From assembly GCF_900258505.1 (NCBI RefSeq), contig NZ_LT984895.1, forward strand, positions 278,313 to 342,312: 64,000 nt of DNA, given 5' to 3'. The position numbers were made by a program, and so were the translations under genes. The notes beneath the pieces are model-generated. The model did not search any database, had not been told where the DNA came from, and saw nothing but the letters and a program-made list of their open reading frames with translations. Below are positions 1 through 64,000 of this stretch, one piece after another. Within the stretch, counting starts at the first letter, position 1. Every line of letters starts with the position of its first letter. The DNA comes from Brachybacterium timonense. Lineage in GTDB: Bacteria > Actinomycetota > Actinomycetes > Actinomycetales > Dermabacteraceae.

Positions 1-119
1 TCATCCGGACACTCCGTCCCCTCCAGGACGTCACTATCAGCATCGCCGGGCAAACGATCACCGCGAGCCCCGAACTCACCGACGACGCCCGACACATCCT
101 GCACCGAGTGACACACTAA
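1..119 (+). CDS. 3' end of an unidentified gene (possibly transposase C-terminus)
   Basis: An open frame enters from the left edge and ends at TAA 117-119, giving about 38 residues (the end reads ...ARHILHRVTH). The frame has ordinary high-GC codon use and no internal stop, so it is probably the tail of a real gene whose body lies outside the window. A stretch rich in isoleucine and threonine followed by a short helix faintly recalls the C-terminus of actinobacterial IS1634-type transposases, but this is recollection only and the fragment is too short to decide. It converges on the minus-strand kinase gene that ends at 136. Confidence 0.4.
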   Translation, partial: IRTLRPLQDVTISIAGQTITASPELTDDARHILHRVTH

Positions 120-135
120 AGAGGTCCAAGTCAGG

Positions 136-1626
136 TCAGGCGAGGTCGGAGAGTTTCTCGAAGCGCTCCAGGCGTTCGCGGTAGTACTCGGTGTGCGCCG
201 CGACCGGTTCGACGCGGCGCCGCACCGGCACCTCCGCCGGAACCAGGGAAGCATCCGCCTGCTCAAGGGCCAGCACCGCGGAGCCGCGCATCGTGGACCG
301 GGAGATGGCCACGTGGTCGATCGGCTCCCCGATCGCGTCGGCCAGCAGATGCAGCCAGGCGGGGATCGCCTCGGTCATACCGCCGGAGAGCACAATGCGC
401 TGTGGGCTGCCGCCCACGGAGCGGATTTGATCAGCGATGCGCAGGAACGACAGCGCCACGCCCTCCATCGCGCCGCGCAGCATGTCCTCCGAGGTGGTCG
501 CGGCGGACACGTTCGCGAACAGAGCCCGGGCGTGGCCGCGCCACTTCGTGCCGCGCTCGCCGGACAGGAACGGCACCACGAGCGGCGTTCCGGCCGACGG
601 GGCCGCGGAGAACAAGGTCTGGGTGTCCATGGCCGTGATGTCGTCGGGGAGTGCGAGGGTCTGGCGCGCCCAGTCGACCACGCGCCCGCAGTCACTCATG
701 GCCGAACCCACCAGGGTGCGATTGCCATCCATGCGGTATGCCCACAGGCCGCGGGGCAGCTCGGGGATATCGCCGGTGAGCAGCTGCCGGATCGCACCGG
801 ATGTCGCGGTGGAGATGCCCCAGATGCCATCGCCGATCGCGCCGATGCCCAGGTTCGCGGCCAGACCATCGCCGATCACCGGCACCCACACGGCATCCGT
901 CAGCTGCGGGTACTCCGCGGCCAGCGGCGTGCCCGCGATCGGCACGGCATCCTGCGGATCGCGCGGCGCCCCCATTGCGTCGGCCTCCACGCCCACGGCA
1001 TCCAGCAGCTCCGGCACGTACTCACCGGTGCGGCGGTCGATCATGCCGGACCATGCCGCTGACGCGGTGCCGAGCGCAGCCGTGCCCAGCAGTTTGTGTG
1101 CCACGTACTCGCCGAGCGCCATGAACCGTTCGGTGCGGTCGAAGATCTCGCCGTGATGCTGGCGCAGCCACGCCAGGCGCGGCGCCGTGTAGGAGGAATG
1201 CAGTCGTGACCCGGTGCGCTGATGCAGCTCGTCCACGTCGAACTGCTCGGTGAGCGACTCCACCTGCGGGGTGCAGCGGGTGTCGGCGTAGGTGATGCAG
1301 GGGGTCAGCGCGTTGCCGTCGGCGCCCACCGCCACCAGCGAGGAGGCGAAGGTGTCCACGCCGATCGCGGCGATCGGGCCCGGCAGAGGCTCGGCGAGCA
1401 CGGCACCGAGAGCAGTGCGCAGCTCCTCGACCACCTGATCAGCGTCAATGATGGAGGTACCGTCGTCGCCGACGGTGAAGGCGTGCGGCTCCTTGTGGGT
1501 GCGCTTGCCGACCTCCCGGCCCGTCGCGTCATACACGCCGGCGCGTGAACCACCGGAGCCGACGTCCAGACCGATCACGTACGGCGCGTGCGAAGCGTCT
1601 ACGGGGGTGGCGAAACGAGGCGTCAT
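136..1626 (-). CDS. FGGY-family carbohydrate kinase (gluconokinase/xylulokinase-like)
   Basis: This 496-residue protein should phosphorylate a sugar or sugar acid with ATP in the cytoplasm. The N-terminal phosphate-binding motif GLDVGSGGSRAG is at residues 19-30. The second FGGY half carries IGDGLAANLG at 251-260, whose Asp253 fits the family's catalytic base, and a late glycine-rich LSGGMTEAIP segment fits the ATP-binding site. Length is typical of the family (about 490-510). The ATG at 1626 is preceded by a strong GGAGGAG ribosome-binding site. No transporter or partner enzyme is next to it, so the substrate cannot be assigned; gluconate is the commonest role for proteins of this look, but that is a guess. 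Confidence 0.85.
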   Translation of the reverse strand: MTPRFATPVDASHAPYVIGLDVGSGGSRAGVYDATGREVGKRTHKEPHAFTVGDDGTSIIDADQVVEELRTALGAVLAEPLPGPIAAIGVDTFASSLVAVGADGNALTPCITYADTRCTPQVESLTEQFDVDELHQRTGSRLHSSYTAPRLAWLRQHHGEIFDRTERFMALGEYVAHKLLGTAALGTASAAWSGMIDRRTGEYVPELLDAVGVEADAMGAPRDPQDAVPIAGTPLAAEYPQLTDAVWVPVIGDGLAANLGIGAIGDGIWGISTATSGAIRQLLTGDIPELPRGLWAYRMDGNRTLVGSAMSDCGRVVDWARQTLALPDDITAMDTQTLFSAAPSAGTPLVVPFLSGERGTKWRGHARALFANVSAATTSEDMLRGAMEGVALSFLRIADQIRSVGGSPQRIVLSGGMTEAIPAWLHLLADAIGEPIDHVAISRSTMRGSAVLALEQADASLVPAEVPVRRRVEPVAAHTEYYRERLERFEKLSDLA

Positions 1627-1776
1627 TGCTGCTCCTCCTGGATGGGCCCGCGTGCAGCGGGTCGTGGAAATGAACGACGGCGGTGAGGCGGGGCGGGTCG
1701 GAATGCTCCCACACTAGAGGCCGACGGTTCGGGGTGGCAGGGACGGTCCGTCAGTTGCCGAACAATGCCGTCACCC

Positions 1777-3258
1777 TCAGCCGAGCAGGCTTTCACCCAC
1801 GAACTCACCGTCCCGCACACCCGGTGGCACGGCGAACACCGCCGAGCCCACCGGCACCGTCCACTGGTTGAGCAGGTCCAGGCGGTCCAGCCGTTCCTGG
1901 ATCGGCACGAACTGGGCGTCCACATCCGCTTGGAACGAGGCGAACAGCAGACCGGTGTCGGAAAGCTGCCCCGGCTCGCGGGGCGGATCCTCGTAGTTGT
2001 AGGCGCGGCGGAAGATGCGCTGCATCGGGGCGCCGCCGGCCTCCTCACCGCGTGCCGCCCGCAGGTGCGCGAACTCGGGGATCACCGGGAAGCCGTTCTC
2101 GCTCACCGCCGCGAAGTCCGGCTCGTCCAGTTCATGCGTGCCGGTCAGCGGTGCCCCGTCCCGTAGGCGGCGGCCCACAGCGAGCTCGCGGCCGGGCGCA
2201 TCGAGTTCATCCCAGGTGTCCAGGTTCATCGCGATGCGGCGAAGCACCAGCGACGTGCCGCCGGCCCAGGGGCCGTCGGGGATCCACACGGTCTGGTCGA
2301 ACTCAGCGGTGCCGGGGCGCGGGTTCGATGTTCCGTCGACCTGACCGAACAGGTTCCGCATCGACCCGGATGGCACGGCGGGAGCGGCCGGCTCACGAAA
2401 ACCGCTCTGCTGCCAGCGCAGCGTGGTGAAGGCGCGGGCGTCCTTCAGCAGCATCCGCGCCGCATGCGACACGGTGGTGGACTCCTCGGCGCTGATCTGC
2501 AGGAACAGGTCACCGCCGGAGAACTGCTCCTCGAGACGGTCGATCGAGAAGGCCGGTAGCGGGCGCAGCCACGACGGTGCCTCGATTCCGGCCCGCTCGA
2601 CGAAGCCCGGGCCGAAGCCGAACGTCACGGTCAACCGTGCGGGTCGCTCGGCAAGCTCCGGCTCGGGATCAGCCACCGGGGCGCGGCCCGTGGCCAGACG
2701 AGCCGCATCGTCGGTGAGCAGACGCAGAAGGCGGATAATCGCTTCACGATCCACCTCCGCTTTCAGGTCGAGGGCGACCATGAGCACCCGGGCAGCGGGT
2801 GCCGTGGCGATTCCTGCCTGGTGCGCGCCGTGGAAGGGAACGGTGGCCGTGCCGCTGGTCAGGCTCGCCGCGCTGCTATCCGCATGCTCACCGGCGGGAC
2901 TTGCACCCTCATGCCCGGTACTGGAGGAGTCCGACGGGCCGACGCCGGCACGGCCCGCATCCCCAGAACCACCGTGATCACGCCATCGCGGCAGGGTCGC
3001 GCCGACGGACAGGCCAACGGCGGCCCCAGCCCCGGCCGCGACGCCGCCGAGCAGCAGGCCACGGCGGGACCGCCGTCCCGCACCCGCGGGCGGCTGACCG
3101 GCGGCAGAAGCGGACGCGTCGGCGCCCGCCCCTGCCGCCGTTGATGAAGCGCCCGACCCACTGGCGGGCGAAGAACCGGTCGCAGCCTGGGCAGGACGTG
3201 CGCCGCCCTGGTGCGGCGCCTGCTCCTGCCGGGTCAGTGGATCGCGCTGAGGCGTCAT
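1777..3258 (-). CDS. Tat-exported DyP-type heme peroxidase (EfeB/DtpA-like)
   Basis: The 493-residue product is a dye-decolourising-type peroxidase. The DyP hallmark GQVDGT is at about residues 305-310 (Asp308 being the distal catalytic Asp) and the probable proximal heme-ligand His is in EFAHLR near 398. The twin-arginine export motif SRRGLLL at about 64-70 follows an unusually long, Ala/Gly/Ser-rich n-region of some 60 residues. I chose the ATG at 3258 because upstream starts in this frame would only read the antisense-like His-rich end of the previous gene; the previous stop is one base away, so the two genes are coupled. It acts outside the membrane. Association with a PCuAC chaperone resembles the Streptomyces DtpA copper-trafficking locus. 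Confidence 0.9.
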   Translation of the reverse strand: MTPQRDPLTRQEQAPHQGGARPAQAATGSSPASGSGASSTAAGAGADASASAAGQPPAGAGRRSRRGLLLGGVAAGAGAAVGLSVGATLPRWRDHGGSGDAGRAGVGPSDSSSTGHEGASPAGEHADSSAASLTSGTATVPFHGAHQAGIATAPAARVLMVALDLKAEVDREAIIRLLRLLTDDAARLATGRAPVADPEPELAERPARLTVTFGFGPGFVERAGIEAPSWLRPLPAFSIDRLEEQFSGGDLFLQISAEESTTVSHAARMLLKDARAFTTLRWQQSGFREPAAPAVPSGSMRNLFGQVDGTSNPRPGTAEFDQTVWIPDGPWAGGTSLVLRRIAMNLDTWDELDAPGRELAVGRRLRDGAPLTGTHELDEPDFAAVSENGFPVIPEFAHLRAARGEEAGGAPMQRIFRRAYNYEDPPREPGQLSDTGLLFASFQADVDAQFVPIQERLDRLDLLNQWTVPVGSAVFAVPPGVRDGEFVGESLLG

Positions 3259-3259
3259 G

Positions 3260-3940
3260 TCAGTGCCCACCATCCGAGGCGCCGTGGTCGTGGTCGTGCA
3301 TGTCGTCATGGTCGTGCATGTCGTGACCCTCCGCGCCGCCGCCGTCGGAGCTGTCATGGCCCGGGGCGTAGTCCTCCTGGGCACCCGCGTAGTCCTTCAC
3401 AACAGCGTCGACGTCGACCCGGCTGCCGTCAGAGAACTCCAGGGTGAGCGGCAGATCCTCACCGGGCTTCAACGCGCCCTGCAGATCCATCAGCATCACG
3501 TGATAGCCGCCGGGCTCAAGGCGCAACTCCCCGCCGGCGGGAAGCGGTAGGCCGCCCTCGACAGCGCGCATGGTGCCGTCCGTGACTTCGTGCAGCTCCA
3601 CCATGCCAGCATGGTCGCAGTGCGCGGCGGTGAGCTCCAGATCGGTTGACCCCGCGTTGTGCAGGATCATGAAAGCGCCGGTCATATCGGAGTCGGCAGC
3701 CTTCACCCACGGGTCGGTGACCGTCACGCCCTCCGATCCGGAACCAGCAGCGTCACCACCGCCGTCGGAGGCAGAGGCGGCGGGCTTGTCCTCACCGCTG
3801 CACGCGGCCAGACCCACCGCGGGCAGCAGCGCAAGGCTCGAGAACAGGGTGCGACGCGACAGCGGCGACAGGGGACGGGTACGGGTTAGGGCAGATGTCG
3901 TACGAGATGTCGGACGGGATGTCGAACGAATAGGAGTCAT
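3260..3940 (-). CDS. PCuAC-family periplasmic/extracellular copper chaperone lipoprotein
   Basis: The 226-residue protein has a twin-Arg-containing signal ending in a lipobox (GLAAC, Cys47), so it is probably a membrane-anchored lipoprotein, possibly Tat-routed (SRRTLF). Residues about 70-180 form the PCuAC domain: the GAFMILHNAG strand, histidines and methionines in HCDHAGMVELHE, and the C-terminal H-x-M pair in GYHVMLMD fit the family's Cu(I)-binding H/M set. A Gly/Ser linker leads to a His/Asp/Met-rich tail (about 200-226) that may bind extra metal. Family members hand copper to cytochrome oxidase assembly. It sits upstream of, and almost touches, the DyP peroxidase gene, suggesting one transcript. 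Confidence 0.88.
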   Translation of the reverse strand: MTPIRSTSRPTSRTTSALTRTRPLSPLSRRTLFSSLALLPAVGLAACSGEDKPAASASDGGGDAAGSGSEGVTVTDPWVKAADSDMTGAFMILHNAGSTDLELTAAHCDHAGMVELHEVTDGTMRAVEGGLPLPAGGELRLEPGGYHVMLMDLQGALKPGEDLPLTLEFSDGSRVDVDAVVKDYAGAQEDYAPGHDSSDGGGAEGHDMHDHDDMHDHDHGASDGGH

Positions 3941-3989
3941 GGAAGGGTCCTCTCAGGGGGCGCCCGGCCACGGTGGCGCAGACGCCGGG

Positions 3990-4008
3990 GCTCCCTGGAG
4001 CAGGGAGC
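3990..4008 (-). terminator. GC hairpin after the His-rich membrane protein gene
   Basis: A perfect 7-bp stem (GCTCCCT / AGGGAGC) with a 5-base loop lies about 55 bases downstream of the minus-strand gene ending at 4064 and upstream of the PCuAC gene. There is no clear U-tract, so termination or attenuation is only a suggestion. Confidence 0.3.
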
Positions 4009-4063
4009 ATCGGATGGGGGAGTGGAGTCACGAGAGCGGCGCACCCCGATGGGTCAGCAGCGC

Positions 4064-4813
4064 TCAGGCGGTGAGGACCCCCGGAGGAGAGCGACCCGCG
4101 TCAGGACCCGCGAGGATGCGGCCCCGCAACGGATGACACACGGGCCACGGGCTGACCGGCCGCGGCGCCGCGGCGGGAACCAGCAGCGGCACACCCATGA
4201 CCAGAGCCGACGCTGCGCAGGTGAGGCGATCGGACAGTTCCGCGGCGATCACGCCGGCGCGCTGCAGGGCGTTTTCGCCGCGGTGCAGCACCAGCACGGT
4301 GAGCGCGGCGGCGAGCAGATGCCCGGCCAGCATCGGCAGATCCAGATGCAGGGCGTGGGACAGGCCGTGCGCATGTGCCCCAGCCTCTACCCCGGCCCCA
4401 GCTCCGGCGCCATGTGAGGCCGTAGCGGAGGCCGCAGCGCTCGCATGGCCTGCATGCGTGCCATGGATGGCACCGGCACCGGGCTGGGCGCCCACTGCGG
4501 TGGTGGGTCCCGCGCCGTGGCTGTGCGCGGCCCCGGCGCGACCTGCGGCCATGAGACCCGCGGGCGACCCCAGCACGAACAGCAGATGGAACAGCGCCTG
4601 GCTGCCCAGGACCCCGAGCCAGAGCCGCGGCAGAGAGAGGGTGCGGCCGCTGAGTGCGGTGCACAGCGTGATCGACAGCCACCACGGCACCAACAGACCG
4701 GCGACCCCGGGCGCAGGCCCGTCGGCCAGGAGGTGGCCGAGGAGCGCCACGGCTGTCGCCACGGTGGCGGCGAGCATGCCGCGCAGCAGGCGATCAGGGT
4801 GCCGGGACGTCAT
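4064..4813 (-). CDS. His-rich polytopic membrane protein, copper-cluster associated
   Basis: I do not recognise a named family. From the ATG at 4813 the product is about 249 residues. Hydrophobic segments near the start (LLRGMLAATVATAVALLGHL, then two more) are followed by a long Gly/Ala/His-rich loop (SHGAG, HGTHAGHAS, HAHGLSHALHLD) and at least one further membrane helix. ATG 4813 is preferred over the longer frame: GGGAGG lies nine bases ahead of it, whereas the alternative ATG 4822 abuts the same Shine-Dalgarno. Histidine-rich loops in a membrane protein directly ahead of PCuAC and DyP genes suggest a role in copper handling; this is inference from context. Confidence 0.65.
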   Translation of the reverse strand: MTSRHPDRLLRGMLAATVATAVALLGHLLADGPAPGVAGLLVPWWLSITLCTALSGRTLSLPRLWLGVLGSQALFHLLFVLGSPAGLMAAGRAGAAHSHGAGPTTAVGAQPGAGAIHGTHAGHASAAASATASHGAGAGAGVEAGAHAHGLSHALHLDLPMLAGHLLAAALTVLVLHRGENALQRAGVIAAELSDRLTCAASALVMGVPLLVPAAAPRPVSPWPVCHPLRGRILAGPDAGRSPPGVLTA

Positions 4814-4949
4814 GCCGGTCATCCTCCCATGCACGGTGGACGCGAGCTGAGAGCGCCTGGGCCAGCCACGGCCGGATGCCGCTACCGCCCTGGCGGTCCC
4901 CGCCTGGTCGAGCGCTTTCCTGTGGTCAGTGCGCCGGGGCCGTCGTCCC

Positions 4950-7900
4950 TCAGCTCCGGCTGAAGCGAGCCGGCGGCAGCGGCGGAGCCACCGACGCGGG
5001 GGTCTGCTCCAGCAGGGCGAGCGCCTCCTGCACACCCCGTTCGAGCTGCGGATCGGCGCCGCTCACCCACGCGTTCGGCGGGAACGGCACCTCGATATCG
5101 GGGTCGACGCCGTAGTTCTCGATCTCCCAGTCCACGCCCTCGAACCAGCTGGCGTACTTCGGCTGGGTGATCCCAGTGCCGTCCACGAGGTCGTAGCGGC
5201 CATCGATGCCGATCACGCCGCCCCATGTCCGGGTGCCGATCACGGGCCCGATTCGCATCGCCTTCGCGACGGCGTTGACGATGTCACCGTCGGAGCCGGC
5301 TTCCTGGTTCGTCACGAGTACCACGGCGCCGCGTGGAGCGAACTGCGGGTACGTGCCGGGCTCTTGGTGGCGCGGGTAGTCCCAGCTGAGCACGCGCCGG
5401 GCGAGCCGGTCGGTGACCAGCTGCGAGGTGTGGCCGCCGCCGTTGTAGCGCACGTCCACGACGATGCCGTCCTTCGTGGAGGCCTCCCGCAGGTCACGGT
5501 GCATCTGCGCCCAGCCGGAGGAGACCATATCCGGGATGTGCAGGTAGCCCAGGCGCCCACCGGAGAGCTCTGCCACCGCCTCACGGCGAGAGGCCACCCA
5601 GTCCTGGTACCGCAGCGCGGCGTCGTCGCTGAGCGGCACCACCACCACACGGCGATGCTCGCCGTCACGCTCCAGCACCAGCTCCGTCGGACGATCGCCG
5701 GAGCCGAGCAGTAGCGGTGCGATCCCGTCGGCGCCCACCTCACGGCCGTCGATCCGTACGATCGCATCGCCTTCGCGTGCAGCCACGCCGGGAGCGAGCA
5801 GCGGGGAGCGGGCATCAGGGTCGGAGGAGTCGCCCGGCAGGATGCGCTCGATCACCCAGCGGCCGTCTTGCTCCACCACATCCGCACCCAGCAGAGCGGC
5901 CGGCATCGGCGAGTCCACCGTATGCGGTGCGCCCTGCACGTAGGCATGCGAGGTGCCGAGCTCGCCCACGACCTCCCACATCATGTCCTGGAAATCATCC
6001 GCGGTGACCAGACGATCCACCGTGCTGTCGTACCAGGAGGTCATGGCGTGCCAGTCCTGGCCGTCCATGTCCTCACGCCAGTACTGCTGCGCCATGATGC
6101 GGTAGTTGTCCCACAGCATGCCGCGGCGCTCCGCCACCGGGTCGACCACGAGGCGCAGGCGCTCCACATCGATCTCCACCCGCGCGGCATCATCCTTCTC
6201 GACGGCGCGCGTGGCAGGGATCTGCACCCACGCCTCGCCCTGGCGCACCACCAGCGTCTCGCCATCACCGGAAGCGGCCACAGCGGTGACCCCCTCGGCC
6301 AGCACCGTGAGCTTGCGCTGAGGCAGGCTCCAATGCTCCAGACGCGGGGCAGGCGCATCACCCTCCACACCGGCACGCGCTGAGCCGAGCACGCCTATCT
6401 GCGGATGCCGCAGCCACACGAACCCGTCCTTCACAGCGGTCAACTGCGAGTACAGACCGGACTCGACCGGGAACGGGATGATCCGTGACTCGATTCCCGC
6501 CATGTCCACCACGGTGGCGGCGGGAGCTGTGGCGTCCTTCGCCCCAGCCGGACTGTCGGCACCCACCGGGCGATCCGCCGCAGCTTCCGGGGTGCTCTGC
6601 GCAGCGGCCGACGGTGCGGCGGCGCCCTTCTCGGTGCTCGCACCCGAACCTGTGCCACCGGTGCCGCTGTCGGCGCCTGCGTAGTCGGCGCCCCAGCCAT
6701 CCGGATGCGGGCCGAACGGATCAGCTGTCGTGGCCTCAAGCGGGATCAGGAACGGACGTTCAGCGTTGACGAACCCGAGGTCGAACACCATGTCGTCGTA
6801 CATCGTCTCGAAGGTGCGCAGCGACAACAGCGCGAGGTGCTTGCCGTCGGCGCTGAACGCCGGGCAGGAGTCCTGGTAGCGGCCCGACGTCAGCTCACGC
6901 ACCTCAGGCGTGGAGGCGCTGGTGTCACAGATCAGAAGGCGCCCTAGCTGCCAGGAGTTCGGCCTGGCCCACACCAGGTAGCGGCTGTCCGGCGACCACG
7001 CCAAATGTTCGACCTCGCCGCCTGTGGAGCGGTCCAGCTGCGTCACCTGCTGCACGCTGGGTGTGCGCTGCGGCAGAGCAGAGTCCTGCCCCCAGGTGTG
7101 TGTCGTGGTGGCCGATGCCGCGGCATCGGAGCGCTCAGGGCCGGTTGTCTCCTGGGCCGCGGTCTCCTCGATCGGGCGAGGCTCCCCGGCCGGGTCCTCG
7201 ATACCGGTGAGCGTCACCAGATGCACGGTGTCGTCGTGCGTTGCAAGCGCCACGCTGCGGCCGTCGGGGGATGGGACGGCGTGGAGGATCCGACCGATCT
7301 CACCCACATCCAGCACGGTTGGTTCACCGCAGCCATCCAGCTGCGTGAGGAGCAGCTTGTCAGAGGCGACGCCGCCGCTGGAGCGGTCTGCCGCGTCCTG
7401 GTCCGTGACCGCGAGCGCGTATGGGGACCTCCCCAGCGGCCGCACCTCGCGGATCCGCACGCCGTCACGGGCGGCGAGCACCCGGGCAGGGCCACCGCGA
7501 TGCGTGAGCAGATGCGCACTGCCACGCCACTCCACCACACTCGAGCGCGCATCATGCACAGGCCGCATGGCCAGCAGGTTCTCGGTGGGCTTCGCGGGGC
7601 GGGGCCGACGATGCGCACCCACACCCGCAGTGATGACCTCGACCTCGCGAGGTTCGGCATCCAGTGCGTCCATCGCGAACAGGCGACCGCGTGAGGTGAA
7701 CACGATCGAGGAGCCATCGGTGGCAGGTTCACGCAGGTACCCCTGCTCGCTGGTCAGGTGCGTGTGGACCTGCAGGTCCGTGCCGTCCATCGCCACCGAC
7801 CACAGGTTGCCGGAGGCTCGATCGGTGCGAGATGCGCCCAGCCCCGGTGTATCGGAGGCGAACAGCAGCCGATCCCCGTACCAGGCGATACGGGTCTTCG

Positions 7901-8513
7901 AAGCGAGCAGCTCGTCCAGTAGCGGCTCCCAGGACCGCTCTTCATGCGCCTGCTCGTCGGCATCCAGCGGCACATCCTCGCGGGAGATCCACAGCTTCGC
8001 CGCGGTACCGCCCTGGTAGTGCTTCCACCCGGCGGGCTCACGGCGCCATGGCGTGGTCACCACCGTGGTGCCCGAGGGGTGGATGGCCACCTCACCCGAT
8101 CGGCCCAGTGGCAGCAGGGTCGCGGTGCCGTCCAGCGCAATGCCCCACAGCACGGCGTCACGCGCCATCGGCGCACCGTAAGAGCTGGTCACGAGCACAC
8201 GACCGTCGGGCAGCCAGCCAGCGCTGCGGGTGTTCGCGCGACCCCAGGCGGTCAGGCGGCGCGGCTCATCGGAGCCATCCACCGGCAGCGCCCACACCTC
8301 GGCGCCACCGGAGGCGCGAGACGTGTAGGCGATATGCGAGCCATCGGGGGAGAAGAACGGGTAGGAGACCGGATCGCCGTCATCGGTCAGACGCCAAGCG
8401 TGACCGCCGGCGAGAGGGGCCATCCACAGGTCATTCGCGGCGGTGAAGACCACCTGCTCGCTGTGGACGTCGGGGTGGCGCAGGTATGCGGTATGGGCTG
8501 GCGTCGTTGTCAT
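4950..8513 (-). CDS. Tricorn protease (S41 family, PDZ-containing)
   Basis: The 1187-residue cytoplasmic protein has N-terminal beta-propeller repeats of the TolB/WD kind (for example FFSPDGSHIAYTS and WSPDSRYLVWA), a PDZ-like segment (PGVAAREGDAIVRIDG) and a C-terminal S41 serine-protease core. The Ser-His pair appears in ELGTSHAYV, the nucleophile serine probably in EAGSDGDIVNA, and the late acidic residue region in ENYGVDPDIEVP, matching the Ser-His-Ser-Glu layout of Thermoplasma tricorn. Length is close to the usual 1,050-1,200. A low-complexity Ala/Gly/Pro/Thr linker of about 70 residues separates propeller and catalytic parts. The ATG at 8513 is the first plausible start; further upstream the frame looks non-coding. 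It should degrade oligopeptides from the proteasome or other proteases. Confidence 0.93.
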   Translation of the reverse strand: MTTTPAHTAYLRHPDVHSEQVVFTAANDLWMAPLAGGHAWRLTDDGDPVSYPFFSPDGSHIAYTSRASGGAEVWALPVDGSDEPRRLTAWGRANTRSAGWLPDGRVLVTSSYGAPMARDAVLWGIALDGTATLLPLGRSGEVAIHPSGTTVVTTPWRREPAGWKHYQGGTAAKLWISREDVPLDADEQAHEERSWEPLLDELLASKTRIAWYGDRLLFASDTPGLGASRTDRASGNLWSVAMDGTDLQVHTHLTSEQGYLREPATDGSSIVFTSRGRLFAMDALDAEPREVEVITAGVGAHRRPRPAKPTENLLAMRPVHDARSSVVEWRGSAHLLTHRGGPARVLAARDGVRIREVRPLGRSPYALAVTDQDAADRSSGGVASDKLLLTQLDGCGEPTVLDVGEIGRILHAVPSPDGRSVALATHDDTVHLVTLTGIEDPAGEPRPIEETAAQETTGPERSDAAASATTTHTWGQDSALPQRTPSVQQVTQLDRSTGGEVEHLAWSPDSRYLVWARPNSWQLGRLLICDTSASTPEVRELTSGRYQDSCPAFSADGKHLALLSLRTFETMYDDMVFDLGFVNAERPFLIPLEATTADPFGPHPDGWGADYAGADSGTGGTGSGASTEKGAAAPSAAAQSTPEAAADRPVGADSPAGAKDATAPAATVVDMAGIESRIIPFPVESGLYSQLTAVKDGFVWLRHPQIGVLGSARAGVEGDAPAPRLEHWSLPQRKLTVLAEGVTAVAASGDGETLVVRQGEAWVQIPATRAVEKDDAARVEIDVERLRLVVDPVAERRGMLWDNYRIMAQQYWREDMDGQDWHAMTSWYDSTVDRLVTADDFQDMMWEVVGELGTSHAYVQGAPHTVDSPMPAALLGADVVEQDGRWVIERILPGDSSDPDARSPLLAPGVAAREGDAIVRIDGREVGADGIAPLLLGSGDRPTELVLERDGEHRRVVVVPLSDDAALRYQDWVASRREAVAELSGGRLGYLHIPDMVSSGWAQMHRDLREASTKDGIVVDVRYNGGGHTSQLVTDRLARRVLSWDYPRHQEPGTYPQFAPRGAVVLVTNQEAGSDGDIVNAVAKAMRIGPVIGTRTWGGVIGIDGRYDLVDGTGITQPKYASWFEGVDWEIENYGVDPDIEVPFPPNAWVSGADPQLERGVQEALALLEQTPASVAPPLPPARFSRS

Positions 8514-8629
8514 GCGCAGAATCCTATGCGGACCGTCCGACGAACTATCGCGCGCTGCGGATATCAGTCCGGCCGAATTCTCCCGCCTGTTCGCCCCGGT
8601 GTATAGATCGGTGGCGAGAGACGGACACG

Positions 8630-9610
8630 TCACTCAGCGCGTTGCTCGAGCAGCCCCTGCGCGGAGTGCAGCAGCGAGGCCACCTCGCGGCGCCGGAGCG
8701 GCTGATCACCGTCCCAGCGAGAGTGCTGCGCGGCGGCCACAAGTCCGGCGCCCAGCAGCCACAACACGTCCCGGGAATCCTCGGGAACCAAATCCTCGAA
8801 CGGCACCGTCGTCGGGGCGTCAACCTCGACGCCGAGCCCGCGCAGCCCCGGACGCAGCAGCGCGGTGACCATGCTCGCGGCATCATCGCGCGTGGCCGGA
8901 TCATCCGGCCGCACCTGCATGTCGTCATCACCCCAGGCGGCGCCGCGGCCGTGCAGCCACAACAGCGCCGAGGCCGTCACCGGGTCCGCGGGAAGGTCAG
9001 CGAACAGCTCCGGCACAGGATCCACGCTGATCTTCGGTGACCCGCCGAAGGCATGGAGTGCCCGCGCCAGGTCTGCCCGAGTCATCTCTAAGTCCGGGGA
9101 GTAGGAGCCGTTGGCCAGTGCCGGTTGCACGTCATGCTCGTGCGCCCAGGTGATCGCATCGATGTCCGGGTCGTTGGCAGCGACGTCGGCGAAGATGGCC
9201 GACGGACGTGCAGTACCGGCAGCACCGTTGCTCGCGGCGCGCTGCGCTCTGGACGATGACGCGTCACCCGCGAGAAAACGACGCGCTGCGAATACCCCCG
9301 CTGTGCTGATACCGCCCACGGCGAGCACAGCACCCGCGGCCACGACGATTCGCCGCGAGGCACCGGTGCCATGCGCCGCCGGCGCAGCCTCCGACCCTGG
9401 TCCGGGTATCAGACCGGGCGTCGATTCCGACGCCGCTTCCGGCGCTGAGACCGGCATCGGATCGGGCGCCCGGCGAGGCGTTGCCGTGTTCGTGGGCGCC
9501 AGCTGAGGCGGCGCCGTCTTCTCGGGCGGCAGCTCCGGGGCCGCGGGTGTCGGGTCGGCGCCGGGCCGACCGGACTGCAGTCGTGGGGCGTGGGGGCGTC
9601 TCAGAGCCAT
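8630..9610 (-). CDS. Membrane-anchored protein with three SLH (S-layer homology) repeats
   Basis: The 326-residue product begins with about 80 Pro/Ala-rich residues, then one membrane helix (RIVVAAGAVLAVGGISTAGVF), and an outer region with three SLH-like repeats: IFADVAANDPDIDAITWA...MTRADLARAL, LFADLPADPV...ATRDDAASMV and PFEDLVPEDSRDVLWLL...LRRREVASLL. SLH domains usually hold proteins to cell-wall polymers. ATG 9610 is chosen because AGGAG lies about seven bases before it; the coding region overlaps the end of the upstream SGNH gene by ten bases, so the two are translationally coupled. Its partner suggests a cell-surface function, but no enzymatic role is visible. Confidence 0.75.
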   Translation of the reverse strand: MALRRPHAPRLQSGRPGADPTPAAPELPPEKTAPPQLAPTNTATPRRAPDPMPVSAPEAASESTPGLIPGPGSEAAPAAHGTGASRRIVVAAGAVLAVGGISTAGVFAARRFLAGDASSSRAQRAASNGAAGTARPSAIFADVAANDPDIDAITWAHEHDVQPALANGSYSPDLEMTRADLARALHAFGGSPKISVDPVPELFADLPADPVTASALLWLHGRGAAWGDDDMQVRPDDPATRDDAASMVTALLRPGLRGLGVEVDAPTTVPFEDLVPEDSRDVLWLLGAGLVAAAQHSRWDGDQPLRRREVASLLHSAQGLLEQRAE

Positions 9611-10497
9611 CTCAGCTCCTGCATCCGACGCACGAGAGCGGAGCACACCGCAAGGTTGCCCCAGCCGTTGAGGTGGATCTGGTCATCGGCCACCAGCACC
9701 GGCGGGACCACGCCACGGTCGAGCGCCTCCGCCGTGGTGGCGTGCTCGAGCACCCGCACGGGGCGTAGCGCCGTCGACGTGAGGCCCTCCGGCGTGGTCA
9801 GCTCTGCGTTCACATCGAGGAAAGCGCGGCCGTAGCGGGCAGCGAGCTGTGTGTTGACGTGGTGCAGTGCGGCTGCGGTATCTGAGCCGACGGGGTCGTT
9901 CTCGGTGGCCCAGTGTCCCAGGACCAGGTTGTCGTGCTCGGGGTCCTCGGCGGCGTCGTACATCGAGGCGATGTCCGCCAGCACCCCGTCGACGTCCAGG
10001 ATGTTGTTCTTGCCCATCCACAGCACCTGGCGCGAGCCCTGCGCCACGTCCCAGAGGGCAGAGACGAATCGCCCGTCGGCCACGACGGTGGCCGCATCGT
10101 CGGGGCGGAACCACCAGCTGCCTGAGGAGCCGTCCAGCGTGCCGGGCACCTCACCCAGGCTGCCGCGGCAGCGCAGGGGACCCGACGGGGTCATGCCGTC
10201 GGCAAGTTCGACCTGCACGGACCCGTCGGCCCGGCGTGCGCCAGCGAGCACGCGCACCTGCGGGGTGCTCAGGCCGCGCAGCAGCAGCATGTGCTCCGAG
10301 CGTGTGGCGCCGATCCCGAAGGCATGCACCGGGGCAGGGTTGTTTGAGAGAGCCAGATGCTCGTCGATGCGCACCGCCAGAGGGGTGCCCTCACCTCCGC
10401 CTTCAGAGCTCATCGAGGAGGATCCCCACAGCGTGATCGGGCGGGACGAGCCTGGTGGGGAGAAGAAACGACGGGAGATCTCGGTGCCGGTGGGCAT
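9601..10497 (-). CDS. SGNH/GDSL-type hydrolase-like protein
   Basis: The 298-residue product shows the spaced blocks of SGNH hydrolases: a nucleophile-type ITLWGSSSMSS near residue 21, a GKNN in place of the G-x-N-D block, and a C-terminal D-x-x-H block in VADDQIHLNGWGNL. There is no evident signal peptide. The start ATG 10497 follows GGGAGG at good spacing. Family members deacylate esters such as acetylated sugars or lipids; the true substrate is unknown. The overlapping downstream gene encodes an SLH-repeat surface protein, so the pair may work on cell-envelope polymers, which is inference. Confidence 0.75.
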   Translation of the reverse strand: MPTGTEISRRFFSPPGSSRPITLWGSSSMSSEGGGEGTPLAVRIDEHLALSNNPAPVHAFGIGATRSEHMLLLRGLSTPQVRVLAGARRADGSVQVELADGMTPSGPLRCRGSLGEVPGTLDGSSGSWWFRPDDAATVVADGRFVSALWDVAQGSRQVLWMGKNNILDVDGVLADIASMYDAAEDPEHDNLVLGHWATENDPVGSDTAAALHHVNTQLAARYGRAFLDVNAELTTPEGLTSTALRPVRVLEHATTAEALDRGVVPPVLVADDQIHLNGWGNLAVCSALVRRMQELRWL

Positions 10498-10519
10498 TGA
10501 TCCTCCCTCGTCCTGCCGC

Positions 10520-10539
10520 GGGGCATCCCTCCGTGCCCC
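10520..10539 (-). terminator. Hairpin downstream of lacI-type gene
   Basis: A perfect 6-bp GC stem (GGGGCA / TGCCCC, loop 8) lies about 58 bases past the stop of the LacI-family gene in its direction of transcription and ahead of the SGNH gene. No T-run follows, so its strength as a terminator is uncertain. Confidence 0.3.
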
Positions 10540-10596
10540 ATCCCTGATTCTAGGGCGCGGTGCGGGCGTGTCGCACGGGGCTGTGGACGACTCCGG

Positions 10597-11691
10597 TCAC
10601 AGCGCCGCGAGTGTCGACCCGGGCATGAGTTCTCCGGGAATCAGCACGTGCTCGACAGCGTCGGACGGTGTCTCGTCGCCCTGCTCGGACGGGGCGGTCG
10701 ATCCTTCCGGCGGGAGAGACGCGATAGGCGTGTCCGGCCCGGAACCGTCGGCCTCCACCATGCGCACCATGTGGGCGACCGCCGTGCGGGCCACCTCCCG
10801 CACGGGAAGGCTCACCGTGGTCAGTCCGATTAGGTCGAGCCCGTCGGCGACACCGTCGAAGCCGACGACGGAGACGTCCTCGGGCACGCTGATGCCGCGA
10901 CGCCGTGCCGCGCGCAGGAGATCGAGGGCGACGTAATCCACCGGGCACACGATGCAGGTCAGCGACTGCTCCGCCGCCGCATCGAGGGCGCGTTCAACGC
11001 CGTGCTCGACCGGGAGTAGGTCCACCTCGACCGTGCGGATGCCCAGCTGCTTGCAGCGATCCAGAAAGGATCGGACCCGCAGCAAGAACACCCGCGAGTA
11101 CAGCTCTGGGGCACGCAGCACAGCGACGGCGCGGTGCCCGTGAGCGGCGATGTGATCAGCCATGAGTCGACCGTGCATGCGCTCGTCGTAGCTGATGGAG
11201 TTGATACGCGGGTCATCGTTGGGGCGGCCGATGATCATCATCGGGCGGGAGCTGGAGGCGGCGATGATCTCCTCGGGCGGGGTGACGCCGGTGGACACAA
11301 ACAGGCCGGCCACGCCGAGCCCGATCAGCTGCTGGAGGCCTTGCGCTTCCGCGTGGCCGTACTCATGGCGCCGGGCCGTCACCGTGATCAGAGCGCGAGA
11401 TGCGGCCTCCGCTGCACGGTTCAGCTCCGAGTGGAGCAGACCGTAGGCGGGGTTTGTGGCGTCGCGGATCAGCAAGCCGAGGTGCCCCTGGCGGCGGCCA
11501 GCGAGGGCGCTCGCGGCCATGTTCGGAGAGTAGCCGAGCAGTCGAGCGGCCTCGCGAACCTTGATCTGTGCATCGGGGGATACACGGTCATCGCCCGTGA
11601 ACACGCGGGAGACGGTGGAGCGGGAGAGCCCCGAGGCGCGGGCGACGTCCTCCATGGTGGGAGGGCGAGAACCGGGCAGCGGACCGAGCAT
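10597..11691 (-). CDS. LacI/GalR-family transcriptional repressor
   Basis: The 364-residue DNA-binding protein starts with a classical LacI helix-turn-helix (TMEDVARASGLSRSTVSRVF, about residues 12-31) and hinge (LLGYSPNMAASALAGRRQG), followed by a periplasmic-binding-protein-like sensor domain (LGLLIRDATNP...VVGFDG). The C-terminus has an extra Pro/Ser/Glu-rich tail of some 40 residues. ATG 11691 is preferred because AGGAAG precedes it; the open frame continues upstream through a 15-bp tandem repeat but without similarity to the family. It is divergent from the ABC importer operon at 12247, and two copies of a LacI-type operator lie between them, so it very probably represses that operon and releases on binding a sugar or glycerol derivative. 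Confidence 0.92.
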   Translation of the reverse strand: MLGPLPGSRPPTMEDVARASGLSRSTVSRVFTGDDRVSPDAQIKVREAARLLGYSPNMAASALAGRRQGHLGLLIRDATNPAYGLLHSELNRAAEAASRALITVTARRHEYGHAEAQGLQQLIGLGVAGLFVSTGVTPPEEIIAASSSRPMMIIGRPNDDPRINSISYDERMHGRLMADHIAAHGHRAVAVLRAPELYSRVFLLRVRSFLDRCKQLGIRTVEVDLLPVEHGVERALDAAAEQSLTCIVCPVDYVALDLLRAARRRGISVPEDVSVVGFDGVADGLDLIGLTTVSLPVREVARTAVAHMVRMVEADGSGPDTPIASLPPEGSTAPSEQGDETPSDAVEHVLIPGELMPGSTLAAL

Positions 11692-11730
11692 CGAGAATCT
11701 TCCTGCGGGGTGGTGGCACGGCAACGGGCC

Positions 11731-11775
11731 GTCTGGATGGGGCGCGTCTGGATGGGGTGCGTCTGGATGGGGCGC
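11731..11775. repeat. 15-bp tandem repeat, three copies
   Basis: Three head-to-tail copies of GTCTGGATGGGGCGC (11731-11745, 11746-11760 with one C-to-T change, 11761-11775). They lie in the 5' leader of the LacI-type gene, about 40-84 bases upstream of its chosen start. Being a multiple of three, they would add an Asp-Ala-Pro-His-Pro repeat if translation began further upstream. Confidence 0.9.
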
Positions 11776-11979
11776 GTCAATGCGTTGTCTGTCGACTGTA
11801 GGGCTCGCGTCTCGGCCTGACCAGGGTGTGGCGGTGAGCAGTCGGTGAACGTGCAGAACATGTACTTCCGAGGCGGGCGGCCAGGCGGTGAAGACTTCCC
11901 GAGCAAGTGGTGAAGTCTGGTCAACGGAGGAATGTCCGACCCGGCGTGTCGGGCTGTCGAGGAGTGCCAGACCCGTTCG

Positions 11980-11993
11980 TGGGAGCGCTCCCA
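11980..11993. promoter_or_regulatory. LacI-family operator 1 (perfect palindrome)
   Basis: TGGGAGCGCTCCCA is a perfect 14-bp palindrome identical to the operator known for actinobacterial CebR-type LacI repressors. It lies between the divergent regulator (start 11691) and importer (start 12247), 254 bp from a second copy. Confidence 0.85.
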
Positions 11994-12233
11994 CCAGCGT
12001 GCTTATGCGGTGTTCACCCATGGTTCACGGACGCGCGCCGACGGTGGCGCGGCGTCCTGACGTGCATTTATGGTCGCCGTGTCAGCTCGAGACACCCGTC
12101 GTCGGGAGTGCCGCGCGCCGCCGAGGCGTCGGTCACCCCCTCCTCGCCTCCGCGCCGTGCATGCGGTCGGACGGCGCCCCGCCCCACTGATCATGCGGTT
12201 TCCCCGCGGTTTCCCCGACCTGTGCGTCATGGA

Positions 12234-12247
12234 TGGGAGCGCTCTCA
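12234..12247. promoter_or_regulatory. LacI-family operator 2 overlapping the RBS and start codon
   Basis: TGGGAGCGCTCTCA matches the perfect operator at 13 of 14 positions. Its GGGAG is also the only good Shine-Dalgarno for the permease gene and its last base is the A of the ATG at 12247, so repressor binding here would block elongation through the start site. With operator 1 it could form a DNA loop. Confidence 0.75.
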
Positions 12248-13260
12248 TGGCCATTGCCACCACCCTTCGGGACACCCCCGAGACCACTACGGCAGCCGCT
12301 GCCCCCGGCTCCAGCGGTGACCGCTCCGCTGCGGCAGCAGCACAGGGTCGCAGCCGCCGCCGCGACACTCCCGCCCGTCGGCGCCGCCGGCGACGGGACG
12401 CCCTCCTCTTCGCGGCGCTCGTCGCACCGAACTTCCTGGCCATCGTCGTGTTCTCCTACTACCCGGCTGCCTACAACATCGGCCTGAGCTTCTTCGAATG
12501 GGACTTCGTGGCGCCCTCGCCCGAATGGGTGGGCCTGGAGAACTACACGGATCTGTTCACCAGTCCGAAGTTCGGACGCGTGCTGCTGAACACGCTGATC
12601 TTCACCCTGGTCAGCGTCTTCGGATCGATCTTCGGCGGGATCCTGCTCGGCGGCCTGCTCGCCACCAAGCTCCCGCTGACCGGCTTCGCCCAGACCATGG
12701 CCTTTGCTCCGCACATGCTGCCCGGTGCAGCCGTCGGCACCCTGTGGCTGTTCATCTTCGACCCGAACTACGGGCTCTCGCGCTGGCTGTTCTCCCTGGT
12801 CGGCATGGCATCCCCGGACTGGACCACCACCTCGGACTGGTCGCTGTGGGCGATCACCATCGCCTACACCTGGCAGCGACTCGGCTTCGTCACCGTCATC
12901 TGCTACACGGCGATCCTGGACCTGCCCAAGGACCTGTATGAGGCGGCCGCACTCGATGGCGCCCACGGCTGGAAGCTGTTCCGCTTCATGACGCTGCCGC
13001 TGCTCAGCCCCATCACGTTCTTCCTGTCCATCACCGGAGTCATCTCCGCCGCCCAGGCCTTCGACATCATCTCGATCATGACCGGCGGCGGTCCAGGCAT
13101 CTCCTCCTCGACCTTGAGCTGGATGGTCTACGAGGAGGCGTTCCAGAAGTTCAACATCGGTTCGGCCTCCGCGGCCGCCACAGTCCTGCTGGTCATCCTG
13201 CTGATCCTCACGTTCATCCAGGTCCGTGTGGGAGAGAAGAAGGTGAACTACGACTCATGA
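12247..13260 (+). CDS. ABC importer permease 1 (UgpA/MalF-type)
   Basis: The 337-residue protein has six or so membrane helices after a basic Arg-rich N-terminus, and carries the CUT1 permease EAA loop (LYEAAALDGAHGWKLFRFMTLPLLSP), which docks onto an ATPase. The start ATG 12247 is set by GGGAG seven bases upstream, which is part of operator 2. It is the first gene of an operon with a second permease (ATGA overlap), a binding lipoprotein and two phosphodiesterases. The gene set suggests import of glycerol-3-phosphate or glycerophosphodiesters, although CUT1 permeases also carry sugars. No ATPase gene is in the operon; a shared MsiK-like ATPase elsewhere is the usual actinobacterial answer. 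Confidence 0.9.
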   Translation: MAIATTLRDTPETTTAAAAPGSSGDRSAAAAAQGRSRRRDTPARRRRRRRDALLFAALVAPNFLAIVVFSYYPAAYNIGLSFFEWDFVAPSPEWVGLENYTDLFTSPKFGRVLLNTLIFTLVSVFGSIFGGILLGGLLATKLPLTGFAQTMAFAPHMLPGAAVGTLWLFIFDPNYGLSRWLFSLVGMASPDWTTTSDWSLWAITIAYTWQRLGFVTVICYTAILDLPKDLYEAAALDGAHGWKLFRFMTLPLLSPITFFLSITGVISAAQAFDIISIMTGGGPGISSSTLSWMVYEEAFQKFNIGSASAAATVLLVILLILTFIQVRVGEKKVNYDS

Positions 13261-14162
13261 GCACCCACGCCACCACCAGCTCGCCCGAGATCCGGGACAC
13301 CGCCGACGCCCCGAGCCGCTACCGTCGCGCCCGCGGCCCACGCCGACCCGCCTGGCAGACCGCACTCTTCATGGTCGGGATCATCGGGATCATCGCCATC
13401 TTCTTCGTTCCGCTGTACTGGCTGTTCTCGTCGGCCTTCAAACCGCAGGACGCGATCTACACGTGGCCGCTGAAGTGGATCCCCACCGAACTGACCCTGA
13501 AGAACTTTGCCGAAGCCTGGTCCACCGCACCGTTCGACCGCTTCTACCTCAACTCCATCATCACCACGCTCGTGGGAACCGGACTGGAGATCCTGCTAGC
13601 GATCCTGTGCGCCTACGCCTTCGCCTTTGTCGATTTCCGCTTCAAGAAGATCGTGTTCGTGCTGATCATCGCCTCGATGATGCTGCCCGGCCACGTCACG
13701 CTGATCGTCAACTACATCACCGTGGCGAACCTCGGATGGCTGAACACCTACCAGGGCCTGATCCTGCCCGGCATCGCCAGCGCCTTCGCGATGTTCCTGC
13801 TGCTGCAGCACATGCGCACCATCGACGTGGACATTATGAAAGCCGCAGAGATCGATGGAGCGGGGCATCTGCGCCGCATGTTCACCATCGCCGTGCCGCT
13901 GTCCATGCCGATGATCATCACCTCCACGCTGATCGTGATGGTCGGCAAATGGAACGAATACGTCTGGCCGCTGATCGTCACCAGCACCACGAACATGCGC
14001 ACCCTGCCCATCGGCCTGCTCTTCCTGCGCAGCCAGGAGGGCTACTCGAACTGGGGCGCGATCATGGCCGGCACCGTCTTCGTGTCGCTGCCGATGCTCG
14101 TGCTCTTCTTCCTGGGCCAGAAACGGATTATCGGCGGTCTCGCCGCTGGTGCCCTGAAGTGA
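13257..14162 (+). CDS. ABC importer permease 2 (UgpE/MalG-type)
   Basis: The 301-residue partner permease begins at an ATG overlapping the stop of permease 1 (ATGA), so it is translationally coupled. It has a basic N-terminal tail, about six membrane helices and the EAA loop MKAAEIDGAGHLRRMFTIAVPLSMP near residue 200. The C-terminus LFFLGQKRIIGGLAAGALK is typical of MalG/UgpE-type permeases. It should form the membrane channel with the preceding protein. Confidence 0.92.
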   Translation: MSTHATTSSPEIRDTADAPSRYRRARGPRRPAWQTALFMVGIIGIIAIFFVPLYWLFSSAFKPQDAIYTWPLKWIPTELTLKNFAEAWSTAPFDRFYLNSIITTLVGTGLEILLAILCAYAFAFVDFRFKKIVFVLIIASMMLPGHVTLIVNYITVANLGWLNTYQGLILPGIASAFAMFLLLQHMRTIDVDIMKAAEIDGAGHLRRMFTIAVPLSMPMIITSTLIVMVGKWNEYVWPLIVTSTTNMRTLPIGLLFLRSQEGYSNWGAIMAGTVFVSLPMLVLFFLGQKRIIGGLAAGALK

Positions 14163-14310
14163 CCCTGCCCCGGTCCCGACCGTCGCCCGCGTGCGGACAG
14201 TCAGCCCCGCCGCCGACCCTTCACTGCTGTTCCTCGTCCACCTCGACTCTCGTCCACCCGGACTCTCGTTCACACGGCCTGACCCCACCACACCGTCCCA
14301 AGGAGACGCC

Positions 14311-15711
14311 ATGACCACCCCCCGTTCCTTCTCCCCGTCGCGCCGCAGCATTCTGACCGCCCTCGGCCTCGGCGCAGCCGGTGCCTCCCTCGCCGCCTGC
14401 GGTGCCCCCAACGGCGGCAGCTCCGAGGACGCTGAGAATCCCGTCCGCGACGGCTTCAGCCAGGCTGACATCACCGTGCCCAATGAGTACAAGGACCGCA
14501 CCCCGATCCTGTTCTGGGCGCCCTTCACCGGCAACCTTCTCGAAGTCCTCAACGGCCTGTTCACCGCCTTCAACGAGTCCCAGAACGACATCGTCGCGGT
14601 GGCGGAATCCGTGGGCGGCTACGCCGATCTGAATCAGAAGTTCACCGCTGCGCTGCAGGCCCGCACCGTGCCCGACATCGTTTGCTTCCCTGAGATGCAG
14701 TGGCTGCAGTTCTACTTCTCCGGCGCGCTCGCGCCCCTGGACGACTACTTCGATGACGAGTGGAAGCTCGATAACTACATCGACAACTACACGCCCGAGT
14801 GCAAGGCCGCCGACAAGACCTACCTTGTGCCCTTTGCCCGGTCCACTCCGCTGTTCTACTTCAACCGCACCCGCTACCAGGAGGCCGGGCTGCCGGAAGA
14901 AGGCCCCGAGACCTGGGAGGACCTCGCCGAGTTCGGTAAGGAGCTCTCTAAGATCAAGGTCGAGGGGCGCTCGCTGAGCGCGATGGCCTTCTCCACCGAC
15001 GACGCCTGGCACTCGCAGGCTGACATCTGGGGCTTCGGCGGCCGCAACAGCGACGACGACTTCAAGGTCACCATTGACGAGGCGCCCGGGATCGAGTGGC
15101 TGGAGTACCAGCGCAAGCTGATCCACGAGGACAAGATCGCGTACATGGCCAAGTCCGCTGGCACCGACTTCGAGTCTGGTGTCACCGCTGGTAAGCGTGG
15201 TTCGACGGCTGGCCTGACCGGCACCACGAAGGCCGTGGGCGACAAGTTCGAGGTCGGAACCGCCTACATGCTCTCCAAGGAGGGTCAGGAGAAGGCCGTG
15301 CCGACCGGTGGCTCTGGGCTGTCGATCGTCCGCGCCGATTCAAAGGATCGCCAGGACGCATGCGCTGAGCTGTTCCGCTTCCTGGGCACGCCCGAGAACT
15401 CGGCGACGTGGCACATCGGCACCGGCTACGTGCCGATCGTCAAGGCCGCCCGCGACACCCAGGAGGTCAAGGACCTCGTGGCGAAGGACCCCAACTACGA
15501 GGTGGCCCTCAACCAGCTGGAGAACGCCCGCACCGCTGACTACACCAACTGGTTCCAGTCCGCGGTCACCGAGATCTCCACGGCCGTTGCGCAGGTGCAC
15601 GGTGACGGCACCGATCCCAAGAAGGCTCTGGGCTCCATCAAGGACTCCCTGCAGGAGATCCTCGACGACAACCGCGAGGACATCGAGAAGATCAAGTTCG
15701 AGAGGATCTGA
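14311..15711 (+). CDS. ABC importer substrate-binding lipoprotein (UgpB-like)
   Basis: The 466-residue extracellular binding protein starts with a Tat-like motif (SRRSILT) and a lipobox ending at Cys30 (SLAAC). The rest is a family-1 extracellular binding fold; the late segment WHIGTGYVPIVKAA resembles the hinge-facing motif of UgpB-type glycerol-3-phosphate binding proteins. ATG 14311 follows AAGGAGA closely; upstream starts lack a signal. It lies 148 bp after permease 2 and only two bases before the first glycerophosphodiesterase gene. The substrate is inferred from the phosphodiesterases, not from seen ligand residues. Confidence 0.88.
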   Translation: MTTPRSFSPSRRSILTALGLGAAGASLAACGAPNGGSSEDAENPVRDGFSQADITVPNEYKDRTPILFWAPFTGNLLEVLNGLFTAFNESQNDIVAVAESVGGYADLNQKFTAALQARTVPDIVCFPEMQWLQFYFSGALAPLDDYFDDEWKLDNYIDNYTPECKAADKTYLVPFARSTPLFYFNRTRYQEAGLPEEGPETWEDLAEFGKELSKIKVEGRSLSAMAFSTDDAWHSQADIWGFGGRNSDDDFKVTIDEAPGIEWLEYQRKLIHEDKIAYMAKSAGTDFESGVTAGKRGSTAGLTGTTKAVGDKFEVGTAYMLSKEGQEKAVPTGGSGLSIVRADSKDRQDACAELFRFLGTPENSATWHIGTGYVPIVKAARDTQEVKDLVAKDPNYEVALNQLENARTADYTNWFQSAVTEISTAVAQVHGDGTDPKKALGSIKDSLQEILDDNREDIEKIKFERI

Positions 15712-15713
15712 GC

Positions 15714-16589
15714 ATGAGCACGCTCGTCACGAGCGGATCGGACGTGCCCGGCTCTGATGCCTCAGGCGCGGCGGGGGCGTCGCACAGCGGCGCCCCCGCC
15801 GCGGCCGGCGCACGACCCGACCGTCACATCCCGCAGCTGGTGGGTCATCGCGGAGCTGCGGCCCTCGTCCCCGAGAACACCCTCGCCTCCTTCCGCCGCG
15901 GCGTGAAGGCGGGTGCTGATCGGCTCGAGTGCGACGTCCACCTGTCGGCCGATGGCCAGGATGTGATCATCCACGACGGCACCATCGACCGAACCGCCCA
16001 GCCTGACTCACCCCGTCGCACCGGCGCCGTGAAGGACCTGACGCGGGCCCAGCTCGATGACGTTCTCGTCGGCGGCGGCGAGTGCCCGCCAAGCCTGCGC
16101 GAGGTGCTCGAGGCGGCGGTGCGTGACGACGGCAGTCGGGTCCCGGTCAGCGTCGAGATCAAAGCCGTCGAGGCGGCCGAGCTCGTTGCCGACATCCTCG
16201 TGGACACGTTCACGCCGCAGGACGTCGCCGACCCGGCAACAGCTCCCGTGTGGGTGCTGTCCTTCCACGCGGACGCTCTGCGGATCGTGAAGGAGCGGGC
16301 CGGTCACCTGCCGCTGTTCCTCACGATCGATGAGCCCACCGAGGCGTTCTGGCAGACGGCGCAGGAGCTCGGTGTCACCACCGTCGGCCTGCGGATCGCC
16401 ACCGCCCGGATCGCAGACCTCGAGAAGGCGAGGAGCCTGGGCATGCTCGTGGACCTGTGGACCGCACGCAGTGACGAAGAGTTGGAGCGGGCTGTTGAAC
16501 TCGGCGCCGACACGATCGCGGTGGACGACCCGGAGTGGGCGCGTGAGCGTCTGCGAGAACTGATCCCTGGACACGAGGTGAACTCATGA
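15714..16589 (+). CDS. Glycerophosphodiester phosphodiesterase (first copy)
   Basis: The 291-residue enzyme hydrolyses glycerophosphodiesters to glycerol-3-phosphate and an alcohol. The GDPD signature is complete: VGHRGAAALVPENTLASF (catalytic His-Arg and metal-binding Glu), LECDVHLSADG (metal Glu/Asp) and VIIHDGTIDRT (second His). A Ser/Ala/Gly-rich stretch of about 40 residues precedes the TIM barrel and has no clear signal peptide, so the enzyme is probably cytoplasmic and acts on imported diesters. It starts two bases after the binding-protein stop and overlaps the next gene by four bases. Confidence 0.93.
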   Translation: MSTLVTSGSDVPGSDASGAAGASHSGAPAAAGARPDRHIPQLVGHRGAAALVPENTLASFRRGVKAGADRLECDVHLSADGQDVIIHDGTIDRTAQPDSPRRTGAVKDLTRAQLDDVLVGGGECPPSLREVLEAAVRDDGSRVPVSVEIKAVEAAELVADILVDTFTPQDVADPATAPVWVLSFHADALRIVKERAGHLPLFLTIDEPTEAFWQTAQELGVTTVGLRIATARIADLEKARSLGMLVDLWTARSDEELERAVELGADTIAVDDPEWARERLRELIPGHEVNS

Positions 16590-17287
16590 CCACCCCCCGC
16601 ATCGTCGGCCACCGCGGAGCTCCCGCGCACGCGGCCGAGAACACCCTTGCATCCTTCGAACAGGCCCTCGCAGATGGCGCCGACCTGCTCGAATGCGATG
16701 TTCACCTGCTGGCCGACGGTCACGTGGCGATCATGCACGACGAGACCATCGACCGCACCGCGGACTCCGACTCGCCGCTCACGAGCGGCGCGCTCGCCGA
16801 TCTCACCCGGGAGGACCTCGCCCGGGTGCGGGTGGGCGGTGGACACCGGGTGCCGTTGCTGCCCGAGCTGCTGGAGGCAAGCCCCGTCGGCCTGTTCCTG
16901 GAGATCAAGACACCGCAGGCCGCTGCTGCAGTCGCAGAGCTGCTGCGCACGAGTCCGCATCCCAGCGCCGCAGCCACCACGGTGATCTCCTTCCACGCCG
17001 AGGCGCTGCAGGTTATCCGGGAGGAGCTGCCGGATCTGCCGATCTCCTACCTGGTCAGCCGTCTGGACGAATCCGCCATCGCGCAGGCGCGCGAGCTTGG
17101 CGCCGACGGGGTGGGTCCCTGGGTTCGCACGCTGACCCTGTGGGGCGCCGAGCAGGTGCATGAGGCGGGGATGAGCCTGAACCCGTGGACGGTGAACACC
17201 GAGCAGGAGCTTGCGGTGGCGCGTGCCTGCGGGGCAGACACCATCACCAGTGACGACCCGGCGTGGGTGCGCCGCAGCGAGAGCTGA
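16586..17287 (+). CDS. Glycerophosphodiester phosphodiesterase (second, shorter copy)
   Basis: The 233-residue product is a tandem paralogue of the preceding enzyme and lacks its N-terminal extension. It keeps IVGHRGAPAHAAENTLASF, LLECDVHLLADG and AIMHDETIDRT, so both catalytic histidines and the metal ligands are present. Its start overlaps the previous stop (ATGA), which points to coupled translation. Two similar enzymes side by side suggest different diester preferences (for example glycerophosphocholine against glycerophosphoinositol or teichoic acid fragments), which cannot be told from sequence alone. Confidence 0.93.
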   Translation: MTTPRIVGHRGAPAHAAENTLASFEQALADGADLLECDVHLLADGHVAIMHDETIDRTADSDSPLTSGALADLTREDLARVRVGGGHRVPLLPELLEASPVGLFLEIKTPQAAAAVAELLRTSPHPSAAATTVISFHAEALQVIREELPDLPISYLVSRLDESAIAQARELGADGVGPWVRTLTLWGAEQVHEAGMSLNPWTVNTEQELAVARACGADTITSDDPAWVRRSES

Positions 17288-17420
17288 GAGTCCGGATCAC
17301 GAGGCGGTCACGCTTGTGGACGCCCCTGGGACCGGCGCCTCATTCTCCCTAGGATGCATGGGACCTGCTGGCTGAAGAACCTGGTCAGCTGTGCCCGCCA
17401 CGATCTCCAGGGAGGCTCCC

Positions 17421-18731
17421 GTGACTCGCACCGTTCTCACCAACGCCCGTTTCCTCGACGTCGACGCCGGAACCTGGCGGACCGCGGACATCCAGATTGA
17501 CGGCGACCGCTTCAGTGCCGTCCATGAGCGGGGGGACCGTGGCGACCATGGTGGCGGCCCAGACCCGTCGGCCTCCCCCGATGGTCAAGACCGTCCCGCA
17601 GAACCGTCGACCGGAGAGGACACGGAGCGCGCCGGGCAGGTCGAGCGCATCGACCTGTCCGGCTCCTATGTGCTGCCGGGCCTGATCGACTGCCACGTGC
17701 ACGTCTATGCCATGACTGCCAACCTGGCCTCCCTCACTCACTCCTCCGTGCCATACACGGTGATGCAGGCCCAGCGCCTGATGGGTGACATGCTCGACCG
17801 CGGATTTACCACCGTGAGAGACGTGGCTGGCGGTGACTTCGGCCTGGCAGCTGCGCAGGAGGAGGGCCTGCTGCGTGGCCCGCGCCTGTTCTTCGGCGGC
17901 AAGGCGCTCAGCCAGACCGGTGGCCACGGCGATACCCGCGGTCCGGCCGACCATTCGCACGGTCCATGCGGTTGTTCCGCAGCGATCGGAGTGATCGCTG
18001 ACGGTGCGGACCAGGTCCGCGCTGCCGCTCGAGATCAACTGCGCACGGGAGCGCACCACATCAAGATCATGGCTGGGGGAGGGGTCGCCTCACCCACCGA
18101 TCGGGTTGACTCCCTGCAGTACTCCGCCGCGGAGATGGCCGCAGCCGTCGAGGAAGCCGCTGATGCGAACCGCTACGTCGCTGCCCACGCCTACACCCCC
18201 GGGGCGATCACCCGCGCCGTCACCAACGGCGTGCGCTCTATCGAGCACGCGAACCTCATGGACGAAGCGTCCGCCCAACTGATCCTGGATCGCGAGGCGT
18301 TCGTCACCATGAATCTCGTGACCTACTGGGCGTTGCACGAGGAGGGCCCTGCCATGGGTCTGCCCACAGAGAGCCATGCCAAGGTGCGCCATGTGCTCGA
18401 TGCCGGAGAACGGGCGCTACGTCTGGCTCATGAGGCCGGCCTGAACCTCTGCTACGGCTCCGATCTGCTCGGCGGCATGCAGATACATCAATCACGAGAG
18501 TTCGAAATCCGCGCCCGACACCAGGATGCGCTCGACGTGATCCGCTCAGCGACCACCACCGCCGCGCGGCTGCTGCAGCGTGAAGGCGAGCTGGGCGTGA
18601 TCCGCCCGGGTGCCCTCGCAGATCTCGTAGTGCTGGACCGCGACCCGCTGGCAGATATCACCGTGCTCTCCGAACCGGACCCGCTGCGCATCATCCAGGG
18701 CGGCCGAACCGTGCGCGAACGCGCCGCCTGA
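17421..18731 (+). CDS. Metal-dependent amidohydrolase (imidazolonepropionase/prolidase-like)
   Basis: The 436-residue enzyme of the amidohydrolase superfamily shows the HxH metal motif in GLIDCHVHVYA, a probable carboxylated Lys in HHIKIMAGGG, metal histidines in YVAAHAYTP and SIEHANLMDE, and the Asp in CYGSDLLGG. The usual beta-sandwich closing segment (GALADLVVLDRDPL) is at the C-terminus. GTG 17421 follows GGGAGG and gives the family's normal N-terminus; an Asp/Gly/Pro-rich insertion of about 40 residues interrupts the N-terminal sandwich. The following gene is a sodium:solute symporter, so uptake and hydrolysis of an amide or dipeptide is likely. Substrate unknown. Confidence 0.85.
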   Translation: MTRTVLTNARFLDVDAGTWRTADIQIDGDRFSAVHERGDRGDHGGGPDPSASPDGQDRPAEPSTGEDTERAGQVERIDLSGSYVLPGLIDCHVHVYAMTANLASLTHSSVPYTVMQAQRLMGDMLDRGFTTVRDVAGGDFGLAAAQEEGLLRGPRLFFGGKALSQTGGHGDTRGPADHSHGPCGCSAAIGVIADGADQVRAAARDQLRTGAHHIKIMAGGGVASPTDRVDSLQYSAAEMAAAVEEAADANRYVAAHAYTPGAITRAVTNGVRSIEHANLMDEASAQLILDREAFVTMNLVTYWALHEEGPAMGLPTESHAKVRHVLDAGERALRLAHEAGLNLCYGSDLLGGMQIHQSREFEIRARHQDALDVIRSATTTAARLLQREGELGVIRPGALADLVVLDRDPLADITVLSEPDPLRIIQGGRTVRERAA

Positions 18732-18762
18732 CACTCGCCCACCGCATCCGAAAGATCCCTCG

Positions 18763-20184
18763 ATGAACATCACCCATGTCCTCGTCCTGATCTCCTACCT
18801 CGTCGTCATGGTGCTGGTAGGAGCCTGGTTCGGCCGTTCCAAAGAGACGGCCGACGGGGAGGACTTCGTGCTCGCCGGTCGTTCGCTTCCCGCCCCCGTT
18901 CTGGGCGGAACGATGCTTGCGACATTCGTTGGCTCCGGCTCGATTATCGGCGGAGCGAACTTCGCTTACACGTATGGCCTGTTGCCCGGATTCCTGTTCT
19001 TCTCAGGCACAGTTCTGGGCACCGTGCTCATGGTGGGGCTCTCCCGCCACGTGCGTGTGTTCGCCACCCACACGGTGCCGGAGGTGTTCGAGCGGCGATT
19101 CAACCCGACGGTGCGCGTCATCGGCACGGTACTGATCCTGTTCGCCTTTGTCGGCATTGCCGCGTACCAGTTCACTGGCGCCGGCTACATCGTCAGCCTG
19201 ATCACTCCGCTGGATGAGGGCACAGGGTCGTTCCTCTCGATGCTGCTGATCACCTTTCTCGCCCTCACCGGCGGCATGAAGTCGGTGGCATGGACCGACT
19301 TCCTGTCCGCTTTGGGCATTGTGTTCGCCCTGTGGGTCGCCACCTTCTTCGTGGTGGGAGTGGATGTGGGCGGACTCGCCGACCTCTCCCAGGGCAGCGC
19401 CCGACTGAGTGAGCACTCTGGCGTTCTGGGCGGCCTCACCGCCGTGCAGATGCTCGGCTTCGCCATTCCCATTCTCGTGCTGATGCTGGGCGACCAGAAC
19501 ATGTACCAGCGCCTCAACGCAGCCAAGAGCGACGGACACGCCTTCGCCGGAGCCATCATCTTCGCGGTCGGCGCGGTGCTGATGGTGACGCCCGTTGTGC
19601 TCCTCGCGGTTGCCAGCGCGATTCTGCAGCCAGAAATCGAGGCGGACATGGCAGTGCTCTCTCTGTCCAGCGCGGAGTTCACGCCCGGTGTCATCGGCGG
19701 TCTCCTGCTGGCTGGAGCGCTCGCGCTGATCGTCACCACCGGTTCCTCATACCTGCTGACCTGCTCCTCGAACATCACCTACGACTTGATCGGGCAGCTG
19801 CGCCGCAAGAACCCTGCCACTGACGGGCAGAACCTCTGGTATGGCCGTGTGGCCGTGTTCGGTGTGGCTGTGCTCGCCTACGTCCTGGTGAATTTCTTCC
19901 CCAGCGTGCTCGCCATCCAGATGTACGCATACACGATGTACGGCGTGACCATCACTCCGGTGATCCTTGCGGCTCTGTTTTGGAAGCGCGCCACGGCACC
20001 CGGGGCGATCACCGCGATGCTGGTGGGTGCCGCGACCACACTCTTCTGGGAGCTCACAGGGCGCTCAGAAGACCTCAACTCCGTGCTCGTGGCGCTTCCG
20101 GCAGCGGTGATCGCCCTCGTGACCGTCTCCTTGCTCACCTCGCATCGGGATGATGAGGAGCACCTCGACCCCGCGAAGGCCTGA
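18763..20184 (+). CDS. Sodium:solute symporter (SSS family)
   Basis: The 473-residue membrane protein has about 13 predicted helices and the SSS start ITHVLVLISYLVVMVLVGAW followed by the DFVLAGRSLPAPVLGGTMLAT core. The central GGMKSVAWTDFLSALGIVFAL matches the family's sodium-binding region. It begins 31 bases after the amidohydrolase stop, so the two probably form an operon that imports and cleaves one substrate. The specificity (amino acid, sugar, carboxylate) is not evident. The protein ends in a charged tail. Confidence 0.88.
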   Translation: MNITHVLVLISYLVVMVLVGAWFGRSKETADGEDFVLAGRSLPAPVLGGTMLATFVGSGSIIGGANFAYTYGLLPGFLFFSGTVLGTVLMVGLSRHVRVFATHTVPEVFERRFNPTVRVIGTVLILFAFVGIAAYQFTGAGYIVSLITPLDEGTGSFLSMLLITFLALTGGMKSVAWTDFLSALGIVFALWVATFFVVGVDVGGLADLSQGSARLSEHSGVLGGLTAVQMLGFAIPILVLMLGDQNMYQRLNAAKSDGHAFAGAIIFAVGAVLMVTPVVLLAVASAILQPEIEADMAVLSLSSAEFTPGVIGGLLLAGALALIVTTGSSYLLTCSSNITYDLIGQLRRKNPATDGQNLWYGRVAVFGVAVLAYVLVNFFPSVLAIQMYAYTMYGVTITPVILAALFWKRATAPGAITAMLVGAATTLFWELTGRSEDLNSVLVALPAAVIALVTVSLLTSHRDDEEHLDPAKA

Positions 20185-20252
20185 CGAACACAGTGCCGCC
20201 CCTGAAATCGAGGCTCGGATCGCGTCGCGTTTCGGCAAGCAAGCGCGAATGA

Positions 20253-21719
<1,467 letters not shown>

Positions 21720-21725
21720 TCAGCG

Positions 21726-21758
21726 GCGCCGGGCAGGTCCGATGGGCCTGCCCGGCGC
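21726..21758 (+). terminator. Strong hairpin terminator after gdhA
   Basis: A perfect 12-bp GC-rich stem (GCGCCGGGCAGG / CCTGCCCGGCGC) with a 9-base loop starts six bases after the gdhA stop. It stands between gdhA and the convergent phosphotransferase gene and could serve both strands. Confidence 0.8.
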
Positions 21759-21847
21759 GACCGTGCGTCGCGCTGCCGTGGTTGGAGGCGGTGCTTTCGT
21801 CACTGCGTGTGCTGTTGCGTCGGCGCCATGTCCCAGGGTCGGCGCGC

Positions 21848-23074
21848 TCACACACCCAGCTCGCGGGCGAGCGTGCCCCGCAGAACGGGCAGAACCTGCT
21901 GATGGCGGCCCTCTTCGTAGGCGCAGACCGCAATGTGCACGAGCATGGCGCCGCGCTCGTAAGCGGTCCATGCCCGCATCCGCTCCCGCAGCGCGCCGGG
22001 ATCCACCAGCGCATCCGGCGCCGGCCCGAGCTGGGCGCGCTCACGTGCGTACTCATGGACGAACGCCTTCACCTGATCGTCCGTCATCGGCACGTACCAC
22101 GGCCCGCCGTGCACACTGCCACCCAGGATCGCGAGATCCCGGGCAGGATCGTCTGCCTGAGCCCACTCGAAGTCGATGAACACGGGGCCGACGGGAACCT
22201 CCGGCGCCGACGGCGTCTGCGGCCACAGGATGTTCGTGGCGCACAGGTCTCCGTGGGTGAGTGACACCGACTCCAGCGCGCTCACCTGCGGAGCGATCTG
22301 GGCGACGCGGTCCAGGACAGCGTCCAGCAGGGGATCCAGATCAGCCCGTGCGATCACGTCGGCGTGCTCGTCGCGCCACTGGGAGACGAGCTGCCCCACC
22401 TCCGTGAGTAGATCCATGCCGCCCGGTGGCACCTCCGCCCAGGGATCGGGTCCCGGCGTCACGGGCCCGCGAGCGGGGGCGAGCACGGTGTGCAGCTGCG
22501 CGAGCCGGCGCGCATGCGCCAGCACATGCTGCGGCGTCCACGCCGACGGTGCGAGCACACGGCCGGGGAGGTAGGACACGACCGCGTACGGCAGCCCCAG
22601 CGGCGAGTGCTCAGCCTGATCATGCACGGCGACCGCCGACGGACCGACCCCGGCGGGGATCACGGTGAGCGCCGCGATCTCGCGACTGAGAGCCTGGGTG
22701 AGCTCCCCAGGTGCGACGTACGGGATCCGTACCACGAGCGGTGCGTTCTCCTCCGGCTCGAGCAGCCACGCCACGAATCGCTCACCCGCACCCAGCTGAC
22801 GAACATGAGCGCTGCCGGTCAGAGCGGTAGGCAGGGGAGCGTCGCGATGCTGGCCGGGCAGCTGAACCGGTTCGCCGCTGTGCTGCAGCGGGAGCACAAG
22901 GGTGCCCTCATGCCATGCCTCCAGGATCCGTTCGCCCATGGCCGGTGAGGTCGGATCAGGAGCTCGCGTTGCGGACTCGGATGCCGTTGGGGCCGCAGCT
23001 GCTGCGCCCGATGGCCGGTCTGACACGGGTGAGTCAGGGCTGGACGCAGCTGGAGAAGCGTGCGGTGGCTGCAT
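21848..23074 (-). CDS. APH/choline-kinase-type phosphotransferase
   Basis: The 408-residue protein has the aminoglycoside phosphotransferase fold: the catalytic loop SLTHGDLCATNILWP (His-Gly-Asp-x-x-x-x-Asn) and the metal-binding VFIDFEWAQADDPARDLAIL are both intact. About 45 Ala/Ser/Pro-rich residues precede the kinase domain. The start ATG follows GGGAGGAG. Homologues phosphorylate small hydroxylated molecules such as choline, homoserine or macrolides; nothing in the context identifies the substrate, and calling it a resistance gene would be unsupported. It is divergent from the TauE-type exporter gene, 230 bp away. Confidence 0.82.
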   Translation of the reverse strand: MQPPHASPAASSPDSPVSDRPSGAAAAAPTASESATRAPDPTSPAMGERILEAWHEGTLVLPLQHSGEPVQLPGQHRDAPLPTALTGSAHVRQLGAGERFVAWLLEPEENAPLVVRIPYVAPGELTQALSREIAALTVIPAGVGPSAVAVHDQAEHSPLGLPYAVVSYLPGRVLAPSAWTPQHVLAHARRLAQLHTVLAPARGPVTPGPDPWAEVPPGGMDLLTEVGQLVSQWRDEHADVIARADLDPLLDAVLDRVAQIAPQVSALESVSLTHGDLCATNILWPQTPSAPEVPVGPVFIDFEWAQADDPARDLAILGGSVHGGPWYVPMTDDQVKAFVHEYARERAQLGPAPDALVDPGALRERMRAWTAYERGAMLVHIAVCAYEEGRHQQVLPVLRGTLARELGV

Positions 23075-23304
23075 CGGTACGTTGCTCCTCCCGGTGATCG
23101 CATCGCCTGTGCGCGCGGCAACGGTCAGAAAACCCTATCCCTGATACAGGCCGCTTCTCGGAATACCCTGGTGTGGCGCCGAAGGGCCTCGCAGAAACGC
23201 TATACCGCATCTGTTGATGAGCCCCGTGGCGCCCCGAGCACTGATGTCAGGCGCGCCCACGCCGTGCGAGAGCGCGCATGGTCACCGACACCGGAGGAGT
23301 CCGC

Positions 23305-24219
23305 ATGGAGATCGCACTGGCCGTGATCATCGGCATCGGTGTGGGTGTGGTGGTCGGTGCGCTCGGTGCGGGCGGCGGCATTCTCGCGGTGCCCGTGCTT
23401 GTGATCCTGCTGAACCAGGAGCCGCATGCCGCGACGGCCTCCAGCCTGGTCATCGTGGGGCTCACCGCAGCGGTGAGCATCGTGCATCATGCGCGGCGCG
23501 GCAATGTGGCCTGGCGCGATGGGTCGATCTTCGCCGGGGTGTCCGTTGTTGGCGCCGTCGTCGGCTCCCGAGCGTCTGCGCTCGTTCCGGCCCACGTACT
23601 GCTGGTGCTGTTCGGCGTCATGCTGGCGGTGATCGCGGTGCTCATGGCCCGTCGCGCACGGGCCACGCGGCGCGACGAGCACCAGAGCATGGCTGCGACG
23701 AATACCCATCAGCCACCGCTGGATCACCATGACGATCCCGTGCTCGATGCCCCCGGTCCTGATCGAGTGCTCACCGCCGACGGGCACGAGCAGATACACG
23801 GAGCCTCAGAACCTGCTCACCCGTCATCGCACACGCGACCGACGGGCCAAGCCCGGGTGCCGGTGGTTGTGGCAGCGGCACTGTTCACCGGCGCGTTGAC
23901 CGGGTTCTTCGGGGTGGGTGGCGGTTTCGTCGTGGTGCCGATGCTCGTGATCGCCCTGGGTCTGGCCATGCGGCGAGCTTCCGGCACGAGCCTGTTGGTG
24001 ATGATCGTGGCGACCGGCGTGAGCCTGCTTGCGAGGATCGGCACCGACGTCTCGATCGACTGGGCCGTGACTCTCGCCTTCGCCGCCGGTTCCATGATCG
24101 GTGGCGCACTGGGTGGGCCGCTCTCGGCGAAGGCGCGCCCGTCGACACTCACCTGGATTTTCGCTGGGCTACTGGCCGTGGTGTCGGCCGTGACGCTGCT
24201 TCAGACGCTGTTCGCCTGA
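23305..24219 (+). CDS. TauE/SafE-family sulfite/organosulfonate exporter
   Basis: The 304-residue membrane protein has the two-fold TauE/SafE repeat: GALGAGGGILAVPVLVILLNQEPHAATASSL in the first half and GFFGVGGGFVVVPMLVIALG...ASGTSLLVMIV in the second. Between the halves sits a hydrophilic loop of about 60 residues rich in His, Asp and Pro. ATG 23305 follows GGAGGAG; an earlier start would add nine residues without an RBS. The family exports or imports sulfite, sulfonates or related anions. Confidence 0.85.
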   Translation: MEIALAVIIGIGVGVVVGALGAGGGILAVPVLVILLNQEPHAATASSLVIVGLTAAVSIVHHARRGNVAWRDGSIFAGVSVVGAVVGSRASALVPAHVLLVLFGVMLAVIAVLMARRARATRRDEHQSMAATNTHQPPLDHHDDPVLDAPGPDRVLTADGHEQIHGASEPAHPSSHTRPTGQARVPVVVAAALFTGALTGFFGVGGGFVVVPMLVIALGLAMRRASGTSLLVMIVATGVSLLARIGTDVSIDWAVTLAFAAGSMIGGALGGPLSAKARPSTLTWIFAGLLAVVSAVTLLQTLFA

Positions 24220-24234
24220 GTCGTCGCCTGTGCG

Positions 24235-25131
24235 CTACCAGGAGAGTGTCACCAAAGCAGCCTCGGAATCTTTGACGACGCCCGTCATGGATGCTGTGGG
24301 CAGGGCAGGCGCAGTGGACCGAGTGTGTGGGACGTGCCCCTCGACTGATTCGATGCGCCGCGTGAACCGGAAGTGGCCGCCGGTGGGCGGGCCCGACACG
24401 GTGGCGGACAGCAGCGTTGTGGGCACCAGGCTGACCGCGCGGAACTCGTGGGCAGCGCCAGGTGCACAGGTCACCGGATACTGCAGATCGATCACGCTGG
24501 CCTCACCTGCCAACAGAGGACGTGGCAGGATCACCTCCACCAGGCGCATGGTGCGCCGTATAGCACCCTCACGACCCAGGCTCGCTCCGGCCACCGTTGT
24601 GAGGGTCGTGAGCGTGGTGCCGCTCCCCAGACCCATGGCGTCCAGGGCGACGATGATCCTGTCCAGACCATCGTGCACAGCGTGCACCACATTGCGCTGG
24701 GAGACCTGCCCTTCGTGTTCGTTCTCCAGCTGCACAGTGGTCACCACGATGTCGCGGAAATAGCCGATGGGCTGTGCCAGGCCCCACTCACGCACCAGCG
24801 CACCGCTGTCCGCGCCCAGGCCAGCGATCGTTGGCGCAACGCTCCTGTGTTCGGGGACGTCCCACTGGTACAGGTGGCGATGCAGCATGCCGGTCCCGAT
24901 CCCGAGGACACTCTCCAGGGTGTCGATGAGGGCTATAGATGAGCGGCGTGTGGGGAGGGATGCCGCTGATGCCCAGGACCGCAGTGTTGGTGCCGTGATC
25001 GGCGCGCCGCGCAGGGTCATCTCTTCAGCCAGCGCACGGAAAGACAGTCCGCGCGCAGCGATCGCTTGCGAGAGCGTATCGGCGAACCCGGTGTCCTGCG
25101 TCTGAGGAGTCTGGCGCGCGGTTCGGGTCAC
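24235..25131 (-). CDS. HTH-containing protein of unknown family, paralogue 1
   Basis: The 298-residue product starts with an XRE-like helix-turn-helix region (FADTLSQAIAARGLSFRALAEE...TAPTLRSWASAASLPTRRSS, about residues 16-65) and continues into a beta-rich domain I do not recognise, with no transmembrane helix. It begins at a GTG overlapping the stop of its upstream paralogue by four bases (GTGA). Both share the same plan: HTH, a short helix around L-E-x-x-L, then segments such as LVEVILPRPLLAGEASVIDLQ that resemble EFVFDAPLDKGDITTIEF in the neighbour. A DNA-binding regulator with a ligand or partner domain is the likeliest role. Confidence 0.7.
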   Translation of the reverse strand: MTRTARQTPQTQDTGFADTLSQAIAARGLSFRALAEEMTLRGAPITAPTLRSWASAASLPTRRSSIALIDTLESVLGIGTGMLHRHLYQWDVPEHRSVAPTIAGLGADSGALVREWGLAQPIGYFRDIVVTTVQLENEHEGQVSQRNVVHAVHDGLDRIIVALDAMGLGSGTTLTTLTTVAGASLGREGAIRRTMRLVEVILPRPLLAGEASVIDLQYPVTCAPGAAHEFRAVSLVPTTLLSATVSGPPTGGHFRFTRRIESVEGHVPHTRSTAPALPTASMTGVVKDSEAALVTLSW

Positions 25132-26087
25132 TGTTCGGCCCCCGGCCAGGTCCAGAAGTGTGCGACGCCGCCACCGGAAACCATGTTAGTGCCCTGCGCC
25201 ACGGCACGGTTCCCGCACAGAGCGAGCCGGCGTCGTTCGTGCTTCGTGTACTCGGGGTCGCCCATCCGGGTGCTCGTGCGCTGTTCGATGAGTATCGGCA
25301 GCTGCTCGGGCGAGAAATCCACGCAGATCGTCATCTGCCCGATGGGGCTGGCGCTGCGTAGCTGGTGGCAGGCCTGCCCTGTTTGTGGGGGCTCGGGGCC
25401 GTTCACTGGGGTCACCGTGAACTCGATCGTGGTGATATCCCCCTTATCCAGGGGGGCGTCGAACACGAACTCACTGATCGTCTGTCCGCTCGTGCGGGAG
25501 ACTCGCCGCCTGCCCAGGCGCGCGCCGGACTGCGGTTCGGAGACGCGCACGTATCGCGAATCTTCGGTGAACAGATCGGAGAAAGTAGAGGTGAGAATAC
25601 GGTCCACTCCGTCATCGAGTGCTTCGAGCATCATGGTGCAGGTGGATCCTGCCCAGGATCGGTTCTCGTCGATCCGCACGACGTCGAGGATGGCAAGTCG
25701 CTTCACACCACCCGCCACGGGGAGGCCGAAGTCTTTCTGGGCAGCTAAGAACTCTTCGCCATGTTGAAGCACGATGGCCGGATCAGAGGTGGTTGTCCAC
25801 CACTGTGAGGATCCGGTGAGGGGAACGTGATCGGCATCCACCAGGTAACCAGGCGGGGTGGCGAGGATCACCTCGAGCATCTCCACCGCCTTCTTGCCCT
25901 CGGCGCGTCGTGGGCGGGTGCGGCCGTTGCGCCAGAGTGACAGTGTGGACGCGGAGCAGGAGACATCGTACTGGCGCAGGTGCGCGCAGATGCGTTGCAG
26001 GCCCAGGCCACGGCGCTCGATCGCAGTTCGGAGACGCTCGGGGAACGGGCCATCCGGCCACGGCTCGGTGGTGTCGATGCGCTCCAG
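25128..26087 (-). CDS. HTH-containing protein of unknown family, paralogue 2 (probable CTG start)
   Basis: The frame with ordinary starts begins only at GTG 25886 (252 residues), but reading upstream in frame gives a clear HTH domain (FPERLRTAIERRGLGLQRI...SASTLSLWRNGRTRPRR) equivalent to that of the downstream paralogue. The upstream stop is at 26100-26102, and between it and the HTH there is no ATG, GTG or TTG. CTG at 26085-26087 has AAAGGGG six bases before it, so I place the start there (319 residues). A sequencing error or frameshift just upstream (an ATG lies out of frame at 26103) is the alternative. The C-terminal domain contains several Cys and Trp residues but no motif I know. Confidence 0.6.
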   Translation of the reverse strand: MERIDTTEPWPDGPFPERLRTAIERRGLGLQRICAHLRQYDVSCSASTLSLWRNGRTRPRRAEGKKAVEMLEVILATPPGYLVDADHVPLTGSSQWWTTTSDPAIVLQHGEEFLAAQKDFGLPVAGGVKRLAILDVVRIDENRSWAGSTCTMMLEALDDGVDRILTSTFSDLFTEDSRYVRVSEPQSGARLGRRRVSRTSGQTISEFVFDAPLDKGDITTIEFTVTPVNGPEPPQTGQACHQLRSASPIGQMTICVDFSPEQLPILIEQRTSTRMGDPEYTKHERRRLALCGNRAVAQGTNMVSGGGVAHFWTWPGAEQ

Positions 26088-26255
26088 GTCTGTCCCCTTT
26101 CATCAGGCCCCCAGATCCTCTGGGCAGGGCGAGCGGAATGGGCCGCGTGCTCGGCGAGGTTCGGCGCTATCCGCCGAGACTGATTCTCGCCTTTAGTACC
26201 GCTCGCACAGAAAAGGCTCGTCCAGATGATAGCCGGTTTTGGACAAGCGTCGCGC

Positions 26256-26828
26256 TCAGGGGGTCGGTGTGAGCAGCATCGCGGAGGATGTGAGCGTCAC
26301 CTGCGGCGGGAACAGTTCCATGACCGCGAGCGCAGCGCGGCCGTTCTCCTGTGTCGAGGCAGCCACCGCGTCGGTGACGACGGTGAGGTGCGCACCGGCA
26401 TCGGCGGCGGCGAGCACGGTGGAGATCACGCAGCAGTCCGTGGACACGCCCGTGACCCACAGATGCGCTCCAGAGCCGACCGCGGCCTCGAGCTGTGGCC
26501 CCCACTTGCCGAAGGTCGGCTCATCAATGAGCGGGTGTGCGGTCAGGTCGGCGGCGCCGTCCACCAGGGAGTACAGCGGATCCTCGGCGGGCACATCCGC
26601 GAAGGGCCACGCCTGGAAGTACGCGCCCCAGCTGGTTGATCGATCTGCCGTGGGCAGCCAGCGTGTCACCAGGGTGCGCTGTGGCCCCACGTGCGCGGCG
26701 AGTGTCCGTATCCGTTCGAAGGCTGCTGGGAAGAACGGTGAGGCCCAGTCCGAGGCGGGGTCGGCGAAGATTCGCTGCGGGTCGATCACCAGCAGCCAGG
26801 GATCAGCGGAGGCGGGGGAGGAGCTCAT
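26256..26828 (-). CDS. Isochorismatase-family cysteine hydrolase
   Basis: The 190-residue enzyme has the family's catalytic triad: Asp in WLLVIDPQRIF, Lys in PTFGKWG and Cys in VTGVSTDCCVISTVLAA, with the characteristic cis-peptide VTGVSTD just before the nucleophile. Length is typical (180-210). Members hydrolyse nicotinamide, isochorismate, ureidoacrylate or similar substrates; residues that would choose among these are not diagnostic here. It lies just downstream of the restriction island on the same strand, 36 bp after the Res stop, but is probably not part of it. Confidence 0.88.
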   Translation of the reverse strand: MSSSPASADPWLLVIDPQRIFADPASDWASPFFPAAFERIRTLAAHVGPQRTLVTRWLPTADRSTSWGAYFQAWPFADVPAEDPLYSLVDGAADLTAHPLIDEPTFGKWGPQLEAAVGSGAHLWVTGVSTDCCVISTVLAAADAGAHLTVVTDAVAASTQENGRAALAVMELFPPQVTLTSSAMLLTPTP

Positions 26829-26864
26829 GCTCGAACAGTACGCGGCGGGCGCCGAATGTGGGGG

Positions 26865-29800
26865 TCAGCTGCGTGCACGCGAGAAGAGCTCGTCCACGTC
26901 GGTGACGACGTCGTAGGTCACGGATCCGTCCTGCCCGGCATTGAGAGCGGCGAAGAATCTGCGCGCTGCTGTGATCTTCGCGTTCTCGGTGCCGCGGCGC
27001 TCGATATCGGCGTGCGTCGACTTCGTCTCTGCGACGAAGAAGACGTGCTCGACGGAGCCTTCCGTGAAGGCGATCGCCCAGTCGGGGTTGTAGTCGCCCA
27101 CGGGTGTGGGGATCACGAATCCGTGAGGGAGCTTCGCGTACACAATGACGTCGTCGCTCGTGTCGAGGTCTTCGACGAAGCGTCTCTCGACTGCTGAGTC
27201 GGTGACCGCGTACTCATAGATGTGGCGGTTCAGCTTCGTGGCATGGGTGAGGTCGTACTTGGTGCGGTCGGCGGTGAACAGGGCATCGCTGTGGCGCTCC
27301 TCGCGCAGTGAGTAGCGGAGGTTCTCGAGGATCAGGGTGGCCTTTTGCTCGTTGATGATCCGTGCGCTCTCCCGCAGGAACTGCTCTGGGTTCTGTGCGA
27401 AGCGGGCGAAGGTGTTCGGTGTGATGCGGCTGAGGATCGTGCCGATCGTCCGGCGGGTCAGGGCGGTGTGCTCGGCGAGCTCACCGATGAGGTCGTAGGC
27501 CACGGATGATTCGACGGTGTCGACGGGTGTCTCGCTGGAATGCGCTGCGCGGGAGAAGCTGCGTCCATCGCCGACGTCGTCCGAGGTCATCGAGACGTTC
27601 TGTGCTCCGCGGTCCACGCGGTACGTCATCCGATCCACGTGGAGGCCGTGGTCAAGGGCGGCGACAGAGGACGTGATGAGGGTCTGCGTATCGAAGTCGA
27701 CGTGGTAGGTAGCCCGGCGGTTGATCCGTGACCAGAGCTCACGGAATGTCGGCCCGTCGAACAGTTCCTTGTTCAAGGGGATCGGCTTGGCTCTGCGATC
27801 GTCGGTGGGGGCTGGGATATCGATGACGAGTGAGTCGACGATCTGGGTGACCTGGTAGTGGTAGGGCTCCAGGGCCTCGGGAAGCGCGGGCATCGGATCA
27901 AGGGTGTCGCGTTGGTGCCACAGATCGGTGAGGCGGTCATCGAGGTCGATGAAGTCGTTCTTGGCGAGCCAGCGGCACAGCTGTTTGGCTTCGAGCTCGG
28001 TGATGGCGTGCTCGACTCCGGTGGTGGGGTGGGTGATCTTCTTCCCGGTGAAGAATTCGGGCGTTGCGGCGCGCGGCCGCGATGCGAGGGTTTCGGAGAT
28101 CTCTTTCTGCAGCCCGGTGACGAACTCGGTGTAGCTCTCATCGGTGACGACGGTGAGTTCATTGACCTCGTGTACGCGGGCGGGGTCGTCCACGCGCTCG
28201 CCGGCCTGGTTGACGCAGAGCCGCAGCCCGCGACCGATTTCCTGGCGGCGGGAGATGGTGCTGTCGGATTTCTTGAGCATGCCCATCACGAACACGTTGG
28301 GGTTGTCCCAGCCTTCGCGCAGCGCGGAGTGGGAGAACAGGAACCGCACGGGCTCGCTCTGGGAGAGCAGGCGTTCCTTGTCTTTGAGGATCAGGTCGTA
28401 AGCGGATTCGTCGGTGGCAAGGCCCTTGTCTTCGCCGCGGCCGGCGATCTTCGGGTCGATCAGCCGGTTGGTTTTCTTGTCCACGGAGAAGTAGCCCGCA
28501 TGCACGGCGGAGGCTGTGTCGCGTTGGAGGAAGGCCAGGTAGTCCGCTTCGGCGTCATGGAGGGCGAGGGACTGCTGGAGCTCGCTGACGGCCCGCTGGT
28601 ATTCCTCTTCGAAGATCCGGGCGTAGGTGCCGAGCGTGTCCTCACGCGTGTAGTCGCGGTAATGGGCGACTTCGTCGATGAAGAACAGGGAGAGCACCTT
28701 GATGCCCTCCGCGAAGAGCGAGCGTTCCTTCGTGAGGTGAGCGTCGATGACTTCGCGGATCTGGATCCGGCGTTTGGTCTCGTCCACCACGGTGTTCGCG
28801 GTGATCTGACCACTGTCGATCACGGCGCCGTTGCTGAGCTCGACCACGTCCTGCACAGCGTCGATGTCGGTGATGAACAGGCCGCGGTATGCCTCGATGC
28901 CGCCGGACACGTCGTACAGGTTGGTGCCGTGGTCGAGCAGCCGCATGGTTCTGCGGATCGCCCCGGTGGGGGACTTCGTTTCGATCTCCATGCGGGCGCG
29001 CGGTGCGCGACCTGCGGCGATTTCGATGGAGTCGAGGTACATGTAGGCGTCGAGCCCGGCGATGCCGTGCACGGTGATGCCGCGAACGGCGATGCGTTTG
29101 ACGAGCTTTTGGTTGTAGGCGTCGACGGCGTCGAGTCGGTGGATGAGGGTGCGCGGCACTTTGTGCGTGGCGGAGTAGCGCAGGATGAACAGGCTGTTGA
29201 AGCGGGCGAGCGCATCGAGGGTCTTCTTCGCTTCGAGCCGCTGTGGTTCGTCGATGATGACGATCGGACGGTTCGCAGCGATCACGTCGATCGGCCTGCG
29301 GGACTGGAAGTCGTCGAGCACTTCGTAGATGCGCCGGGCGTCTTTGCCGGTGGCGTTGAAGGCCTGAATATTGATGATCATGACTCGGATGCCGGCATCC
29401 GAGCTGAAGGTCTCGATCTCGTGGAGGCGGCTGGAGTTGTAGACGAAGGCGCGCGGTGTGGTGCCGTAGTCCTGCTGGAAGTGTGCGGCGGTGAGCTCGA
29501 AGCTCTTGAGCACGCCTTCGCGGATCGCAACAGAGGGCACGACGACGATGAACTTCGACCACCCGTACTGCTTGTGCAGCTCCATGATCGTCTTGATGTA
29601 GACGTAGGTCTTTCCGGTTCCGGTCTCCATCTCGATGTCGAGGTTGGGGGCCGACGGGGCAGCGGGGCTGTGCGCGAGGGCCGTGCTGGTGGCTAGCCGG
29701 CGCCGCGGGTCGGTCTGGACGGCGTGGATGTTGGCGAGTAGTTCGGCCTCGGACAGTTCGAGTTCGGCGTTGCGGAATCCGGAGTCGTCCGAGGAGATCT

Positions 29801-29924
29801 GGCGACGAGCCCCGGGGTCGACGCGGTAGCGGGTGGGGTCGCGGCGTGGCTGGCCGGTGAAGCAGTCGACCACGGCGTCGACGGCGTCGGCCTGGAACTG
29901 CTGGTGCTTGAACTGGAGCTTCAC
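26865..29924 (-). CDS. Type III restriction enzyme, Res helicase-nuclease subunit
   Basis: The 1019-residue protein is the restriction subunit of a type III system. It has a superfamily-2 helicase core: Walker A METGTGKT (about 99-106), Walker B box DEPQR (225-229), an SAT motif (LRYSATHK) and motif VI QEIGRGLRL. The C-terminal endonuclease of PD-(D/E)xK type is visible as NPDWA (about 946-950) and AETKS (about 965-969). It starts at GTG 29924 with TGAGGT upstream. It requires Mod (31716-33704) for site recognition and cuts DNA away from unmethylated head-to-head sites after ATP-driven movement. A 124-bp AT-rich gap separates it from the upstream gene of the same operon. Confidence 0.95.
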   Translation of the reverse strand: MKLQFKHQQFQADAVDAVVDCFTGQPRRDPTRYRVDPGARRQISSDDSGFRNAELELSEAELLANIHAVQTDPRRRLATSTALAHSPAAPSAPNLDIEMETGTGKTYVYIKTIMELHKQYGWSKFIVVVPSVAIREGVLKSFELTAAHFQQDYGTTPRAFVYNSSRLHEIETFSSDAGIRVMIINIQAFNATGKDARRIYEVLDDFQSRRPIDVIAANRPIVIIDEPQRLEAKKTLDALARFNSLFILRYSATHKVPRTLIHRLDAVDAYNQKLVKRIAVRGITVHGIAGLDAYMYLDSIEIAAGRAPRARMEIETKSPTGAIRRTMRLLDHGTNLYDVSGGIEAYRGLFITDIDAVQDVVELSNGAVIDSGQITANTVVDETKRRIQIREVIDAHLTKERSLFAEGIKVLSLFFIDEVAHYRDYTREDTLGTYARIFEEEYQRAVSELQQSLALHDAEADYLAFLQRDTASAVHAGYFSVDKKTNRLIDPKIAGRGEDKGLATDESAYDLILKDKERLLSQSEPVRFLFSHSALREGWDNPNVFVMGMLKKSDSTISRRQEIGRGLRLCVNQAGERVDDPARVHEVNELTVVTDESYTEFVTGLQKEISETLASRPRAATPEFFTGKKITHPTTGVEHAITELEAKQLCRWLAKNDFIDLDDRLTDLWHQRDTLDPMPALPEALEPYHYQVTQIVDSLVIDIPAPTDDRRAKPIPLNKELFDGPTFRELWSRINRRATYHVDFDTQTLITSSVAALDHGLHVDRMTYRVDRGAQNVSMTSDDVGDGRSFSRAAHSSETPVDTVESSVAYDLIGELAEHTALTRRTIGTILSRITPNTFARFAQNPEQFLRESARIINEQKATLILENLRYSLREERHSDALFTADRTKYDLTHATKLNRHIYEYAVTDSAVERRFVEDLDTSDDVIVYAKLPHGFVIPTPVGDYNPDWAIAFTEGSVEHVFFVAETKSTHADIERRGTENAKITAARRFFAALNAGQDGSVTYDVVTDVDELFSRARS

Positions 29925-29969
29925 GGTGACCTCAGGGGGCTTGCTTAACTACACACAACTGCGCGGTGC

Positions 29970-30014
29970 AAAAATCAACGATGACCTGCGGTGATGCTGC
30001 CGTCACTGATTTTT
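29970..30014. promoter_or_regulatory. AT-rich inverted repeat in the gap before res
   Basis: AAAAATCA (29970-29977) and TGATTTTT (30007-30014) form a perfect 8-bp inverted repeat with a 29-base spacer. The gap is much richer in A+T than its surroundings. It lies upstream of res on the minus strand and may be a promoter/operator region or a weak terminator for the preceding gene. Confidence 0.4.
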
Positions 30015-30048
30015 CGATGGTTCTGTGGCTGAAAACTGGACATTTCTA

Positions 30049-31713
30049 TCAAAGGAGCTCCCAGCGTGGGGACCCGCGCGATCCCCGGTTGACGATCACG
30101 CCTCGGCGCGCGAGCTTCTGGAGTAGGTTGTGGATCTTGTTCCGCTTCTGGTCCTGGGTGAGTGCGGTGCTCAGCAGCGGGGTGAGGAGCGTATCGATCT
30201 CTTGACGGCTGGCGTGCCCGCGGGACTCCAGGTAGTCGGTGAGGAGCTTCGCGTAGTGCTCGTCGCTCTGTGTTCTCGTGCGGACGTAGTCGGCCAGGGA
30301 GTCGGTTGTTCGGGCGACTTCAGCGCTCACATGAAGATGCGGCCTGCGTCCTTCGATGAGGTTGTTGCGACGCAGTCGCTTTACGGTGGTGTCATCGAGG
30401 GGAAGACTCTTCTGCACCCGATCCAGAGCGAGGACATCGCGCAGATCAAGATCTGTGCGGGCCATGAGCTGGCTAGTGTATTTGGCGTCGAGAACGCTGC
30501 CGTAGATCGTGACCCGTACATGGCGCGGGTCTGAGAGATCGTAGTCGGGTAGTGGCAGGTAGCGCTGGCGTTGGGACTCGTGGATTTTCCAGATGCCGTA
30601 TCCGCGGCGGTCAATCATCTTCACATCGCTCATTGCGCGGGCGAGTAGTGGGTTGCGGTAATGCTCCGGAGGGTGCGGTGTGAAGAGATAGTCTTCAACG
30701 GGGCGTCCCTCGATAAATGTTCCGGGGTTTGTGAGCACCAGTCGGTCATTGTATTCCAGCAGGCTGATGCGTTTCCCTTGAGTCCAGTCGGCGTGAGCGA
30801 GGGCGTTGTGGATGGCCTCGAGAACGGCCTCACGGTCGTACTTGGCAACTTCGGTCTGTATCAGCGTGCCAGGTCGCAGCATTCGGAGCTGGAACGTCCG
30901 GATTCGCTCCCAGATCTTCGTGGTCGTGAGCAGGAATGGAGGGGAGAAGTGCTCGTAAGCGCGGGATTCATCAGGCAGTATCCATGTGATCTCTCCGGCG
31001 TCACCGGGGATGTGATGCTGTGTCCAGGGCCTACCGAGGAGCAGGAGTGCCGCGTAGGTGAGAAGTCCTGAACGCATCAGGCCAAGGCGCGTCAGGAACT
31101 CGGACAGTGGCCAACCGGTGATGGTGGCAAACGGGATGCTGACCTGGTCGGCATAGTTGTGTTGGGCGAGACGGACCGCGTCAGGGTCGAGGTCGTCGAG
31201 GGCTGCCTCTGGGGCGGTGAGCGCGGACCAGTCTTCGATGGGGGAGAAGCGGCGGAGCTGGTCGAGCTTGTCGATCGAGAGGGCGACGAGTGAGTCGCCT
31301 GCGCGGCCGTAGTAGTGACCCTTCCACGCAACAGCTTGACCTGTGGGGGCGGCTGGGATTGCGAAGATCAGAACCCGCCCGTTCGGATGGTCGACCTCCA
31401 TGATGTTCCTGAAGGTCGCGGCGGGAGATGTGTCGTGGTGGATCTGGTGCTTGAGGCCGTCCAGTCTCTTCGGGTCAGGCCTGTAGCTGGTTCCTACGAC
31501 GGCTCGGTCCTTGTCACGAACTCCGAAGACGAGCCACGCATGGTCGGATCCGGCCAAGGACGCCTCGTTGGCCAGGGCAGAGAAGTACTTGCCGAGTTCG
31601 GAGGTGCTGAAGTCCGTCGTTGCTTCCTTGAACTCGACGACTTCGCTCTCGCCAACTGCAAGCAGATGCTCGAGCAGCTGGCGGGGTGAGGTCTCAGACG
31701 AGTTTATGGGCAT
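30049..31713 (-). CDS. Schlafen-AlbA / GHKL-ATPase / winged-helix protein in the defence island
   Basis: The 554-residue protein starts with an AlbA_2 (Schlafen AlbA) domain (ESEVVEFKEAT...GKYFSALANEAS, then WLVFGVRDKDRAVVGTSY; about residues 17-75). Next comes a GHKL-type ATP-binding module in REAVLEAIHNALAHADWTQGKRISLLEYNDRLVLTNPG (about 290-335), and the C-terminus looks like a winged helix (NKIHNLLQKLARRGVIVNRG). AlbA_2 proteins are often called transcriptional regulators, but some belong to anti-phage systems. It starts two bases after the mod stop, so it is made with the methyltransferase. Regulation of the island, or an ATP-dependent effector or sensor, are both possible. Confidence 0.85.
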   Translation of the reverse strand: MPINSSETSPRQLLEHLLAVGESEVVEFKEATTDFSTSELGKYFSALANEASLAGSDHAWLVFGVRDKDRAVVGTSYRPDPKRLDGLKHQIHHDTSPAATFRNIMEVDHPNGRVLIFAIPAAPTGQAVAWKGHYYGRAGDSLVALSIDKLDQLRRFSPIEDWSALTAPEAALDDLDPDAVRLAQHNYADQVSIPFATITGWPLSEFLTRLGLMRSGLLTYAALLLLGRPWTQHHIPGDAGEITWILPDESRAYEHFSPPFLLTTTKIWERIRTFQLRMLRPGTLIQTEVAKYDREAVLEAIHNALAHADWTQGKRISLLEYNDRLVLTNPGTFIEGRPVEDYLFTPHPPEHYRNPLLARAMSDVKMIDRRGYGIWKIHESQRQRYLPLPDYDLSDPRHVRVTIYGSVLDAKYTSQLMARTDLDLRDVLALDRVQKSLPLDDTTVKRLRRNNLIEGRRPHLHVSAEVARTTDSLADYVRTRTQSDEHYAKLLTDYLESRGHASRQEIDTLLTPLLSTALTQDQKRNKIHNLLQKLARRGVIVNRGSRGSPRWELL

Positions 31714-31715
31714 GC

Positions 31716-33704
31716 TCAGATGACCTTCACATCGGTCACGCTGGAGTGCTCGGTGAAGATCTGCTCCACGTTGATCCGCAGGGCGTCGCTGGTGAATGCG
31801 CTGTCCCGGAAGACGGCGCGCAGCGGCTGCAACGCCGCGATCTCGCGTGCGAGTTCTTCGGTGGCGTTCCCCTCGAAGCAGGCAACGAGCGCGCCACCAT
31901 CGACGATGAACACCTCACGCCCGGCGATCGTGGTGCGTTCAATCGGCAACGAGAGTTCCAGCCCCCAATCCAGCATGACCTGGAAGAGCAGGTCCTCGGC
32001 GGTGCGTCCGGACTTCACGCTGCTGACGAACTCCATCACATTGTCCTGGTCGTACGCCGACGGGGTGAGCGTGGTCTCGTTCATGTTCGTGGTGTCGATG
32101 CGAAATGCGCGGAAGCCGAGGTCAGGGTGCGGTGCAGCATGATTCATTGTCTCGCGAAGCTCGTTCCCGGACCGCCGGATTCTTTCCCTGCACAGCGAAG
32201 AGATCGTCTGATGCCCTGCACGCATGGCGGCAGAGTCGGATTCAAGTTCCTCGGGCAGCTGAACTGCGATCCAGCGGCGATGTCCGCCGTCTTCCGCGTT
32301 CAGAGTCATCACGGCATGAGATGTTGACCCGGAGCCAGCGAAGAAATCGAGGATGATCGCGTGCTTGTCGCCGCTTGTTGTGGCATTTATCCATGTCTTG
32401 AGGACGTCGATGTCCTTTGGGTAGTCGAAGACTCTTGCGCCCATAAGACGCGACAAAGAGTCGCTCGCTGGGGCTCGCTCCTGAGAAATAACTGGGCGGA
32501 TGGCCTGATGGCTCATATCTCGGAGGAGTCTCTTGAATCTTGGTGTTGTAGTTTCGTCCTCACCAAAAAGTATATGACCATCCTTTATTCTCTGATCCAT
32601 TGCGTCCTTGGTGAGCCTCCAGCCATTTCGGTGCATGGGTACCGGCTTTAGTGTGGTTGGGTGGAGTACGTCATACATGAGGTTTTTTCTGGGGTTTGGG
32701 CTGGCGAGGTTGTCCCGCGTGAAAATGTTGCCATTTGAGTCGATCTCAGAGTATGCGCGAAGTCCGGCCTCTACGTCCGGTTTTGTTTTCCACCATTCGC
32801 GAAAAAGGTTGGTCGCTTTGGCTTGGTCTCCGTCGGATAGGTCCCATGCGTTCCGGCCTGCCTCAAGAACGTCTTCATATCCAGCCTTAGGGCTTTTGAA
32901 TCTGACGTCGTTGGCGATTAGGGCACGCCTGCTCCGGGCGTAGATGAGCATATAGTCAACTCCGCCGGCAGTGAAGCGCGCATCATTCTTTCCGGAACCC
33001 TGCCACACCGCGTTTGCAAGGAAGTTGTCGCTACCGAAAATTTGATCCATCGCGGCTCGAAGATTGGCGTGCTCGCCATCGTCGATCGCGGCGATGATGA
33101 CGCCATCCTCGGTGAGTAAGTTCCGCGCCAGCTTCAGGCGTGGATACATCATGCTCAGCCAGTCCGAGTGGAAACGCCCGTTGGACTCCGGGTTCGATGT
33201 GAGGCCCACGCCGTCCTCGTCGCGCTGACCGGAGCGCTCGAGGTAGTCCTTCGAGGTCTTCGCGAAGCTGTCGTTGTACACGAAGTCATGCCCCGTGTTG
33301 TACGGCGGGTCGATGTAGATCAGCTTGACCTTGCCCAGGTAGCTCTCCTGCAGGAGTTTCAAGGCGTCCAGGTTGTCGCCCTCGATGAAGATGTTCTTCG
33401 TGGTGTCGAAATCGACGGACTCCTCGCGCTGAGGGCGCAGCGTCTTCGCGATCGGAGCATTCGCGGCGAACAGCGCTTCTCGCTTGCCCGGCCAGTCCAG
33501 CTGGTACCGCTCCTGAGGACCCTCCACCACATGGTCGGAGAGCTCCTGGCGCAGCAGATCGAAGTCGATCCCGCGCGTCACATTCCCCTCAGCGTCGCGG
33601 GTCTCCGTCACCACAGACGGGAACAGCTCCGCCAGGCGATCAATGTTCGCTGCGGTGCCATCCGCCGAATGCATCTTCAGGTGCTCCACGTCGTACTCCT
33701 TCAT
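31716..33704 (-). CDS. Type III DNA methyltransferase, Mod subunit
   Basis: The 662-residue N6-adenine methyltransferase recognises the target and modifies it. The catalytic motif DPPY is at 132-135 and the AdoMet-binding motif FAGSGS at 455-460, in the order (DPPY before FxGxG) typical of beta-class type III Mods. The stretch between them, about residues 250-430, should contain the target-recognition domain, and its DNA (about 32300-32960) is clearly poorer in G+C than either flank, a sign of exchange. The ATG overlaps the stop of the DUF4391 gene (ATGA). It works as a dimer and guides the Res subunit. Confidence 0.95.
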   Translation of the reverse strand: MKEYDVEHLKMHSADGTAANIDRLAELFPSVVTETRDAEGNVTRGIDFDLLRQELSDHVVEGPQERYQLDWPGKREALFAANAPIAKTLRPQREESVDFDTTKNIFIEGDNLDALKLLQESYLGKVKLIYIDPPYNTGHDFVYNDSFAKTSKDYLERSGQRDEDGVGLTSNPESNGRFHSDWLSMMYPRLKLARNLLTEDGVIIAAIDDGEHANLRAAMDQIFGSDNFLANAVWQGSGKNDARFTAGGVDYMLIYARSRRALIANDVRFKSPKAGYEDVLEAGRNAWDLSDGDQAKATNLFREWWKTKPDVEAGLRAYSEIDSNGNIFTRDNLASPNPRKNLMYDVLHPTTLKPVPMHRNGWRLTKDAMDQRIKDGHILFGEDETTTPRFKRLLRDMSHQAIRPVISQERAPASDSLSRLMGARVFDYPKDIDVLKTWINATTSGDKHAIILDFFAGSGSTSHAVMTLNAEDGGHRRWIAVQLPEELESDSAAMRAGHQTISSLCRERIRRSGNELRETMNHAAPHPDLGFRAFRIDTTNMNETTLTPSAYDQDNVMEFVSSVKSGRTAEDLLFQVMLDWGLELSLPIERTTIAGREVFIVDGGALVACFEGNATEELAREIAALQPLRAVFRDSAFTSDALRINVEQIFTEHSSVTDVKVI

Positions 33705-34408
33705 CGGGCATCAGGGCCTGGGCCCACCTCGAGCGCTGTACGCGCTGCCTGCAACGAGCGCAGTTCGCGATGCAGCTCCACTCGACGGTTGAACTGCACC
33801 TCGCGACGCATACGCGACTCCACCTGCGTGATCTGGCGATCAAGATGGCCAGCTTCCCTCATTGTGGCAGCGACCTGGGACACACGAGCGCTACGCGGGC
33901 ACACCACCGGGAGGATCGGCGCCAGAACAGCCAGATACAGCAGTTCCAGATCCGCCGCCGCAGGAAGCGGGCGCCGGGCAGCCGTGGCCGCCTCCCACGG
34001 TCCGGCCGCCATCGGCACCTTCACCGTCGAACCGGCACGTTCCCGCGGGAACGCGACCATGCGTGACTCACGTCCTGCCACGCCGTCCCGCGCGAGCTCC
34101 AGCACCGTCACATGAGGGATCGCCCGGTCGATCAGCGCAAGCACATCCGCAGGCAGATCGTCTGCCCGCAGGTCAATCTCGACGATCACGAACTCCGGCA
34201 CAGCCTCTGTTCCGCCCAGGCCCATCAGCGCGGGGGACAGTGAATACGCCCACCGGATCTGCTCAACATCCTCGGTGAGCGCGGTGCGCAGCGCCGTTGG
34301 AGCTGCCGACCTGCCAGCGAGCTGACGCTTAGGAATCACTCGCCCCATCCGTGCCGCCTCGGGCCAGCGCACCAGGCTGGAAGACGCCAGCTGAGCGTGA
34401 TCAGTCAT
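33701..34408 (-). CDS. DUF4391 protein of the helicase/type III R-M island
   Basis: The 235-residue protein fits DUF4391, a family of unknown activity found beside SNF2-like helicases and type III methyltransferases. The segments VIPKRQLA, EQIRWAYSLSPALMGL, EFVIVEIDLRAD and IDRAIPHVTVLEL follow the family pattern. The C-terminus (ITQVESRMRREVQFNRRVELHRELRSL) is predicted to be a long charged helix or coiled coil. ATG 34408 has GGAG five bases upstream; a GTG at 34414 is possible but too close to that RBS. It overlaps the helicase stop by eight bases and the mod start by four, so all three are coupled. Confidence 0.85.
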   Translation of the reverse strand: MTDHAQLASSSLVRWPEAARMGRVIPKRQLAGRSAAPTALRTALTEDVEQIRWAYSLSPALMGLGGTEAVPEFVIVEIDLRADDLPADVLALIDRAIPHVTVLELARDGVAGRESRMVAFPRERAGSTVKVPMAAGPWEAATAARRPLPAAADLELLYLAVLAPILPVVCPRSARVSQVAATMREAGHLDRQITQVESRMRREVQFNRRVELHRELRSLQAARTALEVGPGPDAR

Positions 34409-37400
34409 CAGCACTCCGGATCGCCACGAACGCCGTCAGCTCCACAGCATCCAGATCGGCACGTGCCTGCGGCGGTGCAGCGGTCATCCCTGGCATGAAC
34501 AGGCTATCCATCACACTGCGCTCCTCAGCCTCCGTGATCGACGCGATCGCAGTGGATAGCAGCCGCGAATAGTTCCCCATACGGGCGCCGTCGGCCGTCT
34601 GGATGTTGAACGGCTCGAACACGGCCGGGATCGGATCAGCGTGCGCGCGGCATGCCATCCGCAGCAGCTCCAGAACACGTCGCGGATTCGTATGCGGCAC
34701 CACCACCTCCCCGCCCTCATCGAGATACACGAGGTAGTGAGGATGCAGCTGGTTCCTGCCCGACGTCGCATCGTCGGCCTTCACCCAGCGCAACGCGAAG
34801 ATCACACCCGGAACCAGCCCCTTCTCCGGGGCGGCGGGCACCACCGTGTGCAGGCCCCGCGGTGCCGTGGCCACAGAATCGTCATCGCGGCAGTGCGACT
34901 GCAGATCCATGTGGAAATCGTTCAAGCCCAGATCCGTGATCGAGACACCAGAGCGGGTGTCCTCCAGATCCACGATCTCGTGCTGAAGGCGCTCCAGCTG
35001 CCGCCGACGGAACGCGGCCTCATGTGACTCCGCGGGATCCAACAGGTTGTCATCCCCGGTTGCCGCCAGATTCGTGATTCGCATCCGGCTCTCCACACGC
35101 TCCACCAGTCGGATGTACTGATCCAAATCCACGTCGGGCCAGAAGTTCACCAGCTGGATCCGTTCGTTCGTCGACCCGATGCGATCCACACGCCCGAAAC
35201 GCTGCACGATCCGCACCGGGTTCCAGTGGATGTCGTAGTTGACCACCATGTCGCAATCCTGGAGGTTCTGGCCCTCACTGATGCAGTCCGTCGCGATCAG
35301 GACATCAACCTCTCGCGTATCCCCTGGCATGAGAACATCCCGCCGCTTCGAGCGTGGAGAGAAGAGTGTCAGTGCATCCGCGAAATCGATGCCTTTGCCC
35401 AGAGTCGATCGTGCGGCCGAGGCCCCACCGGTCACCAGCGCCGTATGGAGGCCGCCCCGCTGCAACGCTGGGGCGACGTTGTCGTACAGGTACTCCGCGG
35501 TGTCAGCGAACGCCGTGAACACCAGGATCTTCCGGTTCCCGTTATTGAGCGGGGACGCGATCTTCTCATCGATCACAGACATCAGCGCCCGCAGCTTCGC
35601 GTCACGGTCCGCATCGATGCCGGCTAGACCCTCCAGCAGCCCCGTGAGGATGAGCTCGTCGGCCTCGAGATCAGCACGGAAGCTCACATCGTCCAGGTCA
35701 TCCAGGTGGATCTTGACCGTGCGGCCCACATGCGTGGGCACCGTGAGGTCATCCTGGGCATCCTCATCGAGGTTCTCCCAGTCCACGGCCTCCTCGAGGG
35801 GCTGGCTGGCATTCAGCGCCGCAAGATCGCTCTGCACCTGATCCAGCACGTTCTGCAGTGTGCGACGGAATGCCTCGACAGAGCTCTCCAGGCGCTTCAG
35901 CAGGTTCGTTGTCATGAGCCGTTTGATGCCCTGTTCGCGTGAGTGAGCCCCGAGATTCGAGATGTCGCCCTTGCGGCTGTTCTGGCCTGCGCCCGCATTG
36001 CCGTACTCCTGCTCGTAGGCCGCCAGACGACTGGGATGCACATAGCTCAGCGGCGTGTACGTCGCGAGCGTGAGATCCGCGAGCCGATCAGCGATCTGTT
36101 CGAAACCTGGCACATCCTCCAGAGTGGTCAGTGCCGGGCGCTCCGAGCGGGGAGGCATGCGCGTGGGGAACGACCCGATCGCGGAGGTGTCGTAGAACTC
36201 CGTCACCTGCTTGCGGGACCGCGCGATCGTGACCGCATCGAGCACGGTGAAGAAGTCCATGTCCAGCATTCGCAGCAGGGCTGTGGTGCTGCGGTCCTCC
36301 GCAGGGCGCTTCGACCAGTCATTGAAGGCCGTCTGCGCACGACGGAACACCTCATCGAGAGTCGTCCCCAGATTCATCTGGGCAGCGACCTGCTCCTCTA
36401 TGCCGTCAACCGCAAGGTTCAGCTGATTTCGCAGGTCGAGGAAGCGGTTGTTCACCGGCGTGGCGGAGAGCATCAGAACCTTCGTGGCCACACCCTCGCG
36501 GATCACCTTGCGCAGCAGCGCGTCGTACCGCGTCTCGCGGTCCTCATGATGGATCGCGTTGCGGAAGTTGTGGGACTCATCGATGACCACAAGGTCATAG
36601 TTGCCCCAGTTGAAGTCGCGGAGCGCCTGACCCATCGATTCGCCGCGGTCGCGCTGCAGGTCGGTGTGTGCGAGAACGTCGAAGCGGAACCTGTCCTCCG
36701 CCAAAGGATTGGAGCGCCGGTTCTGCCGGAACGTGAGCCAGTTGTCGCACAGCTTCTTCGGAGCCAGGACCAGCACCCTGTCGTTGCGCTCCTCGTAGTA
36801 CTTGATGACCGCAAGAGCGGTGAAGGTCTTGCCCAGGCCCACGCTGTCCGCCAGGATGCAGCCGTTGAATCGCTCGAGCTTGTTGATCAGGCCGGTGGCG
36901 GCATCAGCCTGGAAGTCGTACAGGGCCTTCCACACGGCGCTGTCGCGGTAGCCGGTGTGCTCGTTGGGGAGCGCGTCCGTGAAGACCTCGGTGAGGAACT
37001 CGGCGAAGACCGAGTACAACACCACGTAGTAGAGGAACTGCGGTGGATTCTCGGCGAACACACGGCCGATCTGGGCCGCAATCTCCTCGGTGATGTCCCG
37101 CGAGAGCTCCGAGTCCTCCCACAGCGCCTCAAAGCGCTGGAGGAACTGCGGGACCGAGTCAGCGTCGAGCGTCGTGATCAGCTGCGAGTAGCCAGCTGAG
37201 GGTGAGAGCCCAAGATCCACCGTGGTGAAATCCGTGAATCCGACGTACCCCATGCGGTCGCTGATCATTGCGGCAGGCTGCTGCCGCGGAGCGTTCGACG
37301 CACGGAACGAGGCCTTTCGACGCACCCAGTTGGCGCACTCGCGTGCAATGTGGCGCTGGGTGAGCTCATTGCGCAGACGCAGCTCGAACTCCGTGCCATA

Positions 37401-37646
37401 CAGCGAGGACTCCGCGGGATCCCGGTGGTCGACATTGAACACGCGCCGCTGCGAGGATGACCCCTTCTCGAATGCGGGGGAGGTGAACAGGAACTGGAAC
37501 TCCTCAACGGACTCCAGCTCATCGCGCAGGGCCTCGAAGGCGTACAGGGAGAACGTCGCCGCGGCGACGCGCACGACGTCACCTGCCCGGATCTCTCCCC
37601 GCAGATCGTCGACCCACAGTGTTGAGACGTTGTCGATGACCCGCAT
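34401..37646 (-). CDS. SNF2-like helicase with N-terminal PLD-like domain
   Basis: The 1081-residue protein carries a two-lobed SNF2/superfamily-2 motor: Walker A ADSVGLGKT (266-274), Walker B DESH (356-359), MLSATPVNN (motif III) and a C-terminal motif VI QRFGRVDRIG. The first 150 residues resemble a phospholipase-D-like module (strand EFQFLFTSPAF and GYVGFTDFTTVDLGL, the place of the usual G-S-x-N-F-T motif), but the catalytic H-x-K is not visible, so this domain may be inactive. It is the first gene of the island and overlaps the DUF4391 gene. It probably remodels or translocates on DNA in concert with Mod/Res; its exact role is unknown. Confidence 0.9.
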   Translation of the reverse strand: MRVIDNVSTLWVDDLRGEIRAGDVVRVAAATFSLYAFEALRDELESVEEFQFLFTSPAFEKGSSSQRRVFNVDHRDPAESSLYGTEFELRLRNELTQRHIARECANWVRRKASFRASNAPRQQPAAMISDRMGYVGFTDFTTVDLGLSPSAGYSQLITTLDADSVPQFLQRFEALWEDSELSRDITEEIAAQIGRVFAENPPQFLYYVVLYSVFAEFLTEVFTDALPNEHTGYRDSAVWKALYDFQADAATGLINKLERFNGCILADSVGLGKTFTALAVIKYYEERNDRVLVLAPKKLCDNWLTFRQNRRSNPLAEDRFRFDVLAHTDLQRDRGESMGQALRDFNWGNYDLVVIDESHNFRNAIHHEDRETRYDALLRKVIREGVATKVLMLSATPVNNRFLDLRNQLNLAVDGIEEQVAAQMNLGTTLDEVFRRAQTAFNDWSKRPAEDRSTTALLRMLDMDFFTVLDAVTIARSRKQVTEFYDTSAIGSFPTRMPPRSERPALTTLEDVPGFEQIADRLADLTLATYTPLSYVHPSRLAAYEQEYGNAGAGQNSRKGDISNLGAHSREQGIKRLMTTNLLKRLESSVEAFRRTLQNVLDQVQSDLAALNASQPLEEAVDWENLDEDAQDDLTVPTHVGRTVKIHLDDLDDVSFRADLEADELILTGLLEGLAGIDADRDAKLRALMSVIDEKIASPLNNGNRKILVFTAFADTAEYLYDNVAPALQRGGLHTALVTGGASAARSTLGKGIDFADALTLFSPRSKRRDVLMPGDTREVDVLIATDCISEGQNLQDCDMVVNYDIHWNPVRIVQRFGRVDRIGSTNERIQLVNFWPDVDLDQYIRLVERVESRMRITNLAATGDDNLLDPAESHEAAFRRRQLERLQHEIVDLEDTRSGVSITDLGLNDFHMDLQSHCRDDDSVATAPRGLHTVVPAAPEKGLVPGVIFALRWVKADDATSGRNQLHPHYLVYLDEGGEVVVPHTNPRRVLELLRMACRAHADPIPAVFEPFNIQTADGARMGNYSRLLSTAIASITEAEERSVMDSLFMPGMTAAPPQARADLDAVELTAFVAIRSADD

Positions 37647-37763
37647 CGCGCTCCTGTCCTCGGGCGGACCGACCCACGCCCGTCCATCACGTGTTCAGCT
37701 CCTCGATCGTACGTGGCCGGATCCTTCCTCTGGCCGGACGGCCGGGCTGGGATTCCACCAACG

Positions 37764-37805
37764 CTGACGGGGCGGCTCCCGCTGCTGCGAGAACCGCCCT
37801 GTCAG
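37764..37805 (-). terminator. Hairpin terminator after the NCS1 permease gene
   Basis: A 15-bp imperfect stem (CTGACGGGGCGGCTC against GAACCGCCCTGTCAG, two non-Watson-Crick positions) with a 12-base loop lies 28 bases beyond the permease stop. It separates the permease from the defence island. No U-tract is seen. Confidence 0.6.
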
Positions 37806-37832
37806 CTGATGAGAACCGAGGTTGGAGCTGAG

Positions 37833-39299
37833 TCAGCCCCGCCGCGCGAGGCCGTCCTCCTGCCGACGGATCGTGCCGCGGCGCAGCACGAGCGTGACCA
37901 CGAAGCCCAACACGAGCGCGAGCAGCACCCCGAGGTTCGCGTATGCCCAGGGGCCATCCTTGCCGCCGATCGGGCCCAGCAGGTAGCCCTGCCAGTTGTT
38001 CCACGCGGCCTCGTCGGCGAAGGTGTTGACCACCAGGCCCCAGCCCAGCACCGAGGCCACCACCATGGTGCCGATCGAGACCCAGTCGACGGTGCCGTAG
38101 CGGCCGCTCGCGTCGAACAGAGCGTGCTCGTCGTAGTCGGTGCGGCGGGTGAGGATGTCGGCGATGAGGATGCCGGCCCAGGCCGCGAGCGGCACACCGA
38201 GGGTGATGAGGAAGGACTGGAACGGGCCCAGGAAGTCGTGCGCGAAGAACACCACCCAGATGGTGCCGAGCGTGAGGATCACCCCGTCGATTCCAGCGGC
38301 GGCTGGGCGCGGGATGCGGATGCCCAGGCTCAGAAGTGTGAGGCCCGAGGAGTAGATGCCCAGCACCGCGCCGGAGACCAGCGCGAGCACAGCAGTGATG
38401 AGGAACGGGATCAGCACCCACACCGGAAGGATCGTGGCGAGCGCCCCGATCGGATCCAGGGCGATGGCGTCCAGCAGCTCGGCGTCGCTTGCGGCCAGCA
38501 GCAGACCGAAGATCACCAGCAGCACGGGTGCTACGGCGCCGCCGATCGTGTTCCAGGCGATGATCGCTGCGTCCGACGCGGAACGCTTCTGGTAGCGCGA
38601 CCAGTCTGCCGCGATGTTGATCCAGCCCAGTCCGAAACCGGTCATCACCATCACGAGTGCACCGATCACGGCCTGGGGGGAGCCGCTGGGCACTGTTGCG
38701 ACGGCCCCGAGGTCGATATGCGGGATGGCCAGTGCGATGTACAGGATGGTCACCGCGCCTGTGATCCAGGTCAGCACCGACTGCAGCTTCATGATCGTGT
38801 GATAGCCAAGCACGCTCGCCACCACGATCAGAGCCGCCACTGCCGCGGCGGCAGCGATCTTCACCCCGGTGCCGCTGGGCAGACCCAGGCGGGCGAACAC
38901 GGTGGCGGTGGCGAGCACCGCCATGATCGCCAGGTATGTCTCCCAGCCGATCGAGGTGAGCCAGGAGACGATGCCCGGCACCTTCTGGCCGTGCACGCCG
39001 AAGGCCGCGCGGGAGAGCACCATCGTCGGTGCGCTGCCGCGTTTGCCCGCGATGGCGATCAGCCCGCACAGGAAGAACGAGATCGGAATGCCGATCAGCG
39101 CCACCAGCGTGGCCTGCCAGAAGCTGATCCCGAAGCCCAGCACGAAGGAGCCGTAGCTCATACCGAACACGGACACGTTCGCCGCGAACCACGGCCAGAA
39201 CAGGTCTCGCGGTGACGCGGTGCGCTCGGATTCGGCGACGATCTCGATGCCCGTGGTCTCCACCAGGGTGGAGCTGCGGGATTCGGCGGGAGCGGTCAT
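37833..39299 (-). CDS. NCS1-family nucleobase/cytosine permease
   Basis: The 488-residue membrane protein has about 12 helices and the NCS1 start (FWPWFAANVSVFGMSYGSFVLGFGISFWQA), with the family's later segments NIAADWSRYQKR and DWVSIGTMVVASVLGWGLVV. It should import a purine, pyrimidine, hydantoin or vitamin-like base by cation symport. ATG 39299 follows GGAGGGA. No nucleobase-metabolic enzyme neighbours it, so specificity is open. A long overlapping frame on the same strand (37687-39336) is a shadow without membrane pattern. Confidence 0.9.
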   Translation of the reverse strand: MTAPAESRSSTLVETTGIEIVAESERTASPRDLFWPWFAANVSVFGMSYGSFVLGFGISFWQATLVALIGIPISFFLCGLIAIAGKRGSAPTMVLSRAAFGVHGQKVPGIVSWLTSIGWETYLAIMAVLATATVFARLGLPSGTGVKIAAAAAVAALIVVASVLGYHTIMKLQSVLTWITGAVTILYIALAIPHIDLGAVATVPSGSPQAVIGALVMVMTGFGLGWINIAADWSRYQKRSASDAAIIAWNTIGGAVAPVLLVIFGLLLAASDAELLDAIALDPIGALATILPVWVLIPFLITAVLALVSGAVLGIYSSGLTLLSLGIRIPRPAAAGIDGVILTLGTIWVVFFAHDFLGPFQSFLITLGVPLAAWAGILIADILTRRTDYDEHALFDASGRYGTVDWVSIGTMVVASVLGWGLVVNTFADEAAWNNWQGYLLGPIGGKDGPWAYANLGVLLALVLGFVVTLVLRRGTIRRQEDGLARRG

Positions 39300-39356
39300 G
39301 GTCCCTCCAGGGATGGGGGTGAGGCCGACGTCGCACACGGCGTCGTGCGGGAAGGG

Positions 39357-39380
39357 GCGCGCGGGCCGACGGTCGCGCGC
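39357..39380 (-). terminator. Hairpin between VIT-family gene and NCS1 permease
   Basis: A perfect 7-bp stem GCGCGCG / CGCGCGC with a 10-base loop lies about 70 bases past the VIT-family stop. It may end that transcript; no T-run follows. Confidence 0.3.
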
Positions 39381-39450
39381 GGAAGGATCAGCCCCATCTT
39401 CTCAGATGGACCATAGGTGGGGCGCCCGCATGCACGCAGAGCGTCGTCGG

Positions 39451-40206
39451 TCAGGTGGCCACGCCCGCGTTGCCCAGCAGCATGCCGATCACGAAGGTGA
39501 CCGTCAGCGCGAGTGCACCGCCGACCACCACTCGCACCGCGGCGCGCACCGGGTTCGCGCCGCCCACCTTCGCTGCGATCCACCCCGTCAGCGCCAGTGC
39601 CACCAGGGTTGCCGCATAGGTGATCGGGATGCGCACGCCCGCCGGGGGCAGCAGGATCGCAGCCATCGGCAGGATCGCACCGGCCAGGAAGGCGAGGAAG
39701 CTTGCGATCGCGGCGTGCCACGGTGAGGGCACGTCATCGGGATCCACCTCGCCGTCGATCTCCAGGCGCGCCGCGAGCGGATCGCGGCGGTGCATCTCCG
39801 TGGCGACGCTCCGGGCGGTGTCGCTGGACAGGCCGTGCCCCTCCCAGCGCTTCACCAGCTCCTCGAAGGCGCCGTCTTCGTCGTCGGCCAGTTCCTTCTT
39901 CGCCGTTGCAATGGCGGAATGCTCCGCATCGGACTGACTGGAGACCGACACGTATTCGCCCAGCGCCATGGAGACGGCGCCGCCCACCGTGGCCGCGAGA
40001 CCCGCGGTGAGGATCGGACCGACGGCCGCAGTGGCACCGGCAACACCGACGACGACCGCGGCAGTGGAGACGATGCCGTCATTCGCGCCGAGCACGGCAG
40101 CGCGCAGCTGATTCAGGCGCTGCTGATAGCCGGTGGTGCGCTCCGCGGCGCCATCCGGTTCCGGTGCGTCGGCGACGGGGGTGGACGAGGGTGAGGGGGC
40201 GTTCAT
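39451..40206 (-). CDS. VIT1/CCC1-family metal transporter
   Basis: The 251-residue protein has the family start QLRAAVLGANDGIVSTAAVVVGVAGA, the metal-binding helix region VSMALGEYVSVSSQSDAEHSAIATAKKELADDEDGA with its Glu-rich cytoplasmic helix, and two C-terminal hairpin helices. Members move iron or manganese out of the cytosol, in proton antiport in the best-studied cases. ATG 40206 is preferred to an upstream in-frame start because it gives the normal N-terminus. It stands alone, divergent from the pseudogene at 40344. Confidence 0.9.
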   Translation of the reverse strand: MNAPSPSSTPVADAPEPDGAAERTTGYQQRLNQLRAAVLGANDGIVSTAAVVVGVAGATAAVGPILTAGLAATVGGAVSMALGEYVSVSSQSDAEHSAIATAKKELADDEDGAFEELVKRWEGHGLSSDTARSVATEMHRRDPLAARLEIDGEVDPDDVPSPWHAAIASFLAFLAGAILPMAAILLPPAGVRIPITYAATLVALALTGWIAAKVGGANPVRAAVRVVVGGALALTVTFVIGMLLGNAGVAT

Positions 40207-40343
40207 GCGCTGATCACACACCTTTTCCTGACACCCTGCAAGGAAGATAAGGCTGTCCTCACCTGCGCTTCTGTCCGTTTCGTTGGGTTCTTTGGCCGAC
40301 GGTGTGGACAGACGGGAGGTGCCTCATTCGTGACAATGGCGGC

Positions 40344-40542
40344 ATGAGGATCTGGTCGTTACACCCCCGCCACCTTGATCGAGGTGACCGACGGCGAGCT
40401 GGCGTTTGAGCGTAAGCATCTGCTGGCGAAACTGCGTGTGCGCAGCCCAGACGACGCGAAGCGCCTCGAGGCATCACACCTCGAGGCGCATCCGCTGCTG
40501 ACAGTGGTCAGCGGACCTGTGGCGTCATGGGAGCGGGGCTGA
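40344..40542 (+). pseudogene. Decayed pyrimidine-dimer DNA glycosylase gene (internal deletion)
   Basis: The ATG at 40344 opens with MRIWSLHPRHLD, the signature start of the small pyrimidine-dimer DNA glycosylase (T4 endonuclease V-like) family of bacteria. The frame then breaks. The C-terminal part continues in another frame, ELAFERKHLLAKLRVRSP...HPLLTVVSGPVASWERG, ending at TGA 40540-40542, again typical of that family. The middle (roughly 70 residues of the usual 140 or so) is missing, so a deletion with frameshift has destroyed the gene. Its end overlaps the 3' end of the convergent symporter gene by about 35 bases. Confidence 0.75.
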
Positions 40543-42001
40543 CCGCATCTGTGGCGGGGGCGGTCACAGCCTCCGCGCCGGCAGCGGTGTCCTCGTCGGA
40601 CGGCGCCACCGTGGTGAATGGCAGCGTGCGCGCGGCGTCATACGCCCCGCGATCCAGGATCTTCTCCCGGGCGGCGACGATCACGGCGACCAGCGACTGA
40701 CCGGTGACGTTCAGGGCTGTGCGGCCCATGTCCAGGATCGGGTCGACGGCGAGCAGCAGGCCCACGCCCTCCAGCGGCAGGCCCAGCGTGGACAGCGTGA
40801 GCGTGAGCATCACGGTGGCGCCGGTCATGCCAGCGGTCGCCGCGGAGCCGAGTACTGCCACCATCACGATCAGCAGGTACTGGGTGATGCTGAGGTCGAT
40901 GCCGTAGAAGTTCGCCACGAAGATCGCTGCGAGCGAGGGGTAGATCGCCGCGCAGCCGTCCATCTTGGTGGTGGCGCCCAGGGGGATCGCGAACGACGCG
41001 TAGTGGCGTGGCACGCCCATGCGTTCGGTGACGGTCTGCGTCACCGGCATGGTGCCCAGCGAGCTGCGGGAGAAGAACGCCAGCGAGGTCGCGGGCCACA
41101 CACCGCGGGCGAAGGACAGGATGCTCAGACCGTTCGCCTTCAGCAGCAGCGGGTAGACGACCAGCAGCACGATGAGCATGCCGATGTAGACGTCGGCCAC
41201 GAACACGCCGAGCGAGCCGATCGCATCCCAGCCGTAGCTGGCCATGGCGTTGCCCAGCAGGCCGACGGTGCCGATCGGCGCCAGCCGGATCACCCACCAC
41301 AGCAGCTTCTGCACGATCGCGAGAGCGGAGTCGACCACGGTGAGGAAGGGCTCCGCCTTCGAGCCCACGCTCAGGGTCGCGACGCCGACGGCGATGGAGA
41401 TGACGAGGATCTGCAGCACATTGAAGCCCAGGAACACAGCGCCGTCGCCGCTGGTGCCAGCCTCGATGCCCAGGAAGTTCGCGGGGACGAGACCCACCAG
41501 GAAGTCGAGCCAGCCGCCCTGTTTGCCGGGGGCCTCGGCTGTGGAGGCGTCGATCGAGGTGTGAGCTCCGGGCTGGGTGATGGCGCCCAGGCCGATGCCG
41601 ATCAGTACGGCGATCAGGGAGGTGAGCGCGAACCAGATCAGCGTCTGGGCCGCCAGGCGCGCGGCGCCGGTGACCTTCCGGAGGTTCGCCACGGAGCTGA
41701 CGATCGCGAGGAACACCAGCGGCGGCACGAGGGCGCGCAGCAGCGTGATGAACGTGGAGCCGATGGTCTGCAGGGTGGTGGTCAGCCAGTTCGGGCCGGG
41801 CTCCCCGGACTCGGTGGCGACGGGCCCCATGGCGGCGGCGACCAGACCCAGTGCGACACCGAGCACGAGGCCGATGAGGATCTGCCACCCGAAGGGGATG
41901 CGGGTGAAGGGGTTGCGTGAGGGGCGCTTCGGGTCGGCCTGTGCCGCGGGAGTGCGCTCTGCGGCCGACGGCGCCGGCGGGGACGAGGGTGAGGAGGACA
42001 T
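40508..42001 (-). CDS. Dicarboxylate/amino-acid:cation symporter (DAACS family)
   Basis: The 497-residue membrane protein has the DAACS start (PFGWQILIGLVLGVALGLV), the serine-rich re-entrant loop SRSSLGTMPVTQ, and GATTKMDGCAAIYPSLAAIFVANFYG (family motif with substrate and sodium ligands), then LGLPLEGVGLLLAVDPILDMGRTALNVTG. Such carriers take up glutamate, aspartate or C4-dicarboxylates with protons or sodium. Hydrophilic tails at both ends are Ala/Pro/Ser rich. It is a single gene; its 3' end overlaps the remnant at 40344-40542. Confidence 0.92.
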   Translation of the reverse strand: MSSSPSSPPAPSAAERTPAAQADPKRPSRNPFTRIPFGWQILIGLVLGVALGLVAAAMGPVATESGEPGPNWLTTTLQTIGSTFITLLRALVPPLVFLAIVSSVANLRKVTGAARLAAQTLIWFALTSLIAVLIGIGLGAITQPGAHTSIDASTAEAPGKQGGWLDFLVGLVPANFLGIEAGTSGDGAVFLGFNVLQILVISIAVGVATLSVGSKAEPFLTVVDSALAIVQKLLWWVIRLAPIGTVGLLGNAMASYGWDAIGSLGVFVADVYIGMLIVLLVVYPLLLKANGLSILSFARGVWPATSLAFFSRSSLGTMPVTQTVTERMGVPRHYASFAIPLGATTKMDGCAAIYPSLAAIFVANFYGIDLSITQYLLIVMVAVLGSAATAGMTGATVMLTLTLSTLGLPLEGVGLLLAVDPILDMGRTALNVTGQSLVAVIVAAREKILDRGAYDAARTLPFTTVAPSDEDTAAGAEAVTAPATDAVSPAPMTPQVR

Positions 42002-42212
42002 GCGGCCAGCGTAGGGAGCGGCATGACCTCTGTCAGCAGAATGCCCTAAGAAATGCTTTGCGAGTGCCCAAGTTCACGTGTGGGGTGTTGTGAAGGAGAG
42101 CGACCGGGCAGACGGCTGCGGTCATGAGCCGTGCGCGGTGCCCCAGCCACACGTCGTGGCGTGGCTGCGGATGGTGAGCACGCGGTGCGCTACGGCTCCG
42201 CCCCGCGCAGTC

Positions 42213-42635
42213 TCAGCTGCGCGCAGTGGGAAGCATCCGAGCGCGGTCGCTGCGGGAGCTGACGATCTCCTTGCCGAAGGGGAAGCAGGTCACCGGGATC
42301 AGCTTGATGTTCGCCCACGCCAGCGGCAGACCGATGATCGTCACGGCCTGAGCGGCAGCGGTGACCACGTGCCCGATCGCGAGCCACAGCCCGGCGATGA
42401 GGAACCAGATGACGTTTCCGATCGTCGAGCCGGTGGTGGGGCGATGCCGGTCGACCACCTCGCGACCGAAGGGCCACAGCACGAAGCTCGCGATCCGGAA
42501 GGACGCCAGACCGAAGGGGATCGTGACGATGAGGATGCAACCGAGCAGGCCCGCCAGCACGTACGAGAGGAACAGGGCCCAGCCGGCGGTCAGGACCCAG
42601 ATGATGTTCAGGATGAGGCTGATGACAGAGCGCAT
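42213..42635 (-). CDS. YccF-domain membrane protein
   Basis: The 140-residue protein has two copies of the YccF module: GWALFLSYVLAGLLGCILIVTIPFGLASFRIASFVLWPFGREVV and the related GLWLAIGHVVTAAAQAVTIIGLPLAWANIKLIPVTCFPFGKEIV. Each has membrane helices and ends in a PFGxE motif. The function is unknown; family members are inner-membrane proteins. A strong membrane pattern and the repeat make the gene real. No operon partner is seen. Confidence 0.85.
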   Translation of the reverse strand: MRSVISLILNIIWVLTAGWALFLSYVLAGLLGCILIVTIPFGLASFRIASFVLWPFGREVVDRHRPTTGSTIGNVIWFLIAGLWLAIGHVVTAAAQAVTIIGLPLAWANIKLIPVTCFPFGKEIVSSRSDRARMLPTARS

Positions 42636-42714
42636 GCCTCGATCCTACGGAGCGCCGCGGCCCGAGCCCTGGACCGAAGCCCCGCGCTGCCGGTCAGCTG
42701 TCTAGTCTCGCTGC

Positions 42715-43518
42715 ATGAGCGAGCACCACTACACCCACGGGTACAGCGCTGCCGTGATGGCCGGGCATCGTCGCCGTACGGCTGAGAACTCCGCCGCCCA
42801 CCTGGTGCCGCATCTGCGGTCGGGCGACCGACTGCTCGACCTGGGCAGCGGGGCCGGCACCATCACCGCGGACCTCGCCCGCATCGTCGGCCCCGAGAAC
42901 CTCACCGCAGTCGAGGTCGCCGAGGAGGCCGCCGCCCTGACCCGCGGTGAGCTCGCCGCCCAGGGCATCGAGGGATCCGAGGTGGTGCTCGCCGACGGCT
43001 CCGCCCTGCCTTTCGCAGACGACACCTTCGACGTGGTCCACGCCCACCAGGTGCTCCAGCATGTCGCCGATCCCGTCGGAGTGCTTCGCGAAGCCCGTCG
43101 CGTGACCCGACCCGGCGGCATCATCGCCATCCGGGACAGCGACTACGGCGGATTCCGCTGGTTCCCGCAGTCCGAGGTGCTCGACCACTGGCTCGCCTGC
43201 TACCTCGACGCCGCGTGCCGCAACGGCGGATCGCCCGACGCCGGCCGTCGCCTGCTCTCCTGGGCCCGAGCCGCCGGTTTCGAGGACATCACCGTCAGCT
43301 CTTCGACCTGGTGCTACGCGACCGAGGAGGAGAAGGAGGCCTGGGCGATCACCTGGTCCGGGCGGCTGCGTGACGGGGCGCTGGCGGACTCCCTGCAGCG
43401 GCACGGCCTGATGGGTCCCGAGGACCGCGAGCAGGCCGCGCGTGCCTTCGAGCAGTGGGCCCGGCAGCCGGACGGTTGGTTCAGCGTCCTGCACGGGGAG
43501 ATCCTCGCCCGGGCCTGA
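42715..43518 (+). CDS. Class I SAM-dependent methyltransferase (UbiE/MenG-like)
   Basis: The 267-residue protein has motif I LLDLGSGAGTIT (about residues 40-51), motif II region LTAVEVAEEA, VVLADGSALPFADDTFDVVHAHQVLQHV and the post-motif RVTRPGGIIAIRDSDYG. It belongs to the broad family-11 methyltransferases; the aromatic-rich segment GGFRWFPQSEVLDHW suggests a small-molecule acceptor. Substrate unknown. It stands alone between the YccF gene and a convergent kinase gene 25 bp away. Confidence 0.88.
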   Translation: MSEHHYTHGYSAAVMAGHRRRTAENSAAHLVPHLRSGDRLLDLGSGAGTITADLARIVGPENLTAVEVAEEAAALTRGELAAQGIEGSEVVLADGSALPFADDTFDVVHAHQVLQHVADPVGVLREARRVTRPGGIIAIRDSDYGGFRWFPQSEVLDHWLACYLDAACRNGGSPDAGRRLLSWARAAGFEDITVSSSTWCYATEEEKEAWAITWSGRLRDGALADSLQRHGLMGPEDREQAARAFEQWARQPDGWFSVLHGEILARA

Positions 43519-43543
43519 CGCCTCCGATGCACGGCGAACCCGC

Positions 43544-44353
43544 TCAGCCGCGGGCAGCGACCTGCTCGGCGGCGCGCAGCGTGGGCGTGGTGTATGCGTC
43601 GCCGAACAGCGCGACATGTGCGAGCAGGCCGAACAGCTGATGCGCCGGGATGTCCTCGCGCCAGCCATCCGGCAGGGGATGGGCCTGCTCGTACCCCGCC
43701 TCGATCTCGGTGAGACGATCGGCGCCGAACAGATGCAGCATCGCCAGGTCCTCCAGGCGATGGCCGCCGTGGGCGGCCGGATCGATCAGAGTGCCGTGCA
43801 CGGCGCCGTCGGCCCCGCGCGCCCACAGCAGATTCCCTGCCCACAGGTCGCCGTGCACCCGAGCCGGCGCCTCCGGGGAGCGGCCGGTGCCCGCGCCGCC
43901 GATCGCGTCGAAGGCGCCGTCCTCGACCACGGCGATGGCCCGTCGCAGCAGATCGACCTGCGCGGGTCGCAGCTGCGCCTCCACCCGGTCCACGAGCGGC
44001 GCCAGTCGGTCCTGGGCCCAGAAGGGCCCGAACTGCTCATGGCTGCGTGCAGGCACCTCGAAAGGGGAGTCCAGCGGTCCGAACCAGGTCGGCTGATGGG
44101 GCGCCCAGCCGAAGCCCGGGGCGCCGGTGTCGTGCAGGCGGGCAAGACCGCGACCGAATGCGTGGGCTGCGTCCTCATCGGGTGCCCCTTCCGCGAGCCG
44201 CTCCAGCAGCAGCTGGTCGGTGCCGACGTCCAGAACCTGCACGACGGGTATGGCGCCAGGCTCAGCAAGCCAGGCGAGGCCAGCTGCCTCGGCGCTGAAG
44301 AATCCCTCGGGTGCGCCGGGCCGGGACTTGGTGAAGACGTCCCCGCGGTTCAT
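43544..44353 (-). CDS. Fructosamine-3-kinase-family protein
   Basis: The 269-residue protein has the family's catalytic loop ARVHGDLWAGNLLWA and metal loop TLIDPAAHGGHRLEDLAMLHLFG, both intact. Family members phosphorylate fructosamines or ribulosamines on glycated proteins and so help repair them. The N-terminus is short, without an obvious P-loop-like strand pair. Its start overlaps the stop of the GH95 gene (ATGA), so the two are coupled; the link with a fucosidase is odd, and the kinase may act on a different sugar derivative. Confidence 0.85.
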   Translation of the reverse strand: MNRGDVFTKSRPGAPEGFFSAEAAGLAWLAEPGAIPVVQVLDVGTDQLLLERLAEGAPDEDAAHAFGRGLARLHDTGAPGFGWAPHQPTWFGPLDSPFEVPARSHEQFGPFWAQDRLAPLVDRVEAQLRPAQVDLLRRAIAVVEDGAFDAIGGAGTGRSPEAPARVHGDLWAGNLLWARGADGAVHGTLIDPAAHGGHRLEDLAMLHLFGADRLTEIEAGYEQAHPLPDGWREDIPAHQLFGLLAHVALFGDAYTTPTLRAAEQVAARG

Positions 44354-46665
44354 CGGCTCACCGTGTGCGTCGTGCCGTCCACCAGCACCTCGACGTGCGC
44401 ACCGGGCAGGGCGCGGTCACCAACCACGGACCAGTCCGTCACGCGCCCGTCGGCCCACGAGACGCTGACCCGCCAGCCGCCGCGCGCCCGCAGACCCTCC
44501 GCACAGCCCTCGCTGGCCCACGCCGAAGGCAACGCGGGCAGCAGTGTGATCCGCCCATCGTGGCTGCTCGCGAGCATCTCCGCGATAGCAGCGGTGATGC
44601 CGAAGCTGCCGTCGAGCTGCATCGGCGGGTGGGTGGCCCACAGGTTCTCGAGCATGCTGTGGCGCAGCAGACCGCGCACCATCTCGTGTGCCGACTCCGC
44701 CTCGCCCAGCCGCGCGAACAGGGCCGCCCGCCACGGCCAGGTCCAGGAGCGGCGGGAGTCCCCGGAGACGCCGTCGGCCTGCACCACCGCCGCGTCGAGC
44801 TGGCCGCAGCGCGCCGCAAGTGAACGCCGGGCCGCAGCGGCCAGCTGTGGCGTGCGCTGCGGGGTGATCTCCCGCCCCGGATAGACCGCGAACAGATGCG
44901 AGGTGTGACGATGCAGGTCAGTGGGATCATCGAGGTCCTCGCGCCACTCCTGCAACTGCCCCCATGAGCCGATCCGGTCCCCGCCCAGTCGGTCATGGAT
45001 CCGCTGCCATCGCCTCCGCTCCTCCCGCGCGGAGGAGTCGACGCCCCCACCTGGCGCCGCATCACGGGCCGACGCGGCAGCGGACGTATCGGAGACCGAC
45101 GTGGACGGCGCCGGCGCAACCCCACCCAGCGCGCGAGCCTCAGCGAGCTGCGACAGCTCCACGGCGCGAGCGAACAGATCCCGCAGGATCTGCTGGTCGT
45201 ACGCCACTCCATGCTCGCGCGGCCCGTGCTCCGGCGACCAGCCGTCCGGCGAGAGCAGCTCCGGCCCGTGCTCTGTCATGCCCGGCCCCTCAACCAGGCG
45301 GGCCTCCCAGAACGCGCACACCTCACGGACCAGCTCAAGCGCCCGAGCCACGTCGGCTCCCGCGGGGGAGAAGGCCGCCTGCTCGGCCACGTGCTGCATA
45401 TACCAGGCGCTCGCCACGGTGTTCCACTCCCACGCGCTGCCGCCGAAGGGGCTCTGCGAGGTACGGCAGGTCCAGCCCGGCACGTCACCGAAGGCGTGCC
45501 GCGTGGCCCGGGCGCAGGAGTACCGTGCCGCCTCGAGGAAACGCACCAGGCTCTCGTGCGCCTCAGGCATATCGCAGGTCTCCGCAGCCCAGTAGTTCAT
45601 CTGCACGTTGATGTTGGAGTGGTAGTCGCTGCCCCAGGCCGGCTCATCGGAGTCGTTCCACACGCCTTGCAGATTCGCGGGCAGAGTGTCCGCCCGAGAA
45701 GAGCTCAGCAACAGGTAGCGGCCATAGGCGAACAGCAGCTGCTCCAGTGACGGATCCGCCCGACCGGCCCGGTAGCGCTCAAGGCGCTGCGGGGTGGGCA
45801 GTGCCAGGACCTCCGGTGCCGACGGCGTCCACGCGACATGCACCCGGTCCATCAGCGCGCCGAACCGCCGTATGTGCTCGAGGCGCAGCGCCTGCTCACC
45901 ACGGGACGCTGCTGCGTCCAGGCGGGTGGTGATCGCGGCGACCGGGTCTGCGCCGCGCCACCCGGTGTGTGCGCTCGGGGCGTAGTCGGTGCCCAGGTCC
46001 ACCAGCAGCACGAGCTCATGCGCGCCGGTGACCTGGAGTGTGGGGTGGGACGGAGCGGCGCCGGTGACGGTGACCTCGCCGTCGGTGCTCGCGATCTGCA
46101 CGCATCGCGCATGCCGCAGCTCGTTCGGGAAGACGCCTGTGACCCACAGTCTCGGGGACTCCGGATCGATCGACCAGGACGCGCCCTCTTGTGTGCACGT
46201 CAGCCCGATCTGCGCCGCGAAACCGCCCGGGTGATCGGTGCTGTACCGCAGCACGAGCACATCGGCGTCGTGCGGGGCGTACGCCTCGCGCAGCATGCGG
46301 GTGTTCCCCGGAGCGAGCTCTGTGATGGTGTGCAGGCCCGTGCGCAGGTCCAGCCGACGGTCATAGGCCGTCTGCACCGAGGATGAGACATCGGGCCATT
46401 CGAGTCGCACCTGCAGCTCGCCGCCGCTGAGGAAGCATCCGGCGCCATGCCAGCCCAGATCCTGCACATCCTCGGCCACCCCGGCGAGGGCGTTGTCGTA
46501 GTCGTTCGCGCCCGCCCACAGCGATTCCTCGTTCAGCTGCACGCGATCGAGGCCGCGCTCGCCGTAGAACGTAGCGCCGAGCCGACCCGTGCCGATCGGC
46601 AGCGTCTGAGACGCCCAGTCGTCGGCCGGGGCATCGAACACGATCTCGAGCGAGGTGCGGGGCAT
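44350..46665 (-). CDS. Glycoside hydrolase family 95 (alpha-L-fucosidase-like)
   Basis: The 771-residue protein has the GH95 plan: N-terminal beta-domain starting TLPIGTGRLGATFYGE, an alpha/alpha barrel with the conserved WGSDYHSNINVQMNYWAAE, and a second conserved SWTWPWRAALFARLGEAESA. The family cleaves alpha-1,2-linked fucose or galactose by an inverting mechanism. There is no signal peptide, so it should act on imported oligosaccharides. ATG 46665 has AGGAG seven bases upstream; the GTG at 46683 does not. An Ala/Ser/Thr-rich insertion around residues 510-535 looks like a flexible linker. It is translationally coupled to the kinase that follows. Confidence 0.9.
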   Translation of the reverse strand: MPRTSLEIVFDAPADDWASQTLPIGTGRLGATFYGERGLDRVQLNEESLWAGANDYDNALAGVAEDVQDLGWHGAGCFLSGGELQVRLEWPDVSSSVQTAYDRRLDLRTGLHTITELAPGNTRMLREAYAPHDADVLVLRYSTDHPGGFAAQIGLTCTQEGASWSIDPESPRLWVTGVFPNELRHARCVQIASTDGEVTVTGAAPSHPTLQVTGAHELVLLVDLGTDYAPSAHTGWRGADPVAAITTRLDAAASRGEQALRLEHIRRFGALMDRVHVAWTPSAPEVLALPTPQRLERYRAGRADPSLEQLLFAYGRYLLLSSSRADTLPANLQGVWNDSDEPAWGSDYHSNINVQMNYWAAETCDMPEAHESLVRFLEAARYSCARATRHAFGDVPGWTCRTSQSPFGGSAWEWNTVASAWYMQHVAEQAAFSPAGADVARALELVREVCAFWEARLVEGPGMTEHGPELLSPDGWSPEHGPREHGVAYDQQILRDLFARAVELSQLAEARALGGVAPAPSTSVSDTSAAASARDAAPGGGVDSSAREERRRWQRIHDRLGGDRIGSWGQLQEWREDLDDPTDLHRHTSHLFAVYPGREITPQRTPQLAAAARRSLAARCGQLDAAVVQADGVSGDSRRSWTWPWRAALFARLGEAESAHEMVRGLLRHSMLENLWATHPPMQLDGSFGITAAIAEMLASSHDGRITLLPALPSAWASEGCAEGLRARGGWRVSVSWADGRVTDWSVVGDRALPGAHVEVLVDGTTHTVSR

Positions 46666-46778
46666 GGAGGGGCTCCTGGTCACGGCGACGGTGGCTGAGG
46701 GAAGGCGGTAATCATCCTATGTCTGCGCCGGGGTTGTGCCACAGGATCCACGTGCCCGGGCGCGCACAGCACCCCACC

Positions 46779-48041
46779 TCACCGCCGCACCAGCACGGCC
46801 AGTCCCACTACAGCAATCACCACACCCGCACCGATCGCCACCGCGAACCCGGCCACCGGGCCCGACGCTGCGGTGAGGGCGCCGCCGAGCATCGCTCCCA
46901 GGCTCACGCCCACCGTGATCGACGACTGCATGGACGTCATCGCCACCGAAATGCCGCCTGTGGGGGAGCGGCGCTCGGCGATGGAGAACGCGGTGACCAT
47001 CGTCGGCCCTACGAACAGGCCCACCGCGAACAGCAGCAGCGCCGTGGCGACCAGGGAACTCGCTGCCGCCGACGCGGCGAGCATGAGCGCCATGCCCGCG
47101 CCACCGATGAGCACGCGCACCGCGAGCCGCACCGAGTCCGGCACGAGCACCACGGCAAGCGCGGTGGCTGCGGAGCCCAGGCCCATCAGGGCGTAGACCA
47201 GGCCGGCGGCACCGTCTGCGCCGAGCAGCGCGGCACGCTCAGTGGTGGCCGCCTGCACGGAGCCGAAGTTCGCGCCGATGCAGAGCATGATCACGACCGC
47301 CGGCAGCACGGCAAGCAGTACGCGCGGGATCGGCGGGACATCGGCCCGCGAGCGGGCGGGGGAGTCAGGAGTCACCGTCATATCCACTGCATCCGCGCGA
47401 GACACCTGCCCGGCTGCATCCGCGTCTTTCGGCCTCGCGGCCAGCGGCGGGGAGGTGATCGCGAACGGGATGCCCGCAAGCAGCACAAGGGTGGCGGCCA
47501 GCGCGATCGGCGCCGCGGGGAACGCCGTCGACGCCGCCACCCCGACGAGGGCGGGCCCCAGCACGAACGTCATCTCGTCCACGGTCGACTCATAGGAGAA
47601 GGCGGTGGACAGTTCCCGGGGGCTGCGCACAAGCGACGTCCACCGGGCACGCGTGAACGAGCCGATCGGCACAGCCGTGGAACCCAGCAGGAGGCATACG
47701 GCCCACAGCAGGGGGCCGTTCAGACCGGTCAGAGCGGCGGTGAGCAGCAGTGCGAAGGCAACAGCGCTAAGCGGAACCAGGGTGAGCAGCACCCGGCGCT
47801 GCCCGGCGTGGTCGGCCCAGCGGCCGATGAGCGGACCAGCGACCGCGCCTGCAGCGGAGGCGAGGCCGGTGGCGAGTCCGCCGGTGGCCACAGAGCCGGT
47901 GGAGGCGGTGATCGCGGTCATGGTGCCCAGCGGCACCATGGCGTATGGGGCGCGAGCAGCGACGGCGAGAATCATCCAGCTGCCGGACGCCCGTGAGGGA
48001 AGAATGCGGTACTGCGCGAGCGCGCTGAGAGAAGAAGACAC
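46779..48041 (-). CDS. Major facilitator superfamily transporter
   Basis: The 420-residue protein (from GTG 48041) has about 12 membrane helices. Its start SSSLSALAQYRILPSRASGSWMILAV...PYAMVPLGTM fits the actinobacterial MFS group in which helix 1 is followed by a G-x-L-x-D/R-type loop (GRWADHAGQRRVL). I chose the GTG because the family N-terminus begins there and GGAAG lies upstream; the frame extends on without membrane pattern. A hydrophilic central loop separates the halves. It is divergent from the IclR gene at 48326, which may control it. Substrate unknown. Confidence 0.85.
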   Translation of the reverse strand: MSSSLSALAQYRILPSRASGSWMILAVAARAPYAMVPLGTMTAITASTGSVATGGLATGLASAAGAVAGPLIGRWADHAGQRRVLLTLVPLSAVAFALLLTAALTGLNGPLLWAVCLLLGSTAVPIGSFTRARWTSLVRSPRELSTAFSYESTVDEMTFVLGPALVGVAASTAFPAAPIALAATLVLLAGIPFAITSPPLAARPKDADAAGQVSRADAVDMTVTPDSPARSRADVPPIPRVLLAVLPAVVIMLCIGANFGSVQAATTERAALLGADGAAGLVYALMGLGSAATALAVVLVPDSVRLAVRVLIGGAGMALMLAASAAASSLVATALLLFAVGLFVGPTMVTAFSIAERRSPTGGISVAMTSMQSSITVGVSLGAMLGGALTAASGPVAGFAVAIGAGVVIAVVGLAVLVRR

Positions 48042-48325
48042 GGGAAGACGACTTCCGACTCGGGTGCCCGCACGGGACCGGTCGACGCCGACAGGGGCCG
48101 ACGGGTGCATGCGGGCGGCGCAGGAATCCGTCCCCTGGCCTCTGTGACGTGCCTGTGACATGCCCGGGCAGATCCGGCGCCGATCCATGGTACGGCGCGC
48201 TGCCCCGATGTGTCCCCCGCGGCAGCAAGAATCACGGTGCAGGTCAGAGAGGGGCCGGGGTGTCGTCTCGCCGGAAGATGGCATATTGGACCGAGATGGC
48301 ACCTGAAGCGAAGGGCGGTTCTGGG

Positions 48326-49120
48326 ATGGCGGGGGAGAGTCGTCCCGCAGCGCCGAAGGCCCCGGCGGCAGATGCTGCCCTGCGCCTGCTGACATTCTTG
48401 GCTGCGCAGCGCAGCCCGGTCCCGGCTGCCCGCGCTTCCGCGGAGCTCGGGCTGCCGCGCTCAACCACCTATGACCTGCTCGCGACCCTGGTCCAGCACG
48501 GGTATGCGCTCCATCTACCCCATGAGCGCCAGTATGCGATCGGGCCGAAGGCGTATGAGGTGGCGAGCGCCTATGCCCGCCATGCGCCGCTCGCACGTGT
48601 GGGACGTCGGATCGTCGAGAGGATGGTGGATGCCGCGGGGGAGTCTGGTCACCTGGGCAGCCTGCAGGGTGGCGATGTGCTGTACCTGGTGGAGGAACGG
48701 GCGAAGAACCGGCCGTCCCTGGTCACCGATATCGGGGTGCGCCTGCCTGCGCATCTGACCGCTACCGGTCGGGCCATGCTCGCGGCGCTGCCGTCGGCCC
48801 ATCTGCGGACGCTGTATTCGGCGGGGGCGGAGCTTGCTCAGCGCACTGAGGCGGATGCGCCGCGCACGGTGGCTCAGCTGCACGCCCAGCTCGATGAGGC
48901 GCGACGTGACGGTGTGGCGTGGGAACGCGGCGAAGTGACCGACGGCATGGTGTCGGTCGGCGCGGCTGTGCTGGACCAGGCAGGCTGGCCCGTTGCTGCG
49001 CTGTCGCTCACCTGGGATGGTGCGAGCGTCACCCCGGAGAAGGCTCAGTCCTGTGCTGCCCTGGTGCGTCGGGCGGCAGACGATATGGCGCGTGTGATCT
49101 CGGGGCGCCGTCCGGGCTGA
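48326..49120 (+). CDS. IclR-family transcriptional regulator
   Basis: The 264-residue regulator has an N-terminal winged helix (DAALRLLTFLAAQ...SAELGLPRSTTYDLLATLVQHGYALHL) and the IclR effector domain (GHLGSLQGGDVLYLVEERAKN...GVRLPAHLTATGRAMLAALP). ATG 48326 is preferred; ATG 48296 is possible. It is divergent from the MFS transporter and lies downstream of no other plus-strand gene, so MFS control is the simplest guess. Effectors of the family are small metabolites. It ends 115 bp before the iron-uptake operon. Confidence 0.85.
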   Translation: MAGESRPAAPKAPAADAALRLLTFLAAQRSPVPAARASAELGLPRSTTYDLLATLVQHGYALHLPHERQYAIGPKAYEVASAYARHAPLARVGRRIVERMVDAAGESGHLGSLQGGDVLYLVEERAKNRPSLVTDIGVRLPAHLTATGRAMLAALPSAHLRTLYSAGAELAQRTEADAPRTVAQLHAQLDEARRDGVAWERGEVTDGMVSVGAAVLDQAGWPVAALSLTWDGASVTPEKAQSCAALVRRAADDMARVISGRRPG

Positions 49121-49138
49121 TCCAGCACGCGGTCTTGA

Positions 49139-49164
49139 ATTACGCAACACCCGACTGGCGTAAT
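49139..49164. promoter_or_regulatory. Interrupted palindrome before the iron-uptake operon
   Basis: ATTACGC (49139-49145) and GCGTAAT (49158-49164) form a perfect 7-bp inverted repeat around a 12-base spacer. It lies just upstream of the DtxR-like box and 72 bp before the binding-protein start; it may be an operator for an additional regulator or part of the promoter region. Confidence 0.45.
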
Positions 49165-49168
49165 CGCC

Positions 49169-49187
49169 CGAGGTAAGGCTACACTTC
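49169..49187 (+). promoter_or_regulatory. Probable DtxR/IdeR-type iron box
   Basis: The 19-bp stretch with core AGGTAAGGCTAC agrees with the IdeR/DtxR consensus (TTAGGTTAGGCTAACCTAA) at about 12 of 19 positions, with the left half and centre well kept. It lies about 50 bp before the siderophore-binding gene and includes a possible -10 element (TACACT, 49180-49185), as expected for iron-dependent repression. Confidence 0.45.
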
Positions 49188-49235
49188 CCTAAGCGCCGAG
49201 ACTGGCGCACTGCTCTTCACGGAAGGCCCACCCTG

Positions 49236-50264
49236 ATGACCGCACTGAGTCGCCGACGCCTCGGCACCCTCGCCGCCATGAGCGGCCTTGGCCTGTTCGC
49301 AAGCTCCTGCTCCTCGCCCGCCGGCGACGAGGCTGCTGGTGGATCCACCAGCTCCGACGGCGGCAGCGGCACCGGAACGTCCACCGACGGCACGATCAGC
49401 GTCGAGGACAACTTCGGGACCGTTACCGTGCCCGCTTCTCCCACCTCTGTGGTCGCCACGGATAACCGCACTTTCGAGACGCTCGACACCTGGGGCATCG
49501 AGCTCACTGCGGCCGCTGTCACGCTGATGCCCTCGACGATCTCCTACACGAAGAATCAGGACATCGTCGATCTGGGAAGCCACCGCGAGCCCGACCTGGA
49601 GGCCGTCGTCGCGGTCGAGCCCGATCTGATCATCAACGGTCAGCGCTTCGCCCAGTACCGCGAGGACTTCACCAAGCTCGCCCCGAATGCCGCGATCGTC
49701 GAGCTTGACCCCCGTGACGGTGAGGACTTCGCCGCCGAGCTCAAGCGACAGACCACCGTGCTCGGTGAGATCTTCGGCAAACAGGACGAGGCGAAGCAGC
49801 TGTGCGACGACCTGGACGCCGCCATCGAGCGTGCCAAGGCCGCCTACACCAGTGACGACACCGTCATGGCCGTGACCACCTCCGGGGGCGAGATCGGCTA
49901 CATCGCACCGACCGTCGGCCGCACCCTCGGCCCCGTCTTCGACATCCTCGGCCTCACCCCGGCCCTCGAGGTCGAGGGCTCCAGCGATGACCACCAGGGA
50001 GACGACATCTCTGTGGAGGCGATCGCCAAGGCGAACCCCGACTGGATGCTCGTCATGGATCGCGACGCCGCCATCTCAGCTGACGACCCCTCCTACGAAC
50101 CGGCCGCCGCCGTGCTCGAGAAGAGCGAGGCGCTGACCTCCGTCACCGCGATCAGCGAGGGCAACGTCGTCTACATGCCGGCAGACACGTACACCAACGA
50201 GGGCATCCAGACCTACACTGAATTCCTCGAGTCCCTCGCTGACGCTTTCGAGAAGAAGGCCTGA
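49236..50264 (+). CDS. Ferric-siderophore binding lipoprotein (FatB/YclQ-like)
   Basis: The 342-residue protein has a Tat-like start (SRRRLGTLAAM) and a lipobox ending at Cys25 (LFASSC), then a Gly/Ser/Thr linker and a class-III binding fold: ISVEDNFGTVTVPASPTSVVATD near the start of the fold, EPDLEAVVAVEPDLIING and NPDWMLVMDRD. These match binding proteins of the petrobactin/enterobactin-type group. It is the first of four genes ending in an ATPase. An iron-box-like site lies upstream. Confidence 0.9.
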   Translation: MTALSRRRLGTLAAMSGLGLFASSCSSPAGDEAAGGSTSSDGGSGTGTSTDGTISVEDNFGTVTVPASPTSVVATDNRTFETLDTWGIELTAAAVTLMPSTISYTKNQDIVDLGSHREPDLEAVVAVEPDLIINGQRFAQYREDFTKLAPNAAIVELDPRDGEDFAAELKRQTTVLGEIFGKQDEAKQLCDDLDAAIERAKAAYTSDDTVMAVTTSGGEIGYIAPTVGRTLGPVFDILGLTPALEVEGSSDDHQGDDISVEAIAKANPDWMLVMDRDAAISADDPSYEPAAAVLEKSEALTSVTAISEGNVVYMPADTYTNEGIQTYTEFLESLADAFEKKA

Positions 50265-50293
50265 TCAGACCGCCCCCGGGCGGTACTTCCCCG

Positions 50294-51352
50294 ATGACAC
50301 ACGACCTCACGCGAACCGATGCGTCCGACGCCCCCGCGGCGTCGGGCGCATCGCCCGTTCCCGCCCCCGGGCCGAAGCCCGCACAGGCCGTCGTCCGACG
50401 CAGCCGCGAGCGACTCGTCGACGCCAAGCTGATCCTCGGCATCATCGGCGTCGCCCTCCTGCTGCTCGCCTCCCTTGGCGTCGGCGTCTTCGACCTGCGC
50501 GGCGAGGGCGGTGCAGAGATGTTCCAGATCACCCGCGTGCCACGCACCATCGCCCTGGTGCTCTCCGGCGCCGCGATGGCGATGTGCGGCCTGGTCATGC
50601 AGCTGCTCACCCAGAACCGCTTCGTCGAGCCCACCACCACCGGGACCACCGAGTGGGCAGGCCTGGGCCTGATCCTGGTCATGGTCGTGGCACCCGACGC
50701 CAGCCTGATGACCCGCATGGTCGTCGCGATCATCGCCGCGTTCCTCGGCACCATGGTGTTCTTCGCGTTCCTGCAGAGGGTTTCCCTGCGCACCTCGCTG
50801 ATCGTGCCGATCATCGGCATCATGCTGGGCGCTGTCGTCGGCTCGGTCTCCACCTTCATCGCTCTGCAGACCGACACGCTGCAGAACCTCGGCGTCTGGT
50901 TCGCCGGCTCCTTCACCTCGGTGCTGCGCGGCCAGTACGAGGTGCTGTGGGTGGTGCTGCTCGTGGTGATCGCCGTGTTCATCACCGCCGACCGGCTCAC
51001 CGCCGCCGGACTCGGCGAGGAGATCGCCACCAACATCGGCGTCAACTACAAGCTGATGGTCCTGATCGGCACCGCACTGGTCGCCGTCGCCACCGGCGTG
51101 GTCACCGTCGTTGTCGGGTCCCTGCCGTTCCTCGGCCTGATCGTCCCGAACGTCGTCTCCCTGATCCGCGGTGACGACCTGCGCTCCAACCTGCCGTGGG
51201 TGTGCCTGCTCGGCATCGCCATCGTGACGGTCTGTGACCTGCTCGGACGCCTGCTGATCATGCCGTTCGAGATTCCCGTCTCGGTGATCCTCGGCATCGT
51301 CGGCGCCGTCGTGTTCATCACCCTGCTGCTGAGGACCCGTCGCAATGGCTGA
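50294..51352 (+). CDS. Siderophore ABC permease 1 (FecCD family)
   Basis: The 352-residue permease has an Ala/Pro-rich N-terminus of about 40 residues and then 9-10 helices. FecCD hallmarks are RVPRTIALVLSGAAMAMCGLVMQ, LTQNRFVEPTTTGTTEWAGLG and SLPFLGLIVPNVVSLIRGDDLRSNLPW (loop facing the ATPase). It starts 29 bases after the binding-protein stop and overlaps the next permease by eight bases. Confidence 0.93.
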   Translation: MTHDLTRTDASDAPAASGASPVPAPGPKPAQAVVRRSRERLVDAKLILGIIGVALLLLASLGVGVFDLRGEGGAEMFQITRVPRTIALVLSGAAMAMCGLVMQLLTQNRFVEPTTTGTTEWAGLGLILVMVVAPDASLMTRMVVAIIAAFLGTMVFFAFLQRVSLRTSLIVPIIGIMLGAVVGSVSTFIALQTDTLQNLGVWFAGSFTSVLRGQYEVLWVVLLVVIAVFITADRLTAAGLGEEIATNIGVNYKLMVLIGTALVAVATGVVTVVVGSLPFLGLIVPNVVSLIRGDDLRSNLPWVCLLGIAIVTVCDLLGRLLIMPFEIPVSVILGIVGAVVFITLLLRTRRNG

Positions 51353-52604
51353 GCCCACCACTGACACCGGCACCGTCCGCGTCGCCCGCAGAGGTGAGGA
51401 GGCCGACGCCCGTCTCGGCACCGTTCGCCGCACCCCGCCGCTGCCCGCTGGAGAGGCCTCACGCCCCGGTCGTCGGCAGGCGCTCGAGCTGCTCAACGCA
51501 CAGGACGCGCCCCCGGCTGTCCGCGCCACCCTCGGCGGCGGCATGCCCTGCGAGTCCGGCTCTCCGGCCTGCATCAACTGTCCGGCCGGCCCCGGCGCCC
51601 GCTGCACCTCCGGCGCTTTCTCCACCAAGCAGGGGTATCGCCGCTACCGCATCGTGATGACCGTGCTGGTGCTCGCCGCGGTCGTCTTCGCTCTGGGCCA
51701 TCTCGCCTGGGACAATCCGATGCCGCTGGGCACCCGCGGTTTCTGGCTGATCGCCGAGCTGCGCGCCACCTCCCTGATCGCCATGGCAGTGGTCGCGATC
51801 GCCCAGGCCATGGCCACGATCTCCTTCCAGACGGTGACCAGCAACCGCATCATCACGCCCTCGATCATGGGCTTCGAGTCGCTCTATGTCGCGATCCAGA
51901 CCTCGGTGATCTACTTCCTGGGCGCCGCCGGGATCACCGTGCTCGTCGGCACCGGCCAGTTCATCCTGCAGATTCTGGCGATGGTGGGGCTGTCCTTGCT
52001 GCTGTACGGCTGGCTGCTCTCCGGAAAGTACGCGAACCTGCAGGTCATGCTGCTGGTGGGCATCATCCTGGGCGGAGGTCTCGGCTCCGTCTCCACCTTC
52101 ATGCAGCGTCTGCTCACCCCCAGTGAGTTCGACATCCTCACCGCCCGCATGTTCGGCTCCATCTCCAAGGCCGACGCGGACTACTTCCCGATCGCACTGC
52201 CGCTGGTCGCACTGGCCTGCCTGGGGCTGTGGCTCAACGCACGGCGGCTGAACATCATGGCGCTGGGCCGGGAGACCTGCATCAACCTGGGCATCGACCA
52301 CAAGCACCAGACCATCATCATGCTGGTATTGGTGTCGGTGCTGATGGCGGTCTCCACCGCCCTCGTCGGCCCGATGACCTTCTTCGGCTTCCTGGTCGCA
52401 ACCCTGACCTACCAGCTCATCGGCACCCACGACCACCGCAGGCTGTTCCCGGCCGCGGCCCTGCTCGGCTTCGTCGTGCTCTGCGGCGCCTACTTCGTGA
52501 TGAACAACGTGTTCTACGCGCAGGGCGTGGTTTCGATCATCATCGAACTGGTGGGCGGCTCGCTCTTCCTGTTCGTCATCCTGAGGAAAGGACGCCTGCA
52601 GTGA
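51345..52604 (+). CDS. Siderophore ABC permease 2 (FecCD family) with Cys-rich N-terminus
   Basis: The 419-residue permease carries an N-terminal cytoplasmic extension of about 105 residues before the first helix. This contains four cysteines spaced C-x6-C-x2-C-x7-C (CESGSPACINCPAGPGARC, about residues 69-87), unlike ordinary FecCD proteins, and could bind an iron-sulfur cluster or zinc. The rest is typical: IAELRATSLIAMAVVAIAQ, ALGRETCINLGIDHKHQT and VGPMTFFGFLVATLTYQL. ATG 51345 overlaps the previous stop and has GAGG upstream; an internal start just before the first helix would lose the Cys cluster, but the high-GC codon pattern continues through the extension. Confidence 0.9.
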   Translation: MAEPTTDTGTVRVARRGEEADARLGTVRRTPPLPAGEASRPGRRQALELLNAQDAPPAVRATLGGGMPCESGSPACINCPAGPGARCTSGAFSTKQGYRRYRIVMTVLVLAAVVFALGHLAWDNPMPLGTRGFWLIAELRATSLIAMAVVAIAQAMATISFQTVTSNRIITPSIMGFESLYVAIQTSVIYFLGAAGITVLVGTGQFILQILAMVGLSLLLYGWLLSGKYANLQVMLLVGIILGGGLGSVSTFMQRLLTPSEFDILTARMFGSISKADADYFPIALPLVALACLGLWLNARRLNIMALGRETCINLGIDHKHQTIIMLVLVSVLMAVSTALVGPMTFFGFLVATLTYQLIGTHDHRRLFPAAALLGFVVLCGAYFVMNNVFYAQGVVSIIIELVGGSLFLFVILRKGRLQ

Positions 52605-53356
52605 TCTCCCTCGACGGCGTCACCAAGCAGTACGCCAGCGACGTCACCATCGGCCCGGTCACCGCACAGATCCCGCCGGGCGGCATCACGGCGCTGGTGG
52701 GCCCCAACGGTGCCGGCAAGTCCACGATGCTCACCATGATCGGCCGACTGCTCGGCATCGACGAGGGCGCGATCGAAGTGGCCGGATATGACGTCACCCG
52801 CACCAAGTCGAAGGACCTCGCCCGGATCCTGTCGATCCTGCGGCAGGAGAACCACTTCGTTACGCGCCTGACTGTGCGCCAGCTCGTCGGGTTCGGCCGC
52901 TTCCCGTATTCGCAGGGGCGCCTGACCGAGGAGGACGAGCACAAGATCAGCGAGGCGATCGACTTCCTGGACCTGGGGGAGCTGGAGTCGCGTTACCTCG
53001 ATCAGCTCTCTGGAGGTCAGCGCCAGCGTGCCTATGTGGCGATGGTGCTCGCGCAGGACACCGAGTACCTGCTGCTCGACGAGCCGCTGAACAACCTGGA
53101 CATGAAGCATTCGGTGCAGATGATGCGTCGGCTCGAGGCAGCCGCCCGCACGCTGGGCCGCACCATCGTGGTGGTCCTGCACGACATCAACTTCGCCGCC
53201 CGCTATGCCGATCGCATCATCGCGATGAAGGATGGTCGGATCGCTGAGTTCGGCCCAGTCGAAGAGATCATGCGCTCTGACGTGCTGACCTCCGTGTTCG
53301 ACACCCCCGTGCAGGTGATCGATGGGCCCGACGGGGCCCTCGCCGTGTACTTCTGA
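52601..53356 (+). CDS. Siderophore ABC transporter ATPase (FepC/YclP-like)
   Basis: The 251-residue ATPase has Walker A GPNGAGKST (about residues 34-42), the signature LSGGQRQRAYVAMVLAQ and Walker B EYLLLDEPLNNLD, with the H-loop VVVLHDINFAARYAD. It starts at GTG 52601, which overlaps the permease stop (GTGA), with GAGGAAAGG upstream. It powers import by the two preceding permeases and completes a four-gene operon. Confidence 0.95.
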   Translation: MISLDGVTKQYASDVTIGPVTAQIPPGGITALVGPNGAGKSTMLTMIGRLLGIDEGAIEVAGYDVTRTKSKDLARILSILRQENHFVTRLTVRQLVGFGRFPYSQGRLTEEDEHKISEAIDFLDLGELESRYLDQLSGGQRQRAYVAMVLAQDTEYLLLDEPLNNLDMKHSVQMMRRLEAAARTLGRTIVVVLHDINFAARYADRIIAMKDGRIAEFGPVEEIMRSDVLTSVFDTPVQVIDGPDGALAVYF

Positions 53357-53364
53357 GGCCTGCG

Positions 53365-53817
53365 TCAGCCGAACGGGCCGCCGCGCGGCGCCAAGGGGTC
53401 TTCCTCGCCGAACAGTGCCCGGGGACGGCGACGTCGGCCCGGAGACGACGTCTCATCCGCCGACGCACCGGGCTCGTCGACCGTTTCCCGCTCCGAGGAC
53501 CATGTCGGGCCCGTCACCGGGGTCGAACTGCTCGAGAAATCCGACGTCCAGGCCGTGGTGGAGTGCTCGCCTGGTGCTGAGGGCGGGATGCTCTCCGCTG
53601 GCCACGTCGGGAGGTCCGCGGCTGATCGCTCGTGCGAGTCCGTGGCCCGTGGTGAAGGACGTGACTCCTCGGGACCGTGGAGGGTGCGACGGACTCGAGT
53701 CACCTGCGAGCGGACGAATCGGATCATCGACCAGACGAACATGACAAGGACGAACAGCACGATAGGCCGGTCGCCGATGACAGAGAAAAGATGGTCGATG
53801 AGGTCGTGCGGGAACAT
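53365..53817 (-). CDS. Small single-pass membrane protein, unknown
   Basis: The 150-residue product has one membrane helix near the N-terminus (PIVLFVLVMFVWSMIRF), a short basic stretch (RSQVTRVRRTL) and a long Ser/Pro/Thr/Glu-rich tail ending in a Arg-rich patch (GRRRRPRALFGEED). No family is recognised. It converges on the ABC ATPase gene, with eight bases between. The membrane pattern supports a real but poorly conserved gene; a shadow frame is not excluded. Confidence 0.55.
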   Translation of the reverse strand: MFPHDLIDHLFSVIGDRPIVLFVLVMFVWSMIRFVRSQVTRVRRTLHGPEESRPSPRATDSHERSAADLPTWPAESIPPSAPGEHSTTAWTSDFSSSSTPVTGPTWSSERETVDEPGASADETSSPGRRRRPRALFGEEDPLAPRGGPFG

Positions 53818-53913
53818 GCCACTAGTGTGCCTGAGGGACCACGAGCTCTAGGCCGCCGCGACATGAGAGGCGGCTCGCCTCGCAGGCAGGCATGGCTGGT
53901 GGCGCGTATACCA

Positions 53914-53952
53914 GCGGCCCGGCGAATCGTGAAGCCGATTCGGCCGGGCCGC
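53914..53952 (-). terminator. Hairpin terminator after the aldo/keto reductase gene
   Basis: A long stem (GCGGCCCGGCGAATCG against CGATTCGGCCGGGCCGC, one bulged base) begins 12 bases beyond the reductase stop in its direction of transcription. It is a good candidate terminator for the minus strand. Confidence 0.7.
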
Positions 53953-53963
53953 AGAGGTGTGGA

Positions 53964-54797
53964 TCAGAAGTCGCAGGTCACCGGGTCGCCGCCCACACGA
54001 CCGTCGGGACGATCCAGTGCGTTGATCTGTTCGACCTGCTCCGCAGTGAGGGACACATCCAGCGAAGCGAAGTTCGAGACGATCCGCTCCGGCGTCACGG
54101 ACTTCGGGATCACCACATTCCCGATCGCCAGATGCCAGGCGATGATCACCTGGGCATTGGTCACGCCCTTCTCCTCGGCGATCTGGGAGATCACCGGGTC
54201 GTTCAGCACCGCACCGCCGGAGCCCAGCGGCGACCATGCCTCGGTGACGATGTTGTGCTTGGCATGCAGCTCTCGCAGCTCGCGCTGCTGGAAGTACGGG
54301 TGCAGCTCGATCTGGTGGATCGCCGGCACCACGCCCGTGGCCTCGATGATCTCCTCCAGCTGCTCGGCAGGGAAGTTCGAGACGCCGATCGAGCGGGCCT
54401 TACCAGCCTGCTGGATCTCGATCATCGCCTTCCATGCCTCCAGATACTTGCCCTGCACCGGCTTCGCCCAGTGAATGAGGAACAGATCCACCTGCTCCAG
54501 GCGCAGACGCTCCAGGGAACCGTCGATCGCAGCGAGCGCCTTATCGCGGTCATGGTCGTCGTTCCACAGCTTCGTGGTGATGAACAGGTCCTCGCGCGGC
54601 ACGTCGGCGGCGCGGACGGCACGGCCCACACCCTCCTCGTTCCCGTAGATGCGGGCGGTGTCGATGTGGCGGTACCCGGCGCGGATCGCCTGCTCGACCA
54701 CGTCGGCGGCGACGTCATTCTCCACCTGCCACACGCCGTAGCCGAGCTGCGGGATGCTGTGGCCATCGTGGAAGGCGACAGAGGGGCTGATCGTCAT
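53964..54797 (-). CDS. Aldo/keto reductase (2,5-diketogluconate reductase-like)
   Basis: The 277-residue NADPH-dependent oxidoreductase keeps the AKR tetrad: Asp and Tyr in DTARIYGNEEGVGRA, Lys in ITTKLWNDDH and His in LFLIHWAKP. Later motifs GVSNFPAEQLEE and the cofactor-binding VVIPKSVTPERIVSN are intact. It resembles the AKR5/DkgA-type group that reduces small ketones or aldehydes such as methylglyoxal. ATG 54797 follows GGAGGATCCTC. It is a single gene. Confidence 0.95.
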   Translation of the reverse strand: MTISPSVAFHDGHSIPQLGYGVWQVENDVAADVVEQAIRAGYRHIDTARIYGNEEGVGRAVRAADVPREDLFITTKLWNDDHDRDKALAAIDGSLERLRLEQVDLFLIHWAKPVQGKYLEAWKAMIEIQQAGKARSIGVSNFPAEQLEEIIEATGVVPAIHQIELHPYFQQRELRELHAKHNIVTEAWSPLGSGGAVLNDPVISQIAEEKGVTNAQVIIAWHLAIGNVVIPKSVTPERIVSNFASLDVSLTAEQVEQINALDRPDGRVGGDPVTCDF

Positions 54798-54957
54798 GAG
54801 GATCCTCCTGAGGGAATCGAAGGGATCGATCGCACGGTCGGTTCGTCTCCACCCTAGAGCAGGTGCCTGGTCCTTCCCCAGAGGGTGACCGGGCTGGCAG
54901 GGCCGCGACGGGTGGAGCGGTCTGTCAGGGCCGGGGACCGGTGAACCGGTTACGGCG

Positions 54958-56178
54958 TCACGCCCCGCGGAACGCCGGAATGTTCTCGCACAGCCAATCG
55001 ATAGTGGTGCCAGCGTGCGACATCCACAGTGCCATCGCATGCCCACCTCGGGGGGTCATCTGCACCGTGAGAACGGTGGGGCCGCCCGGTGAAGCAGCCA
55101 CAGCCCGCTTCATTTCTGCGAGCGTCGGACCAGGCAGCGGATCATCGGAGCCAGCGAAGAAATACATGGTCACCGCCGGTTTCTTCGTGCGGACGATCGC
55201 GGGCACGTCGTACCGTGGGTCATCCGGGGCGGTCCACACCTGGTGTTCGGCATACTCCGGGCGGAAGTAACCGGCCAACGAGATGCTCGTGCGGAACAGG
55301 TCAGGGTGCCGCACAGACAGCATGGAGGCGCACCAGCCTCCCGCGCTGTACCCATAGGTGGTCCAGGCCGACGGGTCCTGCACGGTGCGCAGATGTGAGG
55401 TCGCGTAGCCGACTACGTCCTTCACGAGCCACGTCTCCCACAGGTGGCCTTGCCGATGCCCCGCCATGGTGGTCTGGTCCACGCACTCGGTGTCGTAGTG
55501 ACCCGGATACACCCGCGGGGCGACGACAATGCTGGGCTTCATCGCGCCGGAAGCGACCCGCTGCTCGATCAGGCCGCCCAGATCAAAGCTGCTCTTGAAC
55601 GCGTCGGGAGATCCCGGGATCCCGCTGAGCGCCATGATCACGGGATACCGCTGGTCGGGATGCTGCAGGTAGCCCGCCGGGAGGTACACAAGCGCATCGG
55701 ACGTGACGTCGCTGGCGTTGGCGGGGATATTCACATGCACCCACTGCCCCCGGTCAGTGTCCTTGATGCCCGTGAGCGTGGTGTCGGCAAGCGGATTCTG
55801 GAGCGCAGAGGTTACAGGGGCTTTCTGGGCGGCCTCGAGCGCCTCCGCCTCCTGGGCGGTCAGGGGAGCGGCCTCCTGTCCGTCGGCACCGATCGACTCC
55901 GCGGTGCTCACGTTCCCGGAACCGAGGAACAGATCGCTCCACGAGGGGTACATCGCGAACGTGCGATTGATCCACACCGCTACGGTGATGAGCATCAGTG
56001 CTGCGACCAGCAGCATCGTGACCAGTTGCGCGAGGACATGCCGAGTGCGTACGTGCCCGGTTCGCGCGGGATGACGCGGCAGCCGCACCGCACCGAACAG
56101 CAGCACAGCGGCGCTGACCACGGTGATCATGATGCACACGGGCAGTCCCCGTAGATCGAGCAGACTGGCGATGCTCAT
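54958..56178 (-). CDS. Membrane-anchored alpha/beta hydrolase (esterase-D-like)
   Basis: The 406-residue protein starts with two membrane helices (VCIMITVVSAAVLLFGAV and LVTMLLVAALMLITVAVW), then an outer alpha/beta-hydrolase domain of the esterase D/mycolyltransferase-like group. The nucleophile elbow is YGYSAGGWCAS; the acid is probably in FAGSDDPLPG and the His in PRGGHAMALW. It is divergent from lysX, with 211 bp between. In several bacteria hydrolases of the alpha/beta fold reverse the aminoacylation of phosphatidylglycerol, so a lysyl-PG hydrolase is a good candidate role, not proven here. Confidence 0.85.
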   Translation of the reverse strand: MSIASLLDLRGLPVCIMITVVSAAVLLFGAVRLPRHPARTGHVRTRHVLAQLVTMLLVAALMLITVAVWINRTFAMYPSWSDLFLGSGNVSTAESIGADGQEAAPLTAQEAEALEAAQKAPVTSALQNPLADTTLTGIKDTDRGQWVHVNIPANASDVTSDALVYLPAGYLQHPDQRYPVIMALSGIPGSPDAFKSSFDLGGLIEQRVASGAMKPSIVVAPRVYPGHYDTECVDQTTMAGHRQGHLWETWLVKDVVGYATSHLRTVQDPSAWTTYGYSAGGWCASMLSVRHPDLFRTSISLAGYFRPEYAEHQVWTAPDDPRYDVPAIVRTKKPAVTMYFFAGSDDPLPGPTLAEMKRAVAASPGGPTVLTVQMTPRGGHAMALWMSHAGTTIDWLCENIPAFRGA

Positions 56179-56389
56179 CTCCTTCCCTCCCGGTCTGTGC
56201 AGCGGGGCCGAAACCTTGTGCTACCGCCCGCGGGCACAGGCAGATTCTGCGCCTCTTCCTTCAGAGACGCACGTGGCCGATGGTCGAGTACAGCAGCTGT
56301 TTTCTCGACTTTGGTCGAGGGTTGTGTGCACAGTGCGGCAGGCAGGTGGGACGTACATTGGAGCCCGTATTCACGGAAGGGCACCGCGC

Positions 56390-59300
56390 ATGGACCGCAG
56401 CGAGAAGATGAGACATGCTCGCACCGAGCGCGCCGTCGACCTGCTGATCTGGGGGCACATCCTCGCGGCCCTGGCGAGTCTTGGCGCGCTGCTGTACGTC
56501 AGGCAGGGGCGCCAGCTGCCGTCGTTGCCGGAGCTGGTCTTCTCCGCGATCAACGTGCCCGTCTTCCCGTCGTTCGTCTCCGTGGCCTTGCTGATGCTCC
56601 TGATCAGCGGCCTCGTGCGACGCAAGCGTCTGGCTCTGCTCGGTGTCGCAACCCTGCAGGTCACCGGGGCGCTCTACTCCGCCACCCGCTTCGTCACAGT
56701 GGCCAGCCAAGGCGCCTTGCCCGGCCCGACCGGCCCGCGCGGTGCCGTGATACTGCCTGTGATCGCGGCTGATCTCCTCAGCCCGGTCGCCGCCGTCGCC
56801 ATGCTCGTCCTGCTGTTCCGTCTGCGCGGCGCGTTCCCGGGCACCGTGGCGCGGCGTTCATGGCCGCAGGCACTCTTGGTGCTCGCCGGTGGGGTGGCGG
56901 TCACGGTGGGCGTGACCTATCTGATGCTGCTGGCTACGGTGAACGACCCCCGCGGTGAGGGCCGGCTGCTGCTGTTCTCCCTGGGCAGAGCAATGGGTCT
57001 GGTGGCAGGCCGGATCGGTGGCACACCGGCGCAGGTGTCGCTCGTGACCGGCCTGCTGCTGGGGCTGACTGTGCTGGCTGCAGCTGTGATCTTCCTGCGG
57101 TCGCCGAAGGGGGACCGTACACGCACCGGTGAGCAGGAAGTCGCTCTGCGTCGCCTGCTTGCTGAGCACGGCCGTGCTGATTCTCTGAGCTACTTCGCTA
57201 CCCGTCGGGACAAAGAACTCGTGTTCTCGCCAGACGGCGAGGCTGTGATCGCGTACGAGGTCTCGGGAGCGGTTGCTGTGGCCGCGGGTGATCCGATTGG
57301 GGTGCGCAGCTCGTGGCCTGCAGCGATGGATGAGTTCCTCGTGCTGTGCCGCCGCTCTGGCTGGATTCCGTCGGCGCTTGCAGCAGGCGAGGATGCGGCC
57401 CGCGCCTGGACCGAGCGTGGCCTGATCGCTGTGCCGATGGGCGACGAGGCGATCCTGGATGCCGAGCATTTCCAGACGGCGTCGACCTCTCTCACTGAGG
57501 TGCGTCGCGCCGCGGCGCGGGCCCGTGCTGACGGTGTGCAGGTGCGTCTTCGCCGGCATGGGTCACTCACGGTGGAGGAACGCGCAGAGATGATCCGCTG
57601 CGCGAACGCCTGGCGGCACGACGGTGACGAGCGCGGCTTCTCCATGGCACTCTCCCGCCTGGGCGATCCTGCCGACGCGACGTGCCTGCTGGTCAGTGCC
57701 CACGCCGCCGACGGCACGTGGGTGGGACTGCTCAGCCTGGTGCCCTGGGGACGCACTGGTGCGAGCCTGGACGTTATGCGGCGGTCACCCACAGCCCCGC
57801 ACGGCGTGATGGAACTGATGGTCTCCACACTGCTCACAGACGGCCCGCGCCTGGGCGTGAAGCAGGTCAGCCTGAACTTCGCGATGTTCCGCCAGGTCTT
57901 CGACGATGCGGAGAAGCTGGGGGCCTCGGTCACGACCCGGATCATCGCCGCGGTGCTGCAGCGCGCCGACCGCTGGTTCCAGCTGGAGCGCCTGTACCGC
58001 TCGAACCAGAAATACAGGCCGACGTGGGTGACGCGATACCTGCTCGCCGATGGTCTGCCGTCACTGCCACGGACCGCGCTTGCCGCCGCGCGTCTCGAGG
58101 GATTCGCACCCCGTCTCACCCGACCCGCGCCGGAGGCCCCCGCGCTGGATGCCACCCAGCTCGACGACGTGCGCCGCATCGAGTCTGCCGCCCCGGTGCC
58201 GTCGGATCTGGCGCCGCGACGCTCGGACCAGTCCCGCCACCGCGTGCTGCACCTTGAACAGCTGAGGGCCGCCGGGATGGAGCCGTACCCGGTGGGGGTG
58301 CCCGCACCCATGGACCTCGCCGAGGTCGCGAAGAAAGTGCAGGCCGATGCGGCGGGGTCGGTCTCTCTGGAGCCTACGGAGGGGGCTGCCGGGCATCTGC
58401 GGGACGACGGGACGGGGACGCATCCTGTGGCGTCGTCGGCCCCTCTGAATCCCTCGGAGGACCCGCTGACGCACGACGGGCAAGATCGAGGGGAACTGCG
58501 TGTTGCGGGGCGTGTACGGCACCTGCGCGACTTGGGCGGTGTCGCGTTCGTCGAGCTCATGGATCGGTCCGAGCGCTTGCAGGCGATCATGGAGCGGGAG
58601 CAGCTGGGCGCCGCATCCTTCGACCTGCTGACTCGTGCTGTGGACCGCGGTGACCTGCTCGAGATCTCGGGGCGCCCAGGGCGCTCGCGCACCGGGGAGC
58701 CGTCGCTCATCGGGGCCAGCTGGCGGATCGTCTCGAAAGCGCTGCAGCCGATCCCCTTCGACTCTTTCGAGGACCCAGAGTCGCGTCTGCGACGCCGCGC
58801 CACCGATCTGATCGTGCACCCTCAGACCGCCGAGCTGTTACGCGCACGCTCCGCCGTTGTTCAGGCGGTGCGGCAGACCCTTCTCGATGCTGGGGCGATG
58901 GAGGTTGAGACACCGGTTCTCGCGACCGTGCACGGCGGTGCGAATGCTCGCCCCTTCCGCACCCGCATCAACGCCTACGACACGGACCTCACCCTGCGCA
59001 TCGCCCCCGAGCTGCAGCTCAAGAAGCTGCTGGTGGGTGGACTCGGCCCGATCTTCGAGATCGGCCGCAACTTCCGCAACGAGGGCGCTGACGCTACGCA
59101 CAATCCCGAGTTCACGGCCCTGGAGACCTACTGGCCGTACTCGGATTACACCGGCATGCGCCACCTCACTGAACGATTGGTGCGGGCTGCCGCGCGTGCG
59201 GTGCACGGTGACGAGGTGTTACCTGTGGGGGAGGGCGGTGCCCTCGTGGACGTCTCGGGGCCGTGGGAGGTGATCACGGTGTGCGATGCGGTCTCCCGTG

Positions 59301-59830
59301 CTGTGGGACGCAGCGTGGACGTGAACACCGATATCGATGAGCTGCTCGAGATCATCCGTGATCATGACCTTGAGGTGCGTGAAGACATGGGGCCGGGCGC
59401 CCTCATCGAGGAGCTGTACGGCGAGCTGGTCGAGCCCGCCACCATGATGCCGACGTTCTACCTGGATTTCCCAGCCGAGACGTCGCCGCTGACCGCGCCG
59501 CACCGCAGCTGTCCCGGGCTCGTGGAACGCTGGGATCTGGTGGCGGGAGGTATGGAGATCGGCACCGCCTACTCCGAGCTCGCCGACCCGCTCATCCAAC
59601 GCGAACGCCTCACGGCGCAGTCGTTGAAGGCTGCCGCGGGTGACGCGGAGGCCATGGAAGTGGACGAGTCCTTTCTGGAGGCGCTCGAGAACGCGATGCC
59701 GCCCGCCGGGGGCCTGGGCATCGGCATGGACCGCCTGGCCATGCTGATCACGCGCACCGCGATCCGCGACGTGCTGGCCTTCCCCTTCGTTCGGCCGCAC
59801 CCCCGCACTGCGGGATCACCTGGGGCGTAA
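56390..59830 (+). CDS. lysX: Bifunctional lysylphosphatidylglycerol synthetase/lysyl-tRNA synthetase
   Basis: The 1146-residue fusion has three parts as in mycobacterial LysX (about 1,170 residues). First are about six N-terminal membrane helices (to about 240). Next comes a DUF2156/MprF-type transferase (about 250-560; for example EVSGAVAVAAGDPIGVRSSWPAAMDEFL and LGVKQVSLNFAMFRQVFD). The C-terminal lysyl-tRNA synthetase has an OB fold (RVAGRVRHLRDLGGVAFVELMD), class II motif 2 (FEIGRNFRNEGADATHNPEFT) and motif 3 (GLGIGMDRLAMLIT). It charges tRNA with lysine and moves it to phosphatidylglycerol, giving resistance to cationic peptides. ATG 56390 follows GGAAGGG and gives the first helix its normal N-terminus. 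Confidence 0.95.
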   Translation: MDRSEKMRHARTERAVDLLIWGHILAALASLGALLYVRQGRQLPSLPELVFSAINVPVFPSFVSVALLMLLISGLVRRKRLALLGVATLQVTGALYSATRFVTVASQGALPGPTGPRGAVILPVIAADLLSPVAAVAMLVLLFRLRGAFPGTVARRSWPQALLVLAGGVAVTVGVTYLMLLATVNDPRGEGRLLLFSLGRAMGLVAGRIGGTPAQVSLVTGLLLGLTVLAAAVIFLRSPKGDRTRTGEQEVALRRLLAEHGRADSLSYFATRRDKELVFSPDGEAVIAYEVSGAVAVAAGDPIGVRSSWPAAMDEFLVLCRRSGWIPSALAAGEDAARAWTERGLIAVPMGDEAILDAEHFQTASTSLTEVRRAAARARADGVQVRLRRHGSLTVEERAEMIRCANAWRHDGDERGFSMALSRLGDPADATCLLVSAHAADGTWVGLLSLVPWGRTGASLDVMRRSPTAPHGVMELMVSTLLTDGPRLGVKQVSLNFAMFRQVFDDAEKLGASVTTRIIAAVLQRADRWFQLERLYRSNQKYRPTWVTRYLLADGLPSLPRTALAAARLEGFAPRLTRPAPEAPALDATQLDDVRRIESAAPVPSDLAPRRSDQSRHRVLHLEQLRAAGMEPYPVGVPAPMDLAEVAKKVQADAAGSVSLEPTEGAAGHLRDDGTGTHPVASSAPLNPSEDPLTHDGQDRGELRVAGRVRHLRDLGGVAFVELMDRSERLQAIMEREQLGAASFDLLTRAVDRGDLLEISGRPGRSRTGEPSLIGASWRIVSKALQPIPFDSFEDPESRLRRRATDLIVHPQTAELLRARSAVVQAVRQTLLDAGAMEVETPVLATVHGGANARPFRTRINAYDTDLTLRIAPELQLKKLLVGGLGPIFEIGRNFRNEGADATHNPEFTALETYWPYSDYTGMRHLTERLVRAAARAVHGDEVLPVGEGGALVDVSGPWEVITVCDAVSRAVGRSVDVNTDIDELLEIIRDHDLEVREDMGPGALIEELYGELVEPATMMPTFYLDFPAETSPLTAPHRSCPGLVERWDLVAGGMEIGTAYSELADPLIQRERLTAQSLKAAAGDAEAMEVDESFLEALENAMPPAGGLGIGMDRLAMLITRTAIRDVLAFPFVRPHPRTAGSPGA

Positions 59831-60051
59831 GGGCGTGGTGCCGCGTGTGGTCGCTCATGGACGTATAGCTGGGGCCAGGTGGATTATTCGCACGGCTCCA
59901 CGAATACCGCCATGCGTGAACGATGCAGCGGCGGGGCGGCGGTGTCGGGCGGTGGCGCGGTGCGGCCCGGCGTGACCGCGCAGATGGGCGGCGGTGCCGC
60001 CGTGCCCGCGACAGTGCGAGTCAGCGCCCCTGCGCCGCCTACGATGTCGGC

Positions 60052-61557
60052 ATGACCCCGGCGCGCCGTTCGAGACTGGCTCCCCTGCAGCGGCCGGTCC
60101 CGTCAGAGCCACCCGAATACGACCACGACCGCGGCCACACCACCGTCGGCCCCCGTATCGAGATCTACGGCCTGCTCGACACGCTGTTCATCATCGCCGG
60201 CCTGGTGGTGTCTGTGTGGCTCGCGGTGCTGTATCTGCTGGAGGGCTTCTCCCTCACCCCGGTGAGGCTGCTGTACCTGGTGGGGTTCTGGTTGCTGCTC
60301 ACCTACATCGCGCTGCCGCGACTGCATCAGCTGCTCACGTGGATCTATCTGCCCGACTACTTCTTCGGTCGTACCCGCACCACCGAGGGAGTGCTCTCTG
60401 ACCCGATCAACCTGGCGTTCGACGGGAAGGAGGTTGACCTGCACGTCGCCATGCGCAAGGCAGGCTGGGTGCTCGCCGAGGAGCGCACGGTCGGCTCTGC
60501 GTGGGGCATGGTGCGCGCCACTCTGATGCGTGACTCCTATCCGTCGGCCCCTGTGTCTGACCTCTATCTGCTGGGGCGTCGGCATGACTTCACGTACCAG
60601 CAGGAAGTGGGCGGCACCACCGCTAAGCGCCACCACGTGCGCTTCTGGCGCGTCCCCAAAGACTTCGTGCTGCCCGGCGGCTACCGCGCCGACTGGCTGG
60701 CGGCCGGAACCTATGACCGTGCCGTCGGCTTCTCCTTCTTCACCCTGCAGTTCACGCACCGGATCGACGAGAACATCGACGTTGAGCGCGACTACATCAT
60801 CGACACGGTGCGGTACGCGGATCCGGACATTGACGTCGAGGTGATCGAGGATTTCTCCACGTCGTATCTGCATCGCAACGGGCAGGGCGACAGGATCCGC
60901 ACCGACGGTGACCTGCCGATCGTGGACGTGACCGGCGCCGCCGCACGCTCCGACGGGGCGACTGCGGTGATGCTGCCTCGGCATCGCCCCACCGGTATCT
61001 CCGTGATGAAGGCGCGGGCGCTTGCGGCGGCGCAGGCCGCGGTGGATGCGAAACGCGAGAAGCTCTCGCGGCGCCAGCTCAGCGGCCAGTGGCAGGACAC
61101 CGTGGAGGACCTGCAGGATGTGTGGGCCGGGGCCGCCGACCATCATCTGCCGCCGCCCACGATCCTGTTCACCGCCGGCCTCGTGCTGGTGCAGGCGATC
61201 CTGCTGGGCATCCAGTGGGCCGCCCGCGCGCTGGACGCGGATCTGGGGTTGATCGCCGAAGACGTGGTCGCCCTGCTGCCACACGCTGATGCGCTAGGTG
61301 CCGCGACCGTCCTGTGCCTGGTCAGTGCTGCCCTCGTGGTCGGCGTGTTTCGACGCAACCGGTGGGCGCGCCTCGCCCTGATGGCGGTGTTCACGGCCGA
61401 CGCCCTGGTGAGGCTCGCCATGGCGACCTCTGCCACGGGGGAGGTCGAGCATTCGCTGCTGGTGGGCGTGGGCGCGAGTGCGCTCGGCGTTATGGCGATC
61501 TCCTCGGACGCCTCACGGCTCTGGGTGCAGACCCAGCGGCTCGGCCCGCGCGACTGA
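60052..61557 (+). CDS. LssY_C-domain membrane protein
   Basis: The 501-residue protein has two N-terminal helices (TLFIIAGLVVSVWLAVLYLLEGF and LLYLVGFWLLLTYIALP), then the LssY C-terminal-like domain: DPINLAFDGKEVDLHVAMRKAGWVLAEE...SYPSAPVSDLYLLGRRHDFTYQ and KRHHVRFWRV...GTYDRAVGFSFF...THRIDENIDVERDYIID. Four further helices form the C-terminus. The domain's function is unknown; related domains occur in PAP2/DedA-like lipid enzymes. ATG 60052 is the first start that gives a plausible N-terminus. It lies 221 bp after lysX. Confidence 0.85.
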   Translation: MTPARRSRLAPLQRPVPSEPPEYDHDRGHTTVGPRIEIYGLLDTLFIIAGLVVSVWLAVLYLLEGFSLTPVRLLYLVGFWLLLTYIALPRLHQLLTWIYLPDYFFGRTRTTEGVLSDPINLAFDGKEVDLHVAMRKAGWVLAEERTVGSAWGMVRATLMRDSYPSAPVSDLYLLGRRHDFTYQQEVGGTTAKRHHVRFWRVPKDFVLPGGYRADWLAAGTYDRAVGFSFFTLQFTHRIDENIDVERDYIIDTVRYADPDIDVEVIEDFSTSYLHRNGQGDRIRTDGDLPIVDVTGAAARSDGATAVMLPRHRPTGISVMKARALAAAQAAVDAKREKLSRRQLSGQWQDTVEDLQDVWAGAADHHLPPPTILFTAGLVLVQAILLGIQWAARALDADLGLIAEDVVALLPHADALGAATVLCLVSAALVVGVFRRNRWARLALMAVFTADALVRLAMATSATGEVEHSLLVGVGASALGVMAISSDASRLWVQTQRLGPRD

Positions 61558-61572
61558 GCCGAGCGCATCCCT

Positions 61573-61632
61573 CGGGGCGCCGACGGTCGGGGCGCCGACG
61601 GTCGGGGCGCCGACGGTCGGGGTGCGAACGGC
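61573..61632. repeat. 15-bp tandem repeat, three perfect copies and one degenerate
   Basis: CGGGGCGCCGACGGT is repeated at 61573-61587, 61588-61602 and 61603-61617, followed by a degenerate copy at 61618-61632. It lies just after the LssY_C gene stop in the 194 bp before the NhaA stop. Each copy contains the palindrome GGCGCC. Confidence 0.9.
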
Positions 61633-61705
61633 GACGGCCGACGGGCAGGCCACGCGGTACGCGGGCGCTGTGCGATCCCGGCGAGTAGGCAGGCCGGCGC
61701 ACCGA

Positions 61706-61745
61706 CGGCGTCGGCCTCAGTGCTCACTGCCGTCGGCCGACGCCG
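61706..61745. terminator. Bidirectional hairpin between convergent genes
   Basis: A perfect 11-bp stem (CGGCGTCGGCC / GGCCGACGCCG) with an 18-base loop lies between the LssY_C gene (ending 61557) and nhaA (ending 61752). It is a candidate terminator for both strands although no T-run flanks it. Confidence 0.5.
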
Positions 61746-61751
61746 CCGTGC

Positions 61752-63149
61752 TCAGCGCTCCGACTGACCTCGCGGGGTATCGGCGTGGCCCTGTTCAGAG
61801 CCGCCCGTGCGGGCGGAGTCGTCGGCGAACACGTCCGGGATACCGTCCCGGTTCACGTCCTCATGCTCGCGGGCGTAGATCTTCTTGTAGTGCGCATCGC
61901 GCGGCAGCAGGAGCACGGCGCCGACGATCGCAGCGAGCACGGAGGCGGTGAGCACGCCCACCTTCGCCACATCGTGCAACGGATCTTCGACCGCGAAGCT
62001 CAGCTCCGCCACCAGCAGCGAGACGGTGAATCCGATTCCCGCGACCGACGCGAGGCCCGTGAGGTCGTACCAGGTGATGTCGGGGTCCAGGTTCGCGCGC
62101 CGCAGCCGGGTGACCAGGAATGTGGAGCCGACGATCCCCAGGATCTTGCCGCCGACGAGCCCCAGGATCACGCCGAGTGCCACGGTGGACTGCCAGGCGT
62201 CGAGCAGACCGGAGAACCCGCCGACGGCCACGCCCGCGCTGAAGAACGCGAACACAGGCACAGCGAACCCCGAGGAGAGCGGCCGGAAACGGTGCTCTAG
62301 GGTCTGCAGCAGTGAGTACTTCTCGCCGAACGGCGAGCGGGCGCTGGCGGGTACGGCGAACGCGAGCACCACACCGGCGATCGTGGCGTGGATGCCGGAG
62401 TTGTAGAACAACGCCCAGGTCACGATAGCCAGCGGCAGTAGCAGCAGCCACGCGGCAGCGTAGGACCGCTTGAACCAGGACTCCGCCTTGATGGCGAGCA
62501 GGGCGAACAGCGCGATCGGCACGATCGAGAGCGCGAGCCAGCCCAGCTGCAGGTCGCTCGTGTAGAAGATCGCGATGATGAGGATGGCGATGAGGTCATC
62601 CACGATCGCGAGGGTGAGCAGGAAGGTGCGCAGCGCCGCCGGCATGTGTGAGCCGATGATGGCGAGCACCGCGAGCGCGAAGGCGATATCGGTGGCGGCG
62701 GGGATCGCCCAGCCGCTCAACGAGCCCTCCGGCCCGAACATGTTGATCGCCGAGTAGATCAGTGCCGGGGTGATCACGCCGCCGAACGCGGCAGCTACCG
62801 GCACGAGGGCGCGGCCCGGGTCGCGCAGATCTCCGCGCGTGAATTCGTGCTTCAGCTCGAGCCCGGCCATGAAGAAGAACAGGGCGAGCAGACCGTCGGC
62901 TGCCCAGTGGCCCACGGACATCTTCAGACTGAAGTCACCGATGTCGAAGCCCAGGTAGGTGTCGCGCACACCGAAGTACAGGTCGGACAGCGGCGTGTTC
63001 GCAAAGATAAGCGCCGCTGCGGCGGCGATCACGAGGAGTAATCCACCGACGGTCTCGGTGGTGATGAGCTTCTCGATGCGGGAGTACTCACGGTAGGTGC
63101 CGCGCTCGAGGATGTGCCGCGGCACGTCGGGACTCGGGGACGTGGTCAC
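61752..63149 (-). CDS. nhaA: Na+/H+ antiporter NhaA
   Basis: The 465-residue antiporter keeps the family marks: an NhaA-type first helix region (TETVGGLLLVIAAAAALIFANTPL), FFFMAGLELKHEFTRGDL, the paired aspartates in LAIVDDLIAILIIAIFY, and the C-terminal GIGFTVSLLVAELSF. It exchanges sodium or lithium for protons at high pH or salt. GTG 63149 has AGGAG seven bases upstream; the longer frame lacks any similarity. A charged C-terminal tail of about 50 residues (REHEDVNRDGIPDV...) is an addition. The gene follows a NhaD-like antiporter on the same strand. Confidence 0.95.
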   Translation of the reverse strand: MTTSPSPDVPRHILERGTYREYSRIEKLITTETVGGLLLVIAAAAALIFANTPLSDLYFGVRDTYLGFDIGDFSLKMSVGHWAADGLLALFFFMAGLELKHEFTRGDLRDPGRALVPVAAAFGGVITPALIYSAINMFGPEGSLSGWAIPAATDIAFALAVLAIIGSHMPAALRTFLLTLAIVDDLIAILIIAIFYTSDLQLGWLALSIVPIALFALLAIKAESWFKRSYAAAWLLLLPLAIVTWALFYNSGIHATIAGVVLAFAVPASARSPFGEKYSLLQTLEHRFRPLSSGFAVPVFAFFSAGVAVGGFSGLLDAWQSTVALGVILGLVGGKILGIVGSTFLVTRLRRANLDPDITWYDLTGLASVAGIGFTVSLLVAELSFAVEDPLHDVAKVGVLTASVLAAIVGAVLLLPRDAHYKKIYAREHEDVNRDGIPDVFADDSARTGGSEQGHADTPRGQSER

Positions 63150-63210
63150 TGGGAATCTCCTGACGTCGAGGATCGGGTGGGGCGGGAGCGGAGCCGCGCA
63201 CCCGATGCCG

Positions 63211-64000
63211 TCAGGCGTGAGTGGCGGACTCCGTGGACGAAGAAGCAGCGCGGGGCGCGCGAGCGAGCAGTGCGCAACGGATAAGCAGCGCGAGGAGCAC
63301 GAACACCCCCGCGATGGTGCTCCAGATACCGGAGGCGATGAACAGCAGCACCATCGCCAGCAGCACCGGCGCGAGGTAGCGGAACGCTTCGCGGACGTAG
63401 CCCAAGAACGACGGCATGTCGACACCGTCGGACTCGGCTAACGATTTCACCATGAAGTTCGGTCCGTTGCCGATATAGGTCAGTGCACCGCACAGCACGG
63501 CGCCCAATGAAATGGACACCAGAAGCGCCTCGGGCACGTCCGCCACACGCGGCTCGCCCGCGATCTGGGTGGACATCTCGAAGAACGTCGCGTACGTGGG
63601 GGCGTTGTCCAGCACGGCGGAGAGGCCGCCGGTGAAGACGAACAGCGTCACCTCGTTCAGGGGCAGGCGCGGGGCGACGGCGCGCAGCACCTGCAGTGCC
63701 GGCACCATCGTCAGGAAAATCCCGACGAACAGCGCGGCGACCTCGAGGATCGGCCCGAAGGTGAACTGGTTGTCCTCGAACCGTACCTTCTTGGATCCCA
63801 GCAGGTAGGAGCCGGCGGCTGCGGCCAGCATGACCATCTCGCGCCACGGCACCCAGTTCAGGCCCTCGATGTGCCCGTGTGCGACGGCATCGATCTCCAA
63901 CGACGGCACTAGCGCGACGGCCAGGATGATCATCGCGAACCACAGGAAGTTCGAGGCACCCATCAGGCGCAGCGGTTCCACGGTGGAGGCGTCTTCGCTG
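63211..64000 (-). CDS. NhaD/ArsB-superfamily antiporter, 5' end outside the window
   Basis: The C-terminal 263 or so residues of a larger (probably about 450-residue) membrane protein are present. The frame is still open at the right edge. The segment GGLSAVLDNAPTYATFFEM is the family's re-entrant/helix motif with the conserved Asn-Ala-Pro-Thr, and YIGNGPNFMVKSLAE matches its second-half counterpart. Such proteins export sodium in exchange for protons. Only 61 bases separate it from nhaA, so the two may be one transcript. Being truncated at its start, its full length and start codon cannot be given. Confidence 0.85.
   Translation of the reverse strand, partial: SEDASTVEPLRLMGASNFLWFAMIILAVALVPSLEIDAVAHGHIEGLNWVPWREMVMLAAAAGSYLLGSKKVRFEDNQFTFGPILEVAALFVGIFLTMVPALQVLRAVAPRLPLNEVTLFVFTGGLSAVLDNAPTYATFFEMSTQIAGEPRVADVPEALLVSISLGAVLCGALTYIGNGPNFMVKSLAESDGVDMPSFLGYVREAFRYLAPVLLAMVLLFIASGIWSTIAGVFVLLALLIRCALLARAPRAASSSTESATHA

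Follow-up and report, generated by a model that had tools for sequence, protein, structure and literature searches.

A type III restriction-modification locus of Brachybacterium timonense as a predicted four-gene variant with a putative back-up gene between mod and res

A five-gene locus at 26865..37646 of the 64,000-nucleotide stretch of Brachybacterium timonense DNA analyzed here (the window) is best read as a type III variant with a predicted dedicated SNF2/DUF4391 module and a predicted exchangeable slot for back-up genes. We put the probability that the locus is a four-gene type III restriction-modification variant, with a predicted separate back-up gene between mod and res, at roughly 0.6. 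Five open frames were verified over this interval, all on the minus strand and transcribed in the order helicase, DUF4391, Mod, AlbA/GHKL, Res:

34401..37646, minus strand: SNF2-family helicase (PADLOC C3a139 family), 1081 aa
33701..34414, minus strand: DUF4391 protein (PF14335), 237 aa
31716..33704, minus strand: type III DNA methyltransferase Mod (N6_N4_Mtase; EcoP15I Mod homologue), 662 aa
30049..31713, minus strand: optional insert, Schlafen/AlbA_2 domain + GHKL ATPase + C-terminal region, 554 aa
29925..30048, no strand: AlbA-Res gap, 124 nt
26865..29924, minus strand: Res (SF2 helicase + PD-(D/E)XK nuclease; EcoP15I Res homologue), 1019 aa

The genes and span proposed in a sequence-only reading of this DNA were thereby confirmed, together with the family assignments and the tight packing of the first four genes: the helicase and DUF4391 frames overlap by 14 nt (counted from a GTG start), DUF4391 and Mod overlap by 4 nt, and 2 nt separate Mod from the AlbA gene. 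Pfam matches across the five proteins also included PF13749 (58.9 bits), PF01555 (81.4) and PF19778 (105.3). Within the 124-nt AlbA-Res gap, neither a sigma-70-type promoter nor a minus-strand terminator-like match was found, two plus-strand terminator-like matches were located at 29988-30008, and a scan of 24000-40000, gap included, returned no Rfam match to a structured RNA. For the flanking genes the scan covered Pfam. The left-flank protein had no match at 1e-40 among the 37 other genus genomes searched, and G+C is also lower in the left flank. In genome G475, the match of the right-flank frame lies at C8:904146 and the core at C8:520435, so that the system may sit at different sites in the two genomes; this is a weak indication, as the right-flank frame may merely run antisense to a gene on the plus strand.

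Mod and Res align with EcoP15I across most of their length, and PADLOC scored them at 728 bits (MTase_III) and 996 bits (REase_III), respectively. Mod is homologous to EcoP15I Mod (E 2.5e-68 against 4zcf_A) and contains DPPYNTG and DFFAGSG, corresponding to the DPPY and FxGxG motifs, while the Res family profile matched 4zcf_C with an E value of 5.8e-116 over 58-1018. The nuclease motif PD...ETK of Res aligned with that of EcoP15I, and Walker A, DEPQ and PD...ETK were all invariant or aligned. Judging from this homology and these motifs, Mod would methylate adenine in its site, and Mod and Res would form an EcoP15I-like complex and cleave DNA that lacks this mark. Phase variation of mod through repeats was rejected, no long repeat array having been found (best score 57). 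In the window, mod and res are not adjacent, since the Schlafen gene lies between them; in the 75 pairs of relatives in which res follows mod, the median gap is 9 nt.

The part of the locus that recurs is the four-gene core of helicase, DUF4391, Mod and Res. The core was complete, with its order kept, in 94 of the 98 helicase loci that do not end at a contig end (9 of 107 do), some of the 94 having split genes (e.g., L096, L121, L127 and L152) or a Res that the contig end truncates. Of the 107 loci, 80 are the best 80 of 583 and lean to close relatives, and 27 came through DUF4391 searches and are therefore conditioned on DUF4391; the set holds at least one duplicate (L063 and L094, on the same contig), and some organism names are those of metagenome bins. 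Among the loci found by the helicase alone (best 80 of 583), all four genes stood in order in 71 of 73, and DUF4391 was next to the helicase in 77 of 80, the other three ending inside the helicase. Helicase and DUF4391 are paired beyond chance, since their median spacing over 103 loci was -4 nt and was 0 or below in 79. The sequence-only reading had treated helicase, DUF4391 and AlbA alike as partners of mod and res within one five-gene neighborhood; for the near-constant helicase and DUF4391 this view stands, but not for AlbA, which was found in 19 of the 94 complete loci and was absent from 75. The AlbA gene is thus optional and not an equal partner.

These data bear on a rival account, which we regard as unlikely, namely, that Mod and Res are an ordinary two-gene type III system, with helicase-DUF4391 a separate defence unit and Schlafen a third, all traveling together without a joint mechanism. 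Against it, the order is kept across more than 10 phyla (from record titles; best 80 of 583), the reading frames overlap, the distance correlations of helicase with DUF4391 and with Res both reach 0.93 (84 loci), and all 14 Res matches above 1000 bits came from genomes carrying the helicase. In the Res tree, a branch with an SH-aLRT of 92 set apart 78 of the 86 helicase-linked Res, together with that of L048, and the remaining 8 formed part of two further groups. The two-gene account gains, however, from 15 sister type III loci of the same order (L171-L185), 12 of which have a different SNF2 helicase beside Mod and Res and no DUF4391; since these 12 have neither protein of the module, Mod and Res of this kind can do without them. 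It gains likewise from L048, in which DUF4391, Mod and Res are retained and the helicase is reduced to a stub, so that the helicase may be dispensable, and from L090 and L099, where helicase and DUF4391 occur without Mod and Res. In four loci (L047, L090, L099 and L141), Mod and/or Res were missing even though there was room for them. Independence of the accessory genes from mod and res, which the earlier reading had named as evidence against a composite system, was seen for AlbA, for DUF4391 in one other family (PF14335 without the helicase in 21 genomes) and for the helicase only in L090, L099, L141 and the divergent helicase of G589, which comes without a PF14335 match.

The earlier description of the helicase as PLD-like did not survive. 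It rests on the name of the PADLOC family, C3a139 (HKD+Snf2), whose match begins at residue 164, and the roughly 230 aa conserved at the N-terminus contain no HKD motif. A scan of the first 300 aa of 107 helicases (>1200 bits; a set slightly different from the 107 counted loci) found HxKx4-6D in only 4, at unshared places. No PLD family appeared among the Pfam matches of the window helicase or among the 25 of 36 Pfam matches listed for 35 helicase-family members. Since the HKD motif was lacking, as was a PLD family among the Pfam matches listed, we rejected PLD nuclease activity. No nuclease family was found in the helicase, and Res retains its own nuclease and ATPase motifs; both points argue against the helicase and DUF4391 being the main effector, with Mod and Res there to mark self DNA and to recognize the site, on the model of DISARM or BREX-related systems. 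SNF2 helicases do act with methyltransferases in those systems, according to family names and to PMC12839542, and we nevertheless consider such an arrangement here distinctly improbable.

On the four-gene reading, the SNF2 helicase and DUF4391 would instead constitute a second ATP-driven module dedicated to Mod and Res. The window DUF4391 protein matched PF14335 with 109.7 bits, and its structural model (pLDDT 92) consists of an alpha/beta domain and, at the C-terminus, two long helices packed as a hairpin that probably links the helicase to Mod or Res. A sequence search of the PDB gave two weak matches (best E 0.17), PADLOC gave no match for DUF4391, and in the literature searched the family appeared in one paper, PMC7784981, as a table entry that has no bearing on this locus.

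The insert protein is of the Schlafen type, with an AlbA_2 domain (PF04326, 57.2 bits, E 3.1e-15) fused to a GHKL domain (HATPase_c_4). Residues E22, E27 and K29 of the Schlafen domain and E299/N303/H307 of the GHKL domain were identical in all 19 proteins, and we take E22 and E27 to match catalytic residues of SLFN13. The third acidic Schlafen position is D in 7 of the 19 and N in 12, making the predicted RNase activity unsure. AlbA-bearing loci were scattered over the Res tree, and the gene also occurs away from the core: of the 10 full-length AlbA matches in 327 genomes, 5 came from genomes without the helicase. Schlafen distances correlated with those of helicase, DUF4391 and Res at 0.81-0.84 and with those of Mod at 0.50 (19 loci); the data are compatible with swapping but also with a long-standing Schlafen subfamily that has been lost from some loci.

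Its family and position suggest that the Schlafen/GHKL guest would cut cellular RNA, probably tRNA, once a phage evades or blocks restriction, a back-up role modeled by analogy on PrrC in type I systems. AlbA_2 was originally named as a DNA-binding domain, and this name, like the N at the third acidic position in most of the proteins, would suit a DNA-binding regulator of the operon better than an effector. So would a possible C-terminal winged helix, a Schlafen architecture that is described in PMC12839542. We find a regulatory role doubtful, given that the gene sits in mid-operon and is missing from most complete loci, that toxin-like and defence families occupy the internal slots as well and that the paired glutamates are kept throughout.

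Inserts are frequent in this core: 44 of the 94 complete loci carry one (45 were counted, one being a mod fragment), and further inserts were described in L047 and L048, which lie outside the 94. Internal slots in other loci hold OLD, AbiD, AbiJ-like, Fic, GmrSD, SIR2-HerA or AAA-DUF4276 genes, including abortive-infection or stand-alone defence families, and many inserts are without any family match. None of the 15 sister type III loci had an insert between Mod and Res. The helicase was present in 64 of 5,426 complete E. coli genomes (helicase counted, not the whole core), and in E. coli strains with helicases 92.6-94.4% identical to the 0H26 protein, the insert is a different one or is reduced to a remnant. 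A more speculative possibility, to which we give limited credence, is that the intact four-gene complex serves as bait: unrelated slot effectors would be held inactive and would fire when a phage inhibitor disables the complex, making Schlafen, AbiD, Fic, OLD and SIR2-HerA interchangeable alarms.

If the four-gene reading is true, a widespread "type III" set, with representatives in E. coli as well as in many phyla, would need two proteins that the textbook model lacks, and DUF4391 would be given a functional context. The slots for inserts represent a natural experiment on how restriction systems gain back-up effectors, and E. coli strains with differing inserts and helicases more than 92% identical make a direct comparison possible.

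We found no description of the four-gene set in a search of literature titles and abstracts that left most subscription journals outside; among the core proteins, PADLOC assigns Mod and Res to type III systems and the helicase to C3a139. The locus resembles the type III system EcoP15I (PDB 4zcf) in that Mod and Res show homology along most of their length and retain the catalytic motifs; unlike EcoP15I, the window locus has two extra near-constant genes, helicase and DUF4391, and an insert that splits mod and res. The sister type III loci resemble it in that an SNF2 helicase gene adjoins mod-res (12 of 15), and the three of these 12 helicases that were typed came nearest to DrmD but below the DrmD cut-offs. 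DISARM likewise combines an SNF2-type helicase with a DNA methyltransferase, but the window helicase reached only 153.5 bits against DrmD (cut-off, 610) and 95.5 against a second DrmD model (cut-off, 950). DrmB and DrmC were not among the listed matches of the five proteins (25 of 43 for the helicase), and DrmA was represented by a helicase-core match only (25 of 43 helicase matches listed). The phospholipase D-like anti-phage protein NF042964, which we take to be linked to Gao_RL, also places an SNF2 helicase in a defence setting; the window helicase scored 115.9 bits against it (cut-off, 1100). Identity with DISARM, membership in NF042964 and identity with BREX were all rejected on scores and missing partners, PglZ, BrxC and DUF499 being absent from the listed matches of the five proteins. 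PrrC is an RNase guest within a type I restriction operon, as the window Schlafen is predicted to be within a type III one, but it belongs to a different protein family and a type I host system. PMC12839542 describes back-up effectors beside BREX loci in which a Schlafen RNase is joined to a minimal histidine kinase and a wHTH, so that Schlafen and minimal histidine kinase again meet at a modification-based defence locus; the host system in the window is, in contrast, type III. Finally, GHKL (MORC-type) ATPases occur in restriction operons beside type III-like or SNF2 helicases of SFII, as described in PMC2292703, where the ATPases are MORC or paraMORC proteins, whereas that of the window is a HATPase_c_4 domain fused to AlbA_2.

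The locus in the window is laid out as follows.

26865-37646, minus strand: five genes, in transcription order helicase, DUF4391 (PF14335), Mod, AlbA/GHKL, Res

From the helicase to the AlbA/GHKL gene, each gene overlaps the next or sits at most 2 nt away, and a gap of 124 nt precedes Res. Judged by homology and motifs, Res and Mod are predicted type III subunits: EcoP15I Res matched the Res family profile over 58 to 1018 (E 5.8e-116), the PD...ETK nuclease motif of the window Res aligned with that of EcoP15I, and EcoP15I Mod matched the window Mod over 59-638 (E 2.5e-68). The first protein is assigned from its sequence to the SNF2-family helicases, and its N-terminal 230 residues were conserved across the family. 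The sequence-only reading had called it PLD-like; the HKD motif was not conserved in the helicase family, an HxKx4-6D pattern in 4/107 being put down to chance, and no PLD family was among the Pfam matches listed (25 of 36) for 35 family members. In a confident model (pLDDT 92), DUF4391 has an alpha/beta domain that leads into two long helices paired as a hairpin. The fourth protein gave family matches to Schlafen/AlbA_2 and to a GHKL ATPase domain. The G+C content of the locus (0.59-0.65), against 0.64-0.69 in the left and 0.685-0.72 in the right 10 kb, agrees only weakly with acquisition by transfer; flanking genes named by Pfam belonged to metabolism or transport. Right of the helicase, a minus-strand frame (37687-39336), without a match in the Pfam scan, overlaps a plus-strand frame (37713-39215), and either could be the gene.

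Two routes supplied helicase loci. In the first, which is conditioned on DUF4391, genomes of the phylum and of the order (396 each) were searched with PF14335, and 48 stretches were fetched, 26 of which bore the helicase, as did the window; in the second, a helicase-alignment scan gave the best 80 of 583 loci. Gene order was highly constant, with DUF4391, Mod and Res following the helicase in that order in 94/107 loci. For nine of the 13 incomplete loci (L045, L068, L132, L151, L157, L158, L165, L169 and L170), a contig end coincides with the stop or lies no more than about 600 nt beyond it, leaving four real exceptions, namely, L047 without Res, L090 and L099 without Mod or Res, and L141 with a Mod remnant. 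In the second route alone (best 80 of 583), DUF4391 lay next to the helicase in 77/80 loci, the other three breaking off within the helicase or where it ends, and the core was complete in 71/73 loci with room. The core genes were also co-inherited: over 84 loci, distances correlated with those of the helicase at 0.93 (DUF4391), 0.93 (Res) and 0.82 (Mod), and with each other at 0.90 (Res-DUF4391), 0.84 (Res-Mod) and 0.76 (Mod-DUF4391). The lower Mod values would be accounted for if its target-recognition part changes fast. The helicase of L048 (9625-10334) was naturally lost, a C-terminal stub remaining beside DUF4391, Mod and Res, and L141 (13279-15441) encodes a 720-aa protein with DUF4391 at its start and a long C-terminal part of no assigned family beyond.

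Among the 396 genomes of the order, 17 carried the helicase (E of 1e-100 or lower), and 16 of these carried PF14335, the exception (G589) having a divergent helicase; all 14 genomes with Res matches above 1000 bits fell within the 17. The core helicase and PF14335 were absent from all 15 genomes of a second set, whose Res scored 814-904 bits. In 12/15 of these sister type III loci (L172-L179 and L181-L184), a different SNF2 helicase adjoins mod-res without DUF4391; three of the twelve were typed and came nearest to DrmD, yet below DrmD cut-offs. L180 and L185 run to the contig edge; in L171, where there is room, no helicase was present. Ten more genomes had weaker Res matches, with no helicase match in the four fetched (L186-L189). 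Since 12/15 sister loci have another SNF2 helicase beside mod-res, an SNF2 companion, of two kinds, is common in this type III branch, and such companions may be general among type III systems. In a Res tree of 106 rows, built by a quick method and with long-branch warnings, a branch with SH-aLRT 92 set apart 78 of the 86 helicase-linked rows plus L048. The remaining eight fell close to the sister clade, in two groups, so that helicase-linked Res need not have a single origin.

DUF4391 is also found outside the four-gene system: 21 of the 37 PF14335-bearing genomes of the order, all from one family, carry it without such a helicase. In the 21 stretches fetched (L060, L064-L067, L069-L078, L080-L083, L085 and L088), it was the sole core gene, the one exception being a Res match of 16 bits in L070.

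The AlbA gene is a guest in the core. It was present in 19/94 complete loci, in the mod-res slot every time, and its presence required at least 11 changes over 87 rows of the Res tree. Its distances correlated at 0.81-0.84 with those of the helicase, DUF4391 and Res and at 0.50 with Mod, which speaks against pure swapping. Ten full-length relatives were matched in 327 genomes, five of them in helicase-free genomes (G525, G456, G600, G551 and G693); two of these five came from contigs roughly 4 kb long, the completeness of their genomes being 92-93%. The third acidic position of the Schlafen domain varies. L152 (15976-16245) holds a Schlafen-type gene remnant between Mod and a split Res.

Other guests occupy the core as exchangeable inserts. 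By a size rule, 45/94 complete loci had an embedded frame, reduced to 44 since that of L162 is a mod fragment.

Guest genes by locus, recognized by Pfam or PADLOC
Within the 94 complete loci
Abi_2/AbiD: L105
RhuM: L106 (tested) and four relatives grouped with it by sequence clustering
BRO-N: L142, L147
GmrSD: L109
AAA_21 with DUF4276: L130, scoring as HEC-01A/B and more weakly as AriA
SIR2 + HerA: L155
Fic: L148, L167
AbiJ_NTD4/PDC-S32: L051
DUF2130: L139
DUF2779: L138
Outside the 94
OLD-TOPRIM: L047 (without Res), E. coli L209
DUF2130: L209
UvrD-like: E. coli L199
AAA with DUF4276: plasmid L207

Inserts of L084, L107, L145, L168 and, outside the 94, L048 had no match. Five loci (L121, L133, L139, L154 and L160) share a small protein, about 120-130 aa long, in the slot that separates helicase from DUF4391. 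In the sister control, mod and res overlapped or lay at most 12 nt apart in 15/15 loci. The comparisons of 44/94 with 0/15 (Fisher p 0.0003) and, for a set of 23 complete loci from genomes of the window's phylum, of 10/23 with 0/15 (p 0.003) serve as a guide only, the rows being related and the sister loci coming from one order.

With 80% or more of its length covered, the helicase was found in 64/5426 complete E. coli genomes, and we compared the annotation of three strains. In strain 0H26, a UvrD-like gene separates DUF4391 from mod, a slot that in H6 (helicase 92.6% identical) is taken by an OLD-like gene and a DUF2130 gene. UPEC 26-1 (94.4%) has just a 126-nt piece bearing the product name of the UvrD-like gene. 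An IS30 lies within mod of 0H26 (L199, 20751-23944), whose helicase, DUF4391 and Res are annotated and not marked broken. DUF4391 matched 37 plasmid records; of three whose annotation was compared, Acinetobacter pittii pLS488 has the four core genes bare, a Citrobacter freundii plasmid carries a DUF2130 gene and one for an ATP-dependent endonuclease, and Aeromonas media pE31A has inserts at two places.

We propose that Mod would mark self DNA and, with Res, cut unmarked DNA, that helicase and DUF4391 would form a second module needed by the complex, and that the guest protein could act as a fail-safe. Restriction-linked alarms are exemplified by PrrC and PARIS. The nearest published precedent that we found for a fail-safe guest is a BREX study (PMC12839542), where Schlafen RNases that carry a minimal histidine kinase and wHTH are described as back-up effectors.
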